Assembly (NCBI RefSeq): GCF_003663885.1
Contig: NZ_RCCE01000002.1
Coordinates: 372,001 to 436,000 of the forward strand
Origin: Litoreibacter meonggei
Lineage (GTDB): Bacteria; Pseudomonadota; Alphaproteobacteria; Rhodobacterales; Rhodobacteraceae
Direction of reading: 5' to 3'
Length of the DNA: 64,000 nt
A program made the position numbers and the translations under genes. Shown here piece after piece: positions 1-64,000 of the stretch; position 1 is the stretch's first letter; each line of letters begins with the position of its first letter. The notes below the pieces were generated by a model, which did not search any database, was not told where the DNA came from, and was given only the letters and a program-made list of their open reading frames with translations.

Positions 1-21
1 AGGCTCCAATCATCGTAAAAA

Positions 22-558
22 TTATAGGCATCCACCTTCGGCCCAAGCTCGTAGTGCTTCTTTAAAAGGCCGGCCCAGTGGATGTTGAATGTTCAAACGG
101 TGGACGTTTTCATCTTTGGTGTAATGCGTGGCTTGCGTACAAAGCGTAGCTTGTGTCCATTCATGGCACGTACTGCAGGTCTTATTTTTCCAGTATTCCT
201 CTGGCAGTCCTTCAATTGGTGGAAAGACCGGCGAAGTCTTTAAGAGCGTGCTAAGACTGTAGCGCTCTAGAGTTTCCCCGAAACCCGAAAGCGGCTCGAT
301 GAAGGTGACCGCTCCGGACGCTGGTGCGTCACCGGTATCTGTTTGGGTGATTAGGGCTGCCAATATCACCAAGGCATCTAGATCAAATGGACTTCCCGGG
401 AAATCCTCGCGAAACTGGGCAATCAACGCAGCATCGCCGGAATCCTTGATAACGTTCCAGCGATCCGCAGCCTCATCAGCCATGGCCGGAAAGCTCATGA
501 TAAGGGCGCAAACCAACGCGCAGCCCCATAGGGTAGTGAGACGAAAACGAGTGGGCAT
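22..558 (-). CDS. Secreted protein with one CxxCH motif, function unknown
   Basis: A 178-residue protein that starts with a clear signal peptide (hydrophobic stretch at residues 8-24, probable cut after PAMA), so it should be exported. Residues 128-132 read CSTCH, a CxxCH motif that could bind haem c or a metal, followed by another Cys at 140 and one near the C-terminus. The first mature segment (WNVIKDSGDAALIAQFRED, then FPGSPF) resembles the short helical repeat also present in the caspase-like protein at 28271-29851. A possible Shine-Dalgarno (CAGGAGT) lies rather far upstream of the ATG. A monohaem cytochrome is possible, but no distal methionine ligand can be assigned. I do not recognise the family. 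Confidence 0.6.
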   Translation of the reverse strand: MPTRFRLTTLWGCALVCALIMSFPAMADEAADRWNVIKDSGDAALIAQFREDFPGSPFDLDALVILAALITQTDTGDAPASGAVTFIEPLSGFGETLERYSLSTLLKTSPVFPPIEGLPEEYWKNKTCSTCHEWTQATLCTQATHYTKDENVHRLNIQHPLGRPFKEALRAWAEGGCL

Positions 559-678
559 ATCCGGCAGTCACTCCTGTAAAGAACTTAAGGCTAACGCACT
601 CTGGGGCCAAACGGGCAACTATTCTACAAGATTTTAAAAAGCCTACCGGAACTCGCAACAGATTGCGCAGTTTTTTAC

Positions 679-707
679 GCCCGCCCAGAGGCATACTCTG
701 GACGGGC
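679..707. other. Inverted repeat downstream of the acyl-CoA synthetase gene
   Basis: Arms at 679-690 and 696-707 pair with one internal mismatch around a five-base loop. It lies about 30 bases past the stop of the minus-strand acyl-CoA synthetase gene, as a terminator would. No T-run follows the stem on either strand, so it may only stabilise the 3' end of the mRNA. Confidence 0.4.
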
Positions 708-737
708 ATATTGTTTAGATCTGGGTTCTAGCGAGCG

Positions 738-2618
738 CTAATCCACCCACTCCCATGGACGGGTGAAGCTGCCAAGCACGTGATTAACGGCATCTTTTGT
801 CACGTCTCCACGTTTGGCGACCTTCGCCACCAACCCGCGCTTCTTGTCTTCGGCAACTGAGACAACTTCGGCTGCAACGTCGGCCTTTTTGAGAGCTTGG
901 TTATAGATCCGCGTGATCGCCATCTTGCGAAGCTCCGGCTTGAATATCTTGCCGACCGCGGTCTTTGGCAGTTCGTCCATCAACTCAATATATCTCGGAT
1001 GCGCCGCGCGCTCATGAACCTTCTCTTTGGCAAAAGCCATCAATTCGTCGATGGTAGCCGTGCCGCCGTCGACAAGCTCCACATAAACGCATGGAATTTC
1101 GCCAGCATGGGCGTCGGGTTGCCCGATTGCCCCTGCGAAGCCGACATCGGGATGTCCGGCCAAGGCTTCTTCGATCTCGGCAGGGTCGATGTTGTGGCCA
1201 CCACGAATGATCAAATCCTTGGCGCGGCCTGTGATCCACAAATAGCCGTCTGCATCCAGACGCCCCAAGTCACCGGTGCGCAGATACTTGTCGTCATAAT
1301 ACAGGTCCACGTTTTTGTCGGCCTCGGTATAGGTGTGGCCTTCGTAAACGCCGGGGTTGTGCAAGCAAATCTCGCCGATCTCGTCCACGTCACAGACCGA
1401 TCCGTCGGCGACGCGGCGGATGGTGACATCTGTATACGGGAACGGAATACCGATCGAGCCGACCTTCTTCTCGCCCGACGGCGGGTTGATCGACACAAGG
1501 CAGGTCGCTTCGGTCAGCCCGTAGCCTTCAACGATGGTCACGCCGCAGGCTTTCTCGAACCGGTTATACAGCTCAACCGGCAGCGGGGACGAGCCGGAAA
1601 ACGCGATATTCAGGCTGGAGATATCCGCATCAACAGGACGCTGCATCAACGCGGAAATCGCGGTCGGCACGGTGATCATGAAGGTCACTTTGTACCGCTC
1701 GATCAGCTTCCAGAAATTGTCGAACACCCCATCGCCGCGATAGCCTTGCGGGGTCGGGAAGATCACATGCGCGCCGGACGCGATCACCGACATCAGCACC
1801 ACATGCGATGCGAACACGTGGAACAAGGGCAGCGGGCACATCAGCACGTCTTCTTCGGTGAACAGAAGCTTGCGCCCCAGCCAGCCGTTATAGACGACGC
1901 CGGAATACTTGTGCTGCGCCACTTTCGGCATGCCTGTCGTCCCGCCGGTGTGGAAGTAGAAGGCCACACGGTCGCCTGCGCTGTCTTCAAAAGCAAGCGA
2001 AGTGGGTTGCTTGTTCAGCTCGGCGCAAAAGTCGAGCACCTTGGCATGGTGAACTGCATGAACTTTTGGCCGGATAAACGGCACGATGAATTTCTTCAGG
2101 CCCGTCAGATAGCGCAGCAGGTCGATTTCCAGCACATGCTTCACATTCGGTGCATGTCCGACCGCTTCGGCGACTTTCTGGGCAAGGTCCGTTTTCGGGA
2201 ACGCCTTCAGCGTTACTACGACCTTGGCGCCGGTTTCGCGCAGGATGGCGCTAATTTGTTCAGGTTCCAGCAGTGGGTTGATCGGATTCACGATCCCCGC
2301 GATGGAGCCACCCAGCAGCGTATATGCGGTCTCCGACGCGTTGGGCAACACATAGGCCACCACGTCATCCTCGCCGACGCCCAAGGAGCGGAACAGGTTG
2401 GCCGCCTGACAACATTTGCCGTGCAGCTCGTCCCATGTGAGCGTTTCGTTTTTGTCCGTTGGCCCCGATGTCAGCTGATAGGAGAACGCGTTGCGCTTTC
2501 CGAACTTGTCCTTCGTAGTGGTCAGGAACTGATACATCGTGCGTGGCAGGTTACGATCTTCCCAAGCACTTTCCGCTTGAATCGCGTCCCGATCCGCCTT
2601 GGTGGCGAAGTTTCCCAT
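738..2618 (-). CDS. AMP-forming acyl-CoA synthetase
   Basis: A 626-residue member of the ANL (acyl-CoA synthetase/luciferase) superfamily, expected to activate a carboxylic acid to its CoA thioester via an acyl-adenylate in the cytoplasm. Visible motifs are the AMP/phosphate loop HTGGTTGMPK near residue 222, GYGLTEATC near 364, the hinge and TGDLGRLDADG segment with GRAKDLIIRGGHN near 465, and the C-terminal catalytic lysine context PKTAVGKIFK near 552. I start at 2618 rather than the upstream in-frame ATG because GGGAGGA sits four bases before this ATG and the conserved protein begins here. A LysR gene runs divergently from 2843 and is the likely regulator. The acyl substrate cannot be read from the sequence. 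Confidence 0.9.
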   Translation of the reverse strand: MGNFATKADRDAIQAESAWEDRNLPRTMYQFLTTTKDKFGKRNAFSYQLTSGPTDKNETLTWDELHGKCCQAANLFRSLGVGEDDVVAYVLPNASETAYTLLGGSIAGIVNPINPLLEPEQISAILRETGAKVVVTLKAFPKTDLAQKVAEAVGHAPNVKHVLEIDLLRYLTGLKKFIVPFIRPKVHAVHHAKVLDFCAELNKQPTSLAFEDSAGDRVAFYFHTGGTTGMPKVAQHKYSGVVYNGWLGRKLLFTEEDVLMCPLPLFHVFASHVVLMSVIASGAHVIFPTPQGYRGDGVFDNFWKLIERYKVTFMITVPTAISALMQRPVDADISSLNIAFSGSSPLPVELYNRFEKACGVTIVEGYGLTEATCLVSINPPSGEKKVGSIGIPFPYTDVTIRRVADGSVCDVDEIGEICLHNPGVYEGHTYTEADKNVDLYYDDKYLRTGDLGRLDADGYLWITGRAKDLIIRGGHNIDPAEIEEALAGHPDVGFAGAIGQPDAHAGEIPCVYVELVDGGTATIDELMAFAKEKVHERAAHPRYIELMDELPKTAVGKIFKPELRKMAITRIYNQALKKADVAAEVVSVAEDKKRGLVAKVAKRGDVTKDAVNHVLGSFTRPWEWVD

Positions 2619-2842
2619 ATTTTCCTCCCTTAGCGGCTCGTTATCGCGCCGTTCTTGTATTGAGCTTAAACGTAAAGGGAATAAGGCGTCGCGCAAGCCT
2701 AACGCGGCGAAACCGTGCATTTTTTGCCCCTAGTCTCTTCAGCACCTTCCAAGCGCGAGCGTTGAAGCGACGCAATCTACATTTTGCAGACCAAGGTTTA
2801 GCACCCTATAACATGAGATCATCTTATAGTTGGAGCGTATCA

Positions 2843-3775
2843 ATGGACCTCACCTTAATCCGATCCTTTTTGGAGGTCGCAGCCACTGGTTCCTTCGTTG
2901 CCGCCTCGGAGCGGCTGTTCGTGACACAATCGGCGGTTTCATTGCGCATCCAGCGGCTTGAGGATTCGCTGGGCCGCCCGCTCTTTACGCGATCCAAGGC
3001 AGGCGCGGAGCTAACGCAAGCTGGCATAGAGTTCGAACGCTATGCGACGTCTCTTCTGCGTGTATGGGAAGAGGCCCGCCAGCAGGTGGCGATTCCAGAA
3101 GGGTTCACGCGCCGCTTGTTTATCGGCGCACAGTACTCGCTATGGCCACGCTTGGGATTTCGTTGGATCGACGCCCTACGCAACGCAATGCCCGACCTCA
3201 ACATTCGTGCGGAATTGGGCTTGCCTGATCGAATGACCCGTGCGCTTTCTGAGGGCAGCATTCAGGCGGCGCTGCTGTATACTCCGCAATTGCGCCCGGG
3301 CCTTGTCGCCAGCAAAATCACTGAAGAAAAGCTGGTGTTGGTGGCGGGGTACCCGAACCCTACCCTAGATTTGGCCGACCGTTATGTCTTTGTCGATTGG
3401 GGCCCTGAATTCCTGCATGCCCACGCCGCCGCCCTACCGCATCTGACAAATACTGGGCTGACACTCGCACTTGGGGCGCTGTCAGCGGAATTCATCAAGC
3501 GGCGCGGACTAGCTGCTTACCAACCGGCCCGCTACGTCAAACGCGATCTGGATGCAGGAAATCTATGGTTGGTGCCTGACGCACCAAGCTTTCCCTATCC
3601 GGTCTACGCCGTCTGGCGCGAGGATGTGGAAGAAGGATTACGCGCGGAAGCAACCACCGCGCTAGAAGCGGTACTGGAAGAACTTTCCGGTGAGCATGAC
3701 GAAGTTATGGAGGCATTGGATCATCTGTCCGACCACCACATAGACCACATGCCAACAGGGCTGGATGAAACGTAG
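2843..3775 (+). CDS. LysR-family transcriptional regulator
   Basis: A 310-residue LysR regulator. The N-terminal winged helix-turn-helix (residues 1-60, with FVAASERLFVTQSAVSLRI) is followed by an effector-binding domain. The reading frame extends upstream of 2843, but the family begins at MDLTLIRSFLEV, and GGAG lies just before this ATG. It is divergent from the acyl-CoA synthetase gene across 224 bases with no other gene, the classical LysR arrangement, so it may control that gene. The effector is unknown. Confidence 0.88.
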   Translation: MDLTLIRSFLEVAATGSFVAASERLFVTQSAVSLRIQRLEDSLGRPLFTRSKAGAELTQAGIEFERYATSLLRVWEEARQQVAIPEGFTRRLFIGAQYSLWPRLGFRWIDALRNAMPDLNIRAELGLPDRMTRALSEGSIQAALLYTPQLRPGLVASKITEEKLVLVAGYPNPTLDLADRYVFVDWGPEFLHAHAAALPHLTNTGLTLALGALSAEFIKRRGLAAYQPARYVKRDLDAGNLWLVPDAPSFPYPVYAVWREDVEEGLRAEATTALEAVLEELSGEHDEVMEALDHLSDHHIDHMPTGLDET

Positions 3776-3937
3776 ATGCGAAGCAACTAGATTCATAACC
3801 AATACTCGTTTCATCTATGATTATTTTGAATTTTCCTTATCCGTAGCTATTCCCTATCTCCCTCCTCAGCAGAGATGCTCCCGATCCAAGGCTATGTTGC
3901 CAAAGGACGGGTCACCTTCTCAGGATAGGATTGATCC

Positions 3938-4798
3938 ATGAACAACACACTGAAACTGGCTTCCGTCTCGTTGGTTGCCCTCATGCTGGCCGCGCCTGTC
4001 GTGGCACAAGGCACTTTGGTCGGAACCAAGGCATTGGACGACCGCATCGACGACATCACCGATGACGTCAACGAAGACATCGCACGCGGCACCGACGCGG
4101 AACGCTTTGGTGAAAACGGCGTAGCACAAGGCTTTCGCGGCTCTGTCGCGCTGACTGCATCCGGCACGTCCGGCAACACCGACACTGGTGAGCTTTCTGG
4201 CGCAGGCCGTTTGTCCTATGGCATCGGTGACTGGAACCACTCCGCAGGCTTCGCGATTGAATACGGCGAAGCAAACGGCCTGAAAAACGAAGAGAAGTTC
4301 TTCGCGACCTATGAAGCGAGCCGTTACTTTACACCCAAATTCTATGTATTTGGAATCGGCCGCTATGAATATGACGGCTTCTCGGCTCCTGTTGTGGCCG
4401 GTGGTGCTCCTGTAGCGGGTAACGCAACTGATGCGTTCATCGGTTTTGGTCCCGGTTACCGTGTCCTCAACTCCGAGCAGCAAGCTTGGCGCGTTCAAGC
4501 AGGCCCCGGGGTTCGCTACACGAAAGACTTCGCCGGCGTGACGGAAACCGAAGTGGGCTTCATCGCGTCATCTCGTTACTACCTCAAGCTGACCGACACC
4601 ATGTCGCTGACCAATGACACCGACGTTCTCGGCTCATCCGCGAACACCGTGGTGTCCAACGACCTTGGCGTGAACTTCAAGATGACGGACGCACTGTCGA
4701 CCCGGGTTTCCTACCGGACCGACTATAACTCCGACCCGGCAGTCGGTCGTAAATCGACTGACAACACTCTGGGCTTGTCGCTCGTACTGGGTTTCTAG
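3938..4798 (+). CDS. DUF481/YdiY-like outer-membrane beta-barrel protein
   Basis: A 286-residue protein with a signal peptide (about residues 1-23, cut near VVAQG). Alternating polar and hydrophobic strands follow and the chain ends in a terminal phenylalanine (LSLVLGF), the signature recognised by the BAM machinery. Segments such as GSVALTASGTSGNTDTGEL and the evenly spaced aromatic strands match the DUF481 (YdiY-like) barrels, whose physiological role is not established. AGGATAGGAT precedes the ATG. The 162-base upstream gap is AT-rich and should hold the promoter. A strong terminator follows at 4861-4889, so the gene is probably monocistronic. Confidence 0.82.
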   Translation: MNNTLKLASVSLVALMLAAPVVAQGTLVGTKALDDRIDDITDDVNEDIARGTDAERFGENGVAQGFRGSVALTASGTSGNTDTGELSGAGRLSYGIGDWNHSAGFAIEYGEANGLKNEEKFFATYEASRYFTPKFYVFGIGRYEYDGFSAPVVAGGAPVAGNATDAFIGFGPGYRVLNSEQQAWRVQAGPGVRYTKDFAGVTETEVGFIASSRYYLKLTDTMSLTNDTDVLGSSANTVVSNDLGVNFKMTDALSTRVSYRTDYNSDPAVGRKSTDNTLGLSLVLGF

Positions 4799-4860
4799 AA
4801 CCGCGCGTATGGTTCCCTCGGCGGTTTGTGCACCTCACCGACCGAGGGCGTCCAAACGGA

Positions 4861-4889
4861 AAGGGACGGCCAATGGCCGTCCCTTTTTT
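4861..4889 (+). terminator. Rho-independent terminator after the DUF481-like gene
   Basis: A perfect 11-bp stem (4861-4871 with 4875-4885) closes a three-base AAT loop, and the T-run starts within the last stem bases. It sits between the convergent genes ending at 4798 and 4910. The plus-strand T-tract shows it serves the barrel gene; a shorter A-run on the other side may give weak action in the reverse direction. Confidence 0.9.
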
Positions 4890-4909
4890 CATGTCTCGCT
4901 TGGCTGATA

Positions 4910-5335
4910 TTACCCTTGAGGAATCCGGAGAACTTGACCTGGGTAAATCTTGTCCGGATGGGTCAGCATCGGCTTGTTGGCCTCGAAGATTTCCTCGTAG
5001 CGCGCGCCGTTACCCAATGCCTTGGCAGAGATGCCCCAAAGGGTATCGCCCTTCTTGACAGTGTGGAACACTGGGTCGCCGCCGGCCACCTCGTCTTCAA
5101 CCTCGGCCACGCCTTCGACGTTGCCCACCGCCAGAATGATTTTTTCCTTAATCTCTTGGCTCACTGCGTCGCCGGTCACTTTAACCTTGTCGCCCTCCAC
5201 CGAGATGTCCAACCCGGACGCGTCCAGTCCCAGATCGGCGATTTCTTTTTGCAGAGTCGCTGCATCCGGCTCAGCCGCTTCAGCGGCCCCGAACAGCGAT
5301 TTACCAGCGTCTTTTACAAAGCTCCAAAGCCCCAT
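4910..5335 (-). CDS. kbp: BON-LysM domain protein, Kbp/YgaU-like
   Basis: A 141-residue protein with the two-domain order of E. coli Kbp (YgaU): an N-terminal BON domain (about residues 25-85) and a C-terminal LysM domain (about 92-140, with HTVKKGDTLWGISAKALGNG and HPDKIYPGQVLRIP). Kbp is a cytoplasmic potassium-binding protein of about 149 residues; LysM otherwise binds peptidoglycan. No signal peptide is visible, which fits a cytoplasmic Kbp-like role. The start at 5335 is set by GGGAG eight bases upstream and by the family's MGLWSFVKDAG opening, not the earlier in-frame ATG. Potassium binding is inferred from the family. Confidence 0.85.
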   Translation of the reverse strand: MGLWSFVKDAGKSLFGAAEAAEPDAATLQKEIADLGLDASGLDISVEGDKVKVTGDAVSQEIKEKIILAVGNVEGVAEVEDEVAGGDPVFHTVKKGDTLWGISAKALGNGARYEEIFEANKPMLTHPDKIYPGQVLRIPQG

Positions 5336-5557
5336 GTCGTATCTCCCTTTTGTGACATAATAGGTTGGCAAAGACGATGAGCCGCCCGGAGCCATTTGGC
5401 AAGCCACCAGTTGCGGGGAATTATTCTGCGACAGGCGCTATTTGCCTACGAGTAGCTATCCGTGAGTAAACCGTGAAATGCCTATTTGGGGCGGGACTCC
5501 CGAGGTGATCTCGTTAATCTTCTTTATCAATAAGTTAACGAACAGAAGAGATTAGAG

Positions 5558-5740
5558 ATGAAAAAAGTTGTTTTCATAGTCGTGACGATGCTCGCCTCGG
5601 CCACTGCACACGCTGACCAAATAGCCACGCCCACAGGTGTCAGTGGTTCCGAAATTGTGAGCCATGGTGGCGGTTGCCGTAAGGACTCACCACGAGGACA
5701 GTGCTGTCACGCGGGCTCAAAGCCCTATCACTGCCACTAA
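5558..5740 (+). CDS. Tiny secreted Cys/His-rich protein
   Basis: Sixty residues: a signal peptide (about 1-19, cut near AHA-D) and a mature peptide of about 40 residues whose C-terminal half is packed with Cys and His (GGGCRKDSPRGQCCHAGSKP then YHCH). It resembles the short tails of YHYH-type small secreted proteins; metal binding or disulfide formation is likely. The ATG follows a purine-rich AGAGATTAGAG sequence. The upstream 222 bases hold no other gene. It converges on the ABC exporter gene. The function is unknown. Confidence 0.6.
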   Translation: MKKVVFIVVTMLASATAHADQIATPTGVSGSEIVSHGGGCRKDSPRGQCCHAGSKPYHCH

Positions 5741-5765
5741 CCGATCACTACGGGATAGCGTCGAT

Positions 5766-7553
5766 TTACTCCGCCGCGATCCCAGCCGTGAATTGGAGCT
5801 TTGCCAAACGGGCGTACAGCCCTTCCTGCGCGACCAAAGTGTCATGAGTACCGGTGGCAACGATGCGACCATCCTCGAACACCACGATCCGGTCGGCTTT
5901 CTTAACCGTCGCCAGACGGTGTGCCACAACCAGCGTCGTGCGATCGCGGCTCAAACGCTCAACCGCTTGCTGCACCAAGGCTTCGCTCTCCGCGTCCAGC
6001 GCCGAGGTGGCCTCGTCCAGCAAAAGGATCGGCGCGTCCCGCAATATGGCGCGGGCAATGGCAATACGCTGCTTTTGCCCGCCCGACAGCATCACGCCCC
6101 GCTCGCCCACATATGAATCATAGCCGTCCGGTAGCCTGCTCAGGAAGTCATGCGCGGCGGCGGCCTTAGCGGCCTCTTCCACCTCGGCGTCCGTTGCGTC
6201 GGGGCGGCCAAAGCGGATGTTCTCGCGGGCGGACGCAGCGAAGATCACCGGATCTTGAGGCACCAGCGCGATATGGCGGCGGAAATCTTCGCGCGCCATG
6301 TCCCGCAGGTCGCGCCCGTCCAGCCGGATCGTACCGCTTGTCGGGTCATAAAAGCGCAACAGCAACTGGATAATGGTGGTCTTGCCCGCGCCCGATGGTC
6401 CGACAAGGGCAATGGTCTCGCCAGGTGCGACGTCCAGTGACACGCCATCCAATGCGGCAATGTCGGGCCGCGCAGGGTAGCGGAAGGTGACGTTCTCGAA
6501 CTGCACCGCGCCGGTCAGGTGGTCCACGGCGGCAGGGGCCTGCGGGTCTTTCACCGTGTCTTCAGCAGACAGCAATTCGACCAAGCGCTCGGTCGCTCCG
6601 GCGGCGCGTTGAAGCTCGCTCCAGATTTCGGACAGGGCGGCCACGCCGCCTGCCACCATGATCGCGTAGATCAGGAACTGCACCAGTTCACCGGCCGTCA
6701 TAATGCCCTCGCGCACGTCGCGCGCGCCGATCCACAGCACACCAACGACGCCAGTGAACACGAGGAAGATCACGATCACCGTCATCACGGCACGGGTGCC
6801 GATCCGCTTGCGCGCCGCCTCGAACGCCGCTTCGGTGAAGCCTGCGAACTTGACGCGTGACGGGGCCTCGTTGGTGAAGGCCTGCACGGTTTGCACCGAT
6901 AAAAGCGCCTCGGACGCGTTGCCGGATGACGCGGCAATCTGGTCCTGGTTTTCGCGCGACAACACGCGCAGACGGCGACCCAGCACGATGATCGGGACGA
7001 TCACCGCAGGCACGATAAGCAGAACAAGTGACGTCAGCTTGGCGGATGTCAGTAGCATCAACACCAAACCGCCGATTAAGATCAACAGGTTACGCAGCGC
7101 AATCGATACGGACGAGCCGATAACCGACAAGATCAGCGTCGTGTCCGTGGTAATCCGTGACAGTACCTCGCCGGTCATCACGCGCTCGAAAAACTCCGGC
7201 CCCATGCCGATGGTCTTGTCAAATACGGCGCGGCGGATGTCGGCCACCACACGCTCGCCCAATCGGGTCACCAGATAGTAGCGAAATCCGGTCCCGACCG
7301 CGAGTAGCGCTGCAACAGCCAAGGCCGCGCCGAAGTATTGGTCCAGCAGTGCTGCCTCGTCGGTGCCGAAACCGTCGACCACGCGGCGCACAGCCATTGG
7401 CAAGACCAACGACACGCAAGCCGTAAGGGTAAGGGCCATGGCGGCAGCGATCATCAGGGGCAGATACGGTTTCATGAAGGGCCACAAGGCCCCCAGCGCG
7501 CCAATCCGCTTGGACTTTTCGCGCTCCGCTTCGCTGCCAAGTGCCTTTGCCAT
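5766..7553 (-). CDS. ABC exporter, fused permease and ATPase
   Basis: A 595-residue half-transporter of the MsbA/BmrA type. An N-terminal six-helix transmembrane domain (about residues 20-310) is followed by an ATPase domain with Walker A (GPSGAGKTTIIQL, near 384), signature LSGGQKQRIAIARA (near 488) and Walker B ILLLDEATSALD. It should homodimerise in the inner membrane and export lipid, drug or peptide; the cargo cannot be told. The start at 7553 is chosen over an upstream in-frame ATG because GGAGG lies five bases before it. No partner gene is adjacent. Confidence 0.9.
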   Translation of the reverse strand: MAKALGSEAEREKSKRIGALGALWPFMKPYLPLMIAAAMALTLTACVSLVLPMAVRRVVDGFGTDEAALLDQYFGAALAVAALLAVGTGFRYYLVTRLGERVVADIRRAVFDKTIGMGPEFFERVMTGEVLSRITTDTTLILSVIGSSVSIALRNLLILIGGLVLMLLTSAKLTSLVLLIVPAVIVPIIVLGRRLRVLSRENQDQIAASSGNASEALLSVQTVQAFTNEAPSRVKFAGFTEAAFEAARKRIGTRAVMTVIVIFLVFTGVVGVLWIGARDVREGIMTAGELVQFLIYAIMVAGGVAALSEIWSELQRAAGATERLVELLSAEDTVKDPQAPAAVDHLTGAVQFENVTFRYPARPDIAALDGVSLDVAPGETIALVGPSGAGKTTIIQLLLRFYDPTSGTIRLDGRDLRDMAREDFRRHIALVPQDPVIFAASARENIRFGRPDATDAEVEEAAKAAAAHDFLSRLPDGYDSYVGERGVMLSGGQKQRIAIARAILRDAPILLLDEATSALDAESEALVQQAVERLSRDRTTLVVAHRLATVKKADRIVVFEDGRIVATGTHDTLVAQEGLYARLAKLQFTAGIAAE

Positions 7554-7637
7554 GATGCCTCCGTTTATCGTCGGCATGGCTTACCGGAGGGGCGCGGGGG
7601 CCGCAAGCGCCCAGAGGCCGCACCTCCTACAAGGCTT

Positions 7638-8678
7638 TCAGCCTCGGGCGTTCGTATCTGGTTTTGGTTCTTCGTCAAACGCCAGCAGGGTGATCTTGCG
7701 TCGCGCCCGCATCTTGGACGGCGTCATGCCGTATTCATCCTTCACGGCCTTGGACAGCGTGTTGACCGAGCCGAAGCCCGTCGCCACTGCAATATCTACC
7801 ATAGGCATCAGGGTTTCCTCGATCATCGTCCGCGCCCGTTTGGCCCGCAGCTTTTTGTAGAACCTCGCGGGGCTGTCATTGAACACCTTGCGAAACACTC
7901 GCTCCAGATGGCGGGTCGACAAGCCGACCTGCGCGGTCAGCTCCGCCATGGGCATGGGCTCGGCAATGGTATCCTCCATCAGCCGGATCGCTTGCGTCAC
8001 ATGGATGTCGAACAGACCCTCATTGTCGGCAATATCTTTGGGTTGCTCCGCATCGCTTTTGCGGATCGTGTGCAACAGCAGCCGGTTGCCAAGCTCCGCC
8101 ACATGCGGGGCCTGTAGCTGCGACGCGATCAGGCCGATGACAAGTTCCGCCGTCGCCCCGACCCCCGCGGCTGTGATGATGCCGTCGCTGTTTTCGGAAA
8201 ACCGCGTGGTCAGGTTCGGGTGGTAGCCGCTTTCTTCCAACGCGGCGATGTCGCGCCAATGGGTCGTTACCCCGCCCGCGGGCTGGGTGGTGGATTTGAT
8301 ATAGACCGTGGCCGCATCCGACAACAAAACCACCAGCCGCGCCTGACGCTGCATGGCCCGCGCCCGCGCCAGCCAAGCGGGCTTGTCGTCCTGACGCCCG
8401 CCCACGACGATCATCACGTCGGAAAAGCCGTAATTCACAATCGCGGGTTCCGCCCGCACCATCATGCCAGACGCCCCCTTCACCAGCCCCGGCGCGTCCG
8501 AAACATAGCGCCACGAGAACCAGTCTTCCGCCAGCGTGTCGTTGGCCTGCGCCAGCGTGTGGGTGATCGCTGACAGCTCCAACTCGGAAAATCCTGCCGT
8601 CACGTACAGCTCGAACATGCGTCGCGCGGAGGTCCCCGCGGCGTTCGGTGCCGGATCTGTGGGCAGGTGGCCTCCCAT
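7638..8678 (-). CDS. GlxA-family AraC-type transcriptional regulator
   Basis: A 346-residue regulator with an N-terminal DJ-1/PfpI-like domain (about residues 20-190) and a C-terminal AraC-type double helix-turn-helix (about 230-330, with MAELTAQVGLSTRHLERVF and VDIAVATGFGSVNTLSKAV). This architecture is that of the GlxA family, whose characterised members often control amino-acid or quaternary-amine catabolism. AGAAGGA precedes the ATG. It is divergent from the thiamine-diphosphate enzyme at 8816 across 137 bases and probably regulates it. Confidence 0.88.
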   Translation of the reverse strand: MGGHLPTDPAPNAAGTSARRMFELYVTAGFSELELSAITHTLAQANDTLAEDWFSWRYVSDAPGLVKGASGMMVRAEPAIVNYGFSDVMIVVGGRQDDKPAWLARARAMQRQARLVVLLSDAATVYIKSTTQPAGGVTTHWRDIAALEESGYHPNLTTRFSENSDGIITAAGVGATAELVIGLIASQLQAPHVAELGNRLLLHTIRKSDAEQPKDIADNEGLFDIHVTQAIRLMEDTIAEPMPMAELTAQVGLSTRHLERVFRKVFNDSPARFYKKLRAKRARTMIEETLMPMVDIAVATGFGSVNTLSKAVKDEYGMTPSKMRARRKITLLAFDEEPKPDTNARG

Positions 8679-8815
8679 GGCGTCCTTCTTCTAACAGGTT
8701 GGAAACTATGTAGGACGTTTCGCGCCTTATCGGCAACCGCGCTCAAGCTGGCGCTGGACGGCGGGGCGCAGTTGGGGTCAGATGGCGGTCGCAGAGACAA
8801 CAAGGAACCGGTAGA

Positions 8816-10417
8816 ATGAGAGGCGCAGATCTTTTAGTGCAAACGCTGGCAGCCGCAGGCGTCACCCGCATCTTTTCGCTGTCGGGCAACCAGATCATGC
8901 CGGTCTATGACGCCTGCTTTGACGCTGGCATCGAGATCATCCACACCCGCCATGAGGCCGCCGCCGTGTTCATGGCCGAAGCCTATGCCCAACTCACTGG
9001 CACCGTCGGCGTCGCCATGGTCACCGCTGGCGCAGGGGCCGCAAACGCTTTAGGGCCACTGTTCACAGCGTCCGAGTCGGAAACCCCTGTACTGCTGCTC
9101 ACCGGCGACTCGCCCCTTGGCCAAGACGGCAGGGGCGCGTTTCAGGAACTCGACCAAGTGCCGATGACCACCCCCGTCACCAAGCTGTCCTTCCGCCCGA
9201 CCCGTGCGACCGATTTCGGCATCGACACCGCCTGCGCGTTGCGTGCAGCGCTGTCGGGCAGGTCCGGCCCCGTGCATATGGCCCTGCCCTTTGATCTGGT
9301 CGACGCGGACGCAACGGGCGGCGTGATCCCTACTGCGCTCGGAAAAGAACCGATGCCCCTGTCCGATGCCGACCTCCAAACCCTCACGCAGGCCATCTCC
9401 AAGGCCCAGCGCCCGCTGATCCTGTGCGGCCCCGCGATGAACGACGCCCGCAACCCCGGCAAACTCGCCGCGTTGCAGGACGCCCTCGGCGCGCCCGTGA
9501 TCGCCATGGAAAGCCCGCGCGGGCTGAAAGACCCGGCGTTGGGTGATGTCGGCATAGCCTTGGCGCAGGCCGATTTGATCGTCACCTTGGGCAAGCGCAT
9601 CGACTTTACCCTCGGGTTCGGTGGCACAAATGTCGTCGATGCAGCCTGCGACTGGATCGTCGTCCAACCCTGCGCGACCGAGCGCGACCGCGCCCACCGA
9701 AACCTCGGCACTCGCCTTCAAGCCTGCTTCGCAGCCGACCCGCGCGACAGTATCGACGCGCTTGTCGGCGCGGGCCAAGGCGGCCACGACACATGGCGCA
9801 AAGAGGTCGCAAACCACATCGCCGCCCGCAGCTTCAGCGAGCGCGACACCGTGCTGTCCGGCAAAATCACACCCGCCCAGCTCTGCGCCGCCGTGCAGCG
9901 GCAACTCGACAAGGCCGAGCACTCGATCATGATCTGCGACGGCGGCGAGTTCGGCCAATGGGCGCAAGCCGCCACGAATGCCGACCTGCGGGTGACCAAC
10001 GGCATCTCCGGTGCCATTGGTGGCGGGCTGTGCTACGGGGTCGGTGCCAAATGCGCCCACCCCAACGCCACTGTTTTCGCCCTGATGGGCGACGGCACGG
10101 TCGGCTTTCACTTCGCCGAGTTCGAGACCGCCGTCCGCGCGGGCCTCCCCTACGTCGTCGTCATCGGCAATGACGAGCGCTGGAACGCAGAGCACCAAAT
10201 CCAGCTGCGCGACTACGGCCCCGACCGCCTGATCGGCTGCCAACTCAGCGGCGCTCGCTACGACGAGGCGGCGATAGGCTTGGGCGCGCATGGCGAACAC
10301 GTCACGGACGTGGCCGAGCTCGACGCCGCCCTCGACCGCGCGGTGCAAAGCGGCAAACCCGCCTGCGTCAATGTCCAGATCGAGGGCCTGCCCGCCCCCA
10401 GCGGGGCCGCGCATTAG
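8816..10417 (+). CDS. Thiamine-diphosphate enzyme, acetolactate synthase-like
   Basis: A 533-residue protein with the three-domain fold of ThDP decarboxylases and synthases. Glu47 (HTRHEAAAVFMAEAYA) matches the cofactor-activating glutamate. The C-terminal ThDP/Mg motif starts at G425-D426-G427 and ends near N452-D453, where many relatives have NN. It lacks the hallmarks I would need to call biosynthetic IlvB, and no small subunit is nearby, so it may act on another 2-oxo acid or hydroxyacyl-CoA. AAGGAA precedes the ATG. Its stop codon overlaps that of the convergent nitroreductase gene (10414-10417). The divergent GlxA-type gene is the likely regulator. Confidence 0.82.
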   Translation: MRGADLLVQTLAAAGVTRIFSLSGNQIMPVYDACFDAGIEIIHTRHEAAAVFMAEAYAQLTGTVGVAMVTAGAGAANALGPLFTASESETPVLLLTGDSPLGQDGRGAFQELDQVPMTTPVTKLSFRPTRATDFGIDTACALRAALSGRSGPVHMALPFDLVDADATGGVIPTALGKEPMPLSDADLQTLTQAISKAQRPLILCGPAMNDARNPGKLAALQDALGAPVIAMESPRGLKDPALGDVGIALAQADLIVTLGKRIDFTLGFGGTNVVDAACDWIVVQPCATERDRAHRNLGTRLQACFAADPRDSIDALVGAGQGGHDTWRKEVANHIAARSFSERDTVLSGKITPAQLCAAVQRQLDKAEHSIMICDGGEFGQWAQAATNADLRVTNGISGAIGGGLCYGVGAKCAHPNATVFALMGDGTVGFHFAEFETAVRAGLPYVVVIGNDERWNAEHQIQLRDYGPDRLIGCQLSGARYDEAAIGLGAHGEHVTDVAELDAALDRAVQSGKPACVNVQIEGLPAPSGAAH

Positions 10418-11241
10418 TCAAGTGTGAAGCCTTTGGCCTTGATGAAAGCGCCAAAATCCGCCCGCTCCGGCAGGCTGTATTGCCGCGCCTTATCCATCGA
10501 CCACGTGTAAGCGTCACTGGTGCCATAACGCTCCGCACTACGCTGCGTACGGTAGGGCTGCACCTGCGCGCGATGGGCATCGTACGCTGCTACATCCGTC
10601 GCAACATCCTCGCTGAACCGGTCCACATGCACTGTCGCCCGTAACGGCAATCTCGGGCTGATCTGCCCCTTACCTGAGGGATACCCCAACGCCAAAGCCG
10701 CCACCGGAAACACATGCTCCGGCAAGCCCAACAACTCGCTCGCCTCCTGCGCATGGTTGCGGATGGTGCTGATCGGGCAGCAGCCCAGCCCCGCCGCCTC
10801 CGCCGCGATCACAAAGCTCGCCAAGGCAATCCCCGCATCCACGCTGGCATTGAAAAACGCGTCCAGATGGTCGTTGGCGAACGCGAGCCCCTGCATCTTG
10901 TGCACCTGCCGCTGGCGGCGGTTGTTGGCGCAAATGACCACCAAAGACGGCACCTCCGCAATCCACGCCTGCGGCGAGACCAACTCCACTAACCGCTCTT
11001 TCAACGCCGCATCCTCGACGATCACGATGTCGCGCTGTTGCAGGTCGCTTTTCGATGGCGACGACAGGGCCACAGCACTGAGCGCCCTGAGCACCTCCAA
11101 CGGAACCGGCTCGGGCAGAAACGCCCGACACGACGCCCGCCCCGCGATGCCTTGTAACACAGGGTTGTCCTGCAATTCCTCTGGCACTTCAGGGGCATCC
11201 ATGAACCGCGCGGCCAGAGCGTCGGACAGCCCGTTAGTCAT
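10414..11241 (-). CDS. NfsA-like nitroreductase / FMN reductase
   Basis: A 275-residue nitroreductase-fold flavoprotein. The opening RASCRAFLPEPVP and ALSSPSKSDLQQRDIVIV correspond to the FMN-phosphate contact regions, and GLGCCPISTIRNHAQEASE to the second FMN loop. The C-terminal extension resembles NfsA/FRP types, which reduce nitro compounds, quinones or flavin with NAD(P)H; the natural substrate is unknown. It overlaps the upstream glutathione transferase gene by eight bases, so the two are probably cotranscribed, perhaps as a small detoxification unit. Confidence 0.85.
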   Translation of the reverse strand: MTNGLSDALAARFMDAPEVPEELQDNPVLQGIAGRASCRAFLPEPVPLEVLRALSAVALSSPSKSDLQQRDIVIVEDAALKERLVELVSPQAWIAEVPSLVVICANNRRQRQVHKMQGLAFANDHLDAFFNASVDAGIALASFVIAAEAAGLGCCPISTIRNHAQEASELLGLPEHVFPVAALALGYPSGKGQISPRLPLRATVHVDRFSEDVATDVAAYDAHRAQVQPYRTQRSAERYGTSDAYTWSMDKARQYSLPERADFGAFIKAKGFTLD

Positions 11242-11848
11242 GGTGCTTCAAAACCGCCTGCACCGCTGGTCGCGCTTCCATTCTTGCGCGATGCGCCAAA
11301 ATCTTCGGAAACGCGCTGTCATCCACGCCATCGCCCTTCAGCCACCGCGCCACCAAGAACAGATACGGATCACAAACCGTATATTGCTCGCCCATCACCC
11401 ACGGCCCTTGCAGATAGCGCGCCTCGATCAGAGCCGCACACTCCGTCATGTTCTGCGTCACCTTTGCCCGCATCGCCTCCTGCGAGGCCGCATCATCCGA
11501 CCACCGCGCCCCACGGTGCTTATGCGCGTGGGCCACATGTACCGTCGCCGCCAGATACAGGTTGAACTCTTGCGCCTGAGCGAAGCCGAACGGCGTGTCG
11601 GGGATCAACTTAGCTGCCCCGAACACCTGCCCGATATAGGCCAGCAGCGCAGGGGTTTCGGTCAACACGCCGTCCGGCGTGACCAGCGCGGGCACGCGGC
11701 CCTTGGGGTTAATCGCCAGATACCCCGGCTGCAAATGGTCCTTGTTAGCGAACTCCAGCAGGTGCAAATCGTACCCTGCCCCCGCCTCTTCCAATGCGAT
11801 ATGGACCGGCAAAGCCGCGGTCCCCTTGGCGTAATACAGCGTCAACAT
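11234..11848 (-). CDS. Glutathione S-transferase family protein
   Basis: A 204-residue cytosolic-type GST. The N-terminal thioredoxin-like domain (residues 1-80) contains the cis-proline segment GRVPALVTPDGVLTETPALL, which holds glutathione, and the C-terminal helical domain has the conserved N-capping/hydrophobic staple region GEQYTVCDPYLFLVARWL. GGAAGGGA precedes the ATG. It is the first gene of a two-gene minus-strand unit with the nitroreductase. It is divergent from the dehydrogenase/hydratase operon beginning at 12020. The electrophile is not predictable. Confidence 0.88.
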   Translation of the reverse strand: MLTLYYAKGTAALPVHIALEEAGAGYDLHLLEFANKDHLQPGYLAINPKGRVPALVTPDGVLTETPALLAYIGQVFGAAKLIPDTPFGFAQAQEFNLYLAATVHVAHAHKHRGARWSDDAASQEAMRAKVTQNMTECAALIEARYLQGPWVMGEQYTVCDPYLFLVARWLKGDGVDDSAFPKILAHRARMEARPAVQAVLKHHD

Positions 11849-11925
11849 TGGCGTCCCTTCCCCAAATTATCACCCGACAATAGCGTCAGGGCCGCATTTG
11901 GAAAGGTGTATGGGTTGTAATTATA

Positions 11926-11944
11926 ACTTACAGAATGGGTAAGT
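11926..11944. promoter_or_regulatory. Inverted repeat in the promoter region of the frd-like operon
   Basis: ACTTAC (11926-11931) and GTAAGT (11939-11944) form a 6-7-6 inverted repeat in the AT-rich gap 11849-12019. The right arm with flanks reads GGTAAGTC; the same 8-mer occurs on the minus strand at 20756-20763 in the gap between the LysR gene and tctC. This suggests a shared operator, but the site is short and no binding is known. Confidence 0.35.
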
Positions 11945-12019
11945 CTTTATTCCTTTATGTTAGTAAAACCTGCACCTATATTCTGAGACGCGTCGGTCAA
12001 TCCAAGGGGGAGCAACGCT

Positions 12020-12742
12020 TTGCCAAAAGAGCAGCAGATGTCCGTATCCGTCTGGCGCGGCGGGGCCACAGGCGCATTCCAGTCCTTCGACGTGAAGATG
12101 GAGGACAACCAGACCGTCCTCGACGTCGTCGCATGGATCCAGCAATACGCCGACCCGACGCTCAGCTACCGCTATGCGTGCCGTGTAGGCATGTGCGGCT
12201 CTTGCGCGATGATGGTGAACGGTGTGCCGCGCTGGACTTGCCGCACCCACGTGAACAAGGTGCTGAAAGACGGCCACATGGAAATTGGCCCTTTGCGCAA
12301 CCTGCCGGTGATCAAGGACTTGGCCACCGACATGGACCCGTTTTTCGACAAATGGATCGCTGCCGAAGGCCTGCACCACCCGACCCAGACCCGCGACGAC
12401 CCGATCGAGACCATCGACCCCGCAAACGCAGCCCGCGTCGAGATCAACGCAGGCATCGAGTGCATCAACTGCTCCGTCTGCTACGCCGCCTGTGACACGG
12501 TCGCGGGCAATCCCGACTACCTCGGCCCAGCCGCCCTGCAACGGGCGTGGAGCGTTTATAATGACAGCAAAGACGCCAACAAGCAGGCGATCCTTGACGC
12601 CGTCTCCGGCGTGGGCGGCTGCCACAACTGCCACAGTCAGGGCAGTTGTGCCGTGCATTGCCCCAACGATCTGAACCCAATGAACGCCATCGCGGGGCTG
12701 AAGCGCGAGACCGCCCGCAACTTCTTCAAGAGGCGCACATGA
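12020..12742 (+). CDS. Succinate dehydrogenase/fumarate reductase-like iron-sulfur subunit
   Basis: A 240-residue electron-transfer subunit. It has a plant-type [2Fe-2S] motif CRVGMCGSC followed by a fourth Cys (RWTC), then CINCSVCYAAC for [4Fe-4S], and the [3Fe-4S]-type ending CHSQGSCAVHCPNDLNP. It should link the flavoprotein encoded at 13406 to the membrane subunits. I use the TTG at 12020 because AAGGGGGAG lies seven bases upstream, while the ATG at 12038 has no good Shine-Dalgarno. It is the first gene of a seven-gene operon and overlaps the next gene by four bases (ATGA). It is probably a specialised paralogue, since the gene order B-C-D-A and the company of hydratase and CoA-transferase genes are unlike the housekeeping sdh operon. 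Confidence 0.88.
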   Translation: MPKEQQMSVSVWRGGATGAFQSFDVKMEDNQTVLDVVAWIQQYADPTLSYRYACRVGMCGSCAMMVNGVPRWTCRTHVNKVLKDGHMEIGPLRNLPVIKDLATDMDPFFDKWIAAEGLHHPTQTRDDPIETIDPANAARVEINAGIECINCSVCYAACDTVAGNPDYLGPAALQRAWSVYNDSKDANKQAILDAVSGVGGCHNCHSQGSCAVHCPNDLNPMNAIAGLKRETARNFFKRRT

Positions 12743-13068
12743 CGCTCCGGCTCTACATGGCGCAACGCATCACGGCGCTGGTCATGGCGCCGCTGGTGTT
12801 GATGCATATCGCGGTGATGATCTACGCGATACAAGGCGGGCTGTCGTCGGCGGAAATCCTTGGCCGCACCCAAGGCAGCATCCTGTGGTTCGCGTTCTAC
12901 GGCACCTTCGTTGTCGCCGTGTCGATCCACGCGGCCATCGGGTTGCGCACTGTGCTGTCCGAATGGGCGGGCCTACGCGGCACCGCATTGAACGCGGTCG
13001 CATGGGCCATCCTTGCCCTGCTCCTGATCCTCGGGATGCAGGCCGTCTACGGGGTCACCGCGACATGA
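12739..13068 (+). CDS. SDH/FRD-like membrane anchor subunit, C-type
   Basis: A 109-residue protein with three predicted membrane helices (about residues 10-32, 50-70 and 84-106). The position between the iron-sulfur and flavoprotein genes and the lone histidines in the helices (LMHIAVMIYA and VSIHAAIGLR) fit a cytochrome b-type anchor that binds quinone and perhaps haem. It overlaps the preceding gene by four bases and the next by four bases, so the three are translationally coupled. The sequence alone does not fix the number of haems. Confidence 0.8.
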   Translation: MTLRLYMAQRITALVMAPLVLMHIAVMIYAIQGGLSSAEILGRTQGSILWFAFYGTFVVAVSIHAAIGLRTVLSEWAGLRGTALNAVAWAILALLLILGMQAVYGVTAT

Positions 13069-13406
13069 GACACGGCCACCGCACCCACACGCTTTGGATC
13101 GCGTACCTTTTGCACCGCATCTCCGGCGTGGCGCTGGCCTTGTTCCTGCCCGCCCATTTCTGGGTGCTGTCCTACGCGCTCAACGCGCCGCAAAAGCTGG
13201 ACGGGTTCCTGCACTGGGCGGAAACACCCATCGTCAAACTCGCCGAATTCGGCCTCGTCTTCCTGCTCTCCGTCCACATGCTCGGGGGCCTGCGCCTTAT
13301 GGCGCTGGAGTTCCTGCCATGGACCTCCGGTCAAAAAACCGCTGCCGCAAGCGCCGTAGCCGCCTCGACATTCCTTGCGGGCATTTTCCTTCTGAGGGCC
13401 ATCTGA
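13065..13406 (+). CDS. SDH/FRD-like membrane anchor subunit, D-type
   Basis: A 113-residue protein with three membrane helices. Near the start it carries LLHRISGVALALFLPAHFW, the HRxSG pattern typical of succinate dehydrogenase cytochrome b subunits, and later SVHMLGGLRLMALEF with another candidate haem-ligand histidine. It should form the quinone-reactive membrane anchor with the preceding subunit. Its ATG overlaps the upstream stop codon, and the flavoprotein ATG overlaps its own stop (TGATG). Confidence 0.82.
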   Translation: MRHGHRTHTLWIAYLLHRISGVALALFLPAHFWVLSYALNAPQKLDGFLHWAETPIVKLAEFGLVFLLSVHMLGGLRLMALEFLPWTSGQKTAAASAVAASTFLAGIFLLRAI

Positions 13407-15160
13407 TGCAGATCGAGAGACACGACACCGACATCCTGATCCTCGGCACTGGCGGGGCTGGCATGTTCGCTGCACTCCATGCGCAACAAAGTGCACCGGC
13501 TGGCACCAAGATCACCATCGCCGTCAAAGGCCTGATCGGCAAATGCGGCTGCACGCGCATGGTTCAAGGCGGCTACAACGTCGCCCTTGGCGGCGGCGAC
13601 ACGGTCGAACGGCATTTCATGGACACCATCCAAGGCGGCAAATGGCTGCCCAACCAAGACATGGCTTGGAAGCTGTGCGAGCAGGCCGTGGTGCGTATCC
13701 GCGAGCTGGAAAACGAAATCGGCTGCTTTTTCGACCGCAACCCGGATGGCTCCCTTCACCAAAAGGCCTTCGCGGGCCAGACCGCTGACCGCACGGTGCA
13801 CAAGGGCGACCTCACGGGCATTGAGATCATCAACCGCCTGATGGAGCAGGTCCTGTCCCGCCCCGTCGAAAAGCTGCAAGAACACCGCGCCATCGGGCTG
13901 ATCCCGACCAAGGACGGTATCGCTTTGGCGGGTGTTCTGATGATCGACATGCGCACCGGAAAATTCCGCTTCGTGCGCGCCAAAACCGTACTGATGGGCA
14001 CCGGCGGCGGGCCGACCATGTATAAGTATCATACGCCTTCCGGCGACAAGACGATGGACGGGCTGGCAATGGCCCTGCGTGTGGGTCTGCCCCTGCGCGA
14101 CATGGAAATGGTGCAGTTTCACCCGACCGGATTGTTGGCGGGTGATCACACCAAGATGACCGGAACCGTGCTGGAAGAAGGCCTGCGCGGCGCAGGCGGG
14201 CAGCTGCTCAACGGCGCGGAAAACCGCTTCATGTTCGACTACGACGCCAAGGGCGAGCGCGCCACCCGCGACGTGGTCAGCCGTGGCATCTTCGCCGAGA
14301 TGCGCAAGTCCAACACCACCGAAAACGGCGGTGTCTATATCTCAATGTCCCACCTCGGCCCCGACAATGTCCGCGCCAAATTCCCCGGAATGGTCAAGCG
14401 CTGCGCCGATAGCGGCTTTGATTTGGCCGCAGGCAAGGTGGAGGTGGTCCCAACCGCGCATTACTTCATGGGCGGCGTCGTGGTCGACCCCGACACCCGC
14501 ACCGCTCTGGAGGGCCTCTATGTGGCCGGCGAGGACGCGGGCGGTGCCCACGGTTCCAACCGCTTGGGCGGCAATGGCGTGGCAAACTCCACCGTCTATG
14601 GCGGCGTCGCGGGCGACGTGATGGGCATGGATATTCGCAACATGGGCGCGTTGCGCGATCCCGACGAGGCCGTTCTGGATGCCGAAATCGCCCGCGCCCT
14701 CCGTCCGCTGCAAAACAAGATCGCCCCGATCCAGCCCTTACGTGACAAGCTGCAAGAGGCCATGTGGGAAGACGTGGGCGTGATGCGTACCGAAACGGGG
14801 ATGGAGCGCGGCCTGACCCGCATCGCCGATATTCAGGCGGAACTGCTGGAGGCTGGCGTCGCAGGTGACAACCTCGCCTTCAACCTGACATGGCATGATT
14901 GGCTGAACCTCGCCTCGCTGTGCGAAGTCTCCGAGGTCATCACCAAGGCAGGCCTCGCCCGCGAAAACTCCCGAGGCGCTCATTTCCGCGAGGACTTCCC
15001 CGAGAGCGGCTCCATGGAAAGCAGCTATTTCACCGTCGCCCGCCAAACAGGCGACACCCTCGACGTCACCCGCGAGGACGTCCAGTTCACCATCGTCAAA
15101 CCGGGCGAAACCATCCTGCCCGAAGGCGAACCCGTCTCATTAGTGGAGGCCGCAGAATGA
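13406..15160 (+). CDS. SDH/FRD-like flavoprotein with Cys in place of the flavin-linking His
   Basis: A 584-residue flavoprotein. The N-terminal FAD-binding fold opens with ILILGTGGAGMFAALHA. Fumarate-reductase active-site residues are present: His239 (QFHPTG), Glu258 (EEGLRG), Arg288 (TRDVVSRG), His352 (PTAHYFMGG) and Arg386 (SNRLGG). Two things are odd. The histidine that binds FAD covalently in SdhA/FrdA aligns with Cys49 (KCGCTRMVQGGYN), so FAD is probably non-covalent. The Thr before the active-site Glu is Glu257, which should change the substrate carboxylate pocket. Non-covalent FAD in this family tends to lower the potential and favour fumarate-type reduction over succinate oxidation. 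The substrate may be a substituted succinate or fumarate; this is inference. It overlaps the hydratase alpha gene by four bases. Confidence 0.85.
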   Translation: MQIERHDTDILILGTGGAGMFAALHAQQSAPAGTKITIAVKGLIGKCGCTRMVQGGYNVALGGGDTVERHFMDTIQGGKWLPNQDMAWKLCEQAVVRIRELENEIGCFFDRNPDGSLHQKAFAGQTADRTVHKGDLTGIEIINRLMEQVLSRPVEKLQEHRAIGLIPTKDGIALAGVLMIDMRTGKFRFVRAKTVLMGTGGGPTMYKYHTPSGDKTMDGLAMALRVGLPLRDMEMVQFHPTGLLAGDHTKMTGTVLEEGLRGAGGQLLNGAENRFMFDYDAKGERATRDVVSRGIFAEMRKSNTTENGGVYISMSHLGPDNVRAKFPGMVKRCADSGFDLAAGKVEVVPTAHYFMGGVVVDPDTRTALEGLYVAGEDAGGAHGSNRLGGNGVANSTVYGGVAGDVMGMDIRNMGALRDPDEAVLDAEIARALRPLQNKIAPIQPLRDKLQEAMWEDVGVMRTETGMERGLTRIADIQAELLEAGVAGDNLAFNLTWHDWLNLASLCEVSEVITKAGLARENSRGAHFREDFPESGSMESSYFTVARQTGDTLDVTREDVQFTIVKPGETILPEGEPVSLVEAAE

Positions 15161-16116
15161 TCCCCATCGACATCATCCAGAAAACCGCCGAGACCTTGAT
15201 GGACAAAGCGGCCATCGAAATCCCGCAGGACTATCTCGACGGACTGCAAGCCGCCGCTGACGTCGAGGATGGCGACCTGTCCTCCTTCGTGTTGCAGGCC
15301 ATGCTGGAAAACTACGAGGCGGCCAAGGAAGACCGCCGCGCCATGTGTGGCGACACCGGCACCCCGCGTTGGTACGTCAAAATGGGCAACGAGACGCAGA
15401 TCGAAGGCGGCCCCATCGCGCTGGAAGCTGCCCTGCGCCGCGCAACGGCAAACGCCACCAACGGCGTGCCTCTGCGCCCCAACCGGGTGCATCCTTTGTG
15501 GCGCACCGACCACGACAACAACGTGGGCATCGGCGCGCCGGAGATCGAGTATGGCTACGAGCCGGGGGGCGAATGGATCGACCTGATTACCGTGCACAAG
15601 GGCGGGTTGTTCGGCACCGACTACCGGATGCTGTTCCCGTCCGATGGGATCGAGGGGATCAAGCGGTTCTACCTCGACAGCCTCGTTGCGTTCGGCAAAC
15701 GCGGCCTCGCCTGCCAGCCTGCCATCATCGGCATCGGGCTTGGTGGCTGCAAGGACACGTGCATGGTCTTGGGCAAACGCGCCGCCTGCCTGCGCACGGT
15801 GGGCTCGGAAAATTCCGACCCGAAAATCGCAGCACTTGAGCGGGAATTCAAGGAGATCGGCAACTCTATCGGCATGGGTGCCATGGGCTTCGTCGGCAAA
15901 TCCATGGTCGTCGATTGCAACATCGAAGTGGGCTACTGCCACACTGGCGGCATGCAAATGTCCGTCCACGCCTTCTGCCTGTCCTCGCGCCGCGCGGTGG
16001 CGCGGGTGTTCGCGGATGGGCGGGTGGAATACCGCACCGACCCCAACTGGTTCACCGACTACCAACGCCGCGAAACCGTCGAATGGGACGCCCCCGCGAT
16101 GGAGGCGGCGGAATGA
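15157..16116 (+). CDS. Class I hydratase alpha subunit (fumarase/tartrate dehydratase/mesaconase family)
   Basis: A 319-residue catalytic subunit of the iron-sulfur-dependent class I fumarase family, which adds or removes water on 2-hydroxy dicarboxylates. Three cysteines lie in the contexts of the [4Fe-4S] ligands: Cys64 (MCGDTGTP), Cys198 (GGCKDTC) and Cys261 (GYCHTGG). The active-site stretch HKGGLFGTDYRMLFPSDG is also visible. In this two-subunit form the C-terminal domain is the separate product of 17240-17905. The two genes are split by a CoA-transferase gene, which is unusual. Fumarate, mesaconate, tartrate or another analogue could be the substrate; the sequence does not decide. Confidence 0.85.
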   Translation: MIPIDIIQKTAETLMDKAAIEIPQDYLDGLQAAADVEDGDLSSFVLQAMLENYEAAKEDRRAMCGDTGTPRWYVKMGNETQIEGGPIALEAALRRATANATNGVPLRPNRVHPLWRTDHDNNVGIGAPEIEYGYEPGGEWIDLITVHKGGLFGTDYRMLFPSDGIEGIKRFYLDSLVAFGKRGLACQPAIIGIGLGGCKDTCMVLGKRAACLRTVGSENSDPKIAALEREFKEIGNSIGMGAMGFVGKSMVVDCNIEVGYCHTGGMQMSVHAFCLSSRRAVARVFADGRVEYRTDPNWFTDYQRRETVEWDAPAMEAAE

Positions 16117-17243
16117 CCCAGCCCCTGTCGGGCATAAGAATTCTCGACCTCACCCATGTGCTGGCGGGACCGTACGCCACGGGCCAACTGGCGCTGATGG
16201 GGGCCGAGGTGATCCGCATAGAACGCCCCGGCGGCGACGACTTCGTGCGCGGCCATGGAGGCACGCAAGCGATGCGCGACGCGGGGCTTGGCGCATCGTT
16301 CCTAAGCCAGAACTCCGGCAAGAAATCCGTGGTGCTGGACCTGAAAAGCAAAGCCGGACTGGACGCCGCTTTGTCCTTGGTGGCCGAGGCAGACATACTG
16401 GTGCAGAACTTCCGCCCCGGCGTGGCGAACCGCCTTGGCCTAGGCTTTGACGCCACCACCATGCGCAAGCCCGACCTGATCTATGCCAGCCTGTCGGGCT
16501 ACGGCCCCGACGGCCCGCTCGCCTCCCGCCCCGCTTATGACCACATTCTGCAAGGCGTCAGCGGTTTAATGGCGATGACAGGAAGCCCTGAAAGCGGCCC
16601 CCTGCGCGTCGGCATCCCGATTGTGGATTACGTCGCGGGGCAGTCCCTTGTCGCCGCCATTCTCGCGGCTCTTCTGCAACGCGCCAGACAACCGCTGAAG
16701 CCGCAGGAGTTGCATGTCTCGATGCTCGACGCGATGACCAATCTGATGGGCGCTTACGCGGTAAACCACCAGACCACTGGCGCGTTGCGAGGCCTCGACG
16801 GCAACCGCGCGTTCTCGGACTCGCCCTTCTCCGGTCGGTTCGATTGCGCCGAAGGCCAGCTTGTCATCACCGCCAACACCCCTGCGCAAACCAACCGGTT
16901 GTGCCTCGCTCTTGGTCACCCCGAACTGGCGCAGGCCGATGCCGAGACGGTCGCGAATACCCTCGCGGAGATTTTCGCCACCCACCCCGCCAGCCACTGG
17001 GACACCGTGCTGGCGGAGGCCGATGTCCCCGCCGGCCCCGTCCTTACTTTGGGCGAAGCACTCGCGCATCCGCAGATGCAAAACTCCCCCTGCTGGCACG
17101 ACCTGCCGGTGCCGGAACTGGACCAAACCGTCCGCGTCCCCGGACTGAGTTTTCGCGCCCCATGGGCACCCAAAACACTCGATCCCGCGCCCACATTCGG
17201 GCGCGATACGGATGAAATCACATCACCGGAGGCCGCCCAATGA
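16113..17243 (+). CDS. Class III (CaiB/BaiF) CoA-transferase
   Basis: A 376-residue formyl-CoA transferase-family enzyme. The opening LSGIRILDLTHVLAGPYATGQLALMGAEVIRIE is diagnostic. Asp143 in RPAYDHILQGVSGLM is in the place of the catalytic aspartate that forms the acyl anhydride. Such enzymes move CoA between carboxylates, often from succinyl-CoA. It overlaps both hydratase genes by four bases (ATGA), so activation and hydration are probably made in step. Candidate acceptors include 3-sulfinopropionate, given the desulfinase-like gene at 24815, or a malate analogue such as citramalate. Both are inference. Confidence 0.88.
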   Translation: MTQPLSGIRILDLTHVLAGPYATGQLALMGAEVIRIERPGGDDFVRGHGGTQAMRDAGLGASFLSQNSGKKSVVLDLKSKAGLDAALSLVAEADILVQNFRPGVANRLGLGFDATTMRKPDLIYASLSGYGPDGPLASRPAYDHILQGVSGLMAMTGSPESGPLRVGIPIVDYVAGQSLVAAILAALLQRARQPLKPQELHVSMLDAMTNLMGAYAVNHQTTGALRGLDGNRAFSDSPFSGRFDCAEGQLVITANTPAQTNRLCLALGHPELAQADAETVANTLAEIFATHPASHWDTVLAEADVPAGPVLTLGEALAHPQMQNSPCWHDLPVPELDQTVRVPGLSFRAPWAPKTLDPAPTFGRDTDEITSPEAAQ

Positions 17244-17905
17244 GCCCGCGTAAAATCCGCCTGAGCACCACGCCCACGCAAGGGGCCCTCGATGATCTGC
17301 AACTTGGCGACATCGTCTATCTGGACGGGTTGATGTATACCGCCCGCGAAGGCGTCTACAAGCGCGCGCTGGAGGAAAAAGCCAACATTCCCATGGAATT
17401 GCCCCGAGATTCAGCCGCCAACTTCCATTGCTCCCCCGCCGCGCGGATCAACCCTGACGGCTCGTTCGAGATGGGGGCCGTCACCGCCACCGCCTCCTTC
17501 CGCTTCGCCAAATGGCTGCCGGAATGGATGGAGAAATCCGGCGCGAAACTTATCATCGGCAAGGGCGGCATGACGTCGAAGGACTACAAGTCCTTCTTCG
17601 TCCCCAACGGCGCGATTTATCTGTCCACCGTTGGCTACGGCACCGGCGCGTTGCTGGGCCGCGGGGTCGAGAAAGTGGAGGCCGTTCACTGGAACGAGGA
17701 ACTGGGCCTCGCCCAAGCTATGTGGGTCATCAAGTGCAACAATATGGGGCCGTTCATTGTGGCCTCTGACAAAAACGGCGACTGCCTGTTCGAGCGTGAA
17801 AACGCCAAAATCGCCGAGAACCTGCACCGCGTCTATGAAGGCACCCGTCCCGCGACGCTCAAGCGATACGGCGAGACCGACGACCGCAGCGACGAGGTGA
17901 TCTAG
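17240..17905 (+). CDS. Class I hydratase beta subunit
   Basis: A 221-residue protein matching the C-terminal domain of class I fumarases and the beta subunit of tartrate dehydratase. Recognisable segments are LQLGDIVYLDGLMYTAREG, INPDGSFEMGAVTATASFR and IIGKGGMTSKDYKSFF. It completes the enzyme begun by the alpha subunit at 15157. It is the last gene of the coupled operon. Its TAG stop and that of the convergent mandelate racemase-like gene share the palindrome CTAG at 17902-17905. Confidence 0.86.
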   Translation: MSPRKIRLSTTPTQGALDDLQLGDIVYLDGLMYTAREGVYKRALEEKANIPMELPRDSAANFHCSPAARINPDGSFEMGAVTATASFRFAKWLPEWMEKSGAKLIIGKGGMTSKDYKSFFVPNGAIYLSTVGYGTGALLGRGVEKVEAVHWNEELGLAQAMWVIKCNNMGPFIVASDKNGDCLFERENAKIAENLHRVYEGTRPATLKRYGETDDRSDEVI

Positions 17906-19035
17906 GCGCGCACTTCCAGCGCCAGCGTCTGGAAGCGCGCCAGCTCCTCCGGCACCTTTTCGACGCCCAACCCCGGCGTGTCCGTGATGGCGAACGCACC
18001 GCTCTCCACCAGCGCCCCGTCAAACGCGTCACGCAGAGGGTTGGGATTCACATCGACCTCCAAAAGCCCGTCGCCACCGATGGCCGCCAGCAAATGCCCC
18101 GACGCGATCAGCCCGATACCGCCACCAAGGAAGTGCGGGCAGTAGCGCAGGCCCGCGTCACGGGTCTTGCGGGCCACGGCGGCACAGCCGCTCAACCCGC
18201 CCCATTTGACGATATCTGGCTGTATCACCGACAGATGCCGCGCGGTGATCGCCGTGTCGAAATCCGTGTGGCCGGTGATGTTTTCGCCGCCTGCCAGCGG
18301 GGTCTTGAAAGTGTCCGCCAAAGTCGCCCAGTCCTCTACGGGAAGGTCCGCACGGATAGGCTCTTCCAGCCAACCCAGCCCAACGGCGTCGATCCGGCCT
18401 GCAAAAGCCAACGCGTCCGCCACCGACCACGCCTGATTGACGTCGGCCATGAGCGCTTCGCCACCCTGCAAACTGCCAGACAGGTCGCGCAACTGGTCCA
18501 TGTCACCCGCGCCGAAACCGATCTTCACCTTGAACGCATCATGTCCCGCCGCACGGGCTTGGGCGATAAGTTCCGGTGCAGCACTTATGGCGATGCCGCT
18601 GGCGTAGGTCGGGACCCAGTTCGCTGCGTCCGCATTCAGGAACCGCGCCACCGACACCCCCGCCGCGCGGGCGAACATATCGTGCAGCGCAATATCCAGC
18701 CCCGCGATGACTTGCCGGAATGGCCCCCATTCGCCCGATTGCAATGCGCGGATGTGGGTCTGCGCGGTCAGGCGCTCGAACAAATCGCCCGCCTGCGCCA
18801 CTTCCGCCCCCACCACCAAATCGCAAATGTCGCGCACCAATAGCTGCGCGCGATGCTCGGCGGCGGCGGCAGGCCAGTTGGCGAATATCTCGCCCCAGCC
18901 GAAGCAGCCGTCCTGATCGGTCAGCTTCACGAATACCGCCGGACGGTCCCGCATGACGCCGAACGACGTGGCCACCGGCACCTTCACCGGCACGCGGTAG
19001 CAAAACACCTCGACCCGTTCGATCACATGCGCCAT
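17902..19035 (-). CDS. Mandelate racemase/muconate lactonizing-family enzyme
   Basis: A 377-residue enolase-superfamily enzyme. Lys169 and Lys171 form the KxK pair (FKVKIGFG), Asp198, Glu224 and Glu251 are the Mg ligands, and Asp274 with His301 have the spacing of the mandelate racemase His-Asp dyad (27 residues). It should abstract the alpha-proton of a carboxylate, acting as dehydratase, racemase or cycloisomerase; the substrate is unknown. The ATG directly follows the TAG of the TauE/SafE gene, so it belongs to the LysR-TauE operon running leftward. It may prepare or rescue the same substrate as the neighbouring hydratase operon. Confidence 0.87.
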   Translation of the reverse strand: MAHVIERVEVFCYRVPVKVPVATSFGVMRDRPAVFVKLTDQDGCFGWGEIFANWPAAAAEHRAQLLVRDICDLVVGAEVAQAGDLFERLTAQTHIRALQSGEWGPFRQVIAGLDIALHDMFARAAGVSVARFLNADAANWVPTYASGIAISAAPELIAQARAAGHDAFKVKIGFGAGDMDQLRDLSGSLQGGEALMADVNQAWSVADALAFAGRIDAVGLGWLEEPIRADLPVEDWATLADTFKTPLAGGENITGHTDFDTAITARHLSVIQPDIVKWGGLSGCAAVARKTRDAGLRYCPHFLGGGIGLIASGHLLAAIGGDGLLEVDVNPNPLRDAFDGALVESGAFAITDTPGLGVEKVPEELARFQTLALEVRA

Positions 19036-19779
19036 CTAAAACACCTCCCGCGCCAACAAGATCAGCCCCGAGACCAGCATCATAGCGATCAGCAAACGGC
19101 GGAACTGGTCGTCGGTCAGCCGTTTGAACACGGATATCCCGATTTGCGCGAAGATCATCGTCACCGGCAGGGCCACCGCAATGTAGGTCAGCGTTTGCGT
19201 CGTGTAGGCCCCTTTGAAGGCGAATACCAAGGCGGTCACCCCTAGCACTACGACGTTGAAGGGTTGCAGGACCGCTCGCGTCTCGGATTTGGGCCACGGA
19301 CGCATGGCGCACCACATGGTTGGCAAAGCCCCCGACAGGGAGGCCGCCCCGCCCAGAATGCCGCCTGCGAAGCCGATCAAACCGTCGACCACGGGCGTCG
19401 GGCGTTCCAGCTTTGGCAGGGAAGAGCGCAGCGTGAAAAATCCACCATAAAGGATCAGAAACCCCGCGATGATCAGCTTCAGCATGACCGGCTCCAGCAC
19501 GGACAGGGCCGCCACGCCCAAAGGCACACCGACCAGTGCGGGCAGCAGAAAACGCGCCAGCCTGCGCGGCTGGTCAAGGATCGAACGGCGCACCAGCCAC
19601 ACCCCTTGCAGGCCGGAGATGACCGACATGATCACCACGACCGACACCGCCTGCGCGGGGGGCATGATCTGCAACCAAAACCCCAAGGCGAACAGCGCCG
19701 TGCCGAACCCCGCCAGCCCGTTGATAAAGCCGCCGGATGCCGCCCCAAGGGCGAGGATGACGAAGAAATCCAAAGTCAT
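19036..19779 (-). CDS. TauE/SafE-family membrane transporter
   Basis: A 247-residue integral membrane protein with about eight helices and the family repeat start GAASGGFINGLAGFGTALFALG, echoed at FAGGILGGAASLSGALPTMW. TauE/SafE proteins are anion exporters; characterised members export sulfite or sulfoacetate, but the family is broad. The start at 19779 (MTLDFFVILALG) is preferred over upstream frame extension into the LysR gene. It lies four bases after that LysR gene and abuts the racemase-like gene. A sulfite-export role would fit the desulfinase-like protein at 24815. Confidence 0.85.
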   Translation of the reverse strand: MTLDFFVILALGAASGGFINGLAGFGTALFALGFWLQIMPPAQAVSVVVIMSVISGLQGVWLVRRSILDQPRRLARFLLPALVGVPLGVAALSVLEPVMLKLIIAGFLILYGGFFTLRSSLPKLERPTPVVDGLIGFAGGILGGAASLSGALPTMWCAMRPWPKSETRAVLQPFNVVVLGVTALVFAFKGAYTTQTLTYIAVALPVTMIFAQIGISVFKRLTDDQFRRLLIAMMLVSGLILLAREVF

Positions 19780-19783
19780 GGCC

Positions 19784-20689
19784 CTATCCCGCCCCTTGCG
19801 GAAACGGATCGAACCGGCCCACCGCAACCGCGTTTAACAACTCTGCCTCAACCTCTTGCAGCACGCGCAATTTCACCGTGTTGGCCAGCGACATCAGTCC
19901 CAATTCCCGCACCGGCGCGTCATCACCCAACGGGATGTGTTTCAACGGCAGCGGGTTCGGCGGCTCCACGCTCCGGCGCGGCACAATCGAGACGCCCAGA
20001 TCGGCATGCACCATGCTGGAGATGATCTCTAGGTTTTCCAGCTCCATCGTGTCCTTCACCGTGATGTTCTTTTCTTGTAGCCAGTTGTCGATGAAGTCGC
20101 TCAGCAACGCCTTGCGGGTGAAGCGGATGTAGGGATGTGTGGCCAGTATCTCGAACGGATCCTTCGAGGTGACATTCAGTGAGGTCAACAGCTCCATCGG
20201 CTCCTGACTGATCGGCGCCCAGCGCATATTATGCGGGACCACATGCGGCTTGGTGATCACGGCGGCGTCCAGGACTCCGCGTTCCAGATCAATCAACAGC
20301 TCTTTGGTCTGGCCCGGCGTGACGCCAATATGAAGATCGGGAAAGCGCGCCTTGATCGAGGTGATGGCGAAAGGGATCAGGCTGGTCAGCCCCGTCGGCA
20401 CGCTGCCCAGCGACAGGTTGCCCCGCAACCCGTCATCGCCCAGAACCGAGGGCAGCAGGTTATCATAGGCGGCCACAATCTCGCGGGCGCGTGTGACGAT
20501 GGCGCGCCCGACCGGTGTCAGCTCCGGCGTGCGGCGCGTGCGATCAAACAGGGTGACGCCCCACCCCGCCTCCAGCGCTTTCATCTGTTGGCTGACGGCG
20601 GCATGGGTGACGAACACCGCTTCGCCAGCCGCGCTGAAGGTGCCGTTTTCCTCGACGGCAATTAACGTGCGGAGCATTCGGATGGACAT
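19784..20689 (-). CDS. LysR-family transcriptional regulator
   Basis: A 301-residue LysR regulator with the N-terminal helix-turn-helix (TFSAAGEAVFVTHAAVSQQM) and a periplasmic-binding-like effector domain. It is divergent from tctC at 20853 across 163 bases and first in an operon with the TauE/SafE and racemase-like genes, so it is placed to control both directions. An inverted repeat at 20721-20740 is a candidate binding site. The start MSIRMLRTLIAVEENG fits the family. Confidence 0.9.
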   Translation of the reverse strand: MSIRMLRTLIAVEENGTFSAAGEAVFVTHAAVSQQMKALEAGWGVTLFDRTRRTPELTPVGRAIVTRAREIVAAYDNLLPSVLGDDGLRGNLSLGSVPTGLTSLIPFAITSIKARFPDLHIGVTPGQTKELLIDLERGVLDAAVITKPHVVPHNMRWAPISQEPMELLTSLNVTSKDPFEILATHPYIRFTRKALLSDFIDNWLQEKNITVKDTMELENLEIISSMVHADLGVSIVPRRSVEPPNPLPLKHIPLGDDAPVRELGLMSLANTVKLRVLQEVEAELLNAVAVGRFDPFPQGAG

Positions 20690-20720
20690 GGATGACGGGC
20701 TTTATGTTAGCTTGGCTTTC

Positions 20721-20763
20721 GGTAATTGTAATCAATTGCCGCTTTATACAAGAATGACTTACC
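20721..20763. promoter_or_regulatory. Candidate LysR operator between the LysR gene and tctC
   Basis: GGTAATTG (20721-20728) and CAATTGCC (20733-20740) form a near-perfect inverted repeat with a four-base spacer, typical of LysR recognition sites. About 16 bases downstream, GACTTACC (20756-20763) is the reverse complement of the GGTAAGTC found in front of the frd-like operon at 11938-11945. The position between divergent genes supports a regulatory role. Binding is not shown. Confidence 0.4.
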
Positions 20764-20852
20764 AATAACATTTGTCAAGGATCGACGCTGCCCCTAGCAT
20801 GTCGATAACATAGGCTGCACACTCATCAGCCAGAAGTTTTTGGGAGGAAACT

Positions 20853-21830
20853 ATGAAATTTGCGAAATTCAGCGCTGTCAGCGCAATGGTAATCGGCCTT
20901 GCCACGGCCGCATCCGCCGCGGACTACCCTGAGCGGCCAATCAATATGGTCATTCCTTACGGCGCAGGCGGGGCCACCGATATCTCGGCGCGCACGATTG
21001 CGGAGCCTTTGGGCAAAGCCGTCGGCCAGTCGCTGATCATGGCGAACGTCACCGGTGCTGGCGGCGCGACAGGTTCCGTCGCGGTCAAGAACGCCAAGTC
21101 GGACGGCTACACCATGCTGTTCGCCCGTGTTGGCTCGCACTCGGTCAACCCGGCGATGAAGGCGACCCTGCCTTATACACTGGACGATTTCCGCTTCGTG
21201 ACGGTCTACGAAATCAACCCGTTTGCCTGCGCAGTCGAGGCCAATTCCGACATCAATTCTATGGATGACCTGATCGCCAAGGTGGCCGAAGGTGGCGTCA
21301 GCTACTCCTCCTCCGGCGTGGGGTCCGGCCTGCACTTGGCGGGCGCTATGGTGCTGGACGAGTTTGGCGTCGAAGACCCGCTCAACGCGGCGACACACAT
21401 CCCGCAAAAAGGCGGTGGCGCGGCTGTCACAGCGGTGTTGAACGGTACGGCCACCTTCTTGTGCACCAACTCCTCGGCCCTCGCCAGCTTCGTGGCCAAC
21501 GGCCAGATGAAGCCGTTGATGGTCACCACCAAAGAACCCGTGGTCGGCTTCGACGCGCCAACAGCGGCTGATCTGGGCAAGCCTGCGCTGCACCAGCTTG
21601 TCGGCTGGACCGGTATCGCGGGCCCGGCAGATATCTCGGACGAGGTCGCCGGAAAATGGGGCGAGTGGATGGCCGCCGCCGCGGGTGACGAGGAATTCGT
21701 CAGCTCGATGGAAGCCCGTGGCTCGATCATCGACGTGATGAGCCCTGAGGACGCCAATGCGTTCATTCAGGAGCAATACACCACATTCCGCGCGCTGGTC
21801 GACAAACTGGGTATGCGGATCGAAGGCTAA
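20853..21830 (+). CDS. tctC: Tripartite tricarboxylate transporter binding protein (TctC/Bug)
   Basis: A 325-residue periplasmic receptor of the Bug/TctC family. A signal peptide (about residues 1-23, cut at ASA-A) is followed by YPERPINMVIPYGAGGATDISAR, the classical Bug N-terminus that cradles a ligand carboxylate. GGGAGGA precedes the ATG. It delivers ligand to the TctB/TctA pair encoded next. A hairpin separates it from tctB, probably to keep the receptor in excess. Bug proteins bind varied carboxylates; a related Bug protein has been linked to dithiodipropionate uptake in Advenella, so an organosulfur acid is one possible ligand. Confidence 0.92.
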   Translation: MKFAKFSAVSAMVIGLATAASAADYPERPINMVIPYGAGGATDISARTIAEPLGKAVGQSLIMANVTGAGGATGSVAVKNAKSDGYTMLFARVGSHSVNPAMKATLPYTLDDFRFVTVYEINPFACAVEANSDINSMDDLIAKVAEGGVSYSSSGVGSGLHLAGAMVLDEFGVEDPLNAATHIPQKGGGAAVTAVLNGTATFLCTNSSALASFVANGQMKPLMVTTKEPVVGFDAPTAADLGKPALHQLVGWTGIAGPADISDEVAGKWGEWMAAAAGDEEFVSSMEARGSIIDVMSPEDANAFIQEQYTTFRALVDKLGMRIEG

Positions 21831-21843
21831 GGCCTAACGTATG

Positions 21844-21885
21844 AACGGCGCGCGGGGCTGATGCTCTGTGCGCCGTTTCTTTATT
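21844..21885 (+). terminator. Hairpin with T-rich tail between tctC and tctB
   Basis: AACGGCGC (21844-21851) pairs with GCGCCGTT (21870-21877) around an 18-base loop, followed by TCTTTATT. It lies 13 bases after the tctC stop and before the tctB start. A partial terminator here would lower the permease mRNA relative to the receptor. Confidence 0.6.
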
Positions 21886-21900
21886 CAGCGAGGCCCGGAC

Positions 21901-22383
21901 ATGCAAAACCTCCACCGGCAAACGCTCATCGGATTGTTCGCGGTCGTCGCGGGCCTGTTCCTGATGATCGTGGCGATACCGAACTGGGTGTCCTCGCCCA
22001 GCAATGTGCGCAACATCATCCTGTCGCCGGTGTTCTGGCCCTATACCTTGTCCGCCCTCACCATCGTTATCGGTTTGGGGCTGACGATTACGGGGCATTT
22101 CTCGTCCGAAGACATGTCCCAAGAGAAAGCCGAAATCCCCGGCGGATATGGCCGCCTAGTCATCATGGCCGTGGTCATGGTGATCTACATGTTCGGCCTG
22201 CCGCGCCTTGGTATGGTCTGGACCTCCATGCTGGCCTTCGTCGCCACCGCGTTTCTGGTCCGCACCTCGCATCCCAAAACCGCCGTGATTTGCGCGCTGT
22301 GTGTGCCGCTGATCCTCTACGGGTTCTTCGCCCATGTCGCCAGCGTCGCCATCCCGCAAGGTAATTTCGTGAGACTGCCATGA
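21901..22383 (+). CDS. tctB: Tripartite tricarboxylate transporter small membrane subunit (TctB)
   Basis: A 160-residue membrane protein with about four hydrophobic segments (near residues 8-28, 45-65, 82-100 and 105-150), as expected for TctB, whose role in the complex is poorly defined. I start at 21901 (MQNLHRQTLIGLF), preceded by GAGG, and not at the earlier in-frame ATG that falls in the hairpin. Its last four bases overlap the tctA start (ATGA). Confidence 0.85.
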   Translation: MQNLHRQTLIGLFAVVAGLFLMIVAIPNWVSSPSNVRNIILSPVFWPYTLSALTIVIGLGLTITGHFSSEDMSQEKAEIPGGYGRLVIMAVVMVIYMFGLPRLGMVWTSMLAFVATAFLVRTSHPKTAVICALCVPLILYGFFAHVASVAIPQGNFVRLP

Positions 22384-23879
22384 GCCTGATGGACAGCATC
22401 CTTGCCGGCCTGTCGCTGGTCGGCAATTTCGAGGCATTCTTTGCCCTGTTCGCAGGTGTCGCCATCGGCACCATCGCAGGCGCAATTCCGGGCATGTCGG
22501 CCACCATGGCCGTGGCCCTGACCCTGCCATTCACATTTTCCATGCAGCCGATCATCGCGATCCTGCTGCTGTTGGGCGTCTACAAAGGCGGCATCTTCGG
22601 CGGCTCCATTCCCGCGATCCTGATCAAGACACCCGGAACACCCGCTTCCAGCGCCACGGTGCTGGACGGCTACCCGCTGGCCGAAAAAGGTCAGGCGGGC
22701 AAGGCGCTTGGCATGGCGCTGTGGGCGTCCTGCACCGCCGATCTGATCTCCAACCTCGCGCTGATCCTTTTCGCGGGCTGGCTCGCCTCCTTCGCGCTGA
22801 ACTTCGGCCCGCCAGAGTTCTTCACCCTGATCCTGTTCTCGCTGACCATCATCGCCGGTGTGTCCGGTGCCAGCCTTTTGCGCGGCGCGCTCTCAGCAAT
22901 GCTGGGGCTGTTGCTGGCAACCGTTGGCCTTGATCTGGTCTACGGCACCAACCGCTTCACCTTCGGCGATCCCAGCATGATGGGCGGTCTCAACTTCATC
23001 GCGGTCCTGATCGGGCTGTTCGCTATCCCGGAGGTGCTGGCCATGGTCTGGGACCCCAAGCCGCACAAGGGTCAGACCCGCAGTCTGGGCGACAACAAGG
23101 TCACGTTCGGGGAATACAAGCGTTGCTTCAAATCCATCGTGCGCGGCAGCTTTATCGGGGTGTTCCTCGGCTCCATCCCCGGCATCGGCGCGGCCCCTTC
23201 GGCCTTCCTGTCCTATAGCGAGGCGCGGCGCAAATCGCCCAACCGCGACAATTTCGGCAAGGGCGAGCTGGAAGGTGTCGCCGCCTCCGAGGCGGGCAAT
23301 AACGGCGTCGCAGGCGCGACCTTGATCCCGCTTCTGGCGCTTGGCGTGCCGGGCGACGTGATCACCGCTATCATCATCGGCGCGTTCATGGTGCACGGGC
23401 TGCAACCCGGACCGATGATGTTCATCCTCAACGTGGATATCATATACGGGCTGTTCATCGGCCTGATCGTCAGCTCTGTCTTTCTGTTCTTCATCGGCTC
23501 CGTCGCCATTCGCGGCTTCAAATACGTGGCCGACATCCCGCGCGGGGTTCTCTTTCCCGGCGTGCTGGTGCTGTGCGTGTATGGCGTGTTCGCGGTGAAC
23601 AACAACATCTTCGATGTGGGCGTGATGTTCGTCATGGGCTGGGTCGGCTTCGTGATGCTGCGCAACGACATTCCTGCCGCCCCGTTCCTGATCGCCTTCA
23701 TCCTCGGACCACTGCTGGAGGACAACTTCCGCCAAGCCATGCTGATGTCCGGCAGCTCCCCCACGATCCTGTTCCGCGGCCCGATCACGTGGTTCTTCTG
23801 GGGCCTGACGGTGCTGACCGTCATCGCCATCATCCGCGCAGGCATCCGCGCCACACGCACCTTGAAACGGCGGGCCTAG
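22380..23879 (+). CDS. tctA: Tripartite tricarboxylate transporter large membrane subunit (TctA)
   Basis: A 499-residue integral membrane protein with about 12 helices. Two inverted family motifs are present, GAIPGMSATMAVALTLPF near residue 38 and GSIPGIGAAPSAFLSY near residue 265, the substrate-translocating loops. It forms the ion-driven channel fed by TctC. It is last in the tctCBA operon. Its stop codon shares CTAG (23876-23879) with the stop of the convergent LysR gene. Confidence 0.93.
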   Translation: MSLMDSILAGLSLVGNFEAFFALFAGVAIGTIAGAIPGMSATMAVALTLPFTFSMQPIIAILLLLGVYKGGIFGGSIPAILIKTPGTPASSATVLDGYPLAEKGQAGKALGMALWASCTADLISNLALILFAGWLASFALNFGPPEFFTLILFSLTIIAGVSGASLLRGALSAMLGLLLATVGLDLVYGTNRFTFGDPSMMGGLNFIAVLIGLFAIPEVLAMVWDPKPHKGQTRSLGDNKVTFGEYKRCFKSIVRGSFIGVFLGSIPGIGAAPSAFLSYSEARRKSPNRDNFGKGELEGVAASEAGNNGVAGATLIPLLALGVPGDVITAIIIGAFMVHGLQPGPMMFILNVDIIYGLFIGLIVSSVFLFFIGSVAIRGFKYVADIPRGVLFPGVLVLCVYGVFAVNNNIFDVGVMFVMGWVGFVMLRNDIPAAPFLIAFILGPLLEDNFRQAMLMSGSSPTILFRGPITWFFWGLTVLTVIAIIRAGIRATRTLKRRA

Positions 23880-24739
23880 GCGGCAGACCTTACAAGCGAC
23901 AGCAATCGGGGCCGCCAGCGCTGTGCCTGACTGTCGTCGCGGGTCAGCATGACCAGATCGCGCGTCAGGCCTTCGAGCGCGTCTTCAACCACATGCACCC
24001 GCGCATCGGCATAGCGGCGAATGTCGGGCAGTGGCAAAACGGTGTAGCCGACGCCTTCCTTCACGCATTCCATGCAGGCTTCGATGCTGTCCAGAACCAG
24101 CGTATTTTTCGGCGACACCCCTGCCCCCAATGAGGCCGCGATCAGTTTGCCAATACCGGTGCTAGGCCGGAAATGGATGAACGGCATGTCCTGCGACAGA
24201 TGTTCCACGCGCATATGCGACCGGCCCACAGGCACCGCCAAGCCCATCGGCTCGGACGCGATCAGGTCAGCATGCAGCCCCTGCGCCGCCCCTTCCACCC
24301 GCGTGACAATGGCGGCGTCCAACTGGCCTTGCACGACTTGCTCCGTCAACACCTCCGACAGGTTGGAACGGTAGCGGAACGTCGCCCGCGGTTCCCGCTC
24401 CCCGGCCAGTGTCACGAATTTCGGCAGGATGCGGGCGCTGGCGGACTGGATGAAGCCCAGCTTGAATGCCCCGCTCAACCCCGCACCCGCAGTGCTGAGA
24501 TCATGCAAGGCGTCAACGGCACTGATGACCCCCTTCGCCTGTTCCGCCACCTGCCGTCCCAAGGGCGTCAGCCGTGGCGGGCGGAAACTGCGGTCGAACA
24601 GCTCCGCGTCCAGCTCGGCTTCCAGCGCTTTCATCTGCATGCTCAGCGCGGACAGCGTCATATTCTGCAACTGCGCCGCCTCGCTGAAGGACTGCACCTG
24701 CAAAATTCTGACAAGGGTTTCGAGGGCGCGGGTTTGCAT
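23876..24739 (-). CDS. LysR-family transcriptional regulator
   Basis: A 287-residue LysR regulator with helix-turn-helix SFSEAAQLQNMTLSALSMQM and an effector domain. It is divergent from the desulfinase-like acyl-CoA dehydrogenase gene across 75 bases, so it is the likely regulator of that gene. It is the second LysR gene of the 17.9-26 kb region. Confidence 0.9.
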   Translation of the reverse strand: MQTRALETLVRILQVQSFSEAAQLQNMTLSALSMQMKALEAELDAELFDRSFRPPRLTPLGRQVAEQAKGVISAVDALHDLSTAGAGLSGAFKLGFIQSASARILPKFVTLAGEREPRATFRYRSNLSEVLTEQVVQGQLDAAIVTRVEGAAQGLHADLIASEPMGLAVPVGRSHMRVEHLSQDMPFIHFRPSTGIGKLIAASLGAGVSPKNTLVLDSIEACMECVKEGVGYTVLPLPDIRRYADARVHVVEDALEGLTRDLVMLTRDDSQAQRWRPRLLSLVRSAA

Positions 24740-24814
24740 TAATTCAACCTAACTGAACTTACACTTCATTCTTATTCGATTGTTCTGGAGAAGAATAGCC
24801 CGCACACTCGCGTT
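24740..24814. promoter_or_regulatory. Divergent promoter gap between LysR and the desulfinase-like gene
   Basis: These 75 AT-rich bases must hold both promoters and the LysR site. ACTTAC at 24757-24762 repeats the core hexamer seen at 11926 and 20757. No clear -35/-10 pair could be fixed by eye. Confidence 0.4.
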
Positions 24815-26011
24815 ATGAAACATGCATCCTCCTCCGATTCCTATCGTGCCATCGCGCAGGATCTAGCCGCCAAATTCGCGCCGCGCGCCGCGAAGTGGGA
24901 TCAGGAGCGGATCTATTGCTGGGATAACATCACCGATCTGACCAATGCGGGCCTGATGGGCATGTCCCTGCCCACGCGGTATGGCGGCCAAGGCGCGTCA
25001 TGGCTGGACACTGTGATCGTTGTCGAAGAACTGGCGAAGGCTTGCACCCTGACCGCCCGTATCGTGGTCGAGGCAAATATGGGCGGGATCAGCGCGATCA
25101 TGGCCTACGGGACCGAGGCGCAAAAGGAATTCGTCGCGCCTTACGTGCTTGCAGGCGACAAGCCCGCCATCTGCATCAGCGAGCCGGACGCAGGTAGTGC
25201 CGCCACCCAGATGACCACCACCGCGCAGCGCGTTGATGGGGGTTATGTGCTGAACGGCACCAAGCACTGGATCACCGGCGGCGGGGTGTCGAAGCTGCAT
25301 CTGGTCTTTGCCCGCGTGCTGGACGAAGCAGGCGAGGAGCAGGGCATCGGTGGCTTCATCCTGTGCCAAGACCCTGACAACGGGATGGACCACACCGGCT
25401 TCACCGTCGTGTCGCGCGAACGCACCATGGGGCTGTGCGGCATGCCGGAAACCACGCTTGCGTTCAAAGACGTGTTCATCAAGGACGCCCATGTGTTGCG
25501 CCCGCCGTCGGGTTTCAAACGCGGTTTTGCCGACCTGATGAACGCATATAACAGCCAGCGCGTGGGCGCGGGCACCATCGCCATGGGCGTCGCGGCGGGG
25601 GCTTTGGAACACGCCAAGCGCTACCTGCTGGAGCGCGAGCAGTTCGGTCGCCCGCTGGCGGAGTTCCAAGGGCTGCAATGGATGCTGGCGGATATGGACA
25701 CGTCCGTCCACGCGTCGCGGTTGATGCTGCACGAGGCGGCGCAATCGCGTGGCCCGAACGGGTCGAGCTTTCCCGACATCGCCATGGCCGCGCGGGCCAA
25801 ACTGTTCGCTTCCGAGGCGGCGATCAAGGTGGTCAACGACGCGTTGCAAATGTTCGGCGCACGGGGCTACGGCAGCGAGGAGCCGCTGGAGCGGATGTAT
25901 CGCGACGTGCGCATGTTCACCATCGGCGGCGGCACTGCACAGATCCTGCGCACGCAGGTGGCGGGCAGCATCTTGGGCATCCGCACGCCGCAAACGCGCG
26001 GCGGTTACTGA
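24815..26011 (+). CDS. Acyl-CoA dehydrogenase-fold protein, probable 3-sulfinopropionyl-CoA desulfinase
   Basis: A 398-residue flavoprotein with the acyl-CoA dehydrogenase fold (CISEPDAGSAATQM, GTKHWITGGG, EREQFGRPLAEFQ). Neither place where the family keeps its catalytic Glu has one: the C-terminal site (IYEGT in medium-chain enzymes) reads IGGGT with Gly372, and the helix-G site (QER or LER in relatives) reads SQR with Gln248. The desulfinase of Advenella mimigardefordensis has exactly Gln and Gly there and needs Arg84; here Arg82 (TLTARIVVE) sits at a similar place. That enzyme turns 3-sulfinopropionyl-CoA into propionyl-CoA and sulfite. The call is by motif reading, not alignment. Nearby TauE/SafE, TctABC and CoA-transferase genes fit. 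An unusual dehydrogenase or reductase remains possible. Confidence 0.7.
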   Translation: MKHASSSDSYRAIAQDLAAKFAPRAAKWDQERIYCWDNITDLTNAGLMGMSLPTRYGGQGASWLDTVIVVEELAKACTLTARIVVEANMGGISAIMAYGTEAQKEFVAPYVLAGDKPAICISEPDAGSAATQMTTTAQRVDGGYVLNGTKHWITGGGVSKLHLVFARVLDEAGEEQGIGGFILCQDPDNGMDHTGFTVVSRERTMGLCGMPETTLAFKDVFIKDAHVLRPPSGFKRGFADLMNAYNSQRVGAGTIAMGVAAGALEHAKRYLLEREQFGRPLAEFQGLQWMLADMDTSVHASRLMLHEAAQSRGPNGSSFPDIAMAARAKLFASEAAIKVVNDALQMFGARGYGSEEPLERMYRDVRMFTIGGGTAQILRTQVAGSILGIRTPQTRGGY

Positions 26012-27450
26012 GCCTTTTTGATAACCGGATAGGCGGCGCGAAACTTCTCGTAGGCCGCGTCATACTCCGTCTGCAACGCACGGTCCGGCTGGATCACTTC
26101 GCTGATTTCCGGCGTGGTCATGATCTGGTCCAGCGGCATCCCTGTCGCCGCCATCCCCAATCGTGCGGCCCCCAGCGCCGCCCCGAACTCGCCGCCCGCT
26201 GGCAGCGCCAACGGCACGCCCAGCACGGTCGCGATCAGGTGCAACCAATAGCGCGAGCCGGTGCCGCCGCCGATGGCGATCAGTTGTTCCAGATTAGCCC
26301 CCGTGGATTTCAACGCCTCGAAACTGTCACGCAGCCCGAACGCCACGCCTTCCAGCACCGCGCGGGTCATGTCATCGCGCGTGGTTCCTGCGGACAGCCC
26401 TGTAAAGCTGCCGCGAATGTTGGCGTCGTTATGCGGCGTGCGCTCGCCGGACAGATACGGCAGGAAGCGCACGGAACCGGGCCTTTGCAAGTCCTCACCC
26501 AAACCCGCCGTCAACTCTTTTGGAGAAGTTCCGGTGATCCGCGCCAGCCAGTTCAGGCTGTCGGTGGCCGACAACATCACCCCCATCTGATACCAACGAT
26601 CCGGCACAGCATGGCAGAACGTATGCAACGCGGTGTCCGGCGCGGAGCGGTAGCCGGCCCGCGCGGCGAGCACCACGCCGGAGGTGCCAAGGGATACAAA
26701 CCCCTGCCCCTCGTCCATCGCCCCGATCCCGCAAGCGGCAGCGGCGTTGTCGCCCGCGCCGCCCGCAATGGTCACGTCCGACACGCCCCATTTCGCTGAA
26801 AGATCGCCGCGCAGCAGTCCTGCCGCCTCCGACCCTTCGACAAGCCTTGGCATCTGGTCGCGGCGCATGTGGCCGACCTTCAGCAGGTGATCCGACCAGT
26901 CGCGTTTGCCCACATCCAGCCACGCGGTGCCCGCGCTGTCTGACATGTCGGCCACGTAGTCTCCGGTCAGGTAGTAGTTGAGGTAGGCCGCGGGCAGCAG
27001 CACGCGGGCGGTCTTGGCGAAGACCTCCGGCTCACGGATGCGGACCCAGTCGAGCTTAGGGGCGGTAAAGCCCGGAAAGACGATATTGCCCGACAACTCG
27101 CGCACCTTGCCGGTGCCATCCAGCCGCGCGGCCTCCGCCGACGCGCGAGTGTCGTTCCACAAGATGCACGGGCGCAGCACGGAGCCCGCATCGTCCAGCA
27201 AGGTCGCGCCATGCATATGCCCCGCCACGCCAATGCCTTTAAGGTTCGCAAATTCCGGGTGCGCTGCGCGCATGTCCTCTACAGCGCCTTCAAGGGCTCT
27301 GACCCAGTCGGCGGGATCCTGTTCGGACCAGCCGGATTGCGGATGGGACACGTCGTAGTGACGCTCGGTCGCTCCGATGACATGCCCGTCCGCATCGACA
27401 AGCAAAGCACGCAGGCCGGATGTCCCTAGGTCAATTCCAAGAAACGTCAT
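26005..27450 (-). CDS. xylB: Xylulokinase (FGGY kinase family)
   Basis: A 481-residue FGGY carbohydrate kinase. It opens with FLGIDLGTSGLRALLVDADG (ATP loop), has the xylulokinase-type GHMHGATLLD with the catalytic-region ILWNDTRASAEA, and a C-terminal adenosine motif AIGGGTGSRYWLHLIATVLG. It should phosphorylate D-xylulose for the pentose phosphate pathway. I start at 27450 (MTFLGID), with AAGGTGA upstream. No xylose isomerase or sugar transporter gene is adjacent, so it is an orphan here. Its 3' end overlaps that of the convergent desulfinase-like gene by seven bases. Confidence 0.9.
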   Translation of the reverse strand: MTFLGIDLGTSGLRALLVDADGHVIGATERHYDVSHPQSGWSEQDPADWVRALEGAVEDMRAAHPEFANLKGIGVAGHMHGATLLDDAGSVLRPCILWNDTRASAEAARLDGTGKVRELSGNIVFPGFTAPKLDWVRIREPEVFAKTARVLLPAAYLNYYLTGDYVADMSDSAGTAWLDVGKRDWSDHLLKVGHMRRDQMPRLVEGSEAAGLLRGDLSAKWGVSDVTIAGGAGDNAAAACGIGAMDEGQGFVSLGTSGVVLAARAGYRSAPDTALHTFCHAVPDRWYQMGVMLSATDSLNWLARITGTSPKELTAGLGEDLQRPGSVRFLPYLSGERTPHNDANIRGSFTGLSAGTTRDDMTRAVLEGVAFGLRDSFEALKSTGANLEQLIAIGGGTGSRYWLHLIATVLGVPLALPAGGEFGAALGAARLGMAATGMPLDQIMTTPEISEVIQPDRALQTEYDAAYEKFRAAYPVIKKAQ

Positions 27451-27604
27451 GTCGTCACCTTTCATATGCCCATTGCAGGCATCGCTTAGACGTCTTTTGT
27501 AGATGATCCTTGAAATCATTCAACGACTGAAAAAACAGCGCAATAGCCCCGATTGGGTGTCGATAGTTCAACAAAATAAGTACTTGCGTCACGTTCGGGA
27601 GGTT

Positions 27605-27679
27605 TGGAGCGGGCGGCGGGAATCGAACCCGCATCTTCAGTTTGGAAAACTGAGGTCTTAACCATTACACAACGCCCGC
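27605..27679 (-). tRNA. tRNA-Gly (anticodon TCC)
   Basis: Acceptor arms GCGGGCG (27673-27679, reverse strand) and CGCCCGC (27609-27615) pair. The anticodon stem TCAGT/ACTGA closes loop TTTCCAA, giving anticodon TCC. The T-arm shows GGTTCGATTCC. The discriminator is T, usual for glycine tRNA, and CCA is encoded at 27605-27607. Confidence 0.97.
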
Positions 27680-28004
27680 ACTCAACACTCGAAATAGGCG
27701 ATAGCGAATGGATGGTCAAGAAGCCACCCGTGCGCTGTTCGAAGTTTTGGGCAGGAGGCAGAAGAGCAAATCACCGACTTCGACCAGCCTCGCTACGGCC
27801 TATAGACATAATCCGCGTTGACACATCTCGGGGGCATGGGAGTTCGGCATATATCCGCTGCCCACAAGCAGCCGCCCGCTCAAAATTTTGGCGATGAAAA
27901 TCTTCCTATCGGCAAGGCAATTTTGCCCTTTTAACAAGCAGAAGACGACAAAATTTTAACATATTTTGCCACCATAAATCTGCCTCTACTAGGAGATCGC
28001 CATT
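27680..28004. other. 325-base gap upstream of the RTX-like small gene
   Basis: No gene with a credible ribosome binding site was found. The right third (27890-28000) is markedly AT-rich and probably holds the promoter of the small gene at 28005; a short GGCA/TGCC hairpin near 27916-27927 followed by CTTTT is too weak to call. Confidence 0.4.
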
Positions 28005-28259
28005 ATGGTTACGAAGACTGAAGCAATTTCTGCATTAACAAATGAACTGTCTGTCAGCTCGTATTCCGGCCAGGCCTTCGAGAACAACATCGACACCATC
28101 GAGTTTGGAAGCTTCGAGTATCTGTCAACGCCATCCGATGCATTGGCATACGCCACAGCATCGGGCAACGGTGTCTTATTTGATTTTGGCAATGACGATA
28201 CCTTACTGGTGCAAAACGTCACGAAGGTCCAATTGACTAACGATATCGACATCATGTGA
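28005..28259 (+). CDS. Small protein resembling an RTX C-terminal tail
   Basis: An 84-residue acidic protein without signal peptide or membrane segment. Its last 30 residues (GVLFDFGNDDTLLVQNVTKV, then QLTNDIDIM) look like the end of RTX/hemolysin-type calcium-binding proteins, where a FDFGxGDTLTL-like strand forms the secretion tail. No nonapeptide repeats are present. AGGAG lies nine bases before the ATG, so it is likely expressed rather than a random fragment. No type I secretion genes are in the window. It could be a remnant, or a stand-alone type I secretion substrate. Confidence 0.55.
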   Translation: MVTKTEAISALTNELSVSSYSGQAFENNIDTIEFGSFEYLSTPSDALAYATASGNGVLFDFGNDDTLLVQNVTKVQLTNDIDIM

Positions 28260-28270
28260 TCTGAGGCAAC

Positions 28271-29851
28271 TTAGTTGCAGCGCTGAGCATACACCGAGCA
28301 AAATTTACAGCCTCGGGTTTTGCGCCAAAACTCGCCGCTGTCGCCAATTCTACATTGTGAGGTTGCACACTGCTTATTGGCCTCACAGAACTGCGACTGT
28401 TTAGCTGCTGGCTTTGAAGGCGACTTGGGTTTCGCGGCAGTCGGCTTGGGTGCAGCAACCTTGGGTCGCGCAACAGCTTTGGTTCTGGTTGGTGTCGCAT
28501 TTTTGCGCGATGCGCGGGCGGTCTGTTTGGAGCGCCAAGTCGTCAAGTCAGCATCTGTTACTTGGTCTCGCAACGCGGACAGCACGGCCCGAGTGGCCTG
28601 CCCTGTTACCGGCAGTTTCTTGGCCTTTTCGTAATCGCGGATTGCGGCTTCGGTGCGCCGGCCAGCAATGCCATCTGCTGGCCCCAATGCGTGTCCAAGT
28701 GCCGACAGGCGTTCTTGTAGTTCGACCATTTCACTGCGGGTAAACCCATCTTCAATATCTGGTTCTGAAACGGTGTTGTCACGAGCGACCTTGGCGGGAG
28801 GGTCCCGCAGTTGCGGTACAGTCCCACCTGCCTGTTTGATCCGTGCGCGGGCCAGTTCAGCAAAGAACCCGTCGGGGTATATCTCCAGATAAGTTTGCAA
28901 ATCCGATGTCTGAAAACTATCTGAAATGGACTTCCAAAAGACGATTTCGCCGGCACTTGCATTTGGAACGTCTTCTATAGCGCGGTCGGTCACAATAAAT
29001 TCAGGCGCAACGGGTGAAAGGCTGCGGGTGTCGTTCAGGAAAATCTGTTCCGCCGGCAAAGCCCCGTATACGGCTGGCTCTTGTAGACCACCGGTTAACT
29101 GAAGGACATCCTCGCGGACCTTACGCATCATCAAGCCAACTTCGAGATTGGGCTGGCCTAGAGCCGCGACAAGGGCGTTGGCGTAGGGGCTGTTTCGACC
29201 CGTTCCGTCGGCAGCAGTCGTGCCTTCCTTTGCCGCAAAGGCGACAAGCGTATTTTTTGTTGGTTCGACGGATGATAATCCGTGGCCAATTGACCGACTT
29301 GCGGTGCTCCTGCTCATAGACGCGGCAAATGGATTATTGCGACAAGCATCAACGATGACCATGCTCAGTTGCTTTGCGCCGCTGGCAGAAAATATCATAG
29401 TTTCAAGCTTCACAGCTTCGAAATTGACGTCCGAGTCTGTTTCCAGCACAGCATCCACCGGAAGGAGATAATTCTGGCGATCAATCTCGATGCCGTGGCC
29501 CGCGAAGTAAACGAGGGCAATCTCGGCTCTGCTGGCGCGGCGCCGGAAATCACGCAGCGTATTGAGCATTGATCCTTGTGTTTGATCAGTATGAAGCAAT
29601 ACCTCAAACCCCACCGCGGTGAGCGCGGCTGCCAAGTCTGCCGAGTCATTGGGAGGGTTTTTAAGTTCTGCTACATTTTCATAAGCCCCGTTTCCAATGA
29701 CCAGTGCAACGCGTTCCACCCCGCTCTCCTGCGCTTGGAGCGGGGACATCAATAGCAGTGTCGAAGTAGCGATCAGAAGCACCCGGGCGAACAAGTTCCA
29801 AATGTTGGCAGGCGACGTCGCTTCCAATCTCAGGGCTAAACTGTTCATCAT
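28271..29851 (-). CDS. Secreted caspase-like (C14) protein with peptidoglycan-binding-type domain
   Basis: A 526-residue protein with an N-terminal hydrophobic export signal (about residues 20-41). The caspase-like domain (about 45-270) opens VALVIGNGAYENV and has the His/Cys dyad at His119 (YFAGHG) and Cys170 (DACRNNP). A short repeat (FWKSISDSFQTSDLQTYLEI) near 310-340 is followed by a PG_binding_1-like domain (about 370-430, LQERLSALGHALGPADG), an Ala/Lys/Pro-rich linker, and a Cys-rich tail with seven cysteines in the last 40 residues. Such metacaspase-like proteins (orthocaspases) usually cleave after Arg or Lys; their role is unclear. No strong Shine-Dalgarno is visible. It converges on the RTX-like gene with 11 bases between stops. 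Confidence 0.8.
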   Translation of the reverse strand: MMNSLALRLEATSPANIWNLFARVLLIATSTLLLMSPLQAQESGVERVALVIGNGAYENVAELKNPPNDSADLAAALTAVGFEVLLHTDQTQGSMLNTLRDFRRRASRAEIALVYFAGHGIEIDRQNYLLPVDAVLETDSDVNFEAVKLETMIFSASGAKQLSMVIVDACRNNPFAASMSRSTASRSIGHGLSSVEPTKNTLVAFAAKEGTTAADGTGRNSPYANALVAALGQPNLEVGLMMRKVREDVLQLTGGLQEPAVYGALPAEQIFLNDTRSLSPVAPEFIVTDRAIEDVPNASAGEIVFWKSISDSFQTSDLQTYLEIYPDGFFAELARARIKQAGGTVPQLRDPPAKVARDNTVSEPDIEDGFTRSEMVELQERLSALGHALGPADGIAGRRTEAAIRDYEKAKKLPVTGQATRAVLSALRDQVTDADLTTWRSKQTARASRKNATPTRTKAVARPKVAAPKPTAAKPKSPSKPAAKQSQFCEANKQCATSQCRIGDSGEFWRKTRGCKFCSVYAQRCN

Positions 29852-30054
29852 CCGCTTGTAACATGTCGACCCTTACGTAAACAACCACCTGCACTTGAGG
29901 ATTCGACCTCACAAGCCCCCTGCAGTTTCCCGTGCTTTGTGCAGTCCCATGAATATCCTTGCTAACCGTTGGTTTTTTATAGACACGTCTTGGCAAGTTG
30001 CTTTTGCAAGCGTATGCAGAAATGATGTAGACAGCTACTACTACGGGTAAAATT

Positions 30055-31059
30055 ATGAATAACTTCCAAAGCGAGAAGGCTGCTGTGCTAGCATATCACG
30101 CTGCGATCGACGGTGACCAAGACGGTTTATCTGCGGCCCTAACGCGCCATACAAGCGATGATTACCAATGGCGCGGTTATCACCCATTTGGTGAACTCAG
30201 CGGAGCAGATGCGGTCGCCAGCACCTTCTGGAAGCCTCTGCGCAAAGCCTTAATGTCTATGCAACGACGCGAGGATGTTTTCTTTGCAGGCGCAAACCAC
30301 GTTGATGGAAAGCAAGGAGTTTGGGTCGTTTCCATGGGGCACCTGATGGGGCTTTTCGATGCGCCGTGGCTGGGGATCAGGCCCACCGGAAAAATGGCGT
30401 TCTTACGCTATTGCGAATTCAATCGCGTCGAAGACGGGAAAGTGGCCGAGACTGCGATGTATTTCGATATCCCTCACTTGATGGTGCAAGCGGGCCAGAA
30501 CCCCTTCCCTCCGCAGACTGCGGCGCATCTGGTGCAACCCGGACCGATGACACATGACGGGTTGCTTCGCGACCAGCAGCCCGCTGAAGATGGTCAGGCG
30601 ACCATCGATCTTATTCACCGAATGATCAACGACATAGGGCAATGGAACAGCGGCCTGCCCCTTGTCGACGAAATACGCCAAACTTGGGCGGAGGATATGA
30701 TCTGGTGGGGGCCAGAAGGCATCGGCGCGACCTACACTATTGAGCGGTACGCCAAGCAGCACTCCGCACCTTTTCGGGCAAGCTTCGCTGACCGGTCCAA
30801 AACAAACCACATCGCACGGGTGGCAGAAGGAAATTACGGTGGCTTCTTTGGGTGGCCCAATTTCTCTGCACGCCCCACCGGTGGATTTATGGGAATGCCG
30901 GCAACTGGAGTTTCCGGTGAGTTCCGTGTGATCGACATATATCGCCGGTCTGGTGACAAGCTCGCAGAGAACTGGATTTTCATTGATCTGCTGCATTTTT
31001 GGAAATGCCAAGGTGTAGATATTTTAGCGCGCATACAGGAAAATGTTTGTGATAGCTGA
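30055..31059 (+). CDS. Protein with two SnoaL/NTF2-like domains
   Basis: A 334-residue cytosolic protein made of two cone-shaped SnoaL/NTF2-type domains in tandem (about residues 5-150 and 180-325); WRGYHPFGELSGADAVASTFW and WWGPEGIGATYTIERYA are matching strands of the two halves. Family members act as isomerases, cyclases or ligand binders on small molecules, and no substrate can be named. It converges on the oligopeptide-type ABC operon and might act on the transported compound, but that is a guess from position. A hairpin overlaps its stop codon (31055-31078). Confidence 0.75.
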   Translation: MNNFQSEKAAVLAYHAAIDGDQDGLSAALTRHTSDDYQWRGYHPFGELSGADAVASTFWKPLRKALMSMQRREDVFFAGANHVDGKQGVWVVSMGHLMGLFDAPWLGIRPTGKMAFLRYCEFNRVEDGKVAETAMYFDIPHLMVQAGQNPFPPQTAAHLVQPGPMTHDGLLRDQQPAEDGQATIDLIHRMINDIGQWNSGLPLVDEIRQTWAEDMIWWGPEGIGATYTIERYAKQHSAPFRASFADRSKTNHIARVAEGNYGGFFGWPNFSARPTGGFMGMPATGVSGEFRVIDIYRRSGDKLAENWIFIDLLHFWKCQGVDILARIQENVCDS

Positions 31060-31078
31060 TCCTGTTTTGCGGATCAGC
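31055..31078. other. Hairpin overlapping the stop of the SnoaL-like gene
   Basis: GCTGATCC (31055-31062) pairs perfectly with GGATCAGC (31071-31078) around an eight-base loop; the TGA stop lies inside the left arm. No T-run follows on either strand. It may stabilise the mRNA end or act as a Rho-assisted stop between convergent units. Confidence 0.5.
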
Positions 31079-31165
31079 CGTCAAAACACAAAATGGGTGA
31101 TACTTTAGCTTCCTAAGTTCTTGTGTTTGTCATCGCCGCAACCGGGCAATCTGACCGAACCGCAA

Positions 31166-32863
31166 TCACAGTGACCAATCGTGAGGCATGACTGGCGTCA
31201 GTGAGAGCAATTTCTTGGTGTAGTCTGCCTCTGGGGTTTCGAAGACTTGTTCCGACGCGCCCTTTTCCTGAATTCTTCCATTTCGCAAAACAACGATATC
31301 ATCGGCCATTTGCCGTACAACCGACAGGTTGTGGCTAATAAACAGGACAGTCAGCCCAAACGCCGCTTGCAGATCCTTTAGCAGGTTCAAAAGCTGGGCT
31401 TGAATTGAAACATCAAGAGCAGATGTCGGCTCGTCGCAGATCAAAATCGTGGGGCGTGCCAGTAACGCGCGCGCGACAGCTATCCGCTGGCGCTGGCCGC
31501 CCGAAAACTGATGCGGGTACTTATCGATAGCATCAGGGTCCATACCAACGAGGCTCAGCATATCAATGCACAAGTCGCGCCGTTCGTCGCTGTCATTGAC
31601 CAGACCGTAAAGCCACAGCGGCTCCGCGAGGATAGTGCCGATGCGGTGGCGTGAGTTAAGCGACGAGAACGGATCCTGAAACACCATCTGGATCAACTGT
31701 CGTGATGGGTGGTGGCGTGACCGGGTCTTCCCCCCTGGAAGAGGCGAGCCACCCAAGGTCATTCCGCCGCTGGAAGGCGTGATCAGCCCTGTCAGCGTTT
31801 TGGCGAGCGTCGATTTCCCTGAACCGCTCTCCCCGACGATGCCCATGACTGAGCCCGGCTGAACGTCGAAACTGATGTCATCAAGCGCAACAAATGGCTT
31901 GGGTTTGTGCCAGATTGACGTGCGGGTGCCGGGGAATTCTACGGTGATGTTTTGCAACGAGAGGCCAACCGCCTGTTGTCGAACGCCTTCCAGCAGCCAC
32001 GCCTCCGCGGCATCACCTTTGCCCGGACCTGACGCCGCCAGCCCGTCGTCTTCTTCGGGCACGCGAAAGCGGGTGATTTTGCGGTCCAAGGGAGGCACCG
32101 CATCCATCAATTGTTTGGTATAGGCATGTTTAGGGTGCCCCAAGACCTGCGCAGTTGCACCGCTTTCGATCAGCTTGCCGTATCGCATTACGGTAACTGT
32201 GTCGGCAATTTGCGCGATTACACCAATGTCATGAGTGATCAGGATAAAACCAACCTTGCGTATATCTGCCAGTCGCCTGATCAGATCCAATACCTGTGAT
32301 TGCACCGCCACATCCAGCGCGGTGGTAGGCTCGTCTGCGATGATCAGCTCGGGGTTCGTACATAGAGCCAAAGCGATCACGACGCGTTGGCGCATGCCAC
32401 CCGAAAACTGATGTGGGTAGGCTTGCATGCGCGATGCAGCATCTTCGATCCCCATTTCTTCCAGCAGATCAATAGCGCGCTTCTTTGCGTCGTTTGACGG
32501 AATATCTTCATGCGCCAAAATCGTCTCAACCAGCTGATCCTCAATTTTCATCAAAGGATTGAGGCTGGTTTGCGGGTCTTGAAAAATCATAGAAATACGC
32601 TTGCCGCGCAGCGCATGTGCCTCAAAGCGGTCAAGGGCGCGCAGGTCGGTGTCACCCAGCATTAAGTCACCGTTGGCAATATAGCCCGGCTGTTGCAGCA
32701 GCCCAATGATTGCAGCCCCCACGGTGGACTTCCCCGCGCCACTTTCACCTACCAAGCCGTGGATTTCTCCGGGCGCAATACTCAGCGACATATCCTCGAC
32801 CGCCGTCACATCGCCAAAGCGCGACGGGAATTTAACGGTGAGGTGTTCGACCCGCAACATCAA
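31166..32863 (-). CDS. Oligopeptide-type ABC transporter, double ATPase
   Basis: A 565-residue protein with two fused ATPase domains, equal to DppD plus DppF (GsiA-like). Domain 1 has Walker [15 protein letters not shown] and signature [14 protein letters not shown] with ADEPTTALD; domain 2 has [15 protein letters not shown] and [15 protein letters not shown] with CDEPTSALD. The last gene of a four-gene operon, it overlaps the permease gene upstream by four bases. It powers uptake of a peptide, glutathione-like or other small organic solute. Confidence 0.93.
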
Positions 32864-33765
32864 CGCAACCTCGGGTTGAAGACATCGCGCAGGAAGTCAC
32901 CAAGGACGTTGATCGACACCACGAGCGCCACGAGGAACAGCGTCGGAATCCACAATATCCACCATTCCCCCGACAGCAGAAACTGCATGCCGATCCGGAT
33001 CAGCGTGCCCAAGGATGGACTATCCGCCGGCAGCCCTATCCCAAGGAAAGACAGCGTGGCTTCCAGTAAAATTGCGGAGGCCAAATCAACTGTCATGATC
33101 ACCAATAGTGGCCCAAGGATGTTGGGCAAGATATGCACGAACATCACCCGCAACGGGTGTTGGCCTTGCATGACGGCGGCTTGTACGTATTCCTTGTTCA
33201 TCTGCACAAATGTTGACGCACGCGCGGTGCGGGCAAAATTCACCCAAAGCGACAGTGCAATCGCAACTATCAATACCGTAACGCGCAGATTTTGCTGCAT
33301 GTCAGGCGGCAAAATCCCTCGCGCGATGCCATCAATAAGAAGTGCAGTCAGAATTGCGGGTAAGGCGAGCTGGATATCGGCAATACGCATGATCACAGCA
33401 TCAAACCTGCCACCAAAATATCCGGCAACGAGACCCAATCCTACCCCTAGAAATGTAGCGATCGTCATGGCCGAAATGCCAATGATCAACGACAGGCGCG
33501 CGCCATAAAGGATCGACGAGATCATGTCCCGCCCTTGATCATCTGTCCCTAGTAGAAACTTCTCGTTTCCAAACTCCTCCCACACGGGCGGCAGTAGCCC
33601 GTCCATCAAAGAGAACGACGCCAAATCATATGGGTTCACCAACGCGATCCACGGCGCAAATACCGCCCCTAGAATGATCGCGACCGCCACGATAGCTGCT
33701 AGCATGACAAAAGGAGAACGGGTGAATAGCCAAAGCCCCTCGTGCCGCTTTATGAATGCCAGCAT
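32860..33765 (-). CDS. Oligopeptide-type ABC permease, DppC-like
   Basis: A 301-residue inner-membrane permease with about six helices and the BPD_transp_1 coupling loop near EYVQAAVMQGQHPLRVMFVH. The N-terminal LLGTDDQGRDMISSILYGARLS segment is the hallmark of DppC/OppC-type subunits. It shares one base with the DppB-like gene (ends meet at 33765) and overlaps the ATPase gene. Confidence 0.93.
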   Translation of the reverse strand: MLAFIKRHEGLWLFTRSPFVMLAAIVAVAIILGAVFAPWIALVNPYDLASFSLMDGLLPPVWEEFGNEKFLLGTDDQGRDMISSILYGARLSLIIGISAMTIATFLGVGLGLVAGYFGGRFDAVIMRIADIQLALPAILTALLIDGIARGILPPDMQQNLRVTVLIVAIALSLWVNFARTARASTFVQMNKEYVQAAVMQGQHPLRVMFVHILPNILGPLLVIMTVDLASAILLEATLSFLGIGLPADSPSLGTLIRIGMQFLLSGEWWILWIPTLFLVALVVSINVLGDFLRDVFNPRLR

Positions 33766-34739
33766 TACGAAACGTCCCTTATGCGTAGCCGCGGATCAAT
33801 GGCGACGTAAAGAAGGTCCACAATAAGGTTCACGACGACGAAAAAGAACGCGATCACTACCAGATAAACGCCCATAACGGGGATATCGACAAACCGGATC
33901 GATTCCAGAAACAGCAGCCCCATTCCGGGCCACTGAAAGACGCTTTCCGTGACGATGGAAAAGGCGATCACGCCGCCAAATTGTAGCCCGATGATCGTAA
34001 TCACAGGCACCATAGTGTTCGCAAGCGCGTGCCTAAAATACAGTCGACGCATAGGTACGCCGCGTGCCGTGGCAAAGCGGATATAATCCGACCGCATCAC
34101 TTCCATCATCTCCGCACGCACCAGCCGCATGGTCAGCGTCAACTGATACACGCCCAACGTAAACGCAGGCAGGATCAGTGCACGCCAACCGTCGACCGTT
34201 AGAAAGGATGTCTCCCAACCGCCCAATTTCACGGTGCCGCCGCGCCCAAAGGTGGGCAGCCAGCCTAGCTGCACGCCAAAGAAGAAAATCAACATGATAC
34301 CAATGACAAATGTAGGGATAGAAACGCCTACCAATGTCGCCATCAAGATCGCTTGTGTTGCGAACCCACGCGGGCGAAGCGCGGTATAGACACCCGCTGG
34401 AATACCCACGAAGAGCGAGATCAAAAGCGCTACCACGCCAAGCTCCAGCGTTGCCGGAATACGCGTGGCAATCATTTCGGCCACGGGTTGGCGTGTGCGG
34501 TAAGAGAAGCCGAAATCGCCCTTCAACATGTCGCCGGTGAAGCGTGCGAATTGCAGGGCGAAGGAGTCGTTTAGACCCAATTCCTCGCGCAGACGTTCTT
34601 GATCTGCCACCGACGTCTCAACGCCCGTCATCTGCGTAATAGGGTCGCCTACAAAGCGGAACAAGGAGAAGGCCAGAAAGGCAACGGCCAGCATAACAAA
34701 GACCGACTGAACCAGCCGCTTTGCGATGAAATATGCCAC
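33765..34739 (-). CDS. Oligopeptide-type ABC permease, DppB-like
   Basis: A 324-residue permease with the DppB/OppB opening (one N-terminal helix then a periplasmic loop with RFVGDPITQM), about six helices and the coupling loop SDYIRFATARGVPMRRLYFRHAL cut here to its core. It pairs with the DppC-like subunit. It follows the binding-protein gene by 24 bases. Confidence 0.93.
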   Translation of the reverse strand: MAYFIAKRLVQSVFVMLAVAFLAFSLFRFVGDPITQMTGVETSVADQERLREELGLNDSFALQFARFTGDMLKGDFGFSYRTRQPVAEMIATRIPATLELGVVALLISLFVGIPAGVYTALRPRGFATQAILMATLVGVSIPTFVIGIMLIFFFGVQLGWLPTFGRGGTVKLGGWETSFLTVDGWRALILPAFTLGVYQLTLTMRLVRAEMMEVMRSDYIRFATARGVPMRRLYFRHALANTMVPVITIIGLQFGGVIAFSIVTESVFQWPGMGLLFLESIRFVDIPVMGVYLVVIAFFFVVVNLIVDLLYVAIDPRLRIRDVS

Positions 34740-34763
34740 TGCCTTTCTACTTTTCTTTTGCCC

Positions 34764-36341
34764 CTAGTTCACAGTGACCCAGCGAAGCATGAAGAAGTTA
34801 TCTGCCCGTTGTGTCAGGTCGATATTGTCCTTTGCAGCCCAGATAAGCGGTTGGGTGTAGAGCGGAATATAAGCCACCTCATCCTGAGTGATGGACACAA
34901 CCTCATCGACCAAAGCTTGGCGCGCCTCAGGATCAATCTCTTGTTGGATCATCGGCAATAGTTCATCCACACGCGCGTTGGAGTAGTTGCCGAAATTCCA
35001 TGACCCCAACTTCCGCTCGTCATCCTGACTGTGCATCAAGAAGCGGATCGGATGCTCCATGTCAAAGGTGCCCGGCGACCAACCAAGCAAGTACATGTCA
35101 AAATCATCTTCGCGCAATTGTGGCCAGTAGTCGCGAACGGGACCGGTCGACAGCTCTGCCTTGAGACCCACAGCGGCGAACATCGACGCTGCAGCACGGC
35201 ACAGCGCCTCATCGTTGATGTAGCGGTCGTTGGTGCATTTCAGCCCGAAGCTGAAGCCATCGGGGTATCCAGCCTCGGCCAGTAGCGCCTTGGCTTTGGC
35301 CGGATCAAATTCCGGTCGGTCCGAATTGGCTTCCGAATACCCGGAGATGCCAGCGGGAACCAACTGGCTCGCCGCTTCGATTTTGCCGCGAAACAGAACC
35401 CGATCAATGGACGCCATATCAATTGCATGGGCCGCCGCCAGACGGACACGCGGGTCGGTGAACGGGTTCACGTCGGTGACGTCTGAAGAGTACAGCAGCT
35501 TGTCATGCTCATGTCCGAAGCCGAACATGATGACGCGGGTCTCCTCGCCTTCGAGCACCTTAAAGCCGTCACGGCTCTCGACTTGGGCCACGTCTTGCAA
35601 CGGGATCGGCTGGATGAAGTCGATTTCACCCGACAAAAGTGCGGCCAGACCGGTGGCCGCGTTGCCGATTGGGGTGAACGTCGCCTCGGTCACGTTATGG
35701 GCTGCCTCATCCCACCATCCGGCATGCGGTGCCAGCACGGTTTTCACGCCCGGATCTCGGGTGGCCACGGTAAACGGGCCGGTGCCGTTAACATTCAGCG
35801 TAGCGAAGTTCTCCGCATCACGAGCGGGCAAAGCAGCATCGTTAGATGTCGCCCAGTCTTTGTCGAGGATCATGAAGTTCGCGATTGAAGACGGGAATAA
35901 AGGGTTTGGCGCAGAGGTCACAAAATCAATGGTAAACTCATCAACGACACGGACTTGGGTCACAGGAGCAAACCACGAGCGCACGTCCGCTGCCTCGTTA
36001 GAGGCGCGCTCATACGAGAACATCACATCCTCGGCGGTAAACGCCGAGCCATCTTGAAAGGTTACACCTTGGCGCAAGTTAAACCGCCAACCGTTTTCCC
36101 CGCCGAGTGGCTCCCAAGATGTGGCCAGCGATGGCTCAATCGACATATCCCGGCCTCGGCGCACGAGGCCCTCATAGATGTTGTTCAAGAACGATAGTAC
36201 CGGCGCCGAGTTAACCGCATGAGGGTCCATCGTTTGCGGATCGGTGGTGGAGGCCCACTTGAAGGCTTCGGCTTGCGCACTCAGCGCGGTCAGCGACAAT
36301 GCCCCGCCAAGCAATAGTGATTTCCCTATGGTACTTCTCAT
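34764..36341 (-). CDS. ABC transporter substrate-binding protein, family 5
   Basis: A 525-residue periplasmic receptor of the SBP_bac_5 family, with a signal peptide (about residues 1-22, cut after AQA) and the typical WASTTDPQTMDPHAVNSAPV opening. These receptors bind peptides, glutathione, nickel complexes or sugars; the ligand is unknown. I start at 36341 with AGGAGAG four bases upstream, not at the earlier in-frame ATG. It is the first gene of the operon, divergent from another binding-protein gene at 36663. Confidence 0.93.
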   Translation of the reverse strand: MRSTIGKSLLLGGALSLTALSAQAEAFKWASTTDPQTMDPHAVNSAPVLSFLNNIYEGLVRRGRDMSIEPSLATSWEPLGGENGWRFNLRQGVTFQDGSAFTAEDVMFSYERASNEAADVRSWFAPVTQVRVVDEFTIDFVTSAPNPLFPSSIANFMILDKDWATSNDAALPARDAENFATLNVNGTGPFTVATRDPGVKTVLAPHAGWWDEAAHNVTEATFTPIGNAATGLAALLSGEIDFIQPIPLQDVAQVESRDGFKVLEGEETRVIMFGFGHEHDKLLYSSDVTDVNPFTDPRVRLAAAHAIDMASIDRVLFRGKIEAASQLVPAGISGYSEANSDRPEFDPAKAKALLAEAGYPDGFSFGLKCTNDRYINDEALCRAAASMFAAVGLKAELSTGPVRDYWPQLREDDFDMYLLGWSPGTFDMEHPIRFLMHSQDDERKLGSWNFGNYSNARVDELLPMIQQEIDPEARQALVDEVVSITQDEVAYIPLYTQPLIWAAKDNIDLTQRADNFFMLRWVTVN

Positions 36342-36662
36342 AACGCTCTCCTGAATGATAATAGCGCGCAAGCCTGCGCTTTATCTACAATACGTCAAGG
36401 ACGATTAGGATTCTGACGATAAGTTGAAGTGATCAAATTCTGAAATTTGGCCACGGCTCTGCCAGTTAACAGACGCGGCCTCGGTGATCGAAACACCGCG
36501 CAAAGCTAGGCTGTCATGACATCGGACGTGATTAGCCCGCGATTTGGCGCTGTGCCTTCATGCTGATTGAACAAACTGAAGGAACCCGTAGACTAACCTT
36601 CATACGGAGAGTTCAACTCGCCGCGAAAATTGCACAACAGCAATGCTACAAGGGAGAAAACT
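36342..36662. promoter_or_regulatory. 321-base divergent promoter region between two ABC operons
   Basis: No gene fits here. The gap separates two binding-protein genes transcribed away from each other, so it should contain both promoters. The AT-rich block around 36400-36450 and the segment 36560-36620 are the likeliest promoter sites. I saw no operator repeat strong enough to name, and no regulator gene is next to either operon. Confidence 0.5.
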
Positions 36663-37469
36663 ATGACACTCAAAACGATCAAGATGCTGGCGACAGTGGT
36701 TGTCGCCTCGACAATTGGACTGGCCTCCGCATCGGCCGACGTCCTCGATACGATCAAGGAGCGCGGCAAACTGATTGTCGGCGTCAAAGCCGACTATAAA
36801 CCCTACGGCTTCTTGGACACGTCCGGAGCCGTTATCGGCATCGAGCCTGACCTTGCCTCAGATGTCGCCGCCAAGCTTGGAGTGGAGGTTGAGTTCGTAC
36901 CTGTGGTCAGCTCAAACCGGATGCAATTTCTGGAGCAGGGCAAAATTGACCTGATGATTGCCACGATGACCGACAAGCCGGACCGTCGCGATGTCGTTTT
37001 GATCCCCGACCCTAACTACTACTCCTCCGGAACCAATATTCTATCGCTGAAAAGCCTTGGTCTGAAAGAATGGGAAGACCTCCGTGGCAAACCGGTCTGC
37101 GGCATTCAGGGCGCATTTTACAATAAAGCAACGTCGCAAAACTACGGCGCTGAAATCGTGGCCTTCAAAGGCACTGCCGAAGCCTATTCCGCGTTGAAAG
37201 CAGGCAACTGCGCGGCGTTCGTTTACGATGACAGCGCAATTGTTGCGAAAACCAATGATCCGGAATGGGCAGACTACGAAATGCCGTTGCCAACAATTGA
37301 CGACGCGCCATGGGGGCTGGCCGTCCAGCTGGGTGAAGGCAATTTCGCCGCGTTGATGAGCGAGATGATCGTCGACTGGCACAAGTCCGGGCGCATCCTT
37401 GAGTTGGAAACAAAATGGGGTGTCGCTAATACGCCGTTCGCCAAAGCAATGAATGAAAAGTATAAGTAA
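36663..37469 (+). CDS. Amino-acid-type ABC transporter substrate-binding protein
   Basis: A 268-residue periplasmic receptor of family 3 (polar amino acids), with a signal peptide (about residues 1-25) and the opening VLDTIKERGKLIVGVKADYKPYGFLD. The segment DLMIATMTDKPDRRDVV holds the arginine region that grips the ligand alpha-carboxylate. AGGGAGA precedes the ATG. It begins a four-gene operon with two permeases and an ATPase. A hairpin follows at 37481-37500. The specific amino acid cannot be read off. Confidence 0.92.
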   Translation: MTLKTIKMLATVVVASTIGLASASADVLDTIKERGKLIVGVKADYKPYGFLDTSGAVIGIEPDLASDVAAKLGVEVEFVPVVSSNRMQFLEQGKIDLMIATMTDKPDRRDVVLIPDPNYYSSGTNILSLKSLGLKEWEDLRGKPVCGIQGAFYNKATSQNYGAEIVAFKGTAEAYSALKAGNCAAFVYDDSAIVAKTNDPEWADYEMPLPTIDDAPWGLAVQLGEGNFAALMSEMIVDWHKSGRILELETKWGVANTPFAKAMNEKYK

Positions 37470-37480
37470 GCGATCTGATT

Positions 37481-37500
37481 GGCGGGGCTTTTGCCCCGCC
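37481..37500 (+). other. Strong hairpin between binding-protein and permease genes
   Basis: GGCGGGGC (37481-37488) and GCCCCGCC (37493-37500) form a perfect 8-bp stem with a TTTT loop, 11 bases after the stop. No T-run follows, so it is more likely a 3' mRNA stabiliser that keeps the receptor message in excess than a full terminator. Confidence 0.7.
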
Positions 37501-37528
37501 GTCTACATGATCATCGGAGCATCCTTGA

Positions 37529-38272
37529 ATGGAATTTTTCTTTGACTGGTTCCGCGTTCTCAATCAGGAGACGGGGGTCAATCTGCCTTTTCTCTATGAC
37601 AGCTACGACCGCAACCGGATATTCAATGGCTTTCTGACGACGATCTGGCTGTCGCTTGTCTGCCTGTTTTTTTCGGTCATCATCGGAGTGATTGGTGCTT
37701 GGTTACAGGCGTCTTCGTTCAAAATAACCCGGCGCATCGTCAACGGTTACATCCAGCTGTTTCGCAATACGCCGCCGCTGGTACAGCTATATTTTTTCTA
37801 TTTCGCCATCGGAACAATGCTACCCCGTGTGGAGAATGACTGGGGTGGTCAATCGCCACTTCTGGGCAGCTTTGCCTGGGCGGCCATATCCTTGTCGTTC
37901 TTTGCAGGCGCGTTCAACGTCGAAATCTTCCGCTCAGGTATTGAAGCCGTACCGAAATCCACCGTCGAGGCCGCCGAGGCCTTGGGCTTTTCAAAACTCC
38001 AGATTTACAAAGACATTACGCTCCCGCTGGCCTTCCGTGTGGTTCTGCCTGCGCTCAACAACAATTTGGTCAATTTGGTCAAGACAACCACGCTGGCCTA
38101 CGCCATCGCCGTGCCTGAATTGCTGTACGAGGCCAATCAGATTTGGTCGGATAATGTGAATGTCACCGAAATGATGATCTTCCTGTTACTTGCCTATTTC
38201 GTACTTGTCGGCGTCCTCGTAGGCGGCATGAACCGCTGGGAACGGTCGATGAAAATTCCGGGGTATGGCTAA
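37529..38272 (+). CDS. Amino-acid ABC transporter permease 1
   Basis: A 247-residue HisM/HisQ-type permease with about five helices. It carries the typical IQLFRNTPPLVQLYFFYF entry motif and the coupling loop VEAAEALGFSKLQIYKDITLP. It pairs with the permease encoded immediately downstream; its stop and the next ATG are adjacent (TAAATG). Confidence 0.92.
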   Translation: MEFFFDWFRVLNQETGVNLPFLYDSYDRNRIFNGFLTTIWLSLVCLFFSVIIGVIGAWLQASSFKITRRIVNGYIQLFRNTPPLVQLYFFYFAIGTMLPRVENDWGGQSPLLGSFAWAAISLSFFAGAFNVEIFRSGIEAVPKSTVEAAEALGFSKLQIYKDITLPLAFRVVLPALNNNLVNLVKTTTLAYAIAVPELLYEANQIWSDNVNVTEMMIFLLLAYFVLVGVLVGGMNRWERSMKIPGYG

Positions 38273-39109
38273 ATGACGTTCAAGACTGACCTTCCGGTTA
38301 TGATGCCGGTCAAACCCCATGAGCCGGAGCCGTTTTTGCGTCTCAAGTTGTGGCATGTTGTGCCGATTGCGTTGCTGTGCATCGTCGGCACTACCCTGGC
38401 ATTTGCAGCGGACGGGGACGCGAAGCAATCGCCGCTCGCCGTTTTGATGAACTGGGCACCGCTGTTGTTACGTGGGTTCATCTTTAACTTGGTGATCTCG
38501 GTCAGTGCGATGGCCTTGGGCACCGCTGTCGGCGCCTTACTTGGCTTGGGGCAAATCTCTCCGAACCGTATCATGAGCGGGGGCTCTTGGTTTGTGACGC
38601 AATTCTTTCGCAACGCACCGTGGCTTGTCTTGCTCTTTTTTGCGATGTTCTTACTCCCGTTTGAGCTGTCGATTTTAGGTCTGAAAATACCCTTTCCTGA
38701 TTGGTTCAAAGCCATCCTTGGGTTGTCTTTGCCCGTGATGGCCAACGTGTCAGAGATCGTTCGTGGCGCGGTTAAATCATTGCCAAGCGGTCAGTGGGAA
38801 GCCGCAGAAAGTCTCGCCTACACCCGCCGCCAGACGCTTTGGCTCATCATCTTGCCGCAATGCGTCAAACGGATGTTGCCACCTTGGATGAACTTGTACT
38901 CCATCCTGACAATGGCGACTGTTCTCGCTTCCATAGTTGGGGTCTCTGAAGTCATGACGTTGACAGGTCGCGCCTTGTCAGCCGAAGGGGGGCGTCCTGA
39001 ACTGTTGGCACCATTCTATGGCTTCGTGTTGTTGCTGTTCTTCGTCTATTGCTATCCGATCGCGCGGTACACTGTGCGGCTGGAAAAGAAATTCGCCGTG
39101 ATCAACTAA
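38273..39109 (+). CDS. Amino-acid ABC transporter permease 2
   Basis: A 278-residue HisM/HisQ-type permease with an N-terminal extension of about 60 residues that includes one additional hydrophobic segment. FFRNAPWLVLLFF and the coupling loop WEAAESLAYTRRQTLWLIIL are present. It forms the heterodimeric channel with the preceding protein. Confidence 0.92.
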   Translation: MTFKTDLPVMMPVKPHEPEPFLRLKLWHVVPIALLCIVGTTLAFAADGDAKQSPLAVLMNWAPLLLRGFIFNLVISVSAMALGTAVGALLGLGQISPNRIMSGGSWFVTQFFRNAPWLVLLFFAMFLLPFELSILGLKIPFPDWFKAILGLSLPVMANVSEIVRGAVKSLPSGQWEAAESLAYTRRQTLWLIILPQCVKRMLPPWMNLYSILTMATVLASIVGVSEVMTLTGRALSAEGGRPELLAPFYGFVLLLFFVYCYPIARYTVRLEKKFAVIN

Positions 39110-39118
39110 GGAAATGAT

Positions 39119-39865
39119 ATGAGTTGGACCCCTGCCGATCCGATGGTGTCTATCAAGGATGTGCACAAGTCTTTTGGTGACCTGAAAGTCCTGAACGGTG
39201 TGTCTCTTGATGTGATGAAGGGCGATGTGATCTGCATAATTGGCCCCTCGGGGTCAGGCAAATCTACCCTTATTCGCTGTGTAAACGCATTGAACGACAT
39301 TCAGCAAGGTTCGATCCTTGTCGAGGGTCAGGAGGTTAATGATCCCGCCCTCGACAAGCTGGAACTGCGCAAGAAGGTCGGGATGGTGTTTCAGCAATAC
39401 AATCTATTTCCACACAAGACTGCTTTGCAAAACGTCATGATGGCCCCGGTCAGAGTTCTAAAGCGAGATAAGGTTGAGGCAGAAAAGCAAGCGCGGGACT
39501 TGTTGGCCAAGGTTCGCCTGCAAGGAAAAGAAGACGCGTTCCCCGGAGAATTGTCCGGTGGACAACAACAACGTGTCGCCATCGCACGCTCTCTTGCGAT
39601 GCAACCAGATGTGATCCTGTTCGACGAAGTCACTGCGGCGCTGGATCCCGAAACCGTCGGCGAAGTTTTGCAGACGATCAAAGACCTCGCAGAAGACGGC
39701 ATGACCTGCATCCTTGTCACACACGAGATGGGCTTTGCCCGCGAAGTGGCCGACCACATTTATTTCACCGACCGAGGCGTCATCGTAGAGCACGGCCCGC
39801 CCGCTATCTTCTTTGACAACGCTACAGATCCAAGAACCAAGGAATTCCTGAGCCAAATTTTGTAG
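39119..39865 (+). CDS. Amino-acid ABC transporter ATPase
   Basis: A 248-residue polar-amino-acid-type ATPase (GlnQ/HisP-like). Walker A is [13 protein letters not shown], the signature LSGGQQQRVAIARSLA, and Walker B ILFDEVTAALDPE, where the usual DEPTSALD proline is replaced by Val, a variant that should not disturb the catalytic Glu. AAGGAAATGAT precedes the ATG. It is the last gene of the operon; the next gene is convergent, 37 bases on. Confidence 0.93.
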   Translation: MSWTPADPMVSIKDVHKSFGDLKVLNGVSLDVMKGDVICIIGPSGSGKSTLIRCVNALNDIQQGSILVEGQEVNDPALDKLELRKKVGMVFQQYNLFPHKTALQNVMMAPVRVLKRDKVEAEKQARDLLAKVRLQGKEDAFPGELSGGQQQRVAIARSLAMQPDVILFDEVTAALDPETVGEVLQTIKDLAEDGMTCILVTHEMGFAREVADHIYFTDRGVIVEHGPPAIFFDNATDPRTKEFLSQIL

Positions 39866-39902
39866 CGCGGCAGCTTGGTGTCATCGCTGTTCCATCGCAG
39901 CT

Positions 39903-41042
39903 TTACTGAAACGTTTCAGGGAAAAAGAACGTCTGGGCCGGGACGCTCAATCCTGGTTGGCCGCTGGGGGTGTCGGCTGCAAGAACGATACCGGCGTCCG
40001 CGTCAGTTGAGAACCAGAAATGGAGATCCCAAAGGCGTGGATGCCAAACAGCTGGGAGCACCGACACGGGGTTATCAACTTGGGGTGCAGGATCCGGCTG
40101 ATAGGGCGGGCTTCCGGGGATTTGGGCCGGTGTGTTCGGCCCGCCGGGCAATGCGATAGGCGTTTGCCCCGGCACGCTCTCGTTTGGTGCTGTGCGGTGA
40201 AACCCGCCGTCTCGCAGATGATAGCCTGCTTCGTGCAAAAACCAGTTCTCCGACGGGATACACCCCATTCGTGGACGGCGTTGGGCATTGATGTGAAGCG
40301 CGCCATATGCGGCACCAATCAACGTGTAAGGCTCATCGGAGGTCGCGTCGGTGATATCGACCACATCATTTGATTGCGGCGAATATAGCAGCAAGGCAGG
40401 TACACCCGGCTGGATATTATTGTAGCGGGCGTCATGAACTTTCAACGCGGTCTGAGCAACAGTCGCCGTGTGTGAATAGGGAACCCCCTGCCCTTCCAAC
40501 GAAACCGGCCCCAAATGCGCAGGAGAAAGCGCGTAAGCGGGATGGATGTTTTGGCCGCTTTGTTGCCGTAGCAACGTCATGGTCTGAAACACTTGGGCCA
40601 ACGTCGCCTCGATTGACGCGTCCGAGCAAGCCACGATGCGCCTGTGCGGCTCGCGCGTGTTTGGGACAGAATAGGCAGTACGGGTCTCATCACTACCTTG
40701 CTTGCGATACTTTACGCCCCAGACATAGAACAGTGAATCTGCTTTCCAGAAAGTCGGTGCCTCCGTTACCAAAGCCCGCCAAGCCCCAGCTTGTGATCCG
40801 GCTTCAACCTGCTCTGCCTCAACGCGATTGGCAGCCGTCATATCGGGCCAATAATGTCGCGCGTAGCTTACCCAGACCTCCTCGATGATAAAGTCGTCAT
40901 CCACGACAAGTGTCGCGTTAAAATACTGCGTATTGTCTTCCCAATTCTGTGTTTCGTCAGCAACAAGAACGGGGGCAGAACACCCTGAGACAAAAATAAC
41001 CACAGCACAGATTAAAAAGTGAAAAACTTGGAACTTTGACAT
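39903..41042 (-). CDS. Predicted lipoprotein of unknown function
   Basis: A 379-residue protein starting MSKFQVFHFLICAVVIFVSG with a cysteine next, so a type II signal with lipobox VSGC: it should be lipid-anchored. I start at 41042, where GAGGAG lies seven bases upstream, rather than at the earlier in-frame ATG. The mature part has several Trp-rich segments (WVSYARHYWPDM, SLFYVWGVKYRKQG), ENWFLHEAGYHLRDGGFH, a Pro-rich stretch near residues 315-345, and the ending LHFWFSTDADAGIVLAAD. I do not recognise the family. It is divergent from the giant-protein operon at 41342 and may be part of the same module. Confidence 0.7.
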   Translation of the reverse strand: MSKFQVFHFLICAVVIFVSGCSAPVLVADETQNWEDNTQYFNATLVVDDDFIIEEVWVSYARHYWPDMTAANRVEAEQVEAGSQAGAWRALVTEAPTFWKADSLFYVWGVKYRKQGSDETRTAYSVPNTREPHRRIVACSDASIEATLAQVFQTMTLLRQQSGQNIHPAYALSPAHLGPVSLEGQGVPYSHTATVAQTALKVHDARYNNIQPGVPALLLYSPQSNDVVDITDATSDEPYTLIGAAYGALHINAQRRPRMGCIPSENWFLHEAGYHLRDGGFHRTAPNESVPGQTPIALPGGPNTPAQIPGSPPYQPDPAPQVDNPVSVLPAVWHPRLWDLHFWFSTDADAGIVLAADTPSGQPGLSVPAQTFFFPETFQ

Positions 41043-41341
41043 GAATTGGCTCCTCAAATATTCAAGTAGCATATCACGTTTGGCGCTCCGCGTTTCAGAG
41101 TTCTCAAAAACGTCAATCTTCAAAATAATGGCGCCGCAGCTCACCAAATTCTGGAGAAGACTCGACCGAAAGGATCATTTAATCTCGCTGTCGCTTCATA
41201 GATTTAGCGCAAGGCCAAGACTTTGCTTGCTAATCCAAGGCATCAGCGGAAAATGGCTTACCTAGCGTAAACCATTAGCTGGAATCGGCTCACCCGTGTA
41301 TTCTAATCCCTATATTAAAAACAATTTTATGGGTGCTTGCT
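41043..41341. promoter_or_regulatory. 299-base divergent gap between lipoprotein and giant-protein genes
   Basis: It contains no credible gene. It is more AT-rich than the flanks, particularly at 41290-41330, just before the giant operon. It should hold both promoters, which would allow the lipoprotein and the two giant proteins to share control. Confidence 0.45.
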
Positions 41342-44300
41342 ATGGCAATAAGACCCACCTTCCGCTCGCTTTCCGGGCTGTCTATTGGTTCAGAATTACC
41401 GATCCGTGCCGTCACGTCGACAGGTGCAATAATTGCAGCAGCGGAAGCAAATTTTGGCGACCTTTTCAAATTCCCATTTAAACCAGACGTGATCAAAAAT
41501 ATTTTCGAACCTTCACGACTGGGCGACTCCGTGTTGCGCGTGGATGATCTTTTGGCGATCCGAATAGAGTTACGGAATTGCGATATTAATCCCGGACCGC
41601 CGCCGGTAATTCGCAAGAATGCCCGCGGTGCCGGTCGGTTAATTTTACACTTTCCTCCGCAAGCAATTACCGAAGAAACATTTTTTGAAAGGCCACCGCC
41701 GGGGATAAGTGACCCTAAAGAGGGGGATCCGGACCATCCTGCTCATAGGGGGGAAGACAAACCCGAACCGGGAAGCGGGGATGATAATCTGCGCGAACCC
41801 CCAATCCGAGCCCGGATTGCCGATGAATCGCGCTTGGTCTTCGACGTACCTGCAGACCTCGATATTGAGTACTCTCTGAAAGGCGTTCTAACGGCGGTTC
41901 AGGATTTGAAACCCGTGGTCGCGGCCAATGCCAAGGCGAATGTGAAGCCTGGAAAATTCATCAAAGTCAAAGATTTGCTGAATGTCGCGGCACTAAATGC
42001 GATGTCGATAAAATCCAGAGCGGCCTTGTCATCGCATGTTGCTTCGTCTGTGCGGCTGGCCGCTCAAGGCAACCGGATGTCCACGATCCGAATGCGTCAG
42101 TCGACCAGCAATACCAAAGCGCTAAACCGCATTACTGACCGATCCATATTGGATGCCGGGATCAGCATTCGAACAGGGCCAAAGCCGCGCAACCCGTCGC
42201 AAACACAAACAGCAATTGAAATCCCGTGGCGGCTGATCCTGTCACCTCATACCGGCGCGCGCTGGCGGCACGCGACCGATCCGGCGCACTCCACGGCCAC
42301 CAATCACACGGAACTGTGGCATACCCGCATGGTCACACCCCATAGCGACGGCACCGAAGTTATGCCCCCCTATGAGGACCCCAATCGCACGGTACGGGCG
42401 ATCTGGGCAAAGAGCGGAAGCGGCTTGGAGCAGGCCAATCCGGTAATGACGAGCGATATGCCGGGCAGTTCCGACGACTTGCCAGCGCCAAATACGGTGC
42501 CGTTCCGCCAACCGCTCGATGATTTTGACCGCTTCCAGATCGCGCATCTGTCGTCAAATTTCTCGGTGAGCAATTACAAACCGGAGCCGATCGACACGAA
42601 GACCCTGATGCTATCGTCTCTGGGGGGGTGGTTGGACAGCCGCGGCTCATGGGATCCACTTGGCATCTCGGTGGAGGAATGGGTGCATCGCGCGTCCATG
42701 GCTCGCGACCACTACGTCAAAGTAGTCTATCGCGGCTTTCTGGCACCGTTCGGTCATCGCGTTTCATTGGTCAAAGTGTCCGAACGAAAATTCCACAAAG
42801 ACACCGACGGCAAATCGCCCGATCTAAGCCAACACGCCTATATCCGTCAGCGGTTCTTTATCGTGATCCGCGAACATCGCCGCGCGTTTGACGATGATGC
42901 GTTTCAGGCCACCAGCAGCGTTGATGGAAGCGTCAACTACGCGCGGCAATTCCCATTTGCCGAAGTCGAGATACTGACCGACAAAACGCCTGACCTAGAC
43001 CTGCCAAGCGATACTGAGATTAACGGCAAAGGACAGCTGTTTTTCTGGCCACATGTCGGCGATCAGCCGTTCATGTTCCAATGCGCCGCAACCGATCTGG
43101 ACGGGCGGAGAGTCCAGTTCGAGCTGCCGATGATCTTTATGGACAACTCAATGGCCTGTCCGCGTACATTAAGCGGTGACAAGTTGATACCCGCTTGGGA
43201 TTTGGCGCAAAACAACGCCGCCGATGCGGCCACCGAATACAACGCCAATGGCGCGTTCAATTCGGTTGATTTCGGGTTTCAGAAGCTGTCGATGGCGACC
43301 ACGTCCAAGCCCGGCGACACTGCAGTCGACGCCAAGGAAGTTATCTTTAACGTCGAGGCGCCAGAACGTCCAAGCCCGGGAAGTGATGCGACCAATAACC
43401 CGACGCTGCGCAGTTATAGCGCCGATCTGACCCGACCACTTTTCGTCCCCAAGCTGTTTCAGGTAGAGGCCAAACTCGGGCCTGTCGCTCACCTCACTGG
43501 GTCGGCAAAGACCAACAAGTTACAATGGAACGGTCAGTACCTTCGTGTCGGGTTTAACACCGATATGGGCGCACCAGAAAACGACCGCAATATTGGCGAG
43601 GTGTTTGCGGATATCATTCAGACCGGCAGCACGATGGGAAAAATGGATTTCTCCTCTCAGGGGGACAAGTCCGGCGGGTTCATGCAACCGAACTTACGCC
43701 CGCTGGCATTGTCGCGGATGGCAGGGCCGGTCATGTCCGACGTCACCGAATTTGCCAAAGGCAAGCTTGAGGAAGGGGCGGGTTTCCCGACCTCACCCAG
43801 CGATCTGCCTTTGCCACTGCTGTTTGGCTGTATCCCGCTTGGTGATTTGATCGAAGCTGTGAGCAACATTGCCGGTGACGGCGAAAAAGTTCCGAAATTT
43901 GTGTCAGAAGCAGGTACGCAGGTCGAGACGTTCGTATCTACGCTGCTGCGCTTGTTTACCTTGGCGATTGACCTGCCCAAGGCCCCGCTCAGCACTGCGC
44001 AAGGTGCGCTGGAGCAGGTATTTGCGACGGTCGAGGACCTGGTTCAACAGGCTGGCGTCGTTGCCGATACCGCGCAGGATCTGATCGACCGGCTGAACGA
44101 GCTGAAAGCGCTGGTGCAATCGATCAAAGCCAAGATCGAAGCCGCCGCCAATGTGGATGTCGGGTCCATCGACACATCACCTGATTTCGCCGCCGCATTG
44201 GCCGAAATACCGGCTATTCAGACCAAGATCACTGAAGTCATCAACGTCCTTAATGGCCCCCTAGGCCAGCAGCTTCCAGCCAATATCCGCCAGCAAGTCA

Positions 44301-45673
44301 TTGCCCTGCTGAACGGGTTGAAAACACTTTTGGAAGCCGTGACAGACAGTGTGACGGTGTTCAATACCGGCAAGGACGTTTTTGCCAAACTTGATGCCAT
44401 TGTCGGCGATCCCGCGGTCTTGGCTGAACTGTTCGAAAATCCGGGCGATTTTGGCCAGAAACTGACGGAACTGGAAGCCACAATCGGGCCCTTCCGCACC
44501 GCCATAGGTGACTTCGATTTGTTGCCCGACGGCGTGCGCGCGCCAATTGTATCCGCACTTGCGGACTTTGAGGACGTGCTGGATATCGCCGCAGATTTAG
44601 CAAAGCTGTTGGAAATGCTGACCGGTGACGAGCTGACGATCCGGTTCGATTGGAATCCGGATATCGCCAGCTGGCCCAGTTCTGACCCGTTATTCCGTGC
44701 GAATGACAAGAAGGGACTTGTTGTTGCAGTCGAAGGCAAGGTCAAGAAAAACGGATCATCCAGCCCGCAAATCTCGGTCACCTGTTCGCTGCGCTCGTTT
44801 GATCTGGTCCTGATTGCGCCTGCGTCATTTATCGAGCTGAATTTTGACAAGATCAGCTTTTCCATCGACAGCAAAGCCAAGATGGATGTTGATGTCATGC
44901 TCAATGACATCAAGTTCGTCGGCCCGCTTAGTTTCGTCGAATCCCTGCGCGATTTGATCCCGCTGGATGGGTTCTCGGATCCGCCATATCTCGACATCAC
45001 CACCGAAGGCATCCACGCCGGATTCGACGTGTCGTTGCCAACAATTGCAGTGGGTGTTCTGAACATTTCCAACCTCAGCCTTGGGGCCGGATTCACGGTG
45101 CCGTTCATTGGCCAGCCGCTATCGGTGTCGTTCAATTTCTGCACCCGTGAACAGCCGTTCTGCCTGACTGTCTACATGTTCGGTGGTGGCGGTTTCTTTG
45201 GCATCACCATTGACCCGCACGGCGTGCAAATACTCGAAGCAGCGCTGGAATTTGGCGCGTCACTGTCGGTTGATTTTGGCGTTGCGTCAGGCGGCGTGGA
45301 AGTCATGGCGGGAATTTATTTCCGCATGGAACAGGACGAGGCCAGCCTAACCGGATATTTCCGCTTGGGGGGGCACGTTTCGGTTCTGGGGCTGATCTCA
45401 GCGTCGATCGAATTGTATCTGGAGCTGGAATACGAGTTTTCTTCCGGCAAATGTACAGGCCGCGCATCGCTGACCATTGAAGTGTCGGTTCTGTTCTTCT
45501 CCGGTTCTGTGACCATCGAATGTGAAAAGAAATTCGCAGGATCGAATGGCGATCCAAGCTTGCGCCAGATGATGGGGCTGAATTCCGAAATACCACTTGA
45601 GGACGAGTTGGCTGCGATCAACAGCCCCGATGTGGATTACGCGTGGCGCGACTACGTCGAGGCCTTCGGCTAA
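41342..45673 (+). CDS. Giant protein 1 of a two-gene operon, function unknown
   Basis: About 1443 residues, with no signal peptide. Residues 1-840 are mixed alpha/beta with no motif I recognise. Residues about 845-1095 are predicted to be strongly helical with heptad-like spacing (VEDLVQQAGVVADTAQDLID, LNELKALVQSIKAKIEAA), like a stalk. Residues about 1100-1420 are nearly all alternating beta strands, with FGGGGFFGITI, EFGASLSVDFGVASGG and ASIELYLELEYEF. This part faintly recalls DUF6603-type proteins. A GTG at 41333 is an alternative start; neither start has a strong Shine-Dalgarno. It is followed 14 bases later by the second giant gene. Structural, surface or binding roles are possible; no enzyme motif is visible. 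Confidence 0.75.
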   Translation: MAIRPTFRSLSGLSIGSELPIRAVTSTGAIIAAAEANFGDLFKFPFKPDVIKNIFEPSRLGDSVLRVDDLLAIRIELRNCDINPGPPPVIRKNARGAGRLILHFPPQAITEETFFERPPPGISDPKEGDPDHPAHRGEDKPEPGSGDDNLREPPIRARIADESRLVFDVPADLDIEYSLKGVLTAVQDLKPVVAANAKANVKPGKFIKVKDLLNVAALNAMSIKSRAALSSHVASSVRLAAQGNRMSTIRMRQSTSNTKALNRITDRSILDAGISIRTGPKPRNPSQTQTAIEIPWRLILSPHTGARWRHATDPAHSTATNHTELWHTRMVTPHSDGTEVMPPYEDPNRTVRAIWAKSGSGLEQANPVMTSDMPGSSDDLPAPNTVPFRQPLDDFDRFQIAHLSSNFSVSNYKPEPIDTKTLMLSSLGGWLDSRGSWDPLGISVEEWVHRASMARDHYVKVVYRGFLAPFGHRVSLVKVSERKFHKDTDGKSPDLSQHAYIRQRFFIVIREHRRAFDDDAFQATSSVDGSVNYARQFPFAEVEILTDKTPDLDLPSDTEINGKGQLFFWPHVGDQPFMFQCAATDLDGRRVQFELPMIFMDNSMACPRTLSGDKLIPAWDLAQNNAADAATEYNANGAFNSVDFGFQKLSMATTSKPGDTAVDAKEVIFNVEAPERPSPGSDATNNPTLRSYSADLTRPLFVPKLFQVEAKLGPVAHLTGSAKTNKLQWNGQYLRVGFNTDMGAPENDRNIGEVFADIIQTGSTMGKMDFSSQGDKSGGFMQPNLRPLALSRMAGPVMSDVTEFAKGKLEEGAGFPTSPSDLPLPLLFGCIPLGDLIEAVSNIAGDGEKVPKFVSEAGTQVETFVSTLLRLFTLAIDLPKAPLSTAQGALEQVFATVEDLVQQAGVVADTAQDLIDRLNELKALVQSIKAKIEAAANVDVGSIDTSPDFAAALAEIPAIQTKITEVINVLNGPLGQQLPANIRQQVIALLNGLKTLLEAVTDSVTVFNTGKDVFAKLDAIVGDPAVLAELFENPGDFGQKLTELEATIGPFRTAIGDFDLLPDGVRAPIVSALADFEDVLDIAADLAKLLEMLTGDELTIRFDWNPDIASWPSSDPLFRANDKKGLVVAVEGKVKKNGSSSPQISVTCSLRSFDLVLIAPASFIELNFDKISFSIDSKAKMDVDVMLNDIKFVGPLSFVESLRDLIPLDGFSDPPYLDITTEGIHAGFDVSLPTIAVGVLNISNLSLGAGFTVPFIGQPLSVSFNFCTREQPFCLTVYMFGGGGFFGITIDPHGVQILEAALEFGASLSVDFGVASGGVEVMAGIYFRMEQDEASLTGYFRLGGHVSVLGLISASIELYLELEYEFSSGKCTGRASLTIEVSVLFFSGSVTIECEKKFAGSNGDPSLRQMMGLNSEIPLEDELAAINSPDVDYAWRDYVEAFG

Positions 45674-45687
45674 CGAAAGGACGGACA

Positions 45688-48600
45688 ATGACAAAACAAC
45701 TTCTGGTCTGGACCGTCCTACCTTACGGACGTGTGACCGAGGGCGATCATCGCGGCAAATGGCGCGTGTCGATTGTGGTTTCACCACGACTGACACCGGA
45801 AGCGGCGGACGAACAACAGCTGGGTGCATTTGGCGAATGGCTGTCGTGGCCAGACACGTTGACACAAGCAAGTTTCGGGTTGCGCGTCGGAGCGCGGACA
45901 GGCGCGCTAACGGTAATTTCCAAGCCTGATCCAAATATCTGGTCACGCTTTTTCACGGATCAAACGCCAGTCGCGGGTTTCGTCTACAAGGACATGAGCA
46001 AGGTTAATCTGCATTCCTATGCGGTCCGTAACGTGCTTGCCTTCGCGCGGACGAACTATGCCAATCTGGCGGTGCAGTCCGGCGATGAACATCCCAAACT
46101 GTTGCCGTGGAAAGAGGCCGATACCGGCCTGCGCGGAATGCTGAGCGATATTGGCACCGCAACAGACAAATTTACAGTGAGCGACCGCGAAATCGAAGTC
46201 ATGCGCCCGGGCTTTTCACGGTTTCACGATGACGAGCGCAGGCTCAGTATCGAACGCAGCGTCTTTGGTGATAAATCGGTCTATGAAATGGATGTGGTGG
46301 CCCCCGGGGTCGAACGCGACGGGGTAGCGCCTAGCACCGTCGCGCGCGCGCCGCTGCGGGCGATGCCGCCGGATTGGAACGATCCGGCAGGTGGCGGTCC
46401 AGATGCTGCGTTGATGGGCCAGTTCAACTCCGAAGACGAGTATACCTTTTATCAGGCGGACCGGTTTTACCGGCGCAAACAGGCCAGCAAGGCCGAAAAG
46501 AAAAAGCTGCGCCCTGATTTCAAAGACATCCGACCATCACCTAAAGCACCGGACTATGATTTCCACCGCATTGTTGCGTCCTTGGGCGACTATGGCGCGT
46601 TGATGCGGCAACTGGGATTGGTGATCGATTGCGTGATCGAAGACGACGCCCTGATCGAGGATATGATTGCCCCGGGCAGTGGCAATGGTGTTGGTCAGAT
46701 GCAATTGCAAATCAAGTGGCGTGGCGCCGCCCCTGGGGATGACGCGACCCCGCGCACGGCTTGGTACGCAGAGCAAGATCGCTTCGTTCCGCAGCCGCGC
46801 ACAATGGAGCATGCCGCAGGCATGTTGCGGCTGGAAGAAAGCGATGATGGCTGGCATTTGGCCAAGCAAAAAGACGGCGGCGGGCTGTTTGATATGTATC
46901 AGGTGGACCCTGATGGCGCGGCACTTAAAACGGTGAATTACACGCTCACGGCGCAAAACCTTGTCGGAAAAAGCCTGTCGCTTATGCAAGAACATGGCGA
47001 GGTAACCTACACCACGCCCGACCGCCAACCTGTCGCGGCACTACGCAGCTGTGGCATAGGGGTCTCGCAACACGGGCGGGCGCAGGAACTTGCAAAGCTC
47101 GCGGCGGCCGCGGATCTAAAAAATACTGAAATCGTCAACGGAAATGCCGAAAATGTCGTGCTGTTTGCCGAAGATATTCATCGCGGCTATCGCGTCGATA
47201 TCGCGGATGTTCCGGACCAGATACAGCCCGGAAAATGGCAAACGCTTTGCGCGCGCGACGGGGATTACCGGCTGATTGAAACCGATGAAGCGCTCAAATT
47301 TGAAGCGGATGAAGGGTATGTTTCGGGGTCTTCACTGGCTGGCGATCCAGACGACGCCGATACGCACTACATGCATGAAAGCCTGTTTCGCTGGAACGGT
47401 TGGAGCCTTGTGGCCCCCCGCCCCGGCAAGACGATCAAGTCTGAAACCAACGAGGACAATAACCTTCAGGCAGAGGGTCCGGCAGATGTTACCGACACGG
47501 CAGAAAACGGCAACGGGCTGGCGGTTACATTTCGAGCCGTCAAAGGCTCCCTGCCACGGCTTCGCTTCGGACACTTTTTTCGCGTAAGGGCGCGGATTGT
47601 CGATCTGGCCGGGAACTCTCTGGCGCTGGATGATGCATCTATCGAGCCGCTTGAGCACGCCAGTGAGCCCGTCGGCTATTGGCGGTTTGAGCCGGTTGAC
47701 CCACCAGCCGTGTTGCAACGCGAACGCCTCAGCGAAGGCGAACAGCTGGAGCGCATGGTGATCCGCTCGAACTTCAAACTTAAATCTGCCGACTATCTGC
47801 AAACACCGGACTTTGTCGCGGCGTCAAACGAAGACGCATCTCAGGACTTTGCCTACACAGAGGTCAACGAGCGGCATTTCGTTCCCCCCAAATCGTCTCA
47901 GCAGCAATGTGAAACCCACGGTCTTTTTGACCCGTTCTTTGGCGGTGATTGGGCTGACGCCAAGAAAGCCTATGAAATTGCGGCGCGTGAGGCCGGATCT
48001 TTGTATGACCATGTTCCCGGATCACAGATCAAACTGATCACGCCGACAGCGGTCAAAGATGCCGCGACAACGAGCATAGTGCCACCAGAACTGCCAAGTG
48101 AGACCAACCCGGTCGGCGACCGAATGGTTGGCGGGCAATATATTATCCACGCCGAAGCACATGTCGCTACGCCCTACCTGCCCGACGGGGCGGCTGGTGG
48201 GGTCGCTATTCGCGCCGTTCGAGGACACAAATTGCCCGGTGCTTTGCCGGGGATGATTTTAGGCGATCACTGCCGCGTGGTTGAACTGGACGATGAGCTT
48301 GTTCTGATGGTGCGCCATGGCGATGAATGGCCGCACAGCAAGGGTTTCCGGCTGATTTTGGCTGAGCGCGATGAGACCAATATCGACCTGCCTTGCAATG
48401 TGTCCTTCGACGATGGTGGTGAACCGGAATGGGACGAAGGTCGCCGCGAATTGACGCTGTTCCTTCCAAAGGGCCAGATTTTGCACTTGCGCTATGCCAG
48501 TTTTGTGCACCCCGAATTTGCCCATCATTTCGGAATTCCGCGCTGGAGCAACTCGGCGATGGCGGCGGATGCGGTGATGAAGTCATCAACCGTCGGCGCC

Positions 48601-50385
48601 CATTGGATGATCACGCCTTACCGCGGATTGACACTAGTGCATGCGACCCAGCAACCGGTCTGTTTGCCGAACATGACCAAGATGACTCCGCAGCGGGGAA
48701 AAGGCGACCAGAACGTGCGGTTAAGTTGCCGAGAAGTCGAGTTGCATGGCCCTTCAACCGGCAAGTTCGAGGTCGAAGCCACTTGGCGCGAATGGGTCGA
48801 CGATATCAACAGTGACCGTCCAGAACGCGTCGAGTTCAAAGGGCAGCTTGGTGAGGTCCGGCTTGCCGATAACCACATCAACCGTTTCCCACTATCGACT
48901 GCGGTGGACGACCAATTGGCCGACCCCGAAGCCGTGCGTGGCGACATCCATGAACTGGGCGACACCCGGTTCCGGCTGATCGAATACCGTATCCGCGCAA
49001 CAACGCGGTTTCGCGAATATCTGCCACCGGCCATGTATGACAAAACCGAACTAATATCGAGATTGGGTCCGGTCGCCATAGGCGAAAAATTTGCGCTACC
49101 CGCCGAGGATGATCCGGGCGCGCCGGTGTTGCGTGACGCAAACGGCTCGCGAAAGCAGTCGCTGGTCAAATCATCCGCAGCCCCGCGTGAACCGCGACTG
49201 CTGTATGTCCTGCCGACATTCCGGTGGACCCGCAACAACACCAGCACCAAACATGATGCCACGCGGGTCGGAAACGGGCTGCGCATCTGGCTTGACCGAC
49301 CTTGGTTCTCGTCCGGTGACGGCGAGTTACTGGGAATTATACTCCATAAAGAAGGTGGCAATCTCGCCAATATCCCCGAAGACATGGAACAACTCGTGAC
49401 CCAGTGGGGCACCGACCCGTTATGGGAAACAGCCACGCCCAAAAAGTCCATTCGGGAAAGCGATTTCGGTGCGAGTGTCGTCTCGGAAGACGTCAAGTTG
49501 CAAGAAAAACCCGACGCCCCAAAAGTGCGGATTGTGGGGCATCGCGTCCATTGGGATGACGACCGAAAGCTCTGGTATTGCGATGTCGAGTTGAACCCCG
49601 GGGCTACTTATATGCCGTTCGTGCGGCTGGCACTTGTCCGCTATCAACCCAACTCCATCGGGGGAACCAAAATCTCCAAGGTCGTGCTGGCAGAATTCGC
49701 GCAAGTCCTACCACGCAGACGCATCGTCGCGACCCCCAAAAACGCTACGCTAAAAGTGGCGTTGCATGGCCCCAATCCGATACGCGGACCGATCGAATTT
49801 ACCCGAGACTCGTCGTTTCAGAACGTATCCTTCGTCAATGGCCCCTTCGAGACGGGGCGCAATCGGGTCGAGATCGTACTGCAACAGCGTGATGACGGGA
49901 TCGACAGTGATCTGGGGTGGAAGGACGTCAAAGTCCTGCACCAGCATGTGGTCGGTGAAGACCCTGACGATGATGATGGGCCAACGATCAGACCCGTCGC
50001 GCGCGACCCCGGGCGGGTTGTATTGCGTCGCAGCGGCGGGAGTATCCGTTTGCCCAACATGGTCAACCGCGGCAATACCCCGACATTGCGCACCACGTCC
50101 AACCTGACGCGCGCGGGAGCCGCAGCGGTAAACTCGCTGGTCAAACGCGGCACCGGACTGACGGTGGGGGATATCGGTGCGTTGGATCCGTTTGTTACCG
50201 ATCCATCTTTCTGGGACGCCGATGTCAAAATTCCATCAGGCAGCGGTGCACGACGCATCGTCGTGCGAGAGTTCGAGCGATACTATTCGGACAACACCGC
50301 ATCGGAACAGGTCGGGACCACGACCTTCCCACGCCGGATCATTGAGGAACGGCTGGTGTTTGCAGATACGGTAACGATTGACTGA
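45688..50385 (+). CDS. Giant protein 2 of a two-gene operon, function unknown
   Basis: About 1565 residues, with no signal peptide. AAGGA precedes the ATG at 45688, which I prefer over upstream frame extension into giant gene 1. Landmarks are YTFYQADRFYRRKQ near residue 252, HESLFRWNGWSLVAPRPGK near 562, a beta-sandwich-like FRVRARIVDLAGNSLA near 631, LERMVIRSNF near 689, FGIPRWSNSAMAADAVM near 948, and an ending with VVREFERYYSD and RIIEERLVFADT. The protein looks beta-rich and multi-domain, like a structural or adhesive assembly. I believe similar unnamed giants occur in other bacteria, but I cannot name a family. Its 3' end converges on the Gfo/Idh gene at 50420. Confidence 0.75.
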   Translation: MTKQLLVWTVLPYGRVTEGDHRGKWRVSIVVSPRLTPEAADEQQLGAFGEWLSWPDTLTQASFGLRVGARTGALTVISKPDPNIWSRFFTDQTPVAGFVYKDMSKVNLHSYAVRNVLAFARTNYANLAVQSGDEHPKLLPWKEADTGLRGMLSDIGTATDKFTVSDREIEVMRPGFSRFHDDERRLSIERSVFGDKSVYEMDVVAPGVERDGVAPSTVARAPLRAMPPDWNDPAGGGPDAALMGQFNSEDEYTFYQADRFYRRKQASKAEKKKLRPDFKDIRPSPKAPDYDFHRIVASLGDYGALMRQLGLVIDCVIEDDALIEDMIAPGSGNGVGQMQLQIKWRGAAPGDDATPRTAWYAEQDRFVPQPRTMEHAAGMLRLEESDDGWHLAKQKDGGGLFDMYQVDPDGAALKTVNYTLTAQNLVGKSLSLMQEHGEVTYTTPDRQPVAALRSCGIGVSQHGRAQELAKLAAAADLKNTEIVNGNAENVVLFAEDIHRGYRVDIADVPDQIQPGKWQTLCARDGDYRLIETDEALKFEADEGYVSGSSLAGDPDDADTHYMHESLFRWNGWSLVAPRPGKTIKSETNEDNNLQAEGPADVTDTAENGNGLAVTFRAVKGSLPRLRFGHFFRVRARIVDLAGNSLALDDASIEPLEHASEPVGYWRFEPVDPPAVLQRERLSEGEQLERMVIRSNFKLKSADYLQTPDFVAASNEDASQDFAYTEVNERHFVPPKSSQQQCETHGLFDPFFGGDWADAKKAYEIAAREAGSLYDHVPGSQIKLITPTAVKDAATTSIVPPELPSETNPVGDRMVGGQYIIHAEAHVATPYLPDGAAGGVAIRAVRGHKLPGALPGMILGDHCRVVELDDELVLMVRHGDEWPHSKGFRLILAERDETNIDLPCNVSFDDGGEPEWDEGRRELTLFLPKGQILHLRYASFVHPEFAHHFGIPRWSNSAMAADAVMKSSTVGAHWMITPYRGLTLVHATQQPVCLPNMTKMTPQRGKGDQNVRLSCREVELHGPSTGKFEVEATWREWVDDINSDRPERVEFKGQLGEVRLADNHINRFPLSTAVDDQLADPEAVRGDIHELGDTRFRLIEYRIRATTRFREYLPPAMYDKTELISRLGPVAIGEKFALPAEDDPGAPVLRDANGSRKQSLVKSSAAPREPRLLYVLPTFRWTRNNTSTKHDATRVGNGLRIWLDRPWFSSGDGELLGIILHKEGGNLANIPEDMEQLVTQWGTDPLWETATPKKSIRESDFGASVVSEDVKLQEKPDAPKVRIVGHRVHWDDDRKLWYCDVELNPGATYMPFVRLALVRYQPNSIGGTKISKVVLAEFAQVLPRRRIVATPKNATLKVALHGPNPIRGPIEFTRDSSFQNVSFVNGPFETGRNRVEIVLQQRDDGIDSDLGWKDVKVLHQHVVGEDPDDDDGPTIRPVARDPGRVVLRRSGGSIRLPNMVNRGNTPTLRTTSNLTRAGAAAVNSLVKRGTGLTVGDIGALDPFVTDPSFWDADVKIPSGSGARRIVVREFERYYSDNTASEQVGTTTFPRRIIEERLVFADTVTID

Positions 50386-50419
50386 GGTTGAAGATCTGCG
50401 CTGATATCATGCCAAGCGC

Positions 50420-51445
50420 TTACGGCTGCCAGCCTTCATACAGAGCGTGGGTGCGTAACAGCGGCAACTGCTCTGGCCTGCCGGTCCGTTCCGAAGCATA
50501 TAGGGCGGTTACAAGTTCCACCGACGCACGGCCCTGCGCGAGGGTGACTGCATCTTCCCCTGTGGCAATGGCTTGCAAAAATCCCTGAAATCCCATGCGT
50601 GGCGCGGTAACTTCAGCCAGCGCTGACGTAATCGCTTCCGCTGAACTTGCGCGCGGCGTGATCGTCCATTCTGAAGCGGCAGGTGCGTAGGGCGACAGCC
50701 CGCTTTCGGCAGTGAACCCCTCGAACATCAACCGGATGCGCGAAGTGTCATCCCCTGCCCCTAGCGTGGCCGACGACGTAACCAACGCGCCGCTTTGCAT
50801 TGTGAAGGTAATCGCCGCGCAATCTTCGGTTTCAATGTCGTTCACCCGCGTCGCTAGCTGCGCGCTGACCTGTGCCAAGGGACCAAGCAGCAGGCAGATC
50901 AGATCGTGAGCATGAATGGCATGACCAAGGATCACGCCGCCCTGCTCCCCTGCCCAAGTACCGCGCCACGGGGCCGCGTAGTAGTCTGCATCACGCCGCC
51001 AATGTGTCTCAACCGAAGCAGCGAAAGCCTCGCCTGCCAGACCGCTCCGGATCAAGTGCAGAACCTGCGCGACACCCACGCCAAAGCGGTATTGGAACAC
51101 AGGATATACCGCGCGACCCGTCTTGGCAGCCACCTTTTCCAGCTTGTCGACGTCTGCAAGCGAGGTGGCGACTGGCTTTTCGCAGATCACGTCCTTGCCC
51201 GCCTCCATTGCGGCGATGGCTGTGGAGACATGCAAATGCGGTGGCAAACAAACGTCAATGATATCCACGTTGGAAGACAGGACTTTGGCCAAATCGGTTT
51301 CAACTGGAATACCGCCCGCGATGTCTTCCGCCCGCACGCGGTCCAGATCACAGATAGCGGCGACTTCAAAATGTTCAGGCAAAGCGCGGTAAGCACTTAG
51401 ATGTTCGCGGCCAATGCCTGCGCCGATGATCGCGACTTTACGCAT
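50420..51445 (-). CDS. Gfo/Idh/MocA-family oxidoreductase
   Basis: A 341-residue NAD(P)-dependent dehydrogenase. The Rossmann opening VAIIGAGIGREHLSAY and the family EKP motif (VICEKPVATS) are present, and the C-terminal alpha/beta substrate domain has HAIHAHDLICLLLG with the active-site His pair. Family members oxidise sugars, inositols or related alcohols. It is last of three consecutive Gfo/Idh genes and overlaps the preceding one by eight bases. Confidence 0.9.
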   Translation of the reverse strand: MRKVAIIGAGIGREHLSAYRALPEHFEVAAICDLDRVRAEDIAGGIPVETDLAKVLSSNVDIIDVCLPPHLHVSTAIAAMEAGKDVICEKPVATSLADVDKLEKVAAKTGRAVYPVFQYRFGVGVAQVLHLIRSGLAGEAFAASVETHWRRDADYYAAPWRGTWAGEQGGVILGHAIHAHDLICLLLGPLAQVSAQLATRVNDIETEDCAAITFTMQSGALVTSSATLGAGDDTSRIRLMFEGFTAESGLSPYAPAASEWTITPRASSAEAITSALAEVTAPRMGFQGFLQAIATGEDAVTLAQGRASVELVTALYASERTGRPEQLPLLRTHALYEGWQP

Positions 51446-52427
51446 CCGCCATCTCTTGTGCGCGCAGCGCCAACTCCATCACCTTGAAAGCGTGCGATTG
51501 CGGCATCGCGGTTTCAGAACGGTCGCGAATGTCGACCACCAGCCGGGCGAAATAGGGTAACCCCGCGTCGCGCGCGTCTATCTTTTCGCAGCGCGTACCA
51601 GTGGTCAGAAGTAAGTGATCGGTGCCGTCCGCTCCGCCCACATCCACATATTTGCGCAACTCAATAGTGCCTTCAGTACCGAGGATGGTAAGCCGCCCGT
51701 CGCCCCAAGTTGGCAACGCATCAGGGGTGAACCAGTCAACACGAATATAGCCGTGACCTTCTGGCGCGCGCAGGGCGATCTCCCCGAAATCCTGAAAGTC
51801 ACCACCGATGGAGATCGCAGTGGCCAACGTCACCTCTGCGTCTGAGGCCCCTGTAAAATATAAAAACTGATCGATCTGATGCGATGCAATATCTGTCAGA
51901 ATTCCGCCATTACGGGCAGGATCGAAGAACCAGTCGGGGCGCGTGGGGCGATTTAAACGGTGAGGGCCGAGGCCCACGGTTTGCACCACACGACCAATCG
52001 CGCCCGCCTGCACCAATTCGGCGGCGCGGGTAACGCAGGGCACTTCGAACCGCTCGGAGAAGTCGACCGACCAGATACGACCGGTACGGGCAACACAGTC
52101 TTTGACTGCATCAAGTTGAGCCAGTGTCGTGCAGCCCGGTTTATCGCTCATCACGTCTATTCCTGCATCCATCGCGCGGATCGCCAACGCGGCCCGGTCG
52201 CAAGGAATGGCCGAGATAATCACCATGTCCGGCTTGGCCTCTAGCACCGCATCAACAGTAGGAAACCTTGGCACATCGGGAAAGCGTTTGACGAAGCCGT
52301 CCAGTGGCTCCGGCGTTCCCTCCGTCCACCAACCGACACACTCCGCGCCTTGATCCTGCATATTGCCAAGCATCCCGTAGGCATGGCGGTGGTCGATGCC
52401 AAGGACGGCAATTCTCAGGTTAGACAT
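51438..52427 (-). CDS. Gfo/Idh/MocA-family oxidoreductase
   Basis: A 329-residue member with Rossmann opening IAVLGIDHRHAYGMLGNMQ, atypical because GxGxxG is replaced by GIDHRH. The EKP position reads DKPG (VMSDKPGCTT), keeping the lysine-proline core. The substrate domain has IASHQIDQFLYFTG. The weak nucleotide motif suggests changed cofactor binding or a specialised role. Overlaps on both sides (eight bases each) show it is cotranscribed with its two paralogues. Confidence 0.85.
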   Translation of the reverse strand: MSNLRIAVLGIDHRHAYGMLGNMQDQGAECVGWWTEGTPEPLDGFVKRFPDVPRFPTVDAVLEAKPDMVIISAIPCDRAALAIRAMDAGIDVMSDKPGCTTLAQLDAVKDCVARTGRIWSVDFSERFEVPCVTRAAELVQAGAIGRVVQTVGLGPHRLNRPTRPDWFFDPARNGGILTDIASHQIDQFLYFTGASDAEVTLATAISIGGDFQDFGEIALRAPEGHGYIRVDWFTPDALPTWGDGRLTILGTEGTIELRKYVDVGGADGTDHLLLTTGTRCEKIDARDAGLPYFARLVVDIRDRSETAMPQSHAFKVMELALRAQEMADA

Positions 52428-53436
52428 TTGGGACTTTCATTCTTTTGCCCTCCAGGGATGATTCCATTAACGCTTCGATAAGTGCATGTGTCTTGAGCGC
52501 GGCACGGCCCGTGACGAGTGGGGGGCGCCCCGTCTCAATTGCTTGCACAAAATCATCCAGCACGCCTTGGTGCCACGCGTGAGTAAACGCCATAGGATCC
52601 GCACCACCGCCGGTTGCCGCGTTTGCGCCATGGGTCTCCGTGCGTCCATCTTGCCAGTGGATGTGCAGTTCCCCAGATTTCAACCGCGCGGAGGCGTTGG
52701 TGCAATGCAGGGTTATGCTTTCCGCCCCACCGGGGAAACTGGCGGTGGTGGCAGTCAGTGTACCGACCGCGCCATTCGCAAAATCAAGCCCAGCGGCAAC
52801 CGTATCCTCGGCCTCCATCCGGTGCAGCTTGGTGGTGCGCGCCATAGCCTGCACTTGTGTCACGGGGCCGGTTAGTGACAGGGCCAGATCAAGCGTGTGG
52901 ATCGCCTGCGTGATCAACACGCCACCGCCGTCTTGTGCAATCGTGCCGCGTCCAGGAGTGTCGTAATACCCTTGGTCGCGCCACCACGGGACATTGATTT
53001 CGGCAAGCGCCAACTGCCCCAAGGTACCGTCAGCAATAAACTCAGCCAGCTTTCGCGATGCCTCCCGCATGCGGTGCTGGAAGACGATGCCTAGCGGCAG
53101 GCTCGCCCCTTCACAGTGCTCCACGATGGCGGTGGCCGCGGCAAGGCTACGCTCTACAGGTTTTTCCATCAGGATCGGTTTACCCGCCTGCACCAAAGCG
53201 TTGATAATCTCGGTGCGAGCATTTGGCGGCGTGGCGACAATGGCGAAGTCCAGATCGGGATCGGCGCAAGCTTCGGCCAAACTGACCGCGCTTATGCCAT
53301 GCTCTTCGGCATAGGCGACGGCGCGCTCCGGCCTGCGCGCGCAAACGGCGGTCAAGCGCGCGTGCGAGGACGCCTCCAGCGCCAGACGATGTGTGTCCGA
53401 CACCATGCCCACCCCGAACAATACGGCGTTTTTCAT
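52420..53436 (-). CDS. Gfo/Idh/MocA-family oxidoreductase
   Basis: A 338-residue member with Rossmann region VLFGVGMVSDTHRLALEAS, the EKP motif (ILMEKPVERS) and substrate-domain segment QAIHTLDLALSLTG. I start at 53436 because GGGAGGA lies four bases upstream of this ATG. It leads the three-gene Gfo/Idh block; 338 bases separate it from the EamA gene, so the block may have its own promoter. Confidence 0.9.
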   Translation of the reverse strand: MKNAVLFGVGMVSDTHRLALEASSHARLTAVCARRPERAVAYAEEHGISAVSLAEACADPDLDFAIVATPPNARTEIINALVQAGKPILMEKPVERSLAAATAIVEHCEGASLPLGIVFQHRMREASRKLAEFIADGTLGQLALAEINVPWWRDQGYYDTPGRGTIAQDGGGVLITQAIHTLDLALSLTGPVTQVQAMARTTKLHRMEAEDTVAAGLDFANGAVGTLTATTASFPGGAESITLHCTNASARLKSGELHIHWQDGRTETHGANAATGGGADPMAFTHAWHQGVLDDFVQAIETGRPPLVTGRAALKTHALIEALMESSLEGKRMKVPNV

Positions 53437-53774
53437 GCGATCCTCCCAGTCAGGTGGACCGTGCGCCAATCGTCGGGGAGGGTCAACGCCACAAGCCCCC
53501 GGGCTGGTGTGAAACCATCGAGGGTGGGCAAAAATGCTCTATTCGGAAGTAGTAAGGGTGGCGGCGCCGCCGAAGCGTGGTGTGCCCCCGGACAGGGTTT
53601 TACCCCCGCATCCCGTCCGGCTTTTGGCCGGATACGTATCGCGCGATTTGATCGGGTGCCCCGCTGCCCATGCTGGTCGCGACCGGCTGGCGGGATCCTG
53701 ATTAACCACTCTTGTGACGTCGAGAGGTGTTCTACGCCCCAGCCGTTGAGGCCGCGTTAACCAAGCGTGCGGTG
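53437..53774. other. 338-base GC-rich gap with hairpins, no gene recognised
   Basis: It holds a 12-base palindrome GGCGGCGCCGCC (53560-53571), a hairpin TCCGGC/GCCGGA (53616-53621 and 53627-53632) and several other GC-rich repeats. No coding frame with a ribosome binding site is convincing. It may hold a promoter for the Gfo/Idh block, a terminator for the EamA side, or a structured RNA; I could not match it to a known RNA. Confidence 0.4.
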
Positions 53775-54689
53775 CTACACGCCGGGCGGCGTGCGCAGAA
53801 TCGCGCGCTTGCGCGTGCGCACCCAGATCAGCAGGCCGGAGCCGATAATGATCGCCGCCCCGATCAGCGTCGCCGCGTCAGGGATGTGGCCCCAGATCAG
53901 GTAGCTGGAAATCGACAAGAACAGCAGGAAGAAATACGCGTAAGGCATCAGCGTGTTGGCCGTAGCAAAGCGATGTGCACGGGTCAGCAGCTCGTGACCT
54001 GCCCAGCCGAAAACGCCCAGCAGGACCAACAACACCCAGTCTAGCGCGGTGGTCGGATTGGTCCATGTCCAGATCGCCGTGGGCAACAAGACCACCGTGC
54101 CGAACAGCCCCATGTAGAACTGCATGATCTCGGTCGAGACCACCCCCGACAGCTTGCGGGTCAGGGTCGAATAGAGCGCCATCGCCACGGCGTTGTGGAA
54201 TGATAATAGCATCGCCCAATGGAACTCCGCCCCGAAAGGCCGCATCACCACCAACACACCGACAAAGCCCAGAAGGATGCCGAAGATGCGCCATGGCCCC
54301 GCCCGTTCGCCCAGCAACGGCCAACCCAGCAGGCACACCAATATCGGCGAGGTGAACATGATCGACGCGGTCACCGTCAGCGGCAGATAAATCAGGGCAA
54401 TGAAGTTGAGGGCAGTCGACGAGGTCAGCAGATAGGCCCGCAATAGCACCAACCCGAGCCGGTCTGTCTTGAACCGCTCCGCGTCCATGCCGCCGCGTGC
54501 CACCAGCCATGTGGAGATGACGAAATGCCCGACATAGCGCATGAAGGCCAGCTGCAACGCGGGCAGCCCCGCCAGCACCAACCACTTCACCGAGGTGTCG
54601 ATCATCGAGAAAAACAGCCACGCCGCCAGCATCATCCCGATGCCAAGGGTTGCGCGATCTTCCAGCGCTGGAACGGCGACGCGGCTCAT
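53775..54689 (-). CDS. DMT-superfamily (EamA) transporter
   Basis: A 304-residue membrane protein with about ten helices in two EamA repeats (first at LGIGMMLAAWLFFSMIDTSV, second from HWAMLLSFHNAVAMALYSTL). Members export or import small metabolites. It lies three bases after the dehydrogenase gene at 54693, so it is cotranscribed with the catabolic genes and may export an intermediate. Confidence 0.9.
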   Translation of the reverse strand: MSRVAVPALEDRATLGIGMMLAAWLFFSMIDTSVKWLVLAGLPALQLAFMRYVGHFVISTWLVARGGMDAERFKTDRLGLVLLRAYLLTSSTALNFIALIYLPLTVTASIMFTSPILVCLLGWPLLGERAGPWRIFGILLGFVGVLVVMRPFGAEFHWAMLLSFHNAVAMALYSTLTRKLSGVVSTEIMQFYMGLFGTVVLLPTAIWTWTNPTTALDWVLLVLLGVFGWAGHELLTRAHRFATANTLMPYAYFFLLFLSISSYLIWGHIPDAATLIGAAIIIGSGLLIWVRTRKRAILRTPPGV

Positions 54690-54692
54690 GTA

Positions 54693-55574
54693 TTACGGCT
54701 TCAGCTTGGCGGCGTAGAAGTCCACCATCTGGGAGACCATATCGTCTCCACGGCCCTCGTCGCGGGCGGTCTGCAACGCGCTCAAGGTGCTCTTCGACAT
54801 GATCGAATTCACCCCTGCGTCATCCGCCATCTTGGCATAATACCCCACATCCTTGGCCGCGTTCTTGATCGCGAAGGCCAGCTGGTTCGGGTCACCATCC
54901 ACGCCGTAGCCCTTGACGAAATCCATCATGCCGGACTGCAACGGCCCCGCGCTCATTACGTCATAAAGCGCCTTGCGGTCCACGCCCTGCACATCCGCCA
55001 TAGCGAACGCCTCGGCCATGGCATTGGCCACGGTCATGCCGAAGAAGTTGTTGATCAGCTTGATCGTGTGGCCCGAGCCAAGCGCGCCCAGATGGAAGAC
55101 GTTCTCGCCCAGATCGTCCAGCACGGGTTTGACCTTGTCGAACGCCGCCTTGTCGCCGGCGCACATGATATTGAGCAACCCGTCCTTGGCATGCGACGGC
55201 GTGCGGCCCAGGGGCGCGTCCAGATAGGCACCACCTGCGGCCGCGACCTCCACGCCCAAGGCTTTGGTCGAGGCGGGCAGCGAGGTGCCGAAATCAAGCA
55301 CCACCGCACCGGGTTTCAGCCCCGCGATCACACCGTCCGCCCCGTGCATCCGGCCCTCGACCTGATCCGACGTGCCCATGCACAGCATCACGATATCGCA
55401 GGCTTCCGCCACCTCCCGCGCGGTGCTCGCCTCGGTCGCACCACGGGCCATGGCCTGATCCACATAAGTGCGGTCGCGGTTGCCCAAGACGACCAGATCA
55501 TGGCCCTTGTCCTGCAAACGACCGACCATAGCGCCGCCCATAAGGCCAAGCCCGATAAATCCAATTTTACTCAT
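54693..55574 (-). CDS. 3-hydroxyisobutyrate dehydrogenase-family NAD(P) oxidoreductase
   Basis: A 293-residue beta-hydroxyacid dehydrogenase. The Rossmann motif GFIGLGLMGGAMVGRL and the catalytic-lysine region GHTIKLINNFFG are clear. The usual substrate loop DAPVSGG reads DAPLGRTP, which suggests a substrate other than hydroxyisobutyrate, such as a tartronate-semialdehyde or sugar-acid derivative. It overlaps the flavoenzyme gene by four bases (ATGA). Confidence 0.9.
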   Translation of the reverse strand: MSKIGFIGLGLMGGAMVGRLQDKGHDLVVLGNRDRTYVDQAMARGATEASTAREVAEACDIVMLCMGTSDQVEGRMHGADGVIAGLKPGAVVLDFGTSLPASTKALGVEVAAAGGAYLDAPLGRTPSHAKDGLLNIMCAGDKAAFDKVKPVLDDLGENVFHLGALGSGHTIKLINNFFGMTVANAMAEAFAMADVQGVDRKALYDVMSAGPLQSGMMDFVKGYGVDGDPNQLAFAIKNAAKDVGYYAKMADDAGVNSIMSKSTLSALQTARDEGRGDDMVSQMVDFYAAKLKP

Positions 55575-56680
55575 GCTGTCTCTCCTGTCTTTTCCAGTAT
55601 TAGTGCCGCGCCAAGGCGGCCAATTTCGTCACTACATTTCGCCCCTGCCCCATTGCCGCCCGTGCACAGAGCAATCCGGTCGGACAGGCGAGCTATCTCC
55701 GGCAGGCGGTCCTTGGTCCAAGACGTGACGCAGGCTTCCATGCTTACCGCGCGAATATCCAGATCGGGCATCAGCTCGCGGATCATTCCGTGCAGGTGGT
55801 CGCGGACCTTCGCGTTGCCGCCCGAGCGGAACCACTCTCCGATGGCCTGCTGGCCGACCAGAGGCACATCTTCCGGATCGCCCCCCAGTTTGATGTAGAG
55901 CTTCCCGTCAGGGTAACGGATCGGCGGCAGTAAATACGGATCTTCCGGCGTGTCATAAACCAGCGTCGGCATGGTGTTCAACCGTGCGGCCTCCGCCTCG
56001 CTCACCTCGAAGAACGCGACTGTACGCGTGTAGACCTCCAGCTTTGGCGGGCGCGCCAGAACCGTATCGGTGTTGTAGCCAGCGGCGACCAGAACTTGGT
56101 CGAAGCGGTGGCGGCCTTCGTCGGTGGTCACCTTCACATGATCGCCGCGCTCGTCCAGTCCCTCTACCGTTTTCTCCACTAACGTCGCGCCAAAAGAGTG
56201 TGCCGCCTTGGTCTGGGCCGCGACCAGATTGCGCGGGCTGACATGGCCCGCCCGCGTTGGTTCATGGTAGCCGGTGAAATGTTCGGGAAAGCGAAAGAAC
56301 GGGAACCGTTGCGCCAGCTCTTGGTGGTCCATCGCGTCGCAAGGCACGTCATGCTTCAGCCGCCCCACGTCCACACGAGCCATGAACGCCTTGCCCCCCG
56401 CCATCACCGCGCCAGTTTCGGTGTAAAACTGGATGCCGCTTTGCCGCTCAATCTCGGCATACCGGTCAATCGCCGCTGTCGAGACTCCGACCCAGTATTC
56501 ATCCAGCGCATTTTTGCGTGTGATCCGCCCCTCGTCGTAATGCGAGCCGAACACGCCTGCGTGGCTGCGCTTGTCGCGCGGCTCGGGCGGACCAATCAGG
56601 GTCACGTCCTGCCCCGCCATCGCCAGATGCCGCGCTGCCGCCGCACCCCAAAGCCCCCGACCGATGACGGCTATGCTCAC
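55571..56680 (-). CDS. FAD-dependent oxidoreductase, DAO family
   Basis: A 369-residue flavoprotein with the dinucleotide fold SIAVIGRGLWGAAAARHLAM and the C-terminal flavin motif ALCTGGNGAGAKCSDEIGRL. DAO-family enzymes oxidise amines, N-methyl groups or hydroxyacids such as sarcosine and glycerol 3-phosphate. It overlaps the dioxygenase gene upstream by four bases and the dehydrogenase gene downstream by four bases. The substrate is not known. Confidence 0.88.
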   Translation of the reverse strand: MSIAVIGRGLWGAAAARHLAMAGQDVTLIGPPEPRDKRSHAGVFGSHYDEGRITRKNALDEYWVGVSTAAIDRYAEIERQSGIQFYTETGAVMAGGKAFMARVDVGRLKHDVPCDAMDHQELAQRFPFFRFPEHFTGYHEPTRAGHVSPRNLVAAQTKAAHSFGATLVEKTVEGLDERGDHVKVTTDEGRHRFDQVLVAAGYNTDTVLARPPKLEVYTRTVAFFEVSEAEAARLNTMPTLVYDTPEDPYLLPPIRYPDGKLYIKLGGDPEDVPLVGQQAIGEWFRSGGNAKVRDHLHGMIRELMPDLDIRAVSMEACVTSWTKDRLPEIARLSDRIALCTGGNGAGAKCSDEIGRLGAALILEKTGETA

Positions 56681-57561
56681 TTGGCCACCTCGAAGGACCG
56701 TGCGCCAAGGCGCTTCTGGATTTCGTAAATGGTGAAATTGTCGGTGGGCAGCGGCGCAGGAATACGCGCGCCGATGCTTTGCACTCGCGGCTCCAGCGTT
56801 GGATCACCGCACAGCATCCGGTCGTTGTAGTCCTTGATGTCGCTCCAGCGGGTCAGCGAGCCCATGATCGGGAACGCATCCGCCGCCATCATTTCATAAA
56901 ACAGCAACCGGCGGTCGCGGGTCGACTGGTTGAGCGCCGAGCCATGCACGATCCGCCCGTGATGGATCGACACCGAGCCGGCTGGTCCCTTCAACTCCAC
57001 CGCGTCCTTCATGTCGAAACCGCAGGCCGCAAGGTCCATGGCTCCTGCAAATACCCCGTCGACATGGTGGTCATAGATTGGATGTTTGTGCGAGCCGGGG
57101 AACACCATCAGCGGGCCGTTCTCACTTTCCATGTCGTCAAGGATCACCGCGATGGCCAGCACGTCGTCATTGGTATGCGGATAAAACGCGAAGTCCTGGT
57201 GCCACTCCACCGCCGCGCCGAAGCCTGCGGATTTCATGTTCAGCTTGGTCGTGTGCAACCGCAGGTCCGGCCCCACCAGATCACGCGCAGGGGCAAGGAT
57301 CAGGTCGGAATACATCAGGTCGCGCATCACCTTGTTATGGGTATGCGGCAGTTTGATACGCCGCACGCGCGGGGTTTCCGGCGTGTGGCTGTCTTCCAGA
57401 TCGATCTCGTCGGTACTCTCGGTCAGGCTCTTGGCCTGCTCCTGATACTTGGCAATCTCGGCGCGCAGGCTAGCCAGCACATCTTCGGGGATGCGCTTTT
57501 CCAGAATGAGATAGCCGTTCTCGTCATAGAAGTCTTTTTGTGTTTGCGTCAGCGTTTCCAT
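56677..57561 (-). CDS. Phytanoyl-CoA dioxygenase-family oxygenase
   Basis: A 294-residue Fe(II)/2-oxoglutarate oxygenase. The iron triad is visible as HQD (VEWHQDFAFYPH) with a distal His in GRIVHGSALNQS, followed by the 2-oxoglutarate-binding Arg region STRDRRLLFYE. It hydroxylates, or oxidatively demethylates through hydroxylation, an unknown substrate. I start at the ATG 57561; a TTG six bases earlier lies too close to GGAGG. It precedes the DAO gene, and a 71-base gap separates it from the Gfo/Idh gene upstream. Confidence 0.9.
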   Translation of the reverse strand: METLTQTQKDFYDENGYLILEKRIPEDVLASLRAEIAKYQEQAKSLTESTDEIDLEDSHTPETPRVRRIKLPHTHNKVMRDLMYSDLILAPARDLVGPDLRLHTTKLNMKSAGFGAAVEWHQDFAFYPHTNDDVLAIAVILDDMESENGPLMVFPGSHKHPIYDHHVDGVFAGAMDLAACGFDMKDAVELKGPAGSVSIHHGRIVHGSALNQSTRDRRLLFYEMMAADAFPIMGSLTRWSDIKDYNDRMLCGDPTLEPRVQSIGARIPAPLPTDNFTIYEIQKRLGARSFEVAK

Positions 57562-57632
57562 AGTCAATTGTCCTCCAGTTTACGCCCCATGACGGGATTG
57601 CGCGGGTGGGTGGGCCGAGGCCGCAGGCGAGG

Positions 57633-58619
57633 TCAGCCGCCCGTGCTCGGGGCCACCGCCGCCTCAATCTTCAACGTCGTCTCCAAAGTTTTTCGCCCCT
57701 CACGGGCAGATAACAGCGGCGCGACTTCGCCCGCGCAGACCCGCGCAAAATGCTCCAACTGCGCTACCAGTGGCACGTTGAGAGCGACGGCATGCTCCTC
57801 GCGGTGTGGGCGTTGAGACCAGTCTGCCGCCCCCGACCAGACGGTCAGCGACGGAAAAGCCACAGCCCCTTCGGTGCCGCAAATGCGCAGGTAGTCCTCG
57901 CCCGTGGTGGCGATGTTCGGGTTCTCACCCGTCCCCGCCTCAAAGCTGTAGGGCGACGCGGTGGTGTCGGCAAAACTGATGCTCGTCGCCAACCCGCCGT
58001 CGAACCCCAGCAGCGCCACGCCGCTTTCCACTCGTGCAGCACCTCGCTGTGCGTTGGAGCCGAGGCCCTGCACAGAAGCGACCTCGCCGAACAGGTGCCG
58101 CAGCAGATCGACCTCATGCACCAGATTTATCAGAACGGGTGAGCCGTCCGGCCCTGCCCGCCATGGCACCTCGAAATAGGGATCAGGCTTTTTCAGCGCC
58201 CAGATCATCGACGCCAGAACTGGCGTCCCGATAGCGCCATTGTCCAGTAACTCTTTCAGCTTTGCCACCGCCGCGTGGTGGCGGCGGTGATGGCCCACAA
58301 GCGTCTGCACGCCTGCCCGCTCGGCTGCTGCAATGATCCGGTCAGCAGCCTCCAACGAGTGGGCCACGGGCTTCTCGATCAGCATGTGCCAGCCGCGCAC
58401 CGCCGCAGCCTCGGCGTGGTCTGCGTGCAGATGCGAGGGCGTGGCGATCAGGATCGCGTCGGCCTCTACATCTACTGCGTCGATGCTATCGAAATGCGGC
58501 ACATGGGTCTGCGTCAGTTGCGGGTCAATGACGCCAACCACGTCGACCTGTGGCATCTCCAGCGCATGCGCCAGATGCCGCGCGCCGATCAGACCTATGC
58601 CCGCAACCAGCAGCCGCAC
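57633..58619 (-). CDS. Gfo/Idh/MocA-family oxidoreductase
   Basis: A 328-residue dehydrogenase with Rossmann opening RLLVAGIGLIGARHLAHA, the EKP motif (MLIEKPVAHS) and substrate domain NLVHEVDLLRHLFG. I use the GTG at 58619, overlapping the stop of the dehydratase gene, which gives the usual short N-terminus; an ATG at 58643 would add eight residues. It is the fourth Gfo/Idh gene of the minus-strand cluster. Confidence 0.87.
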   Translation of the reverse strand: MRLLVAGIGLIGARHLAHALEMPQVDVVGVIDPQLTQTHVPHFDSIDAVDVEADAILIATPSHLHADHAEAAAVRGWHMLIEKPVAHSLEAADRIIAAAERAGVQTLVGHHRRHHAAVAKLKELLDNGAIGTPVLASMIWALKKPDPYFEVPWRAGPDGSPVLINLVHEVDLLRHLFGEVASVQGLGSNAQRGAARVESGVALLGFDGGLATSISFADTTASPYSFEAGTGENPNIATTGEDYLRICGTEGAVAFPSLTVWSGAADWSQRPHREEHAVALNVPLVAQLEHFARVCAGEVAPLLSAREGRKTLETTLKIEAAVAPSTGG

Positions 58620-60121
58620 TACATCACCGCGCCGATTTGCCATGGGACGAATTCGAAATCGCCCAAACCCTGCGCCTCGGACTTGGAGACCTCACCGGAC
58701 GCCACGCGCAGGATCAGATCGTAAATCTCGCGGCCCTTTTCTTCCAACGACACACCCGCTGTCAGCATGTCGCCTGCGTTCACGTCCATGTCGTCGGTCA
58801 TGCGGGTATACATCTCGGTGTTGGTGGACACTTTGATGGTCGGGCTGGGCTTCGACCCGAAGGCCGAGCCGCGCCCCGTGGTGAACACCACCACCTGACA
58901 GCCGCCCGCGATCTGGCCGGTGACGGAGGCCGGATCGTAGCCGGGGCTGTCCATGAAGGTGAAGCCCTTGGCGGTCACGGGCTCCGCGTATTTATAGACG
59001 CCCGTCAGCGGCGAGGTGCCGCCCTTGGCTGCGGCCCCCAGCGACTTCTCCAAGATCGTGGTCAACCCGCCCTTCTTGTTGCCGGGCGACGGGTTGTTGT
59101 CCATCGAGCCGCGATTGCGCTCGGTATAATCCTTCCACCACTCGATCATGCCGATGAGTTTTTGGCCCACTTCGGACGACACCGCGCGACGGGTGAGCAG
59201 GTGTTCGGCACCGTAAATCTCGGGCGTTTCGGCCAGCACGCCCGTGCCGCCTTGGGCGGCGAGCAGGTCGCAAGCGTAGCCCAAAGCCGGGTTGGCCGTG
59301 ACACCGGACCACGCGTCAGAGCCGCCACATTGCAGGGCGACTTTCAACTCGGACACCGGACATTCGCTGCGGGTCGCCTGATTGGCGATCGGTAGCATGG
59401 CCTCGACCTTTTTGATGCCCAGATCAATGGTCTTTTGCAGGCCCGCCACGCCTTGGATGTTCATCACCTGAAAGGACTCGTCCTGTTTCAGGCCATACGC
59501 GTCCAGCAGCCAGTCGATCTGGTTCATCTCGCAGCCCAAGCCCACCATCAGCACGCCCGCGTGGTTCGGGTGCTTGGCATAACCCCACATGACGCGCTGC
59601 AAAGCCTCGAACCCGTCGCCGTCCCCCGCCATGCCGCAGCCGGTGCCGTGGACGAAGGCGCAGACGCCGTCGACATTGGGGAAGTCTTTCAGGCGTTCCG
59701 GAGTGAAGTGGTCCGAGATACGCCGTGCGGCCGTCGCGGAGCAGTTTACCGAGGTGACGATGGCGATGTAATTGCGCGTGCCCACCGAACCGTTCTCGCG
59801 GCGGTAGCCCATGAAAGCGTCACCTGTGGCAGGGGTAACGGGGCGCATGTCGGTGCCGAATTCGTAGTCCTGCGCGGTCGGCACGAAGTCGCAGTTTTGC
59901 GTGTGGACGTGATCTCCCGCCGCGATATCGGTCGAGGCCACACCGATCATCTGCGCGTATTTGCGGATCTGCTCACCCTTCCCGATGGCGCGGGTGGCGA
60001 TCTTGTGGCCGGAGGGGATCAGTCCGGTGGTGGCGACGTCTTCAATGGACGTCCCCGCTTCCAAGGCACGGGTGGCGGTGACGACATTGTCGTCTGCATC
60101 TAGGCGAATGGTGTCTTTCAT
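58619..60121 (-). CDS. uxaA: Altronate/galactarate dehydratase-family protein (UxaA-like)
   Basis: A 500-residue protein with an N-terminal SAF domain (about residues 1-95, ALEAGTSIEDVATTGLIPSG) fused to the dehydratase domain, as in full-length UxaA. Segments typical of the family are VGTRNYIAIVTSVNCSATAA, HGTGCGMAGDGDGFEALQR, LQCGGSDAWSGVTANPALG and FTTGRGSAFGSKPSPTIKV. It should dehydrate a sugar acid to a 2-keto-3-deoxy acid with a metal cofactor. No uxaB or uxaC is present, so the true substrate may not be altronate. It lies 11 bases after the upstream dioxygenase gene. Confidence 0.88.
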   Translation of the reverse strand: MKDTIRLDADDNVVTATRALEAGTSIEDVATTGLIPSGHKIATRAIGKGEQIRKYAQMIGVASTDIAAGDHVHTQNCDFVPTAQDYEFGTDMRPVTPATGDAFMGYRRENGSVGTRNYIAIVTSVNCSATAARRISDHFTPERLKDFPNVDGVCAFVHGTGCGMAGDGDGFEALQRVMWGYAKHPNHAGVLMVGLGCEMNQIDWLLDAYGLKQDESFQVMNIQGVAGLQKTIDLGIKKVEAMLPIANQATRSECPVSELKVALQCGGSDAWSGVTANPALGYACDLLAAQGGTGVLAETPEIYGAEHLLTRRAVSSEVGQKLIGMIEWWKDYTERNRGSMDNNPSPGNKKGGLTTILEKSLGAAAKGGTSPLTGVYKYAEPVTAKGFTFMDSPGYDPASVTGQIAGGCQVVVFTTGRGSAFGSKPSPTIKVSTNTEMYTRMTDDMDVNAGDMLTAGVSLEEKGREIYDLILRVASGEVSKSEAQGLGDFEFVPWQIGAVM

Positions 60122-60132
60122 GGGGTCTACTT

Positions 60133-61062
60133 TCAGGCGCAATAAGGCGCGTCGGAGGTCCAGCGGTGAATGTCGATATGAGGCTCGGCGGCGAGGCGTG
60201 CGCGGGCGTCTTGCCACATGCTGCGCCATGCTTTCCAGTCGTGCAACTCGGAATCCGGCTTGGCGCTAGATCGGGCTACGAAGTCTGGGAAATGGCTGCG
60301 GCCCGTAGGCTGGCCGGTTTTGTTGAAGCGCAGGTCGAACGACCAGCGGATGCCTTGCGAGATGTTCGGCAGGGACGCGTGCGGGACCAGCGGGTGGAAC
60401 AAAACCGCACCACCAGACGGAACAGGTAAAGGCACCGCGCCGTCCTCATCAATGAACGCGTCCGCGATGGCGGTTTGCTTTTTCGGGCAATGGGGCAGGA
60501 TGTCTTGCGGGCCGTTGAAGGGCTGCACCTTCAGGCAGCCGTTCTCGATGGTGGCGTCAGTGACGGCGAGCCAAACGGTGACCATGTCAGTCTCGTCCGC
60601 TTCCTCCAATGCCACTGCGCGGTCTTGATGCCAGTCGGTGGAGGTGATGTGCGCGCGCGCCTCGTCCGCATTCAACTCGGTCGCAGGGGGCTTGATGCGC
60701 ACATGCTGGATGGGGTTGGAGGTGATCTCTGGCCCGATCAGATCCTCGACCATGTCCAGCAAGCGCGGATGCGTGACCATCTCGAACACGGCGGGGCCGA
60801 AATGCATCGGCGTGTCGGCAGCAATGCGGTCGCCCGGCAGGGAGATATCCATGGGTTGGAACCAGTCACGCCCCGCGCGGTAGGCGGTGACGAGCTTGTC
60901 TTCGAAGCTGTGCGCCTCAGGCAAACCCCACTTCGCATAGAGCCTATCCAGCAGGTCCGCATATTCCTCGCGCACCCGCTGGAGTGTCTCTTGCGGCACC
61001 ACGTCAGGGACGACCAGATAGCCGTCTCGATTAAACGCAGCTATCTGGTCGGTGTTGAGCAT
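60133..61062 (-). CDS. Phytanoyl-CoA dioxygenase-family oxygenase
   Basis: A 309-residue Fe(II)/2-oxoglutarate oxygenase, the second in this cluster and only loosely similar to that at 56677. The iron ligands are HQD (STDWHQDRAVALEE) and His in HPLVPHASLPN, followed by the 2-oxoglutarate Arg near GIRWSFDLRFN. AGGAGGG lies just upstream of the ATG. It is nine bases from the TRAP permease gene, so it is probably made with the transporter and may act first on the imported compound. Confidence 0.9.
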   Translation of the reverse strand: MLNTDQIAAFNRDGYLVVPDVVPQETLQRVREEYADLLDRLYAKWGLPEAHSFEDKLVTAYRAGRDWFQPMDISLPGDRIAADTPMHFGPAVFEMVTHPRLLDMVEDLIGPEITSNPIQHVRIKPPATELNADEARAHITSTDWHQDRAVALEEADETDMVTVWLAVTDATIENGCLKVQPFNGPQDILPHCPKKQTAIADAFIDEDGAVPLPVPSGGAVLFHPLVPHASLPNISQGIRWSFDLRFNKTGQPTGRSHFPDFVARSSAKPDSELHDWKAWRSMWQDARARLAAEPHIDIHRWTSDAPYCA

Positions 61063-61071
61063 TATGCCCTC

Positions 61072-62703
61072 CTACGGAAGCAGGAGCGAGACGATGGGCG
61101 GATAGATCAGCAGCACCGACAGCGCACACAGCTGGATACAGATGAACGGCAAGAAGCCTTTGAAAATATCCGTCAGCGAGATATGCGCAGGCGCCACCGA
61201 CTTGAGGTAGAACGCGGCAGGACCAAAGGGCGGCGATAGGAAGCTGACCTGCATGTTCATACAGAACACCACCCCGAACCAGATTGCCACGTGGCGCGGG
61301 TTTAGTTCGCCGAACATGCCGATTTCCTCGATCGGCAAGCGCTGTACGATGGGCAGAAACACCGGAATGATCAGCAACACGATGCCCACCCAATCCATGA
61401 ACGCGCCCATGAACAGGAGGATCAGCATCATAGCCAGAATGATCCCCATGGTCGGCAAATCAGAGCCAACAATGAAATCGGCCACGTATGTCGGGCCACC
61501 AGCGATGGTGTAGGCACCGGCCAAAGCCGCCGCCCCGATGGTCACCCAAATGATCGTGCCGGTAGATTTGAGCGTGCGCATCAGCGAATCCCAAACCAGA
61601 TCGCTGGAGGCTTCGCCGCGCAAGACCGCGATGACGAACACAGCGAAGGCGCCCATACCAGCAGCCTCGGTGATGCCGGTGATGCCGCCGTAGATGGACC
61701 CCAGAACAACGCCGATGACGACGATGGGCGGCACAAGGCCCTTGCCCATGTCCCAGCCGATTTTGGTGCGCTCGCGACCGAAGGCAAAGAAGATCAGCAG
61801 CAGCGCAATCGCGACCAATCCGGCGAACCAAGGCACATAGTCGGCAGTGCCCCAGAAGATCGGATCAACACCGTCACCTTTGTCGACGTTCTCACCCGTC
61901 ATGGTGAAGAACAAGGCCCGGAAGAACAGCACCACGGAGAAGCCTGCAACCAGCACCGACATGAACGCCCCAAACAGAGCCAGCTTTGCCAAGCCGCGTG
62001 GCTCGCCCTCTACCGGGTCGGGCAGCGGTGCATCTTCCGGGCGCAACTGTGTGCGCACGATGATGTAGATGATGATGAAAGAGGCCAGCATGAAGCCCGG
62101 AAGGAAGGACGCGGTAAACAGCGCCTTGATCGAAGTCTCGGTGATCAGGCCGTAGATAATCAACACGATAGATGGCGGGATCATCGTACCAAGGCTGCCG
62201 GACGCACAGATCGTGCCGATGGCAAGGTTCTGATTATACCCCAGCCGCAGCATTTGCGGCAGCGCGATGAGCCCGAGAAGAACAACCTCGCCACCGATGA
62301 TGCCGGACATGGCGGCCATGATAACGGCCATGATCGAGGTCACGATGGCGATGCCGCCACGGGTACGGCTCAACCAGACGTTAAGCGAGGAATACATATC
62401 TTTAGCAATGCCGGAGCGTTCCAGCAGAGACGCCATGAAGATAAATAGCGGAATTGATATGAGCACATAGTCCGTTAAGAGCCCGTATATTTTCTGCGCC
62501 AGAATATTGAGCGGCCCTGACCCCGGCCTGCCGGTCAGTATCCCGTCCCCGAAGGTCCAAGGAGCGGAAAGAAGTGCAGGCTCGAATTTCATGACAAGTA
62601 CCAGCACCGCCAAAATGGCCGAGGCCATGCCCAGCGGCATACCGATCGCCAGCAGCACCAGCAGGCCCATCATCAAGACGAGCGAGATTGTTCCAATATC
62701 CAT
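61072..62703 (-). CDS. dctM: TRAP transporter large permease (DctM family)
   Basis: A 543-residue membrane protein, longer than the classical DctM of about 425 residues; the extra length is a central segment with additional helices around residues 230-320. Family motifs include GIGMPLGMASAILAVLVLVM-type N-terminus, ICASGSLGTMIPPSIVLIIY and ILLFMGAFMDWVGIVLLIIP. It translocates organic acids with sodium, fed by a periplasmic receptor. It overlaps the small permease gene by one base (TAATG). Confidence 0.9.
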   Translation of the reverse strand: MDIGTISLVLMMGLLVLLAIGMPLGMASAILAVLVLVMKFEPALLSAPWTFGDGILTGRPGSGPLNILAQKIYGLLTDYVLISIPLFIFMASLLERSGIAKDMYSSLNVWLSRTRGGIAIVTSIMAVIMAAMSGIIGGEVVLLGLIALPQMLRLGYNQNLAIGTICASGSLGTMIPPSIVLIIYGLITETSIKALFTASFLPGFMLASFIIIYIIVRTQLRPEDAPLPDPVEGEPRGLAKLALFGAFMSVLVAGFSVVLFFRALFFTMTGENVDKGDGVDPIFWGTADYVPWFAGLVAIALLLIFFAFGRERTKIGWDMGKGLVPPIVVIGVVLGSIYGGITGITEAAGMGAFAVFVIAVLRGEASSDLVWDSLMRTLKSTGTIIWVTIGAAALAGAYTIAGGPTYVADFIVGSDLPTMGIILAMMLILLFMGAFMDWVGIVLLIIPVFLPIVQRLPIEEIGMFGELNPRHVAIWFGVVFCMNMQVSFLSPPFGPAAFYLKSVAPAHISLTDIFKGFLPFICIQLCALSVLLIYPPIVSLLLP

Positions 62704-63533
62704 TATTCTGCCCCTACAGCTTTTTTCAGCCGTTCGATTTCATCTTCGTCAATATCATCCGCAGCAGTGTGCTTGACGGGCTCGGCGTTCCAATCAGAGA
62801 TCAGATTGACCACTGACTGAACAGCGACCAGCGCCACGACAATCAGCACCATGGGTTTGACCGTAGCCGGGATGGGTGGGTTGAAAGCGGAGCCGAACAA
62901 TTCCCAGCGCGCGAATTTCGCAAATGCCTCGCCGTAGCCCCCGTAGCACAAGAAGAAGGCGAACAACACGATCAGCGAGGTCGAAATGATATCGCAGACC
63001 CGCTGAATGGGCCGAGGGAACATGTCGTAGAGGATAAATATCCGAATATGGCTACGTTGCTGCATGGCATAGAGACCCGCGCACAGAAAGACGAAGCAGG
63101 CCAACCAAAGTGACAGCTCGTTGGCCCACAGTGTCCCGGCGCTCAGCACGTAGCGCACGAATACCTCGTAGAGCATGACCGACGTTAGCAAGACGATCAG
63201 CAGCATGGTAACGCGGCCGATGAAGACCGACAGGCGATCCAGCGGTCCCCATGCCTCAAATTCCATTGCGGCGCGGCGCACTGTCATCACACCCCAAATG
63301 GCCGTGAGCGGAATGCCGATAAAAGCCAGAATATCGATGATGTCGATATATTGCCCCATGACAACGGGCATGCCCGGCGCAACATCGGTGCGTTCAAAAT
63401 GGGCCGCAAGCTGATCGCCGTGACCGCCCCAATCAAGGATGAAGGCTGGCATGTGCCAAGTCACCCATCCTGTGCATAGAATAAATGCCAAAGGCGCAAG
63501 CCACTCGACAAGCGTGCCAGATTTCTGATCCAC
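62703..63533 (-). CDS. dctQ: TRAP transporter small permease (DctQ family)
   Basis: A 276-residue DctQ-type protein, longer than the usual 160-200 residues, with about four to five helices. The segment LTSVMLYEVFVRYVLSAGTL followed by WANELSLWLACFVFLCAGLY is the family hallmark. I start at the GTG 63533 because GGGGGAGG lies six bases upstream; the TTG further up falls before that site. It follows the binding-protein gene across 137 bases containing a hairpin. Confidence 0.87.
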   Translation of the reverse strand: MDQKSGTLVEWLAPLAFILCTGWVTWHMPAFILDWGGHGDQLAAHFERTDVAPGMPVVMGQYIDIIDILAFIGIPLTAIWGVMTVRRAAMEFEAWGPLDRLSVFIGRVTMLLIVLLTSVMLYEVFVRYVLSAGTLWANELSLWLACFVFLCAGLYAMQQRSHIRIFILYDMFPRPIQRVCDIISTSLIVLFAFFLCYGGYGEAFAKFARWELFGSAFNPPIPATVKPMVLIVVALVAVQSVVNLISDWNAEPVKHTAADDIDEDEIERLKKAVGAE

Positions 63534-63632
63534 GGAAGTCCTCCCCCAAAACAATCAGACGCTATCGCGCCGATCTGCCCTGTCCCTGTTATATCTTAAA
63601 CGGACAATTTCAGTGTCATTAAGACCTAATGA

Positions 63633-63660
63633 GAAGGGCGGCCGCCTTGGACCGCCCTTC
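63633..63660. other. Hairpin between TRAP binding-protein and small-permease genes
   Basis: GAAGGGCGG (63633-63641) pairs with CCGCCCTTC (63652-63660) around a ten-base loop, 11 bases past the binding-protein stop on the minus strand. On that strand no T-run follows, so it is more likely an mRNA stabiliser or partial terminator favouring receptor synthesis. Confidence 0.6.
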
Positions 63661-63670
63661 CTTTTAGATC

Positions 63671-64000
63671 TTACTTAACCAGACCCAATTGAGTGAGGTA
63701 CTCAATGTGCGACGCAACCAGAGCTTCTGCTTCTGGAGTGTCGGCGAATTCAGGCCATGTCGCTTGTGCGGCATTGCGGAACTCTTGCAGGTCTTCTGGA
63801 GCCCACTGGGACAAGGTCACGCCCTGCTCACGCAGCTGCGACGCAGCTTCGGCGTTTTTCTTCTCGAAGGTCAGCGCGGTACGCAGCGCCAGCGCTTCCA
63901 TGCCAACTTTCATGATGCGCTGGTGCGCAGCTGGCATTGCGTCGAAGACAGCCTTGTTACACGCAAGGTGGTCGGACGGCATCGAGTGGAAGCCAGGGAA
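63671..64000 (-). CDS. dctP: TRAP transporter binding protein (DctP family), 5' end missing
   Basis: The C-terminal 109 residues of a periplasmic TRAP receptor; the frame stays open to the window edge. LACNKAVFDAMPAAHQRIM is the typical C-terminal helix region of DctP-type proteins, and the long helix with FEKKNAEAASQLREQGVTLS follows. The ligand-binding arginine lies in the missing part. Together with the genes at 61072 and 62703 it forms a complete TRAP system that presumably imports the substrate of the downstream catabolic genes. Confidence 0.88.
   Translation of the reverse strand, partial: FPGFHSMPSDHLACNKAVFDAMPAAHQRIMKVGMEALALRTALTFEKKNAEAASQLREQGVTLSQWAPEDLQEFRNAAQATWPEFADTPEAEALVASHIEYLTQLGLVK

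Follow-up and report, generated by a model that had tools for sequence, protein, structure and literature searches.

An uncharacterised pair of giant genes in Litoreibacter meonggei, with twin-arginine signals in part of its relatives

Results

Two adjacent giant genes without a recognised domain

We analysed a stretch of 64,000 nucleotides of the Litoreibacter meonggei genome (contig NZ_RCCE01000002.1, positions 372,001 to 436,000; hereafter the window), in which two very long genes lie next to each other on the forward strand. Gene A (41342–45673) comprises 4332 bases and encodes 1443 amino acids, with an alternative GTG start at 41333. Gene B (45688–50385) comprises 4698 bases and encodes 1565 amino acids. 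The 14-base gap between them (45674–45687, forward strand) contains the motif AAAGGA (45676–45681), six bases 5' of the ATG of gene B. Both genes are backed by their open reading frames, their relatives and AlphaFold models (see below), and the reading frames confirm the sizes and the spacing given in a preliminary description made from the letters of the window.

That description had recognised no domain in either protein, and the library searches agree with it. Neither A nor B had a significant match in Pfam (E ≤ 1; best chance hit 0.034), PHROGs (best 0.14), NCBIfam (best 0.021, 14.7 bits against a cut-off of 200) or the PDB sequences (none for one of the two proteins, best 0.76 for the other), and the PADLOC anti-phage models gave zero matches. 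No nuclease, NTPase or toxin family was matched in Pfam, PHROGs or NCBIfam. A was absent from 50,697 phage records, and both proteins were absent from the IMG/VR viral collection, which was searched behind a pattern filter. A match to a characterised family, named beforehand as speaking against the claim, was thus looked for and none was found. Among the papers listed from an open-licence library, none had a title or abstract start describing the pair. Two suggested kinships did not hold: PF20248 (DUF6603) was matched neither by A or B nor at any other place in the window's genome, and A and B have no sequence match to known components of contractile injection systems or toxin complexes.

The earlier statement that signal peptides are absent agrees with simple pattern checks. 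Neither protein of the window contains a twin-arginine translocation (Tat) motif by a strict pattern test, and no strong hydrophobic stretch was found at the N-terminus of A. These results support the view that A and B form an uncharacterised coupled pair, most simply a structural or binding assembly. The absence of an enzyme signature in two coupled giant proteins agrees with the earlier proposal of such an assembly; its further suggestion, that the pair of the window makes a particle or sits at the surface, goes beyond these results. The Tat signals and adjacent tatA genes of relatives, the amphipathic sheet of A and the place of the pair on an insertion (all described below) had not been anticipated there. 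For the A–B pair, these searches gave no family model and no solved sequence relative.

A and B travel together and diverge in parallel

Relatives were collected with a profile of B (alignment A2) that was scanned against one genome per species; with the single B protein of the window as query, no relative was confirmed in genome contigs. The best 80 of 177 stretches encoding B relatives gave 77 loci, and in six of these a contig end cuts the locus so that the pairing is unreadable. In all 71 loci with room, A lies directly 5' of B on the same strand, which bears out the expectation that the two genes travel together in other genomes. The gap between them ranges from −19 to 103 bases over these loci, and its commonest length is 14 bases, as in the window. 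The stretches L001–L006 were dropped throughout, being sub-stretches of other loci.

The evolutionary distances of A and B over 71 loci were closely correlated (Pearson 0.976, Spearman 0.81), a value that includes shared species history. Loci L001–L006, L013, L018–L020 and L021 as well as short or cut rows were left out of this count. In each of eight close relative pairs, dN/dS was nearly equal for A and B; it was 0.05–0.13 in seven of them and 0.32–0.36 in one Streptomyces pair. A and B therefore diverge in parallel under purifying selection. Relatives reach up to 76% identity for A (residues 250–1443) and 72% for B (residues 286–1480), and plasmid relatives are 42–55% identical over at least 96% of the query. 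Because close relatives, plasmid relatives and low dN/dS values exist, A and B are more than chance open reading frames. Gly, Trp, Arg and Pro make up many of their invariant positions.

Two decayed copies of B outside the 77-locus set, L119 and L120, have no A; a transposase is annotated beside L120, and the letters spanning the beginning of L119 were read as encoding another. Disrupted copies occur as well. In G239 (L008/L009), A is split over two frames and a reverse-strand open reading frame lies between A and B, and in L020, B is split over two open reading frames. In Rhizobium ruizarguesonis TP23 (L013, 14839–19162), A is likewise split into two frames, and intact relatives exist. Taken together, obligate adjacency, parallel divergence and equal constraint argue that A and B are two subunits of one complex.

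A rare pair at the edge of an insertion beside tRNA-Gly

The pair is rare and widely scattered. Of the 295 genomes of the family, 3 carry A, and of the 21 genomes of the genus, 2 carry B; the B profile matched 5 of 398 genomes of the phylum. Each of these counts includes the genome of the window. Among the best 80 of 177 matches, the pair spans about ten phyla according to the record titles, many of which are labels of metagenome-assembled genomes (MAGs) taken as given. The titles name Pseudomonadota, Actinomycetota, Chlorobiota, Balneolales, Rhodothermaceae, Kapaibacterium, Aminicenantes, Acidobacteria, Myxococcales, Geobacter, Dehalococcoidia and candidate Zipacnadia. One MAG is labelled Oscillospiraceae (L056), and its B branches inside the proteobacterial clade, so that the label is possibly a binning error. 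Among PLSDB plasmids, 15 records carry A relatives and 14 carry B relatives, with five records each covered to at least 80%; six of the 15 plasmids with A are typed as conjugative.

In the window, the two genes lie at the distal edge of a 22.7-kb insertion (27680–50409), whose other edge is a tRNA-Gly gene detected by ARAGORN (27605–27679, reverse strand). In G299, a genome of the same genus, the counterparts of window positions 21807–27467, the tRNA-Gly and positions 50410–55475 align side by side, and only 85 bases separate the tRNA-Gly from the right flank; at this place the window has 22.7 kb. This empty site, in the one genome compared, indicates that the window carries an insertion next to tRNA-Gly, with A and B as its final genes. 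The GC content of the insertion (0.549 versus 0.615–0.629) and the rarity of the pair favour a gain of the 22.7 kb in the window over a loss in G299. Elsewhere, the pair adjoins a phage-type integrase (L028) or lies near TniB/Mu-type transposition genes (L007).

Contractile-injection or toxin-complex genes were not found in the insertion. At its tRNA-side edge lies a gene for a protein with a caspase domain (Peptidase_C14) and a peptidoglycan-binding domain (28271–29851, reverse strand). A lipoprotein-like gene of 414 amino acids without a Pfam match (39903–41147, reverse strand) is located between an ABC transporter and A; among the 21 genus genomes, it was found only in its own. A second stretch of low GC content (0.556) occupies positions 1–5700 at the left end of the window.

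Predicted structures of A and B

Residues 250–1443 of A were modelled with AlphaFold from 69 sequences (pLDDT 83.5, pTM 0.71). The model contains a beta region (about residues 417–760), then a helical bundle (about residues 860–1092; 43919–44617, forward strand) and finally C-terminal sheets (about residues 1097–1397; 44630–45532, forward strand), the last of which has a hydrophobic face and includes the motif FGGGGFFG. The C-terminal part begins with five main strands (1097–1192), continues as a mostly long-stranded sheet (about 1216–1397) and is followed by short low-confidence helices at the end of the model. The preliminary description of a helical part followed by a strand-rich, Gly-rich part is thus seen in the model, although it had omitted the beta region in front of the helices.

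The helical spacer varies greatly in length. It comprises 261 residues in the A of the window, against 771 in L007 and 1026 in L018; by other anchors it measures 271 residues in the window and goes down to 35 in L093. The last sheet is strongly two-faced in its 11 strands (1223–1397): one face has a mean hydropathy of +1.6 to +3.6, and the other has −0.2 to −2.4 in 10 of the 11, strand 1273–1277 being hydrophobic on both faces. The strands of the first beta part have no such regularity, in a comparison made within A only. It should be noted that amphipathic strands are common in soluble sheets.

When the model of A was compared with the PDB by Foldseek, microsomal triglyceride transfer protein (MTP) ranked first and second (E 1.4e-5 and 1.6e-5; TM 0.07 and rmsd 34 for the first), followed by vitellogenin in third place (3.6e-4), MTP again in fourth, and then porins; ApoB100 appeared at ranks 19 and 39. 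The lipid-transfer matches have TM scores of 0.07–0.10 (0.03–0.09 by target length) and an rmsd over 30, so that the likeness lies only in the order of the parts and in local shape. By VIA, the last sheet of A (961–1149 in the numbering of the model) aligns with the sheets of porins and FhaC (Z about 10–12.4), and ApoB (9bde; Z 9.4, rmsd 25) is the only lipid-transfer match among the 50 rows listed. At the sequence level, profile A3 compared with all PDB chains found no lipid-transfer protein among 59 sequences at E ≤ 5.

Several other matches of A were rejected. Matches of the helices to TTYH (Z 12.7) fall below the caution level of the tool for helical bundles, and profile-to-PDB hits on the helical part (helical bundles and coiled coils) were set aside as compositional. 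Matches to viral structures were also set aside: the best, phage tail proteins with E 1.0e-4, have a query TM of 0.06, and none exceeds 0.11.

B was modelled over residues 286–1480 from 76 sequences (pLDDT 84.8, pTM 0.74). The model is beta-rich and many Trp, Arg and Gly residues are invariant, in line with the beta-rich protein with Trp and Arg landmarks described beforehand. Its resemblance to FN3 tandems and arrestin-type sandwiches is weak: Foldseek matched it to the FN3 domains of PTPRM (E 2e-4), and VIA gave a Z of 6.2 at best. From the model, B is probably a chain of beta-sandwich domains of the FN3/Ig-like kind.

Twin-arginine signals and neighbouring tatA genes in relatives

A strict twin-arginine motif together with a hydrophobic stretch was detected in 28 of 81 full-length relatives of A; the other 53 lack the strict motif. 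As a control, the same test was applied to an earlier locus set, where it was positive in none of 80 B proteins and in 7 of 671 other open reading frames of at least 250 amino acids. The Pfam model TAT_signal gave hits below its cut-off only, in three of the five motif-bearing A proteins scanned. Earlier counts had been 29 of 76 with a looser pattern and 24 of 76 with the strict one, which misses L093; the looser-pattern hits in L012, L044, L059 and L097 look spurious. Loci L001–L006, L013, whose A is in two pieces, and L021, whose A is fragmented, were left out of the Tat counts, as were A proteins cut at the end of a stretch or shorter than 900 amino acids.

In five loci, a tatA gene lies beside the pair, always within 772 bases: Sinorhizobium meliloti pC, Ensifer adhaerens (a decayed copy), G577, a Zipacnadia MAG and Lentzea fradiae. 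Of these, the Ensifer hit alone does not depend on the tatA model, since the other four, found by a pattern search, served to build it; those four all pass the cut-off of Pfam PF02416. At E ≤ 1e-4, the model hit nothing else in 106 loci (2.33 Mb). With 10% of the flanking bases lying that near, the probability that five of five tatA genes fall within 800 bases by chance is about 1e-5, an estimate that assumes independent placement and uses a limit set after the hits had been seen. The genome of the window has its own TatA-type genes elsewhere.

The 28 Tat-type A proteins weigh 113–357 kDa, and A plus B 258–536 kDa, where B was counted from the start of the profile match, was cut or partial in L007 and L020, and was missing in L008. 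Reviews quote Tat cargo of up to 150 kDa (excerpt of PMC6708511), and PaoABC, with 135 kDa, was called one of the largest Tat-exported cargoes in 2014 (excerpt of PMC4273604).

In a quick, unrooted tree of B (96 rows), the window falls into a proteobacterial clade of 44 rows with an SH-aLRT of 100. Of its 39 scored rows, 38 are without a Tat motif, and the remaining one (L044) has a loose-pattern hit that falls before the likely start. An actinobacterial clade of nine rows as well as L017, L078, L084 and L121 are also without the motif. L101 and L102, which are the same locus as L028, were left out of the tree and mass counts. The Tat-bearing lineages surround the Tat-less ones, with five changes on the unrooted tree, for which long branches were warned of. 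We read this as a loss of the Tat signal in the clade of the window, on a tree that is unrooted.

Genes around the pair in other genomes

Clustering of the neighbouring genes gave no third gene shared across lineages that points to a pathway. Neighbour clusters present in 7 to 11 loci mostly reflect synteny within Saccharicenans/Aminicenantes or within Achromobacter; others are ubiquitous families such as ABC transporters. In L061, L062, L063, L065 and L089, a third gene whose product has a porin-like aromatic C-terminus lies directly 3' of B, and in four of these five loci a fourth, secreted-looking gene comes next. Two copies of the third gene had no Pfam or NCBIfam match, and a profile of its five rows had no significant match in the PDB.

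In a Geobacter MAG (L078, 13770–19820), the pair is followed by a phage tail-collar gene, with a similar-looking open reading frame immediately in front of it, and by a gene for a giant MBG/FN3 protein. Hints of a contractile or tail system are confined to this tail-collar gene and to the poor phage-tail fold matches of A (E 1.0e-4). Three long-type plasmid pairs (L020, L111 and L112) lie near DpdE/DpdF, HsdR-like, N-6 methylase, WYL and UvrD genes, and such pairs are possibly linked to defence islands.

Discussion

A possible large complex with a hydrophobic ligand

The reading that we prefer, tentatively and with a little less than even confidence, is that A and B form a large non-enzymatic complex with a hydrophobic ligand, which is exported by Tat in many lineages and cytosolic in the clade of the window. 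Its two obligate subunits would together amount to roughly 330 kDa here, as calculated from residue counts. A would contribute the beta part, a helical bundle of variable length and the C-terminal sheet with one hydrophobic face; B would contribute an array of beta-sandwiches, most likely packed on A. The hydrophobic face of A may be the wall of a site for a lipid or a similar ligand, with B acting as a shell or docking part.

The Tat signal on A and its absence from B suggest that, in the Tat lineages, the complex folds and is loaded in the cytoplasm and is then exported by Tat, B being carried along by A. A TatA from a neighbouring gene may sometimes help this export. In the clade of the window, the absence of the signal suggests that the complex most likely remains cytosolic or takes an unrecognised route. 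A greasy face on a folded protein that is either exported by Tat or kept in the cytosol must be covered, most simply by a hydrophobic ligand, by B or by both, and this need favours a complex with a hydrophobic ligand. From these features of the genes and models we infer the physical A–B complex, the co-export of B, the ligand and the Tat export of the relatives.

Comparison with known systems

The large lipid-transfer proteins (MTP, vitellogenin and apolipoprotein B), for which Vitellogenin_N is the family model, are laid out as beta part, helical part and sheets, in this order: an N-terminal barrel is followed by a superhelical domain and by two sheets that enclose a lipid cavity. A resembles them in the order of its parts, and they gave its best Foldseek E-values in the whole PDB. 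In contrast to them, A and B are bacterial and form an obligate two-gene pair, and the proteins of the window had no Pfam match to this family. An extension of the preferred reading, which seems to us rather doubtful, likens the pair to the large lipoproteins of animals: a giant carrier would fold around its hydrophobic cargo in the cytoplasm and, in many phyla, be pushed whole through Tat with B as a passenger. If it were true, A plus B would surpass the quoted 150 kDa of Tat cargo by a factor of about 1.7 to 3.6, the neighbouring tatA genes would be size adapters, and the clade of the window would have made the carrier cytosolic.

With the Tat hitchhikers, such as E. coli PaoABC and the hydrogenases, the pair shares the arrangement of one subunit with a Tat signal and a partner without it. 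It differs from them in that no cofactor or enzyme was recognised, in the tatA gene beside some pairs, and in mass, with 258–536 kDa for A plus B against 135 kDa for PaoABC (excerpt of PMC4273604). The long-stranded amphipathic sheet of A is similar in shape to that of porins, FhaC and CymA. However, A has large additional beta and helical parts and no Sec-like N-terminus, and its carriers include monoderm bacteria.

Alternative explanations

Two other readings place the pair on opposite sides of the membrane, and we consider each of them unlikely. As a surface or periplasmic adhesin or stalk, A would provide a stalk of variable length through its helices, and B a binding head. The range of the spacer in relatives (35 to 1026 residues, by different anchors), the FN3-like matches of B, the Tat signals and the porin-like third gene downstream in five loci labelled Balneolota, Rhodothermaceae or Chlorobiota all fit such a protein. 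On the other hand, the clade of the window has no recognised export signal, no anchor or sorting motif was noticed on inspection, the helices of A lead into a wide sheet and not into a terminal fibre, and B resembles FN3 domains weakly (Z no higher than 6.2). The missing signal would instead suit a cytoplasmic storage or scaffold particle, with the Tat signals elsewhere as a separate specialisation. Indeed, no strict Tat motif occurs in the scored rows of the 44-row clade, in the 9-row clade or in L017, L078, L084 and L121. Yet Tat signals across the other lineages and tatA genes in unrelated ones fit an exported origin better, on an unrooted tree.

A role as a conflict or anti-phage element on plasmids and islands would account for the patchy occurrence (3/295, 2/21 and 5/398 genomes, own genome included), for the insertion site and for the restriction or DNA-modification genes near some long-type plasmid pairs. 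We nevertheless regard it as improbable: PADLOC gave no match, no nuclease, NTPase or toxin family was matched, other loci lie among transport and metabolic genes, and most pairs are under strong purifying selection. Least probable, and disfavoured here, is the reading of A as an ordinary beta-barrel of the outer membrane whose plug is helical. Although VIA aligns its last sheet with the barrels of porins and FhaC (Z about 10–12.4), no Sec-like N-terminus was seen on A, Tat delivers folded proteins, A ends in short low-confidence helices and not in a barrel strand, and the carriers of relatives include Streptomyces and further monoderm Actinomycetota.

Implications

Under the preferred reading of an exported complex with a hydrophobic ligand, the Tat-type members would be natural cargo much larger than the sizes by which the limit of folded-protein transport is now set, and the neighbouring tatA genes offer a ready hypothesis for how such large cargo crosses the membrane. 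If A holds lipid, the pair would be a bacterial answer to a problem known mainly from animal lipoproteins. In either case, a nearly inseparable pair of giant genes extends from Rhodobacterales to Streptomyces and Aminicenantes and is nameless in the libraries searched.
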